A stretch of DNA of 24,146 bases, from positions 1-24,146 of IMG/VR virus record IMGVR_UViG_3300042934_000195; one strand, 5' to 3'. Below, piece after piece: positions 1 to 24,146 of this stretch (position 1 is its first letter; each line of letters opens with the position of its first letter). A program made the position numbers and the translations under genes. The stretch comes from a virus. The notes under the pieces were generated by a model. That model had not been told where the DNA came from and made no database searches. It was given only the letters and a program-made list of their open reading frames with translations.

Positions 1-97
1 CCTCCTTAAGTTCTTGTCAAACTCAAGGATAACGGTTCTTTAGGGGTGTTACAATGGATTTTTTGTCATCACAGGTGTTACACTTTTCGATTGCACT
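1..97. other. Left-edge sequence without a recognisable gene
   Basis: No start codon with a ribosome binding site is visible. The nine-base word GGTGTTACA occurs at 45-53 and 74-82, 29 bases apart, and a shorter relative lies at 98-106. The reading frame of the following endonuclease remnant is open back to a TAG at 41-43, but the residues it encodes here do not look like the missing N-terminal part of that enzyme. This may be a recombination junction, but the window edge prevents a firm call. Confidence 0.35.
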
Positions 98-754
98 TTG
101 TTACAGTTTAATTATGCATTAAACAGTGTATACAAGCGATATGATAAAGATGGAAGACCTAAAGGTGGCAGTTTAGAACTCTCATTAAAGGAAGAAGATA
201 CATATCATTTATATAATTTCTTATATGATTTAAAGTCAAATTATAAAGTAGTTAAAAGAAAAATTAAATTAAATGAAAAGGAATTTATGTCGGCAAGAAC
301 AACTATTTCAAGTATTGATATGGTTAACGATTTAATTAAACAAGGATGTGTCCCTAATAAGTCATTAATTTTAGAACCACCAAAAATTGATGACTGTTTT
401 ATTAGTCATTTTATTAGAGGATACTTTGATGGAGATGGATGTGTAGGATTTTATTGCGATACATATAACTCTTTTTCTTATGAGATATTAGGAACGTATA
501 AAATACTTAAATTTATAAAAGATTATAGTGGGATTTCAAAAAATATAAGCATAAGAAAGCTTAAAAATAAAAATATATTTTCTCTAAGGATAAGTGGCAG
601 AAATAGTATAGAAATATTCCATAATTATATTTATAAAAATAAAACAGTATTTTTGCAGAGAAAATATGATAAATCTTTAAAAATGTTAAAATATCTAGGT
701 TTAGATATAACAGAAAGAAGTGAAACGGCTTCGATGGCTGATTTACTTGATTAA
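98..754 (+). pseudogene. LAGLIDADG homing endonuclease, 5'-degraded remnant
   Basis: LAGLIDADG enzymes cut long DNA sites and spread introns, inteins or their own genes. The open frame encodes about 218 residues. A good second LAGLIDADG helix is seen at about residues 108-115 (GYFDGDGC), with the usual downstream basic beta region and a C-terminal helix. The first motif, normally ending in ADG, is replaced by YALNSVY near residues 6-12, so its catalytic acid is missing. The only early start is a TTG without a ribosome binding site, and the frame closes at 41-43. The gene therefore looks truncated or mutated at its 5' end and probably inactive (inference). No intein splicing motifs are seen at either end. 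It precedes a small membrane protein gene and may mark an old insertion just outside the window. Confidence 0.65.
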
Positions 755-783
755 AAATATATAGAAAATGGAGGTTGTCTCCA

Positions 784-1014
784 ATGAAAAATTTGAAATA
801 CACATTACTAGGATTTACGATAGGTCTATTAATATTTTCCTTAGTTGAAAAATTATTTGAAGTTATTATATTATGGTTGGAATCATTGAAAATTCCATTA
901 ACAAAGCAAATATTAAAGGGAAATGTTGAAATGCAACCTATGAAAGAATTTTTAAAACCAGTAAATCCAATTTATGTTGAGTACGACGACGATTATGAGG
1001 ATTTAGATGAATAA
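784..1014 (+). CDS. Small membrane protein with acidic tail, unknown function
   Basis: I do not recognise this 76-residue protein. Residues about 5-32 form one long or two short hydrophobic segments, so it is probably inserted in the membrane. The C-terminus is strongly acidic (YDDDYEDLDE). I chose the ATG at 784 because GGAGG lies at 770-774, nine bases upstream; the in-frame TTG at 775 abuts that site and is unlikely to be used. Small membrane proteins near the start of a packaging module can be holin-like, but nothing here establishes that. It lies between an endonuclease remnant and a regulatory-looking AT-rich gap. Confidence 0.6.
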   Translation: MKNLKYTLLGFTIGLLIFSLVEKLFEVIILWLESLKIPLTKQILKGNVEMQPMKEFLKPVNPIYVEYDDDYEDLDE

Positions 1015-1073
1015 TCTAACAAAACTTGGCTTTTTATGTGGTGTTTTATTTTTTTTATATAACTCACTAAACC

Positions 1074-1119
1074 GTATAATTATCCATTAAACACTATACT
1101 ACAATATGTATAATTATAC
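1074..1119. promoter_or_regulatory. AT-rich gap with two palindromic GTATAATTAT repeats
   Basis: The gap between 1015 and 1183 holds two copies of GTATAATTAT, at 1074-1083 and 1108-1117. The second is part of a perfect 12-base palindrome, GTATAATTATAC (1108-1119). Both contain a TATAAT -10-like box (1075-1080 and 1109-1114), but no convincing -35 box stands at the right distance. A promoter with overlapping operator sites is plausible; only the repeats are directly seen. Confidence 0.3.
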
Positions 1120-1183
1120 TATGTGAAAATAGCACAATTAATATGTGATAAATTATACAAATTAAACAAATTAGAGAGGATGA

Positions 1184-2164
1184 GTGAATATTAACGAATT
1201 AAATAGATTACAAAATGAAACAGCATTTGAACATAAATTACGATTATGTAAGGCAAAGATAAATAAAGAGACAGATATGGATTGGCAGGAAATTGTAGAT
1301 TTACTTGAATTAGATGTGTCAGCAGACCATCTTAGAAAAACGGCGTATGGAATTATTGAATATGATACATATATTCATGGATTTGATGGAGTTGCTACTA
1401 CTATCCTATCAATTTCTGATTTACATGTACCGTTCCAACTTCCTATTAGCACGTTTAGCGATTATGTTGGCAAAGTGGACATATTTCAAATCAATGGTGA
1501 CGTTGTAGACTGTCAGGCATTATCAAAGTTTCCAAAACAGTATCGTATTTCTCCTATGGAAGAAATGATCCAAGCAAGACAATATCTCATTGATGTAATC
1601 GAATATATTAAGCCTAAAAAGGTTATTGTTAATTATGGTAATCATGATAAAAGATTTGCTGCTTATTTTGCCAAGAATCTTGATACTGATATTTTAGAGT
1701 TATTACCAGATACTTCATTAGAATTAATTCTTGTTGATGGATTTAAGCATTACGATAAAAGAACAAAATCAAAGATTCAATATGAACCATTGTGTAACGT
1801 TTTTGATGATATAGAAATTGAATATGTCGATGATTGGAAATGTAAAATAGGAAATACATGGTTTGTTCATCCTTTGGCTTATAGACAAGGAACATTAGCT
1901 ACTGCTGAACAAGCAATGAATTATCTACATAGAACTGAAAGAGATGCGTTTGACTGTGTTGTAATGGCGCATACTCATGCAGTTGGTGATACTGAAAAAG
2001 GATTTATTAGATTATTTGAGCAAGGTGCTTGTTGTGATGTTAAGAAGATGAATTATATGGATGGTAGATTATCTGCACCTCAAAAAATGGGGTTTGCTTT
2101 AATTTGCCAAAACAAAGATGGTGACTTAATTAAAGAAAAGTCAAAAGTAATTGTTTTAAACTAA
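1184..2164 (+). CDS. Calcineurin-like metallophosphoesterase with N-terminal helical domain
   Basis: A 326-residue phosphoesterase that should use a two-metal centre to cleave a phosphate ester; the substrate is unknown. The family signature is complete: D-x-H at 79-81 (SDLHV), GD at 105-106 (NGDVVD), GNHD at 152-155, a histidine at 229 (WFVHP) and the H-x-H pair at 263 and 265 (MAHTHA). Residues 1-60 form a separate helical, probably DNA-binding, segment. Some phages encode similar enzymes just before the terminase genes, which suggests a role in DNA metabolism or packaging (inference). The GTG start follows GAGAGGA. An in-frame ATT six bases further on cannot be excluded, given the unusual starts elsewhere in this window. 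The next gene follows after 30 bases. Confidence 0.85.
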   Translation: MNINELNRLQNETAFEHKLRLCKAKINKETDMDWQEIVDLLELDVSADHLRKTAYGIIEYDTYIHGFDGVATTILSISDLHVPFQLPISTFSDYVGKVDIFQINGDVVDCQALSKFPKQYRISPMEEMIQARQYLIDVIEYIKPKKVIVNYGNHDKRFAAYFAKNLDTDILELLPDTSLELILVDGFKHYDKRTKSKIQYEPLCNVFDDIEIEYVDDWKCKIGNTWFVHPLAYRQGTLATAEQAMNYLHRTERDAFDCVVMAHTHAVGDTEKGFIRLFEQGACCDVKKMNYMDGRLSAPQKMGFALICQNKDGDLIKEKSKVIVLN

Positions 2165-2194
2165 ATAATAATAAACATAAAGAAGGTAAAATAT

Positions 2195-2785
2195 ATGGAA
2201 CTTAAATATAATCTTGAACCAGAAACGTATTGCTGTGAATATTCACTTCTATCAGACGCTTTAAACACATTAGAATACGTCAACAAAAATAAAAGTGATA
2301 ACTTCTCTTCTATTACAATTTTAGGGTATGAAGATATTATTGAAAGATTGTTAAAGGCAGTTTGTCAGGTAAGATTTCAAGATAGTGATGCAGAGTTATC
2401 ATTTCATCATTTAGACTACGATTATGTGGATTATGATGGAGAGTATGCGTTGTTACTAACTTTAGAAGATTGTTATGCTAGAGAATTTACGATATCAGTT
2501 GAAAAGGCAAAATATGAAGATGGTACATATAAAACATATGAGCAAGACTACTTATATATTGATGACGCTTGCAGCGAAGAATTAGTAAAGAAACATCTAC
2601 AGTTTGAAAATACTATGGATTTCTTTGAGATTACAGAGGAATGTGAAGAAGATATCGATGAATCATATAAATGTGATGGAGATTGTGAAAACTGTGAATT
2701 AGGTGGTGATGATGAAAAAGTTAGTTTATATAATTTAGTTGAGGATATCGTTGATACTGTATTGTCAGAAAAGTACGGTGTATAA
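2195..2785 (+). CDS. Acidic hypothetical protein with C-terminal cysteine cluster
   Basis: This 196-residue protein is not recognised. It is very rich in Asp and Glu, for example in the segments around residues 70-85 and 145-175. Near the C-terminus it has a cluster of cysteines spaced C-x3-C-x2-C (CDGDCENC, about residues 159-166), which could bind a metal. Its charge resembles DNA-mimic or nucleic-acid-displacing phage proteins, but that is speculation. The ATG follows GAAGG at normal spacing. It lies in the same transcription unit as the phosphoesterase and is followed by an intrinsic terminator. Confidence 0.65.
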   Translation: MELKYNLEPETYCCEYSLLSDALNTLEYVNKNKSDNFSSITILGYEDIIERLLKAVCQVRFQDSDAELSFHHLDYDYVDYDGEYALLLTLEDCYAREFTISVEKAKYEDGTYKTYEQDYLYIDDACSEELVKKHLQFENTMDFFEITEECEEDIDESYKCDGDCENCELGGDDEKVSLYNLVEDIVDTVLSEKYGV

Positions 2786-2851
2786 TTTTTATTACACATA
2801 ATAATATACAACATAAATTGAGAATTTTATAAGGTTTAAATACAGAACAAA

Positions 2852-2875
2852 GGCATCTCATCAGAGGTGTCTTTT
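2852..2875 (+). terminator. Intrinsic terminator
   Basis: Eight-base stem GGCATCTC (2852-2859) pairs with GAGGTGTC (2864-2871), including two G-U pairs, around an ATCA loop. TTTT follows at once. It ends the phosphoesterase and acidic protein unit. Confidence 0.75.
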
Positions 2876-2938
2876 CTTGTGTGTTTAAAAATACACTCAA
2901 ATTTAGGGTGATGACCGATACATCAGAAAGAGGTTCAT

Positions 2939-3328
2939 ATGAAACAAGAATTAATAAACAAATTACAATCAGATTTAGAAAAACTAATTGAAAAACACAG
3001 TAAATTTATTGAAAAGGATGATTTTGGCACTGCGTTAAATGTAATGAAGAATATTGATTATATTAATTCACAGTTAAGAAATATTGATTATGAAACGCTA
3101 GTATCAAAATATTCAACAAGCGATAACGGAAAACGAATAGAACTTATTTCTATCTGGAAACAAAATGCATTTGGTGATATTAAAGACCATGAAACGTATG
3201 TAATAAAAGAAAAATATAAAAGTAGTATCTATGATGCATTAAACCAACTTTCAGATAATTGGAATAATATGTCTGATGAAGAAAAAGAAAATGTATATAA
3301 ACTATTTGGTGCAAATACCAAAAAATAA
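2939..3328 (+). CDS. Helical hypothetical protein
   Basis: I do not recognise this 129-residue protein. Residues 1-50 are predicted by eye to be a long charged alpha-helix or coiled coil, with leucines and isoleucines at heptad-like spacing. The rest is mixed, with a C-terminal helix rich in acidic residues. The ATG has AGAAAGAGG upstream. It stands alone between terminators (one before, two after), so it is probably its own small unit with a promoter somewhere in 2876-2938. Confidence 0.55.
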   Translation: MKQELINKLQSDLEKLIEKHSKFIEKDDFGTALNVMKNIDYINSQLRNIDYETLVSKYSTSDNGKRIELISIWKQNAFGDIKDHETYVIKEKYKSSIYDALNQLSDNWNNMSDEEKENVYKLFGANTKK

Positions 3329-3347
3329 TAAACATAATTATATCAAG

Positions 3348-3379
3348 GCAGATAGAAGTCAAATTTTATCTGCTTTTTT
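3348..3379 (+). terminator. Intrinsic terminator, first of tandem pair
   Basis: GCAGATA (3348-3354) pairs perfectly with TATCTGC (3367-3373), followed by six T residues (3374-3379). Confidence 0.8.
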
Positions 3380-3382
3380 AAG

Positions 3383-3411
3383 GTCATACTTTTCATCGGG
3401 TATGACTTTTT
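3383..3411 (+). terminator. Intrinsic terminator, second of tandem pair
   Basis: GTCATAC (3383-3389) pairs perfectly with GTATGAC (3400-3406), followed by TTTTT (3407-3411). It starts only four bases after the previous terminator, so readthrough into the next gene should be very low unless antitermination occurs. Confidence 0.8.
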
Positions 3412-3415
3412 ATTG

Positions 3416-3475
3416 TGGGAGAACATTTACCTAGCTAGTAAATGTCAATGTAGTTTCTGACCGACTACTCTCCCA
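3416..3475 (+). ncRNA. Compact three-way-junction RNA element upstream of HNH gene
   Basis: Three perfect helices fold into a closed junction. P1 is TGGGAGA (3416-3422) with TCTCCCA (3469-3475). P2 is ACATTTAC (3423-3430) with GTAAATGT (3438-3445). P3 is GTAGT (3450-3454) with ACTAC (3464-3468). P1 abuts P2 and P3 with no unpaired base, and four bases (CAAT) join P2 to P3. Bases 3454-3462 of the P3 side and loop are perfectly complementary to the nine bases before the HNH start codon. Hammerhead core motifs are absent and it is not a tRNA. A cis-acting translation control element is my inference. Confidence 0.5.
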
Positions 3476-3490
3476 TTATTTTAATGTTGT

Positions 3491-3521
3491 GGTCAGATTA
3501 TGAAAGGTAGGTCAGAAAATG
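3491..3521 (+). promoter_or_regulatory. Start region of HNH gene with two GGTCAGA repeats matching the upstream RNA loop
   Basis: The leader carries GGTCAGA at 3491-3497 and again at 3510-3516. The second copy extends to GGTCAGAAA (3510-3518), which directly abuts the ATG at 3519 and overlaps the ribosome landing zone after AAAGG (3503-3507). The upstream element contains TTTCTGACC (3454-3462), the exact complement. Pairing would block the start; the first copy could compete for the same loop. Confidence 0.4.
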
Positions 3522-4418
3522 GCAGATAAATGGACAGACGATCAATTAACATTATTGAAATCATTATATAAAGATTTTACTAATGAGGAATTAATACAAC
3601 AATATTTTCCGAATAGAACAAATCGGTCGCTAGAATCTATTGCAAGCAAATACAATTTTTCTGGTAAAACAGAAGAAACAATGAAACGAGTTAATAAAAT
3701 TAAAGGTACAAAAACTGCTGAAAAGATCAGAGGAATAAAACGCAGTAAAGATACTAAAGAAAAAATATCTAAAAACAAAAAAGAATACTGGAAAACTCAT
3801 GAAGTTGGTGAACATTTATTACATCCAACAGATGAAACAAGACGAAAAATGAGTAAATCTAAAAAAGCAATTGGAAAATGGAAAGGTAATTCTAACCCTA
3901 GACATATAAATCCGCTAAATGGAGAAATGAATGGTAAATGGAAAGGTGGAATTACTGATTTATATCAAGAGCTAAGAAGTGATACTAAAGACTGGCAAAC
4001 TAACTCAATGGATTTTTGTAAATATAAATGTATTGTTACTGATAAATCATTCGATGAAGTTCATCATTTAATTCCTTTTAAAGATATTATGAAAGAAACA
4101 TTTAATATTCTAAATTTAGATATGAGAAAGAATATGTCTAAATATAAGCAAGATGATGTTGATAGCATTAAAGAAACATTAAAAATATTGCATATCAGTT
4201 ATGGGTATGGAATTTGTTTACGCAAAGATATACATAAATTATTTCATGATAATTATGGATATTTTAATAATACACCATATCAATTTCTTGATTTTGTTTA
4301 TAGATTAGATGTCGGAGAATTTGATAAATGGTTAAAAGAAAATAAATTACAATTATATATTAATTATCAGATTATTGATTATTTAGAAAGCAGTTTATTA
4401 TTACAACAGACTGCTTAA
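3519..4418 (+). CDS. NUMOD/HNH homing endonuclease
   Basis: A 299-residue free-standing homing endonuclease. Residues 4-47 form a SANT/Myb-like DNA-binding domain (starting KWTDDQL). Residues about 55-145 carry repeated basic NUMOD3-like modules (RRKMSKSKK, then two NGKWKGG-like motifs), which bind DNA in extended form. The HNH nuclease lies at about 165-245 with the metal-binding VHHLIPF at 181-187. Such enzymes nick or cut phage DNA at conserved genes and copy themselves into that site. It sits directly before the terminase genes, a common target area. Tandem terminators and a structured leader separate it from upstream transcription, so its expression is probably tightly limited. The family call is firm; the target is unknown. 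Confidence 0.9.
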   Translation: MADKWTDDQLTLLKSLYKDFTNEELIQQYFPNRTNRSLESIASKYNFSGKTEETMKRVNKIKGTKTAEKIRGIKRSKDTKEKISKNKKEYWKTHEVGEHLLHPTDETRRKMSKSKKAIGKWKGNSNPRHINPLNGEMNGKWKGGITDLYQELRSDTKDWQTNSMDFCKYKCIVTDKSFDEVHHLIPFKDIMKETFNILNLDMRKNMSKYKQDDVDSIKETLKILHISYGYGICLRKDIHKLFHDNYGYFNNTPYQFLDFVYRLDVGEFDKWLKENKLQLYINYQIIDYLESSLLLQQTA

Positions 4419-4430
4419 TTTTATTATATG

Positions 4431-4448
4431 AAAGAGGTGAGCACTATC
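4431..4448 (+). promoter_or_regulatory. Ribosome binding site pointing to an ATC start
   Basis: AAAGAGGTGA (4431-4440) is followed after five bases by ATC (4446-4448). The in-frame ATG at 4428 lies before this site and has no purine-rich site of its own upstream, so it cannot be the natural start by ordinary rules. Confidence 0.5.
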
Positions 4449-5498
4449 GCTGGTAAGGCTACAAAACTTGAAACTGTCACTAAAAATGTTAGTGCAAAAA
4501 CTCAAGTAAATAAAGATGTAAAAATCAATATTAAACAACATGATAATACACCTAAAGAATTTAGGTGTACATGCTGTGGTAATACATATTCAAAACAACA
4601 AGGAAACTTTATGCCATCAAACTTTGAGACATTTAAAGGTAATGGTGGATACATTGACACTTGCAAAAAATGCACTGATCAACTTTTTGAATACTTAACG
4701 AATTTTTATATGGGGAACGAAGAAAAAGCGATAGACCATATATGTATGATGTATGGTCTTTATTTTAATGAATCTCCTTTAGCTGCTAGTAAGAAAATAA
4801 GTGCTGATAGGAGTAGATTGTCTACATATTCAAGTAAAATTCAGATTAAACCTTGGATTGGTAAAACTTATTTAAATACCATTACTGAACGCATTGAAGA
4901 AGAAAAAGGAAATGTAATTGAATCATTAGAAGACGTTAAAGATTCAAAGAAAGCAAAATTGAAATCTGTTAAGTTCTTTGGGGTAGGTTTTGATGATGAA
5001 GATTATCCATATCTTGAAGATGAGTATCTCGATTGGACTACTAGACACGAGTGTTCAACTAAAGCACAAGAAGAGGTATTTAAACAAATTTGCTATGCAC
5101 AATTAGATATTTTAAAGGCAAAGAAAAAAGGTCTTCCAACTAAGGATTTAACAAAAACTCTTCAGGATTTATTGGCAACAGCTAATCTCCAACCAAAACA
5201 AACTAAAGAAAATACTCTTGCTGAACAAAACACTTTTGGCACTTTGATTAGAAAATGGGAAAATGAAAAGCCGATTCCTGAACCAGACGAAGAATGGAAA
5301 GATGTAGATGGAATTGTTAAGTATATTACCATTTATTTCTTGGGACATCTTTGTAAAATGATGGGTATAAAGAATTCATATGCGCGAATGTATGAACAGG
5401 AAATGGATAAATACAAAGTAGACAAGCCTGAATACGAAGATGACGATGAAGCACTATTTGATGCTGTGTTTGGTGGTGGTTTAGATGATTCAGACTAA
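4446..5498 (+). CDS. terS: Putative small terminase subunit with zinc ribbon
   Basis: This gene directly precedes the large terminase and overlaps it by 14 bases, so its product is the likely DNA-recognition subunit of the packaging motor. The protein is about 350 residues. A zinc ribbon with C-x2-C at about residues 41-44 and C-x2-C at 73-76 leads into a helical region. The middle is charged and helical, and the C-terminus is acidic. Starting at ATC gives MAGKATKLETV, a natural-looking phage N-terminus; the alternative is the ATG at 4428 (six residues more, no ribosome binding site). The small terminase role comes mainly from position, because this family is very diverse. Confidence 0.6.
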   Translation: MAGKATKLETVTKNVSAKTQVNKDVKINIKQHDNTPKEFRCTCCGNTYSKQQGNFMPSNFETFKGNGGYIDTCKKCTDQLFEYLTNFYMGNEEKAIDHICMMYGLYFNESPLAASKKISADRSRLSTYSSKIQIKPWIGKTYLNTITERIEEEKGNVIESLEDVKDSKKAKLKSVKFFGVGFDDEDYPYLEDEYLDWTTRHECSTKAQEEVFKQICYAQLDILKAKKKGLPTKDLTKTLQDLLATANLQPKQTKENTLAEQNTFGTLIRKWENEKPIPEPDEEWKDVDGIVKYITIYFLGHLCKMMGIKNSYARMYEQEMDKYKVDKPEYEDDDEALFDAVFGGGLDDSD

Positions 5499-7233
5499 TA
5501 AAAAAACAGAAAAAGAAGTAGCTAATGATAAAGCAAGTAAAATAATGGACGGAGTAGCTACTTGGTGTAGTTTCTATCGTTCTAATCCTCATAGATTTGC
5601 AAAAGATTATTTGGGAATTACATTAAAATTATTTCAAATGATACTTTTATATATGATGAATGCTAGTAATTACTTTATGTACTTAGCTGCTCGTGGACAA
5701 GGTAAGACGTGGTTAACTGCTGTATTTTGTGTAACCAGATGCATTTTATATCCGGGTACAAAAATATGTGTCGGTTCAAAAAATCGTAATCAAGCGAATG
5801 AAGTTTTAGAAAAAATAACCACAGATTTAATGATTAATTCAGATAATTTAAGAATGGAAATAAGTGATTATTCAGTTGGTCAAAATAAAGCATATATAGA
5901 ATTTAGAAACGGATCTTGGATAAAAGTTATAACGGCTTCAGATTCAGGTAGAAGTGCTAGAGCGAATGTCTTGATTACTGACGAATTTCGTATGGTTGAC
6001 AAAAATATCATTAATACTGTTTTAAGAAAATTTCTAACAGCTCCAAGAAATCCAAAATATTTAAATAAAAAAGAATATAAACATTTAGCTGAAAGAAATA
6101 AAGAAATTTATATGTCAAGTTGTTGGTTTAAAAGTCACTGGAGTTTTGAAAAGGCAAAAGCATATTGTGCTAATTTGGTTAATGACGCTAAAAAATATTT
6201 TATTTGTGGTTTGCCATATCAAATATCAATAAAAGAAGGTCTATTGTCAAAAGAACAAGTTGAAGATGAAATGTCAGAAGCGGATTTTAGTGAAATGGCA
6301 TGGGATATGGAAATGGGTTGCTTGTGGTATGGCGATACTGATGGAGCATTTTTCTCATACGAAGATGTTTCAAAACAAAGAACTTTAAAAACAGCAGTTT
6401 ATCCACCATCTAGCTTATCTGATAAAAAATTTAAAATTCCTGATTTAGCCATCGGAGAAAAACGTATTCTTTCAGTTGACGTTGCTTTATTAGCATCTAA
6501 AAAACAAAATAATGATGCGGCATCTATATTTATTAACAGTTCTTTACCAACAAAAAGTAATAAGTATATAGGAAACCTAATTTATGCTGAAAATCACGAG
6601 GGGTTACATACGAGTGAATTAGCTTTAATTGTGCGAAGATTGTTTGAACAATTTAAATGTACAGAAATTGCATTAGATGTCAAGGGAATAGGTTTAGGAA
6701 TTTACGATGCGCTTTGTCGTGATATACCAGACCCTATAAATGGAGCAATATACCCACCATTAAGTTGTTGCAACGATCAAGTATATGCTGATAGGTGTAT
6801 TGATAAAAAAGCACCAAAAGTTATATGGGCAATTCAAGCTACAGCACAGTTTAATAACGATATGTATTTAATGCTTAGAGATGGATTCAAACAAGGATAT
6901 TTAAACATATTGGTTAATGAATTTGAAGCAGACGAAATTTTAAAGGACATCAGAGGATATAATTCTATGAGTTCATCAGATAAGACAAAATTACAGTTAC
7001 CATATATACAAACTACTCTTCTAGTTAATGAATTAATAAATCTTGAATATGAAACAAAGGGAGTAAATATTAAAGTGTTTGAGAAATCTGGTATGAGAAA
7101 AGACCGTGTTTCAAGTATTGGATACAATTATTGGGTTCAATGTCAGTTGGAAAGAAAGTTTAAACCAAAACAATCGAACTTTGACCCGACTACAATGATC
7201 CAATTCCGTCAACCACAGATTCGCAAATACTAA
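5485..7233 (+). CDS. terL: Terminase large subunit
   Basis: The 582-residue ATPase/nuclease motor that cuts and pumps phage DNA into empty heads. The ATPase domain shows Walker A at about 69-76 (AARGQGKT) and Walker B with the catalytic glutamate at about 162-167 (VLITDE). The C-terminal RNase H-like nuclease domain shows acidic residues in LSVDVAL (D332) and IALDVKG (D398), as in the family. Length is normal and the frame is intact, with no intron or intein. The ATG lies inside the end of the previous gene behind a GGTGGTGG stretch, implying coupled translation. The stop is followed by the TAATAATAAT motif seen after several genes here. Confidence 0.93.
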   Translation: MIQTNKKTEKEVANDKASKIMDGVATWCSFYRSNPHRFAKDYLGITLKLFQMILLYMMNASNYFMYLAARGQGKTWLTAVFCVTRCILYPGTKICVGSKNRNQANEVLEKITTDLMINSDNLRMEISDYSVGQNKAYIEFRNGSWIKVITASDSGRSARANVLITDEFRMVDKNIINTVLRKFLTAPRNPKYLNKKEYKHLAERNKEIYMSSCWFKSHWSFEKAKAYCANLVNDAKKYFICGLPYQISIKEGLLSKEQVEDEMSEADFSEMAWDMEMGCLWYGDTDGAFFSYEDVSKQRTLKTAVYPPSSLSDKKFKIPDLAIGEKRILSVDVALLASKKQNNDAASIFINSSLPTKSNKYIGNLIYAENHEGLHTSELALIVRRLFEQFKCTEIALDVKGIGLGIYDALCRDIPDPINGAIYPPLSCCNDQVYADRCIDKKAPKVIWAIQATAQFNNDMYLMLRDGFKQGYLNILVNEFEADEILKDIRGYNSMSSSDKTKLQLPYIQTTLLVNELINLEYETKGVNIKVFEKSGMRKDRVSSIGYNYWVQCQLERKFKPKQSNFDPTTMIQFRQPQIRKY

Positions 7234-7283
7234 TAATAATATACAATAAGACATATAAAAAAATAAAAAGAAAGGAGGTTATC

Positions 7284-8807
7284 ATGGACAATCAAGAAGT
7301 TAACAATTCTAAAACACTTGAACAGCAAGCTTTAGAAAAATATGCTCAACTAGCATTTGCAAATATTAAGAAAAGTATGGTTCAAGATTTAGTTAATAAT
7401 CGTAATGAAAGTGTTATATATAAACGCTATCCAATTGAACGGGTGGTTACTATGTTGGAAAAACCACAGTCATTTGAGAAAGAGTTACGAGAAATGAGTA
7501 ATTTCTTATACATAACAAGTAGTCACTACCGTAGATTAATGGATTACTATGCAAAATTGCCAACATATAATCATATCGTTGTTCCAACTAATCTTCCTAA
7601 AAAGATTAATACAAAAACATACAAGGATACATATTACAAAGTTATTGCTCAGATAGAAAAATATAATTTGAAACACGAGTTGCCTAAAATATTACTATCT
7701 GCATTTGTCGAAGGTGTATTTTATGGATTGGAATATGAGACATCAGATTCTTATTACATTAAACCTTTTAATAGTAATTTTGCAGAGATATCTTCTATCG
7801 AGGATGGATGTTACTCTTTTTCTATTGATTTAAACTATTTTACTGGTAAAGAACATTTATTCCCTGCTTATGGAAAAGAAATAGAAAATGCTTACTATGC
7901 TTATAAGGGTTATTCTAAGAAAAAGATAAAAGGGAATACAAATTTACGTTGGTTTGAACCATCAAACGGAATATGTATTAAGGCGGATGAAAATAACCCA
8001 TTATTTAGTACTCCTGTATACTGTTCTATTTTCTTAGATTTAATAAGGCTGGAGGATTATAAACTACTTAAAAAAGCAAAGACTGAAATCGATAATTATA
8101 AAGTTCTTGCATTAAAAATGGAAGTTGACGATGACGGTGTCCCTAAAATGGATTTCGACATGGCAATGAAATATTATAATCAAGCAGCTGGTAATCTTCC
8201 ATCTGGAATTGGATTGATTCTTTCTCCGTTTGTTATATCGGATTTTTCATTTCAGAAGTCATCTTCTGCCGACACAGATGCCGTTAATGAAGCCGAAGAA
8301 GAATTTTGGTCTAGTTCAGGAACAAGTGGAATGTTATTTGGTAGTGCTAAAGCATCAAGTTCTTCTAGTTTAACTTTGTCAACAAAACCCGATGAACAAA
8401 TAGCTTTCAGTATACTTACGCAAATTGCTAGAAACATAAATAGAAAAATAAAGAAAATGAATTTGCCATATACATTTGAATTAAAGTTTTTGGATCAATC
8501 AATTTTTAATGTTGATGAGTATTCGAATAGAATGCTTAAAGCGTCACAATATGGAGTTTCTGGTTCAAAATTATTATATGCCGCTTCATTAGGTATGACG
8601 CCTAGCGATGTTGTTAATTTTAGTTATCTTGAAAACGACATTTTAAAGGTAACAAATGAAATGTTCACAAGTCCATTAATAAGTTCAAATACAATTTCTC
8701 GTTCAGAGGATAACGTTGGTGGCGCATCAACACAAGAAGAAAAAGGACAAACCGTTTCTGACAATACAGAAAAAAGTCGTGAACAAAATGGAAATAACGA
8801 AAATTAA
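7284..8807 (+). CDS. Portal protein
   Basis: A 507-residue protein that should form the dodecameric ring at one head vertex through which DNA passes. Position directly after the large terminase and before the protease, the length and the overall make-up fit phage portals. The N-terminal clip/wing region is mixed alpha/beta. A central serine-rich loop (about residues 325-370) probably corresponds to the flexible tunnel loop, and the C-terminus is an Asn/Gln/Glu-rich tail. A perfect AAAGGAGGT site stands before the ATG. No classical motif exists for this family, so the call rests on context and general resemblance. Confidence 0.82.
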   Translation: MDNQEVNNSKTLEQQALEKYAQLAFANIKKSMVQDLVNNRNESVIYKRYPIERVVTMLEKPQSFEKELREMSNFLYITSSHYRRLMDYYAKLPTYNHIVVPTNLPKKINTKTYKDTYYKVIAQIEKYNLKHELPKILLSAFVEGVFYGLEYETSDSYYIKPFNSNFAEISSIEDGCYSFSIDLNYFTGKEHLFPAYGKEIENAYYAYKGYSKKKIKGNTNLRWFEPSNGICIKADENNPLFSTPVYCSIFLDLIRLEDYKLLKKAKTEIDNYKVLALKMEVDDDGVPKMDFDMAMKYYNQAAGNLPSGIGLILSPFVISDFSFQKSSSADTDAVNEAEEEFWSSSGTSGMLFGSAKASSSSSLTLSTKPDEQIAFSILTQIARNINRKIKKMNLPYTFELKFLDQSIFNVDEYSNRMLKASQYGVSGSKLLYAASLGMTPSDVVNFSYLENDILKVTNEMFTSPLISSNTISRSEDNVGGASTQEEKGQTVSDNTEKSREQNGNNEN

Positions 8808-8819
8808 GGAGATGATAAA

Positions 8820-9020
8820 ATGATTTTAAATGTAATTGACGAAGAATTAAAAGACACTCTCCTTTCAAAAAGTTATAAGTTAATCAACACAATTGAAGAT
8901 ATTCACAAGAAAAAGATTTGGTTATTTGAATATAATCCAAGTCTTTTTTGTTTGGATATAAATGATGAAGAAATAAAGCAAAAGTGCTTCTTTTCTGACG
9001 CTTTAAAAATGACTTTTTGA
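8820..9020 (+). CDS. Small hypothetical protein between portal and protease
   Basis: A 66-residue protein that I do not recognise. It starts 12 bases after the portal gene with AAGGAGATGATAAA before the ATG, and ends with TGA at 9018-9020, just before the ribosome binding site of the protease gene. It is charged with alternating hydrophobic residues and has no membrane segment. Tight packing on both sides and a strong ribosome binding site support a real, translationally coupled gene. Confidence 0.6.
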   Translation: MILNVIDEELKDTLLSKSYKLINTIEDIHKKKIWLFEYNPSLFCLDINDEEIKQKCFFSDALKMTF

Positions 9021-9034
9021 GAAAGGAGGTAAGC

Positions 9035-10327
9035 ATGAAAAATAAGAAAATTAAAGTGGATTTTGAAATGAAATTTTCAGACGTAGTTGACTTAAATAAA
9101 AGTTTTGCAAAAGCAAAATGTTTAATTGCATACACAGGAAGAAATAGAAATTATTCTGATATTTCAAAAGATGTATTTTTAAATGCATTGCCATCAATCA
9201 AAAATATTCCGATTGTTGCTAGGTATGATGACGAAAAAGACGATTTTGGTGGACACGATATTCGAATTGTTGAAACTGAAAATGGAATTAGTATAGCAAA
9301 CGCTACAGTTCCTTTTGGCGTTGTCCCTGAAAGTGCAAATCAATGGTTTGAAGAATTAATATTGCAAAATGGTGAAAAGAAAGAATGCTTATTTACTGAT
9401 GTAATCTTATGGAAGAGACAGTATGGTTATGAACACATTGTAAAGGCAGAAAAAATTTCACAGTCAATGGAGATTAATGTTTCATCATACATCGTTGATT
9501 CAGATGGTTATTATGTGGTTGAAAAAATGGAATTTGAAGCATTAACACTATTGGGAGAAAATGTTGAGCCTTGTTTTGAAAACGCAAATTTACAATTATA
9601 TTCTAAGGATTATTTGAGTGAATTTAAACAGCAATATTCAAATATGTTGCAAGAATTTAAGCTATTGAATCAATCTTCTACTACAGAAGTTGAGATAAAT
9701 AATTTAAGTAAAGGAGGTACTGAAATGGATGACAATAAGGAAATCGTTATTGAAGAAACTACGAAAGAAGTAGCAGAAACAATAATCGAAGAACCTGTTG
9801 TTGAAACTGTAGAAGTTGAAGAAGTTGCTATCGAGACACTTATTGAAAGTGTTGAGACAGTTACAGAAGAAACAATTGAGAATAATATTACACAAGAAGA
9901 TATTGTTGAAGAAGCTACTACTGATTTCAGCCAAGAATTAAAAGATTTACAGAGTCAGTATGACAATCTTTTAAAAGAATTTAATGAATATAAGGAAAAC
10001 TATTCAACTTCCAAAGCAGATGTTGATGAATTAATCACATATAAAAACAAGAAAATGGAAGAAGAAAGAAAAGCCAATGAAGATATTATATTCGATAAAT
10101 TCGAAGAAAGAATTGGAAATACAACAGAGTTTTCAGAGCTAAAGGCTAATTCTAAAAATTATACATTAGCTGAACTTGAAAAAGAATGTATTTACATTGT
10201 TGGATTACATACTGAATATGCAAAAGAAACAAAGAAACAAGAAAACTTAAAGTTCTCTGTAGAAAAAGAAACAGATGAAACTAAAGAAGTTTATGGCGAC
10301 CTATTTAAAAAGTATAAGAAAGATTAG
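9035..10327 (+). CDS. Prohead protease fused to scaffold protein
   Basis: The 430-residue product has two parts. Residues 1-220 resemble phage prohead serine proteases of the herpesvirus-assemblin type: a histidine in FGGHD (H74) and a serine in ISQSMEI (S142 or S144) are the likely catalytic residues. From about 231 the sequence becomes very acidic (many Glu, Val and Thr) and then coiled coil, typical of a scaffolding domain. The protease removes scaffold during head maturation. A strong internal ribosome binding site and in-frame ATG at 9725 should also produce the scaffold alone. I start at the ATG at 9035 behind AAAGGAGGT; the longer frame from a TTG at 9017 contains that site. It lies directly before the decoration and capsid genes, as in many siphoviruses. 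Confidence 0.82.
   Translation: MKNKKIKVDFEMKFSDVVDLNKSFAKAKCLIAYTGRNRNYSDISKDVFLNALPSIKNIPIVARYDDEKDDFGGHDIRIVETENGISIANATVPFGVVPESANQWFEELILQNGEKKECLFTDVILWKRQYGYEHIVKAEKISQSMEINVSSYIVDSDGYYVVEKMEFEALTLLGENVEPCFENANLQLYSKDYLSEFKQQYSNMLQEFKLLNQSSTTEVEINNLSKGGTEMDDNKEIVIEETTKEVAETIIEEPVVETVEVEEVAIETLIESVETVTEETIENNITQEDIVEEATTDFSQELKDLQSQYDNLLKEFNEYKENYSTSKADVDELITYKNKKMEEERKANEDIIFDKFEERIGNTTEFSELKANSKNYTLAELEKECIYIVGLHTEYAKETKKQENLKFSVEKETDETKEVYGDLFKKYKKD
9710..9727 (+). promoter_or_regulatory. Internal ribosome binding site and start for nested scaffold
   Basis: A perfect AAAGGAGGT (9710-9718), six bases of spacing, then ATG (9725-9727), in the same frame as the surrounding protease gene. 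It encodes KGGTEM at the domain junction. Confidence 0.75.
9725..10327 (+). CDS. Nested scaffolding protein (internal in-frame start)
   Basis: A separate 200-residue scaffold is predicted from the internal start within the protease gene. It begins MDDNKEIVIEE and consists of an acidic low-complexity segment (to about residue 70), a coiled coil (about 75-125) and a basic-acidic helical C-terminus ending KKYKKD, fitting a rod-like scaffold that binds capsid protein through a charged tail. The arrangement matches phage lambda, where Nu3 is translated from within gene C. The independent product would give many free scaffolds per protease molecule. The start signal is directly seen; the stoichiometry is inferred. 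Confidence 0.72.
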   Translation: MDDNKEIVIEETTKEVAETIIEEPVVETVEVEEVAIETLIESVETVTEETIENNITQEDIVEEATTDFSQELKDLQSQYDNLLKEFNEYKENYSTSKADVDELITYKNKKMEEERKANEDIIFDKFEERIGNTTEFSELKANSKNYTLAELEKECIYIVGLHTEYAKETKKQENLKFSVEKETDETKEVYGDLFKKYKKD

Positions 10328-10339
10328 GAGGAATTTAAA

Positions 10340-10825
10340 ATGGCAAAAACTATCGTGAGAATTGACAATTGTTCATTCACAAAAAACCCAGCACTTATTA
10401 AGAGTGGCAGATATTATGTTAGTACTACAGCTACAGCAATCGAAAACGGACGTGTCGTAGCAATCGGAGACTTAGAAACAGGTGAAAGAGAAATTCACAA
10501 AACAGCAGCACCTACTGCAACTACAACTTATTTCGGTCTTGTTTGTACTCCAGAAGTTATGTACGACGAAAAGAAACAAATGGATGAATTTGAAAATGCT
10601 GCTGGTGCAGTATCAAGAGTTGGTATTTTACAAAAAGGTGATATCTTCTCAGCTACAGTAGAAGCTTTTGACACAACTCCTACTGTTGGTAAATTAGTAG
10701 AGTTAGCCGCAGCTACAACTTTAAAAGTTGTTACTACTGCTACTGCTGGATCAACTCAGGTTGGAAAAGTTATTGCAATTGACACTGTTGGAACAAAAAC
10801 TCTCTACGTTGTAGAAGTACAGTAA
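10340..10825 (+). CDS. Putative capsid decoration protein
   Basis: This 161-residue protein is rich in Ala, Thr and Val and poor in charge, with alternating patterns that indicate mostly beta structure. It lies just before the major capsid gene behind AGGAGG. Position and composition match head decoration or stabilisation proteins, which bind the outside of the expanded shell. Codon use is more regular, with more C-ending codons, than in its neighbours, as for the capsid gene, suggesting high expression. No catalytic motif is visible. A run of TAA codons follows the end. Confidence 0.65.
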   Translation: MAKTIVRIDNCSFTKNPALIKSGRYYVSTTATAIENGRVVAIGDLETGEREIHKTAAPTATTTYFGLVCTPEVMYDEKKQMDEFENAAGAVSRVGILQKGDIFSATVEAFDTTPTVGKLVELAAATTLKVVTTATAGSTQVGKVIAIDTVGTKTLYVVEVQ

Positions 10826-10838
10826 TAATAATAAACAT
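10823..10838 (+). repeat. Stop-associated TAATAATAAACAT motif (best copy)
   Basis: The stop codon of the decoration gene runs into TAATAATAATAAACAT. Similar sequences stand at or just after the stop codons of six other genes: 2164-2178, 2798-2814, 3326-3335, 7231-7254, 11847-11866 and 16344-16354. Shared features are two or more TAA repeats and a nearby ACAT. No other feature explains them. Confidence 0.55.
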
Positions 10839-10856
10839 TGAAAGTGAGGTACAATA

Positions 10857-11849
10857 ATGAACGACGTTATTAAATTAGCTATTGATAGCTATAAAGGTAA
10901 AATCGCAGGAAACTACTCTGTTTCTGATTCTATGGAAGTGTTAAAACAAGCTTTAATCGAAGCAAACAATGGTTCTACTACTCTTGATTTTAGAGCAGTT
11001 AGAGATGGTGACTGTAAAAAGTTATTTGCAATTATGGAAGAAATCGTAACAAAAACTGTAGTAGAAGGTCTTCCAGAGTCATCTCCTATTTTCAACTTTG
11101 TTGACTATAGAAATAAAGCACTTGGAGACCAAGATTCTTTCGTAGTACAGGATGCTTCTTTATTCGCAGTTGCAGATATCGCTGAAGGCACTCAGGGCGT
11201 AAGAAGACAGCGTTTAGTTGGCGGTGAAACTGTATATGTTACTCCACAGCTAAAGGCTATCAAAGTTTACGAAGAACTTAACAGAGTTCTTTCAGGAAGA
11301 ATTGATATCAATGAAATGATTGCAAGAGTATCTAAATCATTCTTATTAAAGATTGGAGAAGATATTTATACTGCATTCGCTGGTACATATAGCAAATTAG
11401 TTGCACCATATCAGGTAAGTGGTAGCTTCACAGAAGCAAACCTTACTACTTTGATTGACCATGTTGAAAGTGCAACTGGAATGAGAGCTTATATTTTAGG
11501 TTCAAAACAGGCAGTTAAGAAAATTACTGGTATTACTGGTATTGATGCTGATTCTGCAAAAGAAGACCTATATGCAATGGGATATGTTGGACATGTTGGT
11601 AACAACCCTGTAATTGCTATGCAGAATGGACATAAAGCTGGAACTACAAACTTTATCTTAAATGATACTGACTTATTTGTAGTTGCTGGTGATGATAAAT
11701 TTATCAAATTCGTTACTGAAGGAGATACATTAATCATTCCTGGAGATCCAATGAGCAATGCCGACTTAACTCAGGAATTCTTAATGGCTCAGAGATATAA
11801 TGTTGCTGTAGTTATGTCTCAGGTATTCGGTATCTACAGAATCGGATAA
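10857..11849 (+). CDS. Major capsid protein
   Basis: A 330-residue protein that should form the icosahedral shell with an HK97-like fold. Supporting features are its place after protease/scaffold and decoration genes, typical length, and the family-like layout: an N-terminal helical arm, a central region with the EELNRVLSG helix, an A-domain-like segment, and the C-terminal beta stretch ending in GIYRIG. Codon use is the most regular in the window, as expected for the most abundant product. The ATG follows GAAAGTGAGG. The stop is followed by a TAA-rich motif and then a strong hairpin that lacks a T run. No cleavage site can be named with confidence. Confidence 0.88.
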   Translation: MNDVIKLAIDSYKGKIAGNYSVSDSMEVLKQALIEANNGSTTLDFRAVRDGDCKKLFAIMEEIVTKTVVEGLPESSPIFNFVDYRNKALGDQDSFVVQDASLFAVADIAEGTQGVRRQRLVGGETVYVTPQLKAIKVYEELNRVLSGRIDINEMIARVSKSFLLKIGEDIYTAFAGTYSKLVAPYQVSGSFTEANLTTLIDHVESATGMRAYILGSKQAVKKITGITGIDADSAKEDLYAMGYVGHVGNNPVIAMQNGHKAGTTNFILNDTDLFVVAGDDKFIKFVTEGDTLIIPGDPMSNADLTQEFLMAQRYNVAVVMSQVFGIYRIG

Positions 11850-11864
11850 TAAATAATATTAAAC

Positions 11865-11894
11865 ATTGTGGGTGGATTTATTTCCACTCACAAT
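11865..11894 (+). other. Stable intercistronic hairpin after the capsid gene
   Basis: ATTGTGGGTGGA (11865-11876) pairs over twelve bases, one of them G-U, with TCCACTCACAAT (11883-11894) around a six-base loop. No T run follows, so it is not an ordinary terminator. It could protect the 3' end of the capsid message or be a processing site (inference). Confidence 0.55.
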
Positions 11895-11917
11895 TAGAAT
11901 GAAAGGGGATTTTTATA

Positions 11918-12553
11918 ATGGCATATAGCAAAGAACAAAGAGAACAAAAACGTCTTGAAGAAGGGGCTAAGCTTAGAGCAGAACTTGAAGAAAAAATCAG
12001 AAAAGAACTTGAAGAAAAAATGAAATCACAATCTTCACCTTCTAATACAATAAACGAAGAAAAATTAGCTGTTAAAAAGAATAAGAAGAAAATTCCATTA
12101 GATACACTTGTTCCATGTAAAAGTGGAGTGCAAGGAGAACTTATATATGTGTCTAAAAAAATTAATGGTTATCAGATTGAGTGGGATTCATATGGTTCAG
12201 TTGAATACATTGAACTTAGCGAATTGCTATCTATGAGAAATACTAGCCGTAGTTTTTATGTAAACAATTGGATTTTCTTTGAAGACACTGATGAATATAC
12301 CGCTTTAGATTTTTATAATTTTCTTGAAGTTTCTAAATTCTATGAAAATACAATTCTTGGAGATGATCTAGATGAAATATTTTCAAAATCACCAGAAGAA
12401 ATCAAGGAAATTTGTTCAAAATTATCAAGAGGTGTAAAAGACACCGTTGCTGCCAAGGCTAAAGCTTTAATCGATTCTAAAGAACTTGATTCTACTAATA
12501 GAATTAATGCATTAGAAAACGTTCTTGGTGTTGAACTAAATCCTTCATTTTAG
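11918..12553 (+). CDS. Hypothetical head-region protein with N-terminal coiled coil
   Basis: I do not recognise this 211-residue protein. Residues 1-40 are a highly charged coiled coil (repeats of KEQREQKR, LEEKIRKELEEK). Residues about 60-105 look like a small beta domain, and the C-terminal half is helical. It stands between the major capsid gene and the connector genes with a strong AAAGGGG site, so a minor head or connector role is likely. Nothing indicates an enzyme. Confidence 0.55.
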   Translation: MAYSKEQREQKRLEEGAKLRAELEEKIRKELEEKMKSQSSPSNTINEEKLAVKKNKKKIPLDTLVPCKSGVQGELIYVSKKINGYQIEWDSYGSVEYIELSELLSMRNTSRSFYVNNWIFFEDTDEYTALDFYNFLEVSKFYENTILGDDLDEIFSKSPEEIKEICSKLSRGVKDTVAAKAKALIDSKELDSTNRINALENVLGVELNPSF

Positions 12554-12563
12554 GAGGTAATAT

Positions 12564-12995
12564 ATGACTGAATATAAAGTTATATTTGATAAATTCAAAG
12601 ACAAAATTACTGATCCTGATTTGCTCTTATATGTTGAAGCTATTCAACAAGAAATATTAACAAGCCTTTTATCTAGTGCCTGTACTAAATTTAAACGTTT
12701 ATGTAAACAGAATCTTTCTGATAGAGATGACACTCTGATGATATTTAATTTTGACGTTGATGATGAAGTTATTGATATATTGACAGATATTATGGCTGAA
12801 TATTGGCTTAAACCTTATTTAAACAACATTGAAAACTTAAGAAATCAATTAAGCACAAAAGATTTCTCGGTCTTCTCTCCTGCTAATCTGCTTAATGCAG
12901 TACAAAATACTTATGACTTAGGCAGAAAACGAGCAAAATCAGCCATGAATGAATATTCATTTATCAACGGTGATTGGGATAGGTTGCGACTATGA
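12564..12995 (+). CDS. Putative head-tail connector (adaptor) protein
   Basis: A mostly helical 143-residue protein. Gene order (after capsid, before stopper and tail terminator), size and all-helical content match the adaptor ring that binds the portal from below, as in HK97 gp6-like proteins. There is no motif to prove it. AGGAGGTAATAT precedes the ATG, and the last bases overlap the next gene by four (ATGA), indicating translational coupling. Confidence 0.6.
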   Translation: MTEYKVIFDKFKDKITDPDLLLYVEAIQQEILTSLLSSACTKFKRLCKQNLSDRDDTLMIFNFDVDDEVIDILTDIMAEYWLKPYLNNIENLRNQLSTKDFSVFSPANLLNAVQNTYDLGRKRAKSAMNEYSFINGDWDRLRL

Positions 12996-13321
12996 TAGAA
13001 GTAAAATATGGACTATTACCAAATGAAAGTTTTTGTAGATATTTTGATTTTTTAATTAATAAGACATATAAAATACTACCACTAAAGGAAGAATGTTCTG
13101 AAACACTTATTGATTATCTTGAAAGTTTTCAAAGAGAATTGATTGGGAATAAAGAATTGGTGTCTATTTTAAAGGATGAACCGCAATTCGTATCTGTGTT
13201 AAATACGATGCAGTACCTAATAGATAACGAATATTCTGTTAAGATATGCAAGAAAGAAGTATTTAAATCTATCAGAATATTAAAGGATATTAATAAAAAA
13301 TATTTTATAGAAAGGAAGTGA
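12992..13321 (+). CDS. Hypothetical neck-region protein
   Basis: A 109-residue protein, mainly helical, not recognised. It overlaps the connector gene by four bases and is followed after four bases by the next gene, so it belongs to the neck operon and is probably translated by coupling; its own ribosome binding site is weak. A role in head completion is inferred from position only. Confidence 0.5.
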   Translation: MIEVKYGLLPNESFCRYFDFLINKTYKILPLKEECSETLIDYLESFQRELIGNKELVSILKDEPQFVSVLNTMQYLIDNEYSVKICKKEVFKSIRILKDINKKYFIERK

Positions 13322-13325
13322 TTTT

Positions 13326-14309
13326 GTGGATAAATATACAGCACGTATCAATCTTATGGGTTCTACCAAAAGAGAACGTGACTTAAATAGATTAAAGCAA
13401 ACAATATTAAACGATGCTCCACAGACACTTTCTTGTAAAGATGTAAAAATAGGTGATGTTGATAGAAAATTAATAATTAACGAATCTACCATTCCATATA
13501 AAAAAGACTTGATAACACTACCAAATGAAAATATTCTTGTTGGAGACTATGTTATTTGGGAAAATGAAACTTGGTTGGCAATTGAAGCAGATTCAGATGA
13601 TGAAATATATACTACAGGTAAAATGCAACTTTGCAACTATAATCTTAAATGGCAAGATTCAACAGGTACTATTCTATCCTATCCATGTATAGATGAAACA
13701 ACATTGTCTGTCGGGTTAGATGAAGGAAATGTAATCACAACTCCAAATTCAACACACAAGATAAAATTACCCTTTGATTCAAATACTGTGTTACTAAATA
13801 CAGATAAAAGATTTATGATTGATGATTCCACTGTTGAAGTTCCGCAAGTATTTGTAATAAGTAATCCAAATCGTACAGAATTTAAATATGGAGACAAAGG
13901 TATTATTGAGTTAACCATGAAAGCTGATAATTATAATGCATTAACAGATAATATTGCACTTGGAGTTTGTAACTACTTCTCTCCTACTACTCCACCTGAA
14001 CCTTCGCCAATTAATTATACCATGACAATTACGCATGATATGGATTTAATAGTAAATAACACTTTATGGTGTACGTTTACTCCTACATTAAAAGACGAGA
14101 ATGGTGCTGTTGTAACAAGTTGGACTGCAAATTGGAGTTTTAATTATAATGGCATGGACGAAAGTAAATTTATTATTGAATATGACGGTAACGACTGTAA
14201 AGTTAAAGTTGTGGATGAAAGTTATGATGTAGTTGATAATGTGTTAGGATTAACTTGCACAAGCGATAATGGAACTATTGGTAATTATAATATTGTTATT
14301 GGAATGTAG
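13326..14309 (+). CDS. Head closure/stopper-like protein with C-terminal Ig-like domain
   Basis: A 327-residue protein. The N-terminal part (to about 125) has a beta-rich segment with VGDYVIWENETWLAIEADS, the kind of sequence seen in small head-closure (stopper) proteins. It is longer than the usual stopper (about 110 residues). Residues about 225-327, after a Pro-rich linker (SPTTPPEPSP), look like an immunoglobulin-like beta domain that could be displayed on the neck to bind host or mucus glycans (inference). The GTG start follows AAAGGAAGTG. The stop codon overlaps the ribosome binding site of the next gene. Confidence 0.6.
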   Translation: MDKYTARINLMGSTKRERDLNRLKQTILNDAPQTLSCKDVKIGDVDRKLIINESTIPYKKDLITLPNENILVGDYVIWENETWLAIEADSDDEIYTTGKMQLCNYNLKWQDSTGTILSYPCIDETTLSVGLDEGNVITTPNSTHKIKLPFDSNTVLLNTDKRFMIDDSTVEVPQVFVISNPNRTEFKYGDKGIIELTMKADNYNALTDNIALGVCNYFSPTTPPEPSPINYTMTITHDMDLIVNNTLWCTFTPTLKDENGAVVTSWTANWSFNYNGMDESKFIIEYDGNDCKVKVVDESYDVVDNVLGLTCTSDNGTIGNYNIVIGM

Positions 14310-14323
14310 GAGGTGGTAATACG
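14308..14323 (+). promoter_or_regulatory. Ribosome binding site pointing to an ACG start
   Basis: AGGAGGTGG (14308-14316) is followed after four bases by ACG (14321-14323). The first in-frame ATG is at 14360 and has no ribosome binding site, leaving this strong site without a canonical start. Confidence 0.5.
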
Positions 14324-14785
14324 GTTATTTCTGACGTTATAGAGTATAAATCAAAGATTATGAACAAGTTAATTAGTATTGCAGATGTCTATACATTGAT
14401 TAACAATCCAAATATTACACTGCCATCACAGATGAAAAATAATAATATATATTCTTATCTGAAAATACCAAATAGTACATTACAAGTAAAAAATTACATA
14501 TGTTTTGATTTTAGTAGCAGAAAATCTCCTGTTAATAGCACTTTTAAAAATGTAAATATTAATGTAAGTATTATTTGTCATGAAACAGATTTAAAGACAT
14601 CTTGGGGAAATAGGCATGATGTGTTAAGTGGTGTAATTATAGATGCATTTAATTGGTCTAATTTTCTAGGTTTTGAATTAGAGTTAGTGTCGGATAATGA
14701 AAAAATTTTAGAGAACGATTATCATATGAGAACATTACAATTTAATAATTTAACTACTGATAATTTTATAAATAAGGTGAATTAA
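14321..14785 (+). CDS. Putative tail terminator (tail completion) protein
   Basis: About 154 residues if translation starts at ACG (VISDVIEYKSKI after the initiator), or 141 from the ATG at 14360. The longer form starts like a tail-completion protein and uses a perfect AGGAGGTGG site, so I prefer it. Tail terminators cap the tube and bind the stopper. Position after the stopper and before the tail tube, the length and the alpha/beta make-up fit. The TAA stop overlaps the next ATG by one base, so the two are coupled. Confidence 0.55.
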   Translation, partial: TVISDVIEYKSKIMNKLISIADVYTLINNPNITLPSQMKNNNIYSYLKIPNSTLQVKNYICFDFSSRKSPVNSTFKNVNINVSIICHETDLKTSWGNRHDVLSGVIIDAFNWSNFLGFELELVSDNEKILENDYHMRTLQFNNLTTDNFINKVN

Positions 14786-15516
14786 TGAATATTGATACTT
14801 TAACAATATATAGAGGTGGAGATTTTTATATAAATGATAAAATTAGTATTCATCAACCAACATTGGGTGAGATATGCGATTTCGGAGAAAATAAATATTT
14901 CTCAATAATATATTTAGTTACTTCTATCCCATCAGATATGAAATCATTTCTATTTGATAATGGTATTGATTATGAAAAGTTTTCGGATTTTGAATTGTTT
15001 ATCTTATTAACTAAATCACTTTCAGTTAAAGATACTGCTATTATTTTTGGTAATTTAGATTTTACAAATTTTGAATGTGGTATAAACGAAGAAAATGAAG
15101 AATTAGTAATGTATGATGTCAAAAATGACATAATAATTGACAGATATATTTATAAAATTATCTTTGATTACCTAACAAAAACACATGGAATAAAAAAGAA
15201 AGTTGAATTGGCTGGTAATGAGTTTACGAAACGATTTTTAATTGATGAAGATAGAGAGAAAAACAATAAAAAAGAAGATAAACAATTTAGTTCAATTTTA
15301 TTACCATTAATATCTGCAATGGTAAACTGTGAAGGATTTAAATATAATCACGCTCAAGTTTGGGACATGAAAATTAATGCATTTATGGATAGCGTTCGTA
15401 GAATACAAAAAATAAAAGACGCTAACAACACAATTAATGGTGTATATAGTGGTAAATTAGATGGAACTAAAATAAATAAAAAAGAATTAGATTGGTTAGG
15501 AGAACTTGAAACATAG
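14785..15516 (+). CDS. Conserved-looking phage protein before the tail tube, unknown role
   Basis: A 243-residue protein with a beta-rich N-terminus containing IHQPTLGEI (about residues 23-31) and a long, mainly helical remainder with an internal charged linker (DREKNNKKEDK). I recall similar proteins in structural modules of Clostridia phages but cannot name a function. Place between the tail terminator and tail tube genes suggests a tail assembly or neck role (inference). Translation is coupled to the previous gene by a TAATG overlap. Confidence 0.5.
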   Translation: MNIDTLTIYRGGDFYINDKISIHQPTLGEICDFGENKYFSIIYLVTSIPSDMKSFLFDNGIDYEKFSDFELFILLTKSLSVKDTAIIFGNLDFTNFECGINEENEELVMYDVKNDIIIDRYIYKIIFDYLTKTHGIKKKVELAGNEFTKRFLIDEDREKNNKKEDKQFSSILLPLISAMVNCEGFKYNHAQVWDMKINAFMDSVRRIQKIKDANNTINGVYSGKLDGTKINKKELDWLGELET

Positions 15517-15563
15517 TTCTTATTTTTATGTCCAATTTTAATAAAAAATAAGGAGGAACAAAA

Positions 15564-16346
15564 ATGGCTTTTGATATTAATAATTTTATAATCGACCGTC
15601 CAATTAGGGCAATTATGTCATCTTCTGATACCGGAGATGTATTGTGGTCTATAAACCAGATTGAAGACCCAAGTATATCATGTGCTTCTGAAGCAACACA
15701 AGCAGTAGATATGTTAGGTTCTCCTATCATGGAATTTGAAAGAGCAAAAACAGCAACTTTCTCAGCAACAAATTCATTATTTGACCTTGGGCTTGCGGCT
15801 GCACAATTTGGAACTACTAAAAAGGTTGCAAATGCATCAAATAAAGTAACAGCTCCGAAGTTTGAAACTTTAGATGTAGATGGTACTACTGTTACATTGT
15901 CACAGACTCCGACTGCTGATATTACAGCAATTTATGTTTTAAAAGGTGATAATACACTCGGAACTAAATATGTTGCAGGTGCTACTGCATCCGCTACAGA
16001 ATTTGTTTATGATGACGTAACAAAAACTATTACACTTCCTACTTCAGTTACAAGCGGTAAAGTATTTGTAAAATATGAATATGAAACTGAAAATGCAGTA
16101 GAAGTGGTAAATACAGCTGTTAATTTCCCAACAGCAGGACAGCTTGTAGTTGAAGTATTAGGATGTGATGTATGTAATAAATCAGTATTATATTATGCAT
16201 ATCTAATTTTCCCTGCGGCTAAATTAAGTTCTTCTGTAGACTTAACATTTACAACCGAAGGTAAACATCCTTTCGAAATTTCATGTTTCCAAGATTATTG
16301 TGATTACGAAAAACGATTATTTAGTATCGTAATTCCACAAGCATAA
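15564..16346 (+). CDS. Major tail tube protein
   Basis: A 260-residue, beta-rich protein with low charge and many Ala, Thr and Val, typical of tube subunits that stack as hexamer rings. Residues about 95-160 form a Thr/Val-rich insertion (around TVTLSQTPTADITAIYV) that may be an extra surface domain. Position after the tail terminator and well before the tape measure gene, an AAGGAGG site, and regular codon use for an abundant product all support the call. The stop is followed by TAATAATACAT and a hairpin. Confidence 0.75.
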   Translation: MAFDINNFIIDRPIRAIMSSSDTGDVLWSINQIEDPSISCASEATQAVDMLGSPIMEFERAKTATFSATNSLFDLGLAAAQFGTTKKVANASNKVTAPKFETLDVDGTTVTLSQTPTADITAIYVLKGDNTLGTKYVAGATASATEFVYDDVTKTITLPTSVTSGKVFVKYEYETENAVEVVNTAVNFPTAGQLVVEVLGCDVCNKSVLYYAYLIFPAAKLSSSVDLTFTTEGKHPFEISCFQDYCDYEKRLFSIVIPQA

Positions 16347-16359
16347 TAATACATAATTT

Positions 16360-16387
16360 GAGGAGTGTGTATTTTTACATGCTCCTC
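16360..16387 (+). terminator. Hairpin after tail tube gene, weak terminator or attenuator
   Basis: GAGGAGTGTG (16360-16369) pairs with CATGCTCCTC (16378-16387), including two G-U pairs, followed only by TTTATATT. The short T run suggests partial termination, lowering expression of downstream genes relative to the tube. Confidence 0.5.
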
Positions 16388-16408
16388 TTTATATTAGGAG
16401 TGATATTT

Positions 16409-16735
16409 ATGCCACAGTCAAATAGAGAATGTAAAATATGTGGTGAACCATATTACTATTGCCAATCATGTCAAAAACTAGAATCATTTGAATCTTGGAG
16501 ATTATATGGTCATGACATAAACTGTTATAAAATATTTATGATTTTAAGAGATGATTTTCTTAAAAATACATCCAGAGAAGAAACAATTAGTCTATTAAAT
16601 AATTGCGATTTATCTAATTTAGAAAATTTTAACGATAATATCAAAACACAAATAAAAGATATATTGTCAACTAAAAAGACAAATATTATTAATAAGAAAA
16701 ACAAAAATAAAATAGTGAATAGTATAAATACATAG
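16409..16735 (+). CDS. Small zinc-ribbon protein
   Basis: A 108-residue protein with C-x2-C (CKIC, about residues 8-11) and a second C-x2-C (CQSC, about 18-21), a treble-clef or zinc-ribbon pattern, then a helical part and a lysine/asparagine-rich basic tail. A role in nucleic-acid binding or in tail gene expression is possible but unproven. I use the ATG at 16409 with AGGAG upstream; an earlier in-frame start falls inside the preceding hairpin. A strong terminator follows at once. Confidence 0.65.
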   Translation: MPQSNRECKICGEPYYYCQSCQKLESFESWRLYGHDINCYKIFMILRDDFLKNTSREETISLLNNCDLSNLENFNDNIKTQIKDILSTKKTNIINKKNKNKIVNSINT

Positions 16736-16784
16736 AGGACATATCTCACTATTATATTTGATGGTGCGGTATGTCCTTTTTTTT
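16736..16784 (+). terminator. Strong intrinsic terminator
   Basis: AGGACATATC (16736-16745) pairs with GGTATGTCCT (16768-16777) around a 22-base loop that can form a further small stem. Eight T residues run from 16777 to 16784. Confidence 0.8.
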
Positions 16785-16806
16785 ACTAATTTTATTTAAT
16801 AATTTT

Positions 16807-16825
16807 GAAAGGTGGAATTTATATA
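16807..16825 (+). promoter_or_regulatory. Ribosome binding site pointing to an ATA (or ATT) start
   Basis: GAAAGGTGG (16807-16815) stands seven bases before ATA (16823-16825). ATT at 16817 is the only nearer in-frame candidate. The TTG at 16805 precedes the site, and the first in-frame ATG is about 20 codons downstream. Confidence 0.5.
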
Positions 16826-17035
16826 AAAATTAAATCAAGAATTACAGGAGAATTATACGAGGGCGATGACTCGGTGTTTCTTATGAATACCCTACAGGCT
16901 GGTATGTACATAAAAAATAAAGGAAGGTTATTAGATTGTTTTTGGCACGACATTAGAAACTCATTATGTTTTGTTTTTGATAGGGATGAAACTACTCCAC
17001 TTTATGATGCATGGTGTAAACACGAATTAAAATAA
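16823..17035 (+). CDS. Small hypothetical protein, non-canonical start
   Basis: About 70 residues. The sequence reads KIKSRITGELYEGDDSV after the initiator. I recall similar small phage proteins beginning close to this point, with a short beta-rich N-terminus, a helix and a C-terminal WCKHEL-like end; no function is known to me. The start is set by the GAAAGGTGG site and by the lack of any canonical codon at proper distance. It follows a strong terminator, so it needs its own promoter or antitermination. Confidence 0.5.
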   Translation: MKIKSRITGELYEGDDSVFLMNTLQAGMYIKNKGRLLDCFWHDIRNSLCFVFDRDETTPLYDAWCKHELK

Positions 17036-17060
17036 AAGATAACTTTTATCAAGAAAGGCC

Positions 17061-17074
17061 AGGTGATTTTTATT
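17061..17074 (+). promoter_or_regulatory. Ribosome binding site pointing to an ATT start
   Basis: AGGTGA (17061-17066) is followed after five T residues by ATT (17072-17074) and CCA. In FmdB-like zinc ribbons the start Met is followed directly by Pro, matching ATT-CCA. GTG at 17063 overlaps the site but has AAAGG four bases upstream as an alternative. Confidence 0.55.
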
Positions 17075-17257
17075 CCATCATATGTATATCATTGCAATTT
17101 CTGTAATGTAGATGAAACTATTGAAAGAAAAATGAGTGAATATAAACCTGTTGAAAATTGTTTAGTTTGTGGTAAACAGATGAATAGAAAAGTTGAAGAT
17201 ATTCTTCCTCAGAATTATATAGTAAACTGTGTGGGATTTTACGGTAAGAAGTCTTAA
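17072..17257 (+). CDS. FmdB-like small zinc-ribbon protein, ATT start
   Basis: About 61 residues. The pattern PSYVYHCNFCN, then CLVCGK about 25 residues later, is a C-x2-C...C-x2-C zinc ribbon like those of FmdB-type proteins (typical start MPxYxYxCxxC). Aligning the family start with this sequence puts the initiator at ATT 17072. The alternative GTG at 17063 adds three hydrophobic residues that the family lacks. The biochemical role is unknown; regulation of nucleic-acid processes is usually supposed. It lies 36 bases after the previous small gene, and its stop lies in the first of three tandem hairpins. Confidence 0.6.
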   Translation: MPSYVYHCNFCNVDETIERKMSEYKPVENCLVCGKQMNRKVEDILPQNYIVNCVGFYGKKS

Positions 17258-17318
17258 AGTCAAAAGACGATGGCTTGCTATCGCAAACCATTCTGTTCGT
17301 GAACAAGTTCACGCCCAG
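17251..17318 (+). other. Three tandem hairpins between FmdB-like and RepL-like genes
   Basis: Hairpin 1 pairs GTCTT (17251-17255) with AAGAC (17264-17268). Hairpin 2 runs from 17269 to 17292 with a nine- to ten-base stem, one C-A mismatch and a four-base loop. Hairpin 3 pairs CGTGAA (17298-17303) with TTCACG (17308-17313), extended by CTG/CAG across a small internal loop. None has a T run. A structured leader for the next gene is the simplest reading. Confidence 0.5.
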
Positions 17319-17346
17319 AGAAAATTTACATAGAAAGGTGGCTTGA

Positions 17347-17892
17347 ATGAAAGAATTATGCGAAGAAAAAGAATTGAGAGGTACTGTATTCAATGAGAAT
17401 ACAGGTGAAATAATTGATTACATATATGAAGGCGATTCAATATTAAGAGATAAATCAAAAGAAGCAAATGAAAAATATGAACGAAATTTTAATAAAGGAG
17501 AGAGTTTCTTGAAGGTATACGACAAAGTAATGCCAATATTAGGTAAGAAATTATCAAATGCAGAATTTGCTTTTACCATGCAGTTATTGCCATATATTTC
17601 ATATAAAGATAATGTTCTGAAATTTAATGGTAAAATTTTAGATATTAAAGAATTATCATCTTGTATGGATGTTGGATATGATAATGCTAGAAAATTAGTA
17701 TCTTCATTAATTAAAAAGGGAATATTAGGAAGACATGAAACTGGTTGTATTGAGAGACCGACTATAAAACTGCAATGTATTACTGTTAATCCTTTTATAT
17801 TTAATCGTGGAACTCAGATGGATAAAACAGTTATAACTTTATTTAAAGATAGTGGATGGGATAAATTAATAGAAAATAATATTGTATATTAA
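17347..17892 (+). CDS. Winged-helix protein resembling plasmid RepL initiators
   Basis: A 181-residue protein. Residues about 55-155 look like the winged-helix DNA-binding domain of the Firmicute RepL/MarR-like group: a helical stretch (LSNAEFAFTMQLLPYI), the recognition segment (VGYDNARKLVSSLIKKGILGRHE) and a beta wing, followed by VNPFIFNRG and a short helix ending in SGWDKL, as in RepL-type proteins. It may bind operators or an origin. The ATG follows AAAGGTGG. Inverted 12-base copies flank the gene (17281-17292 and 17950-17961), so its target could be these sites. Replication function in a late operon would be unusual; transcription control is equally possible. Confidence 0.6.
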   Translation: MKELCEEKELRGTVFNENTGEIIDYIYEGDSILRDKSKEANEKYERNFNKGESFLKVYDKVMPILGKKLSNAEFAFTMQLLPYISYKDNVLKFNGKILDIKELSSCMDVGYDNARKLVSSLIKKGILGRHETGCIERPTIKLQCITVNPFIFNRGTQMDKTVITLFKDSGWDKLIENNIVY

Positions 17893-17949
17893 TATGTCTA
17901 ACAAAGTGTAAGAATAAGAATACTAAACCCGAAGAAAGCTAGTAAATAC

Positions 17950-18020
17950 AATGGTTTGCGAGATTTTTGATGTGACAAATCGTCACAAATGTGAAATGAA
18001 TTGTCTACAAAATGTTACAT
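17950..18020. promoter_or_regulatory. Repeat-rich region upstream of DUF1064 gene
   Basis: The gap 17893-18078 has no gene. It holds AATGGTTTGCGA (17950-17961), the inverse of 17281-17292. TGTGAC (17971-17976) pairs with GTCACA (17982-17987). Three ACAAAT/ACAAAAT words lie at 17975-17980, 17985-17990 and 18007-18013. CAAATGT (17986-17992) can pair with ACATTTG (18017-18023), and TGTCT/AGACA could add a pseudoknot. Iteron-like or operator sites for the adjacent winged-helix protein are possible. Confidence 0.35.
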
Positions 18021-18049
18021 TTGAGACAGATTGTATTAAATTATATATG
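18021..18049 (+). promoter_or_regulatory. Candidate sigma-A promoter for DUF1064 gene
   Basis: TTGAGA (18021-18026), a 17-base spacer, then TATATG (18044-18049), thirty bases before the next ATG. The boxes match four to five of six consensus positions each. Confidence 0.4.
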
Positions 18050-18078
18050 GTTATTAATTAACTTTAGAAAGGAATAAA

Positions 18079-18531
18079 ATGAAACAAAGAAAGCGTTCAA
18101 AGTACGGTGTAGATATCACAAAATCTGGAGTAGAAAAACGTACATATAAGGGATTCGTTTACGATTCTCTTACAGAGATGAAATTTTATAGGGATTATGT
18201 AGAGCCTAAAATTCAATCAGGCGAAATCATATCTTGTGAAAAACAAGTAAAATATGAACTACAACCCAGTTTTAAACATGAAGGAAAGACGATATTGGCA
18301 GTTAATTATGTAGCCGATTTTGTTCTTTCCTTTTCTAATGGAAAAGAAATTATTTATGATGTTAAGGGTAGCCCAGACAATATTGCGTTACTTAAAAGAA
18401 AATTATTTTGGTTTAAATATCCAGAGTTAGATTACAGATGGATTTGTTTATCTACCATAGATGGGGGCTGGGTATCATATGAAACAGTCAAACAAGGACG
18501 TAAGGAAAGAAAGAAAAACAAATTAAAATAA
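18079..18531 (+). CDS. DUF1064 family PD-(D/E)XK-like nuclease
   Basis: A 150-residue basic protein matching DUF1064, a phage family with a restriction-endonuclease-like fold. The signature runs from a Lys/Arg-rich N-terminus through FVYDSLTEMKFY (acidic residue about 33) and YVADFVL (D80) to IYDVKG (D94 and K96), then KRKLFWFKYPEL. These are the expected catalytic acid and lysine positions. Members are thought to act in phage DNA metabolism or recombination, though the activity is poorly known. It has its own plausible promoter and an AAAGGAATAAA site. The C-terminus is strongly basic. Its place among tail genes suggests a late module insertion. Confidence 0.78.
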   Translation: MKQRKRSKYGVDITKSGVEKRTYKGFVYDSLTEMKFYRDYVEPKIQSGEIISCEKQVKYELQPSFKHEGKTILAVNYVADFVLSFSNGKEIIYDVKGSPDNIALLKRKLFWFKYPELDYRWICLSTIDGGWVSYETVKQGRKERKKNKLK

Positions 18532-18547
18532 ATCGGAGGAATTAAAT

Positions 18548-19285
18548 ATGTCAAATACAGCAACGAAAGAATTAATCGACTTATTAATCACAGATAAAAC
18601 TTATACATATGATATACCATTAAACAATAAAGAACACCCATTTATATTAGAAATTACAGAAAATATGGAATATAGCAGACTAATATCTATTGCTGATAAA
18701 ATTGCTAATATTGTTGTCGATGGGATAGATTATTCACCTGAAATGAGAAAGCCAATTTTACTATTTTACATATTAAATGATATGTCAAATGTTAAACCAC
18801 AAGTTGATGAAGATGGAAATATGGATATTGAGTATATGTTTAAATTATTAAAATCTCCTATTGGACAAAAGATTTTTGATGATTTAATTTATGATATGCC
18901 AACATTATACCAATTAAATAATATAGTAGATGATAAAATTAATCATTTAAAAGAACAATTATTACATAGTAATAGTGCGGTAGAAATCCTTACTGTAGAC
19001 TTGTTACAAAAGGAAATTGAGGTTCAAGAATTACAAAAGAAAGTTTTGGAACAGACAGATAAAATTAATAGTCAATTTTCTAAAGAAGAGATTGATAAAA
19101 TGACAAATGTTTTTGCTGATGTTAATAAAATGTCTCAAAATCCAGAATATTTAAAAGCGGTTGCCGAAGCCATACATAAAGAAAATAAAGTAAAGAAACC
19201 ACAAGACCATAAGAAAACTACTACTAAAACTAATAAGAAGAACGTTGATAATGTAGTTAATATTTCTGATGTTGTTCAAAAGTAG
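18548..19285 (+). CDS. Putative tail assembly protein (chaperone-like)
   Basis: A 245-residue mostly helical protein with an N-terminal mixed domain (to about 115), a helical middle with a coiled coil at about 140-180 (LQKEIEVQELQKKV) and a lysine-rich basic C-terminal tail (KKTTTKTNKKN). Size and gene position, a few genes before the tape measure, fit the tail assembly chaperones that coat it. No programmed frameshift site and downstream extension were found by eye. The call is mainly from context. CGGAGG precedes the ATG. Confidence 0.5.
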   Translation: MSNTATKELIDLLITDKTYTYDIPLNNKEHPFILEITENMEYSRLISIADKIANIVVDGIDYSPEMRKPILLFYILNDMSNVKPQVDEDGNMDIEYMFKLLKSPIGQKIFDDLIYDMPTLYQLNNIVDDKINHLKEQLLHSNSAVEILTVDLLQKEIEVQELQKKVLEQTDKINSQFSKEEIDKMTNVFADVNKMSQNPEYLKAVAEAIHKENKVKKPQDHKKTTTKTNKKNVDNVVNISDVVQK

Positions 19286-19293
19286 GTGTAAGT

Positions 19294-19755
19294 ATGGGAA
19301 AGATGTTTCGTAGTACACAGGAAATGATTAATTATCTTAAACAGACTACTCTAAAACAAATGGTAGAAAAAATTGGTGAAGACATAAAATACCTAATTAA
19401 AGCCTATATGGAAGAAAGCTTCTATGGGCAATATAATCCAAAATATTATGTCAGGACTTTCCAATTATTAGAATCGGTTACTACATCTGAAGTGCATGAA
19501 ACTGCAAATGGATATGAAATAGAGATATTTTTAGATATTGATTCCATTCATTATAAAGATGGTTATGAAGAAGAAATAGTTTGGTTGGCATCTCAAGGTT
19601 TTCATGGAAGTAGTAATATTTATGAACAAGGTGAGTTTTGGAACGAAGCAGTTGTTGAATTACAGAATGGATATATTATAAAGAAATTTGGTGAATATTT
19701 AAAAGCTAAAGGATGGAACGTAACAACTAAAGCTAATTTAGCGTTACCTAAATAA
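19294..19755 (+). CDS. Hypothetical tail-module protein, possibly HK97 gp10-like
   Basis: A 153-residue protein. Order and composition (a long N-terminal helix, YNPKYYVRTFQLLESV, then a beta region with a W/G-rich loop) are reminiscent of HK97 gp10-like neck or tail completion proteins, which have a similar 'YxRT..L..SV' segment. It lies eight bases after the chaperone-like gene with an AGTAGGTG site. The usual place of gp10-like genes is nearer the connector, so the assignment is tentative. Confidence 0.45.
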   Translation: MGKMFRSTQEMINYLKQTTLKQMVEKIGEDIKYLIKAYMEESFYGQYNPKYYVRTFQLLESVTTSEVHETANGYEIEIFLDIDSIHYKDGYEEEIVWLASQGFHGSSNIYEQGEFWNEAVVELQNGYIIKKFGEYLKAKGWNVTTKANLALPK

Positions 19756-19762
19756 ATATGAA

Positions 19763-19815
19763 TAGCTGAAATATTAACCATAATTATATAATATGGCTGG
19801 TTAGTATATTGGCTA
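19763..19815 (+). repeat. Long imperfect inverted repeat (18-base stem)
   Basis: Arms 19763-19780 and 19798-19815 pair at 17 of 18 positions (three of them G-U), around a 17-base loop. Sequence begins TAGCTGAAATATTAACCA. No T run follows, and the next ribosome binding site begins seven bases later, so it is not a terminator. It could be an RNase III-type processing site or the end of an inserted element. Confidence 0.55.
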
Positions 19816-19837
19816 AACAATAGAAAGGAATTAAATC

Positions 19838-20044
19838 ATGATATATAAGATTATAAAACTTATTAGCAATGCAAATTTAGTTAATTATTGGCAGTTTGTA
19901 TTAAATGCAGACAACACAGAATATTCAACTACTGATTTAGCAGTATTAGAAAGTAAGTTATTAGAATTAATGACAGATATACCACTTAGTAAATTAAAGG
20001 TAGTAACTGAATTAAGTGTAACTGATGATTTAACTATTGCGTAA
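19838..20044 (+). CDS. Small hypothetical protein before the accessory insertion
   Basis: A 68-residue protein, not recognised. It has an N-terminal beta-like stretch, then a helix with TTDLAVLESKLLELM, and a short acidic end. A strong GAAAGGA site stands before the ATG. It is the last gene before the terminator-flanked accessory region; without that insertion it would lie next to the tape measure gene, so it probably belongs to the tail module. Confidence 0.5.
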   Translation: MIYKIIKLISNANLVNYWQFVLNADNTEYSTTDLAVLESKLLELMTDIPLSKLKVVTELSVTDDLTIA

Positions 20045-20091
20045 ACGAATAAAAGTGGAAATTCATGTGGAGTTTCTAACAATTTGAGGTC

Positions 20092-20104
20092 ATATCTAGT
20101 ATAT
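20092..20104. promoter_or_regulatory. Operator-like dyad ATATC-TAG-TATAT
   Basis: This 13-base sequence differs at one position from the dyad at 22215-22227 and at two from that at 22245-22257. All three fit ATATA-N3-TATAT and lie only in or next to the accessory region. Binding by the XRE regulator at 22369 is possible but unproven; such AT-only words also arise by chance. Confidence 0.25.
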
Positions 20105-20161
20105 ATTGATACTATTTATGGCTATTTTTATGTGTAAAAATTAAATATTTTCAGTAGACAG

Positions 20162-20191
20162 AAAGCACCGCATTGATTTGAGGTGCTTTTT
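20162..20191 (+). terminator. Intrinsic terminator, left border of accessory region
   Basis: AAAGCACC (20162-20169) pairs with GGTGCTTT (20182-20189), followed by further T residues. The sequence GCACC...GATT...AGGTGCT recurs in the terminator at 23106-23132. Confidence 0.75.
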
Positions 20192-20237
20192 ATTGTGCTG
20201 AAAAGTACAAATAAAAAACTATAAGGAGTATTTTCGC

Positions 20238-20945
20238 ATGAATAAAATTAATGATATAAATTGGGATGAAATCCTCAATAAAATAAATCAAATAGACAAA
20301 TATATTGAAGGATTTTTTGGATTAACCATATTTCAAGTTGCTAATTATTATAAAACAAATACAAAAACGATTGACACAATTATACGAAGAAACAGAGAAG
20401 AATTCTGTAACGATGGTATATATAGAATTAATGGAGATAAATTAAAATCATTTAAAAAATTTCATAATGAAATACCAGCAAAAACACCTTATTTATTATT
20501 GATACCTTATGCTTGCATTTTAAGAATTGCTTTTAAACTTCAAAATAATAATACGGCTACTAAATTACGAGAAGATGTTTGCAGTAAATATCCGTTGCTA
20601 TACGAAGAACTAATGTCTTTTAATATAAAACTTATTAATAAAAAATATGAATTAGAGTTAAAAGAACTCATTTCAAAAATATTTTCTAAATATCACAAAA
20701 TTGATTATCAGTATAAAATACATAATTATTTTGTGGATTTTCTAATTGACGATAAATTAATAATTGAATGTGATGAAAATGGACATGACAATTATAATAA
20801 TGTGGATGAGATAAAAAGAGAAACGTTTTTACTGGGAAAAGGATACAAATTACTTAGGTATGATACTAGAAGTAATGACATGTTAGAATTTATAGGAGAG
20901 ATTAGCAACAAGTTAGCTCTCCTCTCGATTGAGGGAGAGTTATGA
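20238..20945 (+). CDS. Antirepressor-like DNA-binding domain fused to a PD-(D/E)XK (Vsr/DUF559-like) nuclease
   Basis: A 235-residue protein with two parts. Residues about 28-115 resemble antirepressor/RhuM-type phage domains: a helix-turn-helix-like LTIFQVANYYKTNTKTI segment and a later helical region (LRIAFKL...KLRED). Residues about 135-225 are a Vsr/DUF559-like nuclease: FVDFLI (D167), LIIECDENGH (E177, D179, H183), then EIKRETFLLGKGYKLLRYD. Such EDxHD-type nucleases include phage homing endonucleases, so a site-specific mobile nuclease is the best guess. AAGGAG precedes the ATG. It lies alone between two terminators. The nuclease part is fairly sure; the N-terminal match is weaker. Confidence 0.68.
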   Translation: MNKINDINWDEILNKINQIDKYIEGFFGLTIFQVANYYKTNTKTIDTIIRRNREEFCNDGIYRINGDKLKSFKKFHNEIPAKTPYLLLIPYACILRIAFKLQNNNTATKLREDVCSKYPLLYEELMSFNIKLINKKYELELKELISKIFSKYHKIDYQYKIHNYFVDFLIDDKLIIECDENGHDNYNNVDEIKRETFLLGKGYKLLRYDTRSNDMLEFIGEISNKLALLSIEGEL

Positions 20946-21041
20946 TTATATAATGATTATATAAATATGCTTTCTTCGGACTGAATACACCATTAGAACA
21001 AGTAAATAAAAAATTTACAAAACAAATAACACAAAATATTT

Positions 21042-21069
21042 AGAAGTGGACTAAACTCCACTTCTTTTT
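21042..21069 (+). terminator. Strong intrinsic terminator
   Basis: AGAAGTGGA (21042-21050) pairs perfectly with TCCACTTCT (21057-21065), loop CTAAAC, then a T run to 21069. It isolates the nuclease gene from the recombinase. The gap before it (20946-21041) holds a tandem 11-base repeat at 20942-20963 and nothing else I can name. Confidence 0.85.
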
Positions 21070-21107
21070 ATTATACAAACGATCAAGAAGAAATGGAGGA
21101 AATAAAT

Positions 21108-22130
21108 ATGGGTAATACAGCAGAACATTGTGATGCAATAACAGATGAAATGTGGGCTTCTGTCAATAGGTTCAATAGACAAATGGCTGAAGAATATTTG
21201 GATAATGCTACTCATTTAAGTAGAAAAAGTCACAAACAATATGTATCGGCATTGAAGATATACTTGTATTGGATAAAAGAATTTAAAGATGATAAGAAAT
21301 GTGTAGACATAAAAGCCAAAGATTTTATGATGTATCAAAATTCATTATATAAGCGTGGAATATCTGAATCAGGTATGAAGTTTAAAAGGTCTGTGATAAG
21401 TTCTTTTAATCAATACATAATGTTATATTATGAAGAAGAATATCCAGTATTTCGTAATTATGTAACAAAGCAAATTGTAGTTCCTAAGACTGGCTTCGTT
21501 CATAAGAAAGAACCATTAACTCCAGAAGAATATGAGAAGTTATGTAATTATCTTGAAGAAAAAGAATTGTGGGAACATTTAGCTTATTTAAAATTTTCTT
21601 ATTCTACAGGATGTAGACGTGAAGAAGCAAGATTGCTATTAAAAGAAGTTGTTAATTATGAGCCACAAAAGAAGATGGTAAAAATCAAAGATGAAAATGG
21701 AAAAGAGAGTGAAATGGAAGCTATTGCTTACAGAACTCACGACATAAGATGTAAGGGTAAAGGAGAAATTGGAAAAGTACGTAAGCTTCAGTATGGAGAA
21801 GACGCAATGGAAGCATTAAAAAAATGGATAGAAGTTAGGGGTGATGACGATAATCCTTATATGTTTGTAAGAAAAACAAAAGACGGTAAACGATGCGACC
21901 AAATATCAGACACAGGATTCAACTATTGGTGTCATAAAATATTTGAACCAGTAATAGGCAGACGTATACACCCCCACCTGTTTCGTGAATCAAAAGCCAC
22001 AAATATGGTAGTCTACGAGAAGAAATCTATTGAGGTGGCTCAACGACTTTTAGGACATAATAGCTCGGAAACTACAAAAATTTATGTAATTTCGGATGCA
22101 GAATCAGATGCTTTTGATGCATTTGTATAA
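21108..22130 (+). CDS. Tyrosine recombinase (phage integrase family)
   Basis: A 340-residue recombinase. Residues about 30-115 form the SAM-like core-binding domain (SRKSHKQYVSALKIYLYWI). The catalytic domain carries R170 (STGCRREEA), a lysine-rich beta hairpin around 216-226, H290-x-x-R293 (HPHLFRES), H317 (LLGH) and Y326 (TKIYV), the full set of active residues. It should cut and join DNA through a 3'-phosphotyrosine bond, for integration/excision of the phage or of this local element. Finding it between tail genes, rather than at the lysogeny module, is unusual. I start at ATG 21108 behind ATGGAGG; the ATG at 21093 is part of that site. Candidate attachment-like repeats follow the gene. 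Confidence 0.9.
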   Translation: MGNTAEHCDAITDEMWASVNRFNRQMAEEYLDNATHLSRKSHKQYVSALKIYLYWIKEFKDDKKCVDIKAKDFMMYQNSLYKRGISESGMKFKRSVISSFNQYIMLYYEEEYPVFRNYVTKQIVVPKTGFVHKKEPLTPEEYEKLCNYLEEKELWEHLAYLKFSYSTGCRREEARLLLKEVVNYEPQKKMVKIKDENGKESEMEAIAYRTHDIRCKGKGEIGKVRKLQYGEDAMEALKKWIEVRGDDDNPYMFVRKTKDGKRCDQISDTGFNYWCHKIFEPVIGRRIHPHLFRESKATNMVVYEKKSIEVAQRLLGHNSSETTKIYVISDAESDAFDAFV

Positions 22131-22214
22131 CTCATAATAAATCCATCCTTTTATTAATTTTTATTTACCATTATTCCATCCGCTCTCTAATCATATCACA
22201 CCTAACATTCTTCC

Positions 22215-22257
22215 ATATATAGTATATTTTCCAATATAAACACAATATATGGTATAT
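22215..22257. repeat. Two direct copies of an ATATA-N3-TATAT dyad
   Basis: ATATATAGTATAT (22215-22227) and ATATATGGTATAT (22245-22257) lie 30 bases apart, about three helical turns, just upstream of the XRE promoter. Cooperative operator sites for the XRE protein are a reasonable inference. Confidence 0.4.
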
Positions 22258-22285
22258 CTTTCATGTAGATTTTTGTCGAAATTGC

Positions 22286-22294
22286 TGTTATACT
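22286..22294 (+). promoter_or_regulatory. Extended -10 promoter for the XRE gene
   Basis: TGTTATACT is an extended -10 element (TG-N-TATACT). No good -35 box is seen, which is common with extended -10 promoters. The second dyad (22245-22257) lies just upstream of the -35 area. Confidence 0.4.
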
Positions 22295-22368
22295 TTTATC
22301 ACTTTAACATGTGTGACATCGGATGGATAATAATAACTATCATATTAAATAAAGTAGTGGTAATTTAA

Positions 22369-22593
22369 ATGAAAGTATTAAATAACATTAAGAAAATCAG
22401 ATGGGAACGAAATATGTCGTCACGCCAATTAGCAGAGTTATCTGGTGTAAGTCATAGTATGATAAATAAAATAGAGAACGGAAAATCATACCCAACACAA
22501 ATAACAATTCTGTTAATATCTCAAGCATTAAATTTGAAAGCCGAAGAGGTTTTTGAATTGGATTATAATAACTTGTCGCTGTATAATATATGA
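22369..22593 (+). CDS. XRE (Cro/C1-type) transcription regulator
   Basis: A 74-residue protein made almost entirely of a Cro/C1 helix-turn-helix domain: IKKIRWERNMSSRQLAEL (helices 1-2), SGVSHSMINKIENGKSYP (recognition helix and turn), then a helix ending in ALNLKAEEVFEL. Such proteins bind palindromic operators as dimers. It follows the recombinase and a region with matching dyads, and probably controls this accessory segment, perhaps together with its own promoter. Only a weak GTGG site precedes the ATG. The small size leaves no room for a dimerisation or effector domain. Confidence 0.85.
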   Translation: MKVLNNIKKIRWERNMSSRQLAELSGVSHSMINKIENGKSYPTQITILLISQALNLKAEEVFELDYNNLSLYNI

Positions 22594-22614
22594 ACCAAAA
22601 AGCCTTAAAATGTA

Positions 22615-22641
22615 ACATATTATAAAAATATGTGATATAAT
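22615..22641 (+). promoter_or_regulatory. Extended -10 promoter with overlapping inverted repeat
   Basis: TGATATAAT (22633-22641) is a perfect extended -10 box. ACATATT (22615-22621) and AATATGT (22627-22633) form an inverted repeat across the spacer, where a repressor would block polymerase. It serves the gene at 22691. Confidence 0.45.
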
Positions 22642-22690
22642 TGCCAAATAATAACTAACAATTATTAATATTTTAGGGAGGTAATTTTTA

Positions 22691-23014
22691 ATGATGAGGT
22701 TAACAATTGACGAGTTACAAGAAAGATGGATGATGTTGTATTATGAAATGGGTGTTGATGAACTATTAATCACTGAAAAATTTAACAGCAAGGAAGAACG
22801 TAATTTTATTGTAAATGGTTTAACCATGGAATTCGTTGATGATATAGTCATATGCTACGATAATAATGACATCATTATTAACAACGTGTGCGTTCTAATG
22901 ATGTTTTTAAGGAAACATTTAACTAATATATATCTAATACCAGTGGATAGTGGATATGTTGAACAGTTGGAATTTGGTGAACATGGGGTTGTTTTAGTAA
23001 AAAAGGCAAGTTAA
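22691..23014 (+). CDS. Hypothetical protein, last gene of accessory region
   Basis: A 107-residue protein that I do not recognise. It has a short N-terminal helix (IDELQERWMMLYYEMG), then mixed alpha/beta with DDIVICYDNNDIIINN, and ends in a beta-like stretch GEHGVVLVKKAS. GGGAGG precedes an ATGATG; I take the first ATG. It has its own extended -10 promoter with an operator-like repeat and ends at two tandem terminators, so it is an independently controlled unit, perhaps a lysogenic-conversion (moron) gene. Confidence 0.55.
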   Translation: MMRLTIDELQERWMMLYYEMGVDELLITEKFNSKEERNFIVNGLTMEFVDDIVICYDNNDIIINNVCVLMMFLRKHLTNIYLIPVDSGYVEQLEFGEHGVVLVKKAS

Positions 23015-23044
23015 ATATAATAAGTTAATAAAACAAATTTTACA

Positions 23045-23073
23045 AGAGGATGGTTAATACTATCCTCTTTTTT
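23045..23073 (+). terminator. Intrinsic terminator, first of tandem pair before tape measure
   Basis: AGAGGATGGT (23045-23054) pairs with ACTATCCTCT (23059-23068), one G-U pair, loop TAAT, then a T run to 23073. Confidence 0.85.
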
Positions 23074-23105
23074 GTTGGAAATAAATATTGAAATTAAAAT
23101 AATTC

Positions 23106-23132
23106 GCACCTTTCGATTAAGGTGCTATTTTT
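23106..23132 (+). terminator. Intrinsic terminator, right border of accessory region
   Basis: GCACCTT (23106-23112) pairs with AAGGTGC (23119-23125), followed by TATTTTT. It resembles the left-border terminator (20162-20191) in stem and loop and stands 46 bases before the tape measure start. Confidence 0.75.
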
Positions 23133-23170
23133 ATGCATTTTAATCAATTTTTAGAAAGGATGTGAAAATA

Positions 23171-24073
23171 ATGGCTAATGAATTTAATATTGGAGTTGGC
23201 GTTGTTGCTGATGTAGATTCAAAAAAAATACAAACACAATTGGATAGTAAAGTAAAGAATGTAAAAATTAATGCAGAAACAAATTTAAAATTTGATAAAA
23301 ACATTTTAGATAATCAGATATCAACATATTTAAAGAAAAACACAAAACTAACGAGTGATTTTAAAAATCAGTTTGTTGATTTACAAGGAAGAATAAAACA
23401 AGTTGATGCTATCCAATTTAGAAACTTACGTAAAGAGTTTAATTCTATAAAATCCGACGCGACTTCTTTAGGTAAAACGGGAACTACAATATTTGAAAAA
23501 TTTAAGAGTGATATTGGTAACTTTCTTACATTCGTAACTGCTGGTGGTGCGGTAATGGGTGTAATTTCAACTTTTAGAGATATAGTTACAGAAGTTAAAA
23601 ATATTGATACAGCAATGATTTCTTTAAAAAAAGTAACAAATGAAACAGATGTGACATACAGCAATTTTTTGACTAACGCTTCTCAAAAAGCGAAAGAGCT
23701 AGGTTCGTCAATTTCTGATTTAGTAAACTCAACAGCAGATTTTGCTAGACTTGGATATAATTTGTTAGATGCGTCATCTCTTGCAGAAGTTGCAACGTTA
23801 TATAAAAATGTCGGAGATGGAATTGATATATCTGAAGCAACTAATTCTATTATATCTACCATGAAAGCTTTCGATATAGCAGCACAAGATTCAATTACAA
23901 TAATTGACAAATATAATGAAGTAGGAAATAATTTTAGCATTTCGTCGGCTGGAATCGGAGAAGCACTTCAAAGGTCAGCATCTGCGCTAGTTGAAGCAGG
24001 GAATACAATTGATGAAGCTATTGCGTTAACAGTATCTGCTAATAATGTTGTACAAAATCCGGAACAAGTGGGT
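23171..24073 (+). CDS. Tail tape measure protein, 5' exon
   Basis: The first 301 codons of the protein that sets tail length and passes to the cell during infection. It shows an N-terminal coiled region, a hydrophobic Gly/Ala stretch at about 117-133 (FLTFVTAGGAVMGVIS), and the conserved TP901-like tape measure core from about 140 on (IDTAMISLKKVTNETD, then SSAGIGEALQRSASAL and VVQNPEQVG). In relatives the phrase NPEQVG is followed by more protein with a T/S-x-x-x-x-RIRG-type motif; here the frame instead runs into KHMPKYAAMYI and a stop, which is intron sequence. The ATG at 23171 has AGAAAGGATGTGA upstream; the GTG at 23162 lies in that site. The rest of the gene lies beyond the window. Confidence 0.85.
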
Positions 24074-24146
24074 AAACATATGCCCAAATATGCAGCAATG
24101 TATATATAGAAAGTAGCTATATCGGTTAAAAGACAGTGATGTTCAA
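24069..24146 (+). other. Group I intron, 5' end (P1 and P2-like helices)
   Basis: Exon bases TGGGT (24069-24073) pair perfectly with GCCCA (24082-24086), ending in the U-G wobble that marks a group I 5' splice site, so the intron should start at 24074. The exon motif UGGGU is the same type as in the T4 td intron. A P2-like hairpin follows: ATATAG (24104-24109) with CTATAT (24117-24122). The catalytic core (P3-P8) and the 3' splice site would lie beyond the window. An in-frame stop at 24107 truncates the unspliced message. Confidence 0.65.

What the first reader, a model, noticed from the sequence alone, without database searches (positions are those of the whole stretch)
4446..17074. Four phage genes appear to start at ATC, ACG, ATA/ATT and ATT
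Seen: strong ribosome binding sites at 4431-4440, 14308-14316, 16807-16815 and 17061-17066 each stand 4-7 bases before a codon one change away from ATG (ATC 4446, ACG 14321, ATA 16823, ATT 17072). Canonical starts in those frames either precede the site, overlap it or lie far downstream without a site. Known: FmdB-like zinc ribbons begin Met-Pro, which fits ATT-CCA at 17072; such codons initiate weakly in bacteria and are screened by IF3. Inference: about one gene in eight uses a weak start, and the affected products (small terminase, tail terminator, small zinc proteins) are low-copy, so this may set stoichiometry. An undescribed initiation bias or a phage or host factor relaxing start choice is possible.
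Basis: partly seen in the sequence, partly recalled or inferred. Interest (0 to 1): 0.72.

Follow-up and report, generated by a model that had tools for sequence, protein, structure and literature searches.

The report
Weak start codons in SPbeta-like phages
A phage of anaerobic bacteria really does start several of its genes at codons that differ from the normal start signal, and its whole family of SPbeta-like phages does the same for about one gene in thirty, most likely to keep some enzymes and packaging proteins scarce.

Summary
At 4446, 14321, 16823 and 17072 a strong Shine-Dalgarno (SD) site stands at normal spacing before ATC, ACG, ATA and ATT. Homologues start at the same aligned positions: small terminase ATC, ATA, TTG, GTG or ATG; the 14321 gene TTG or ATG; the 16823 gene ATC or ATA, with no in-frame canonical codon upstream; the zinc-ribbon ATA. 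A fifth site, ATT at 1190, is probable.

The window is an SPbeta-like phage of Lachnospiraceae (Anaerocolumna). Across 11 SPbeta-like records, 72 of 156 genes with an SD but no matching canonical start carry ATA/ATC/ATT/ACG/CTG there, against 17 expected. Virulent phages (4 of 43) and two hosts (5 of 38) show no excess. Homologues of near-cognate-start genes are 69% non-ATG, against 17% for ATG-start genes, so weak starts look retained by selection.

Best reading: ordinary SD-driven initiation by the host's normal initiator tRNA at weak codons, lowering output of low-copy proteins. Nothing supports a relaxing host or phage factor. Single cases are known (infC, ccpN, annotated SPbeta genes); I found no description of the family-wide use. 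No protein-level proof exists.

The parts
4446..5498 (+). Small-terminase-like gene (SPbeta YonG homologue, phrog_3314) starting at ATC 4446
   Evidence: SD AAAGAGGTGAG at 4431-4441; homologues start at the same site with ATC (81% identical), ATA, TTG, GTG or ATG
4431..4440 (+). Shine-Dalgarno site of the ATC start; contains GTG 4437
   Evidence: -14.4 kcal, start 9 nt after the last G
14321..14785 (+). Gene starting at ACG (between the 13326 gene and the tail-like gene; function inferred from position only)
   Evidence: No in-frame canonical codon upstream; homologues start TTG (66% identical) and ATG (61%) at the same codon
14308..14316 (+). Shine-Dalgarno site AGGAGGTGG of the ACG start
   Evidence: -19.4 kcal, start 8 nt after the last G
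16823..17035 (+). Small gene (70 aa, phrog_31036-like at E 0.003) starting at ATA
   Evidence: Homologues start ATC (68%) and ATA (47%); neither has an in-frame canonical codon upstream
16807..16815 (+). Shine-Dalgarno site GAAAGGTGG of the ATA start, overlapped by TTG 16805
   Evidence: -10.7 kcal
17072..17257 (+). Zn-ribbon (Zn_ribbon_8/FmdB-like) gene, 61 aa, starting at ATT
   Evidence: Homologue starts ATA-CCA (79% identical); Pfam PF09723 E 2.7e-5 but below the curated cut-off
17061..17066 (+). Shine-Dalgarno site AGGTGA of the ATT start; contains GTG 17063
   Evidence: -14.1 kcal, start 9 nt after the last G
1190..2164 (+). Probable fifth case: metallophosphoesterase gene starting at ATT 1190 rather than GTG 1184
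   Evidence: SD AGAGAGGATGA from 1173 on is 8 nt from ATT but about 2 nt from GTG; in L002 (62% identical over 261 aa) the same SD is followed by an in-frame TGA and then ATT/ATA, so GTG cannot be used there

Best explanation
The four codons (and probably ATT 1190) are true translation starts. A strong Shine-Dalgarno helix places the 30S subunit, and the ordinary CAU initiator tRNA initiates inefficiently on AUU/AUC/AUA or ACG. This works as a fixed translational damper on products needed in small amounts, inside operons that also carry high-output genes. It is a trait of SPbeta-like phages rather than of their hosts, and start weakness is retained gene by gene. Shown here: the sites, their conservation, the enrichment and the gene-specific retention. 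Inferred: that initiation occurs in vivo, its efficiency (about 10% of AUG by analogy with S. aureus AUA/AUU sites), and that dosage is what is selected.
For: Homologue starts align at the same positions and swap among ATC, ATA, ATT, TTG and ATG. SPbeta-like records: 72 near-cognate of 156 SD-orphan genes against 17 expected; pooled virulent phages, hosts and small temperate phages 13 of 94, Fisher P 1e-7. 38 of the 72 have no canonical codon back to the in-frame stop, 22 none within 60 nt downstream either. Homologue sites of near-cognate genes: 21 near-cognate and 17 TTG/GTG of 55, against 36 and 62 of 593 for ATG genes. SPBc2 is already annotated with ATT (youA, yorM, yoqL, bnrdI) and CTG (yomF, yoqK) starts. 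Affected genes are mostly enzymes and packaging or small proteins. S. aureus AUU/AUA starts with extended SDs were mapped by Ribo-Ret and gave about 10%, up to 30%, of AUG reporter output (PMC13009471).
Against: No protein-level or ribosome-profiling data for any of these phages. About a quarter of the 72 calls are expected by chance. Homologue sites are not phylogenetically independent and some pairs are counted both ways. SD energies of near-cognate genes are only slightly stronger than those of canonical genes, and the selection rule biases that comparison. Some homologues (DUF1064 gene, 14321 gene) use ATG, so dosage control is not universal.
Confidence: 0.78

Rival explanations
1. Translation starts at the nearby canonical codons (GTG 4437 or ATG 4428, ATG 14360, TTG 16805, GTG 17063); the near-cognate codons are internal or leader positions.
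For: In-frame canonical codons exist upstream for three of the four genes and downstream for the fourth.
Against: They lie in or before the SD, or remove conserved N-terminal residues. Homologues of the 16823 gene (L028/L029, G002) have no canonical codon upstream at all, and in G001 the small terminase has an in-frame stop just before the SD with only a TTG adjoining it. A GTG 9 nt upstream is simply part of AGGTGA-type SDs: 22 of the 72 near-cognate sites have a canonical codon exactly there.
Confidence: 0.08
2. A phage or host factor relaxes start selection (altered IF3, altered initiator tRNA or a phage protein), so these genes form an inducible set.
For: The excess is strong in SPbeta-like phages and includes ACG, which IF3 normally rejects (IF3 role from general knowledge). 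PhiSepi-HH3, phi36 and the distant TR-TP2 show no significant excess, so it varies by lineage.
Against: Host genomes show no excess. Host infC retains its AUU start. The MAG holding the window's sequence has the standard GGG...CCC/CAU initiator stem. No IF3 domain in the phage records searched; ARAGORN found only Thr and Ser tRNAs in G001, G002, G005 and L039. A protein without known homology is not excluded.
Confidence: 0.07
3. Relaxed constraint: the near-cognate starts are used, but start codons drift from AUG because initiation is SD-dominated, with no selection for low output.
For: TTG is also frequent in SPBc2, and some homologues have ATG where others have near-cognate codons.
Against: Weakness is gene-specific: 69% non-ATG in homologues of near-cognate genes against 17% for ATG genes, and changes among ATA/ATC/ATT without return to ATG are common.
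Confidence: 0.15
4. Sequencing or assembly errors, or decaying prophage genes.
For: Metagenomic source.
Against: The same codons are in separate assemblies, reading frames are intact, and near-cognate starts are found in the isolate records SPBc2, phi3T and phiCDIF1296T.
Confidence: 0.02

Closest known systems
infC (IF3) AUU/AUA start, E. coli pcnB AUU, S. aureus/B. subtilis ccpN and S. aureus cvfC1 (PMC13009471)
   Same: Near-cognate AUH codon, behind a strong or extended SD in the S. aureus cases; conserved across species; low output shown for ccpN, cvfC1 and citZ
   Different: Four sites reported in a whole S. aureus genome, against several per phage here; ACG also used; no autoregulation known here
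SPbeta (Bacillus phage SPBc2, NC_001884) genes annotated with ATT or CTG starts (youA, yorM, yoqL, bnrdI, yomF, yoqK)
   Same: Same phage family, same kind of site; youA and yorM ATT starts shared with phi3T
   Different: Isolated annotation choices; mostly different genes; CTG rather than ACG; no family-wide analysis found

Membership tests
Near-cognate (AUH/ACG) translation start | Strong SD at normal spacing before a non-AUG/GUG/UUG codon | tested here: met
Near-cognate (AUH/ACG) translation start | Homologues start at the same aligned position | tested here: met
Near-cognate (AUH/ACG) translation start | No usable canonical start in frame | tested here: met
   Upstream none for the ACG gene and for homologues of the ATA gene; in the window the other canonical codons lie in or before the SD
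Near-cognate (AUH/ACG) translation start | Initiation there in vivo, with output below AUG | not testable with these tools
   Needs N-terminal mass spectrometry, profiling or reporters
SPbeta-like phage | Terminase genes related to yonF and yonG | tested here: met
   Large terminase 50% identical to SPbeta YonF over 95% of the query, small terminase 37% to YonG
SPbeta-like phage | Whole-genome synteny, arbitrium and MrpR lysogeny module | not tested
   The window record is a 24 kb fragment
Relaxed-initiation host or phage factor | Genome-wide excess of near-cognate starts in the host | tested here: not met
   2 of 18 and 3 of 20 SD-orphans, as expected by chance; the window's own host species was not scanned
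Relaxed-initiation host or phage factor | Altered initiator tRNA, or phage IF3 or initiator tRNA | tested here: not met
   for MAG G012 the exact tRNA pattern was not found, which says little

The most novel reading that the evidence does not exclude
SPbeta-like phages carry a coordinated set of AUH/ACG-start genes whose translation rises when initiation fidelity is lowered during induction, through an unknown phage protein or a changed IF3-to-ribosome ratio, giving a translational regulon.
Probability: 0.07. Interest if true: 0.85.

Novelty: new variant of a known kind. Interest (0 to 1): 0.55.

Why it matters
If true, standard gene callers misplace or drop starts in several percent of the genes of a large, common phage family: the GTG inside an AGGTGA-type SD is a ready false start. 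Near-cognate codons would be a routine way for phages to set protein ratios inside operons, where one base sets the dose. SPbeta and phi3T are tractable B. subtilis phages, so the role of start-codon weakness and IF3 discrimination in a phage life cycle becomes directly testable.

Tried and rejected
Megablast of the window against the phage collection: no match; the family was found through tblastn of the terminases. Host-wide relaxation rejected from two host genomes, 400 kb each. Phage IF3 and initiator tRNA sought and not found. RNA families in the window: none. Enrichment in the late module: weak, 15 of 122 against 30 of 490 genes, P 0.03, partly driven by the window itself, so not relied on. 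Stronger SDs as compensation: not claimed, because the selection rule biases it. Literature: phrase searches on phage near-cognate starts gave nothing specific; the library lacks most subscription papers, and the SPbeta genome paper did not turn up in it.

Full report
The finding and its check. The four sites exist as described. Each SD is strong and, by the spacing distribution of ATG genes in these phages, correctly placed for the near-cognate codon rather than for the nearby canonical codons. The canonical alternatives are GTG 4437 and GTG 17063, which are part of the SD itself, TTG 16805 and ATG 4428, which precede it, and ATG 14360, which would remove 13 codons, several of them conserved in the two homologues.

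What the window is. The large and small terminases are 50% and 37% identical to SPbeta YonF and YonG. A MAG assigned to Anaerocolumna (Lachnospiraceae) carries the large terminase at 100% identity, with all four near-cognate starts unchanged, and further relatives lie in Konateibacter, Clostridium sp. HBUAS56010 and a second Anaerocolumna MAG. The window is therefore a 24 kb fragment, mostly late genes, of an SPbeta-like temperate phage.

Homologues. Small terminase: ATC in the window, L001, L037 and the 140 kb relative G001 (81% identical; an in-frame TGA stands just before the SD there); ATA in L002, L039 and L003; TTG in L004-L008, L038 and L041; GTG in L009; ATG in L010-L014. The 14321 gene: ACG here, TTG in G002, ATG in G001. 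The 16823 gene: ATA here, ATC in G002, ATA in L028 and L029 (47% identical), the homologues having no canonical codon back to the in-frame stop. The zinc-ribbon gene: ATT here, ATA-CCA in G002. A fifth case, ATT 1190, is probable: in L002 the same SD is followed by an in-frame TGA and then ATT/ATA, so a GTG start cannot work there.

Unbiased test. I wrote a gene finder (dicodon scores) and an SD energy scan. For each genome I listed genes whose best SD (at most -8 kcal, at least 3 kcal better than any canonical start) has no in-frame ATG, GTG or TTG 3-16 nt downstream, and read the codon at the preferred spacing. Near-cognate codons (ATA, ATC, ATT, ACG, CTG; about 10% of codons in these regions) were found in: window 4 of 5, G002 6 of 10, G001 11 of 19, G005 9 of 21, G006 5 of 11, G009 17 of 31, SPBc2 5 of 15, phi3T 6 of 17, phiCDIF1296T 7 of 19, PhiSepi-HH3 2 of 7, phi36 (50 kb) 0 of 1. 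Together 72 of 156 against 17.1 expected. Controls: T4 3 of 24, SPO1 0 of 11, Staphylococcus phage K 1 of 8, Konateibacter 2 of 18, HBUAS56010 3 of 20. Small temperate phages gave 4 of 13 (A118 2, phiC2 2, phi11 and TP901-1 none), so the trait may not be confined to SPbeta relatives. SPBc2 and phi3T share genes, so the counts are not fully independent. Of the 72, 38 have no canonical codon upstream and 22 none nearby at all.

Selection. Homologue start sites of near-cognate genes were near-cognate in 21 and TTG/GTG in 17 of 55, against 36 and 62 of 593 for ATG genes. Start weakness is thus a property of particular genes that persists while the codon itself changes, which argues for selection on low output over random drift. 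Relatedness was not corrected for.

Which genes. Small terminase, DNA polymerase III alpha (ACG), DnaB-like helicase, ATP-dependent DNA ligase, DNA adenine methyltransferase, metallophosphoesterase-type exonuclease, beta-CASP nuclease, Lar-type restriction alleviation protein, a small zinc-ribbon protein. The window's portal, capsid-like and tail-like genes (7284, 10857, 15564) use ATG. This fits a dosage role; it is an inference.

Mechanism. In S. aureus, AUU and AUA starts behind extended SDs were mapped by Ribo-Ret and gave about 10%, up to 30%, of AUG output (PMC13009471). The same mechanism suffices here. A relaxing factor is not needed: hosts show no excess, Anaerocolumna infC starts at ATT after GGAGGTG, consistent with intact IF3 autoregulation as known from E. 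coli, the initiator tRNA stem is standard in three of four host genomes, and no phage IF3 domain or initiator tRNA was found.

Known or new. Individual near-cognate starts are established, and SPBc2 was annotated with ATT and CTG starts. I found no description of systematic use across the family, but the library available lacks most subscription papers. Verdict: a real feature, a new variant of a known kind, with no protein-level proof yet.

Noticed in passing
SPbeta-like records: A canonical codon, mostly GTG or TTG, lies exactly 9 nt upstream inside the SD in 22 of 72 near-cognate sites; gene callers could pick it as a false start.
   Followed up: partly
L045:1261: Host infC of an Anaerocolumna MAG starts at ATT after GGAGGTG (ISDLMINEQIRDKEI); Konateibacter infC appears to do the same.
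   Followed up: yes
L065:3049 (-) and window 14297-14320: Identical 24-base leader TATTGGAATGTAGGAGGTGGTAAT precedes an ATA-start structural-type gene in L065 and the ACG-start gene in the window: different genes joined to the same SD.
   Followed up: no
C. difficile phage phiC2 position 2039; Listeria phage A118 position 27645: Likely ATT starts behind strong SDs in small temperate phages that are not SPbeta-like, so the trait may be wider.
   Followed up: no
window 98-754: Reading frame that looks like a LAGLIDADG-type homing endonuclease or intein fragment at the window edge (judged by eye).
   Followed up: no
window 3519-4418: HNH endonuclease gene (PF13391, just under cut-off) directly upstream of the small terminase, possibly a free-standing homing gene.
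   Followed up: no
G009 (L178-L183): Highest rate in the set: 17 near-cognate of 31 SD-orphans, 11 of them ATA.
   Followed up: partly
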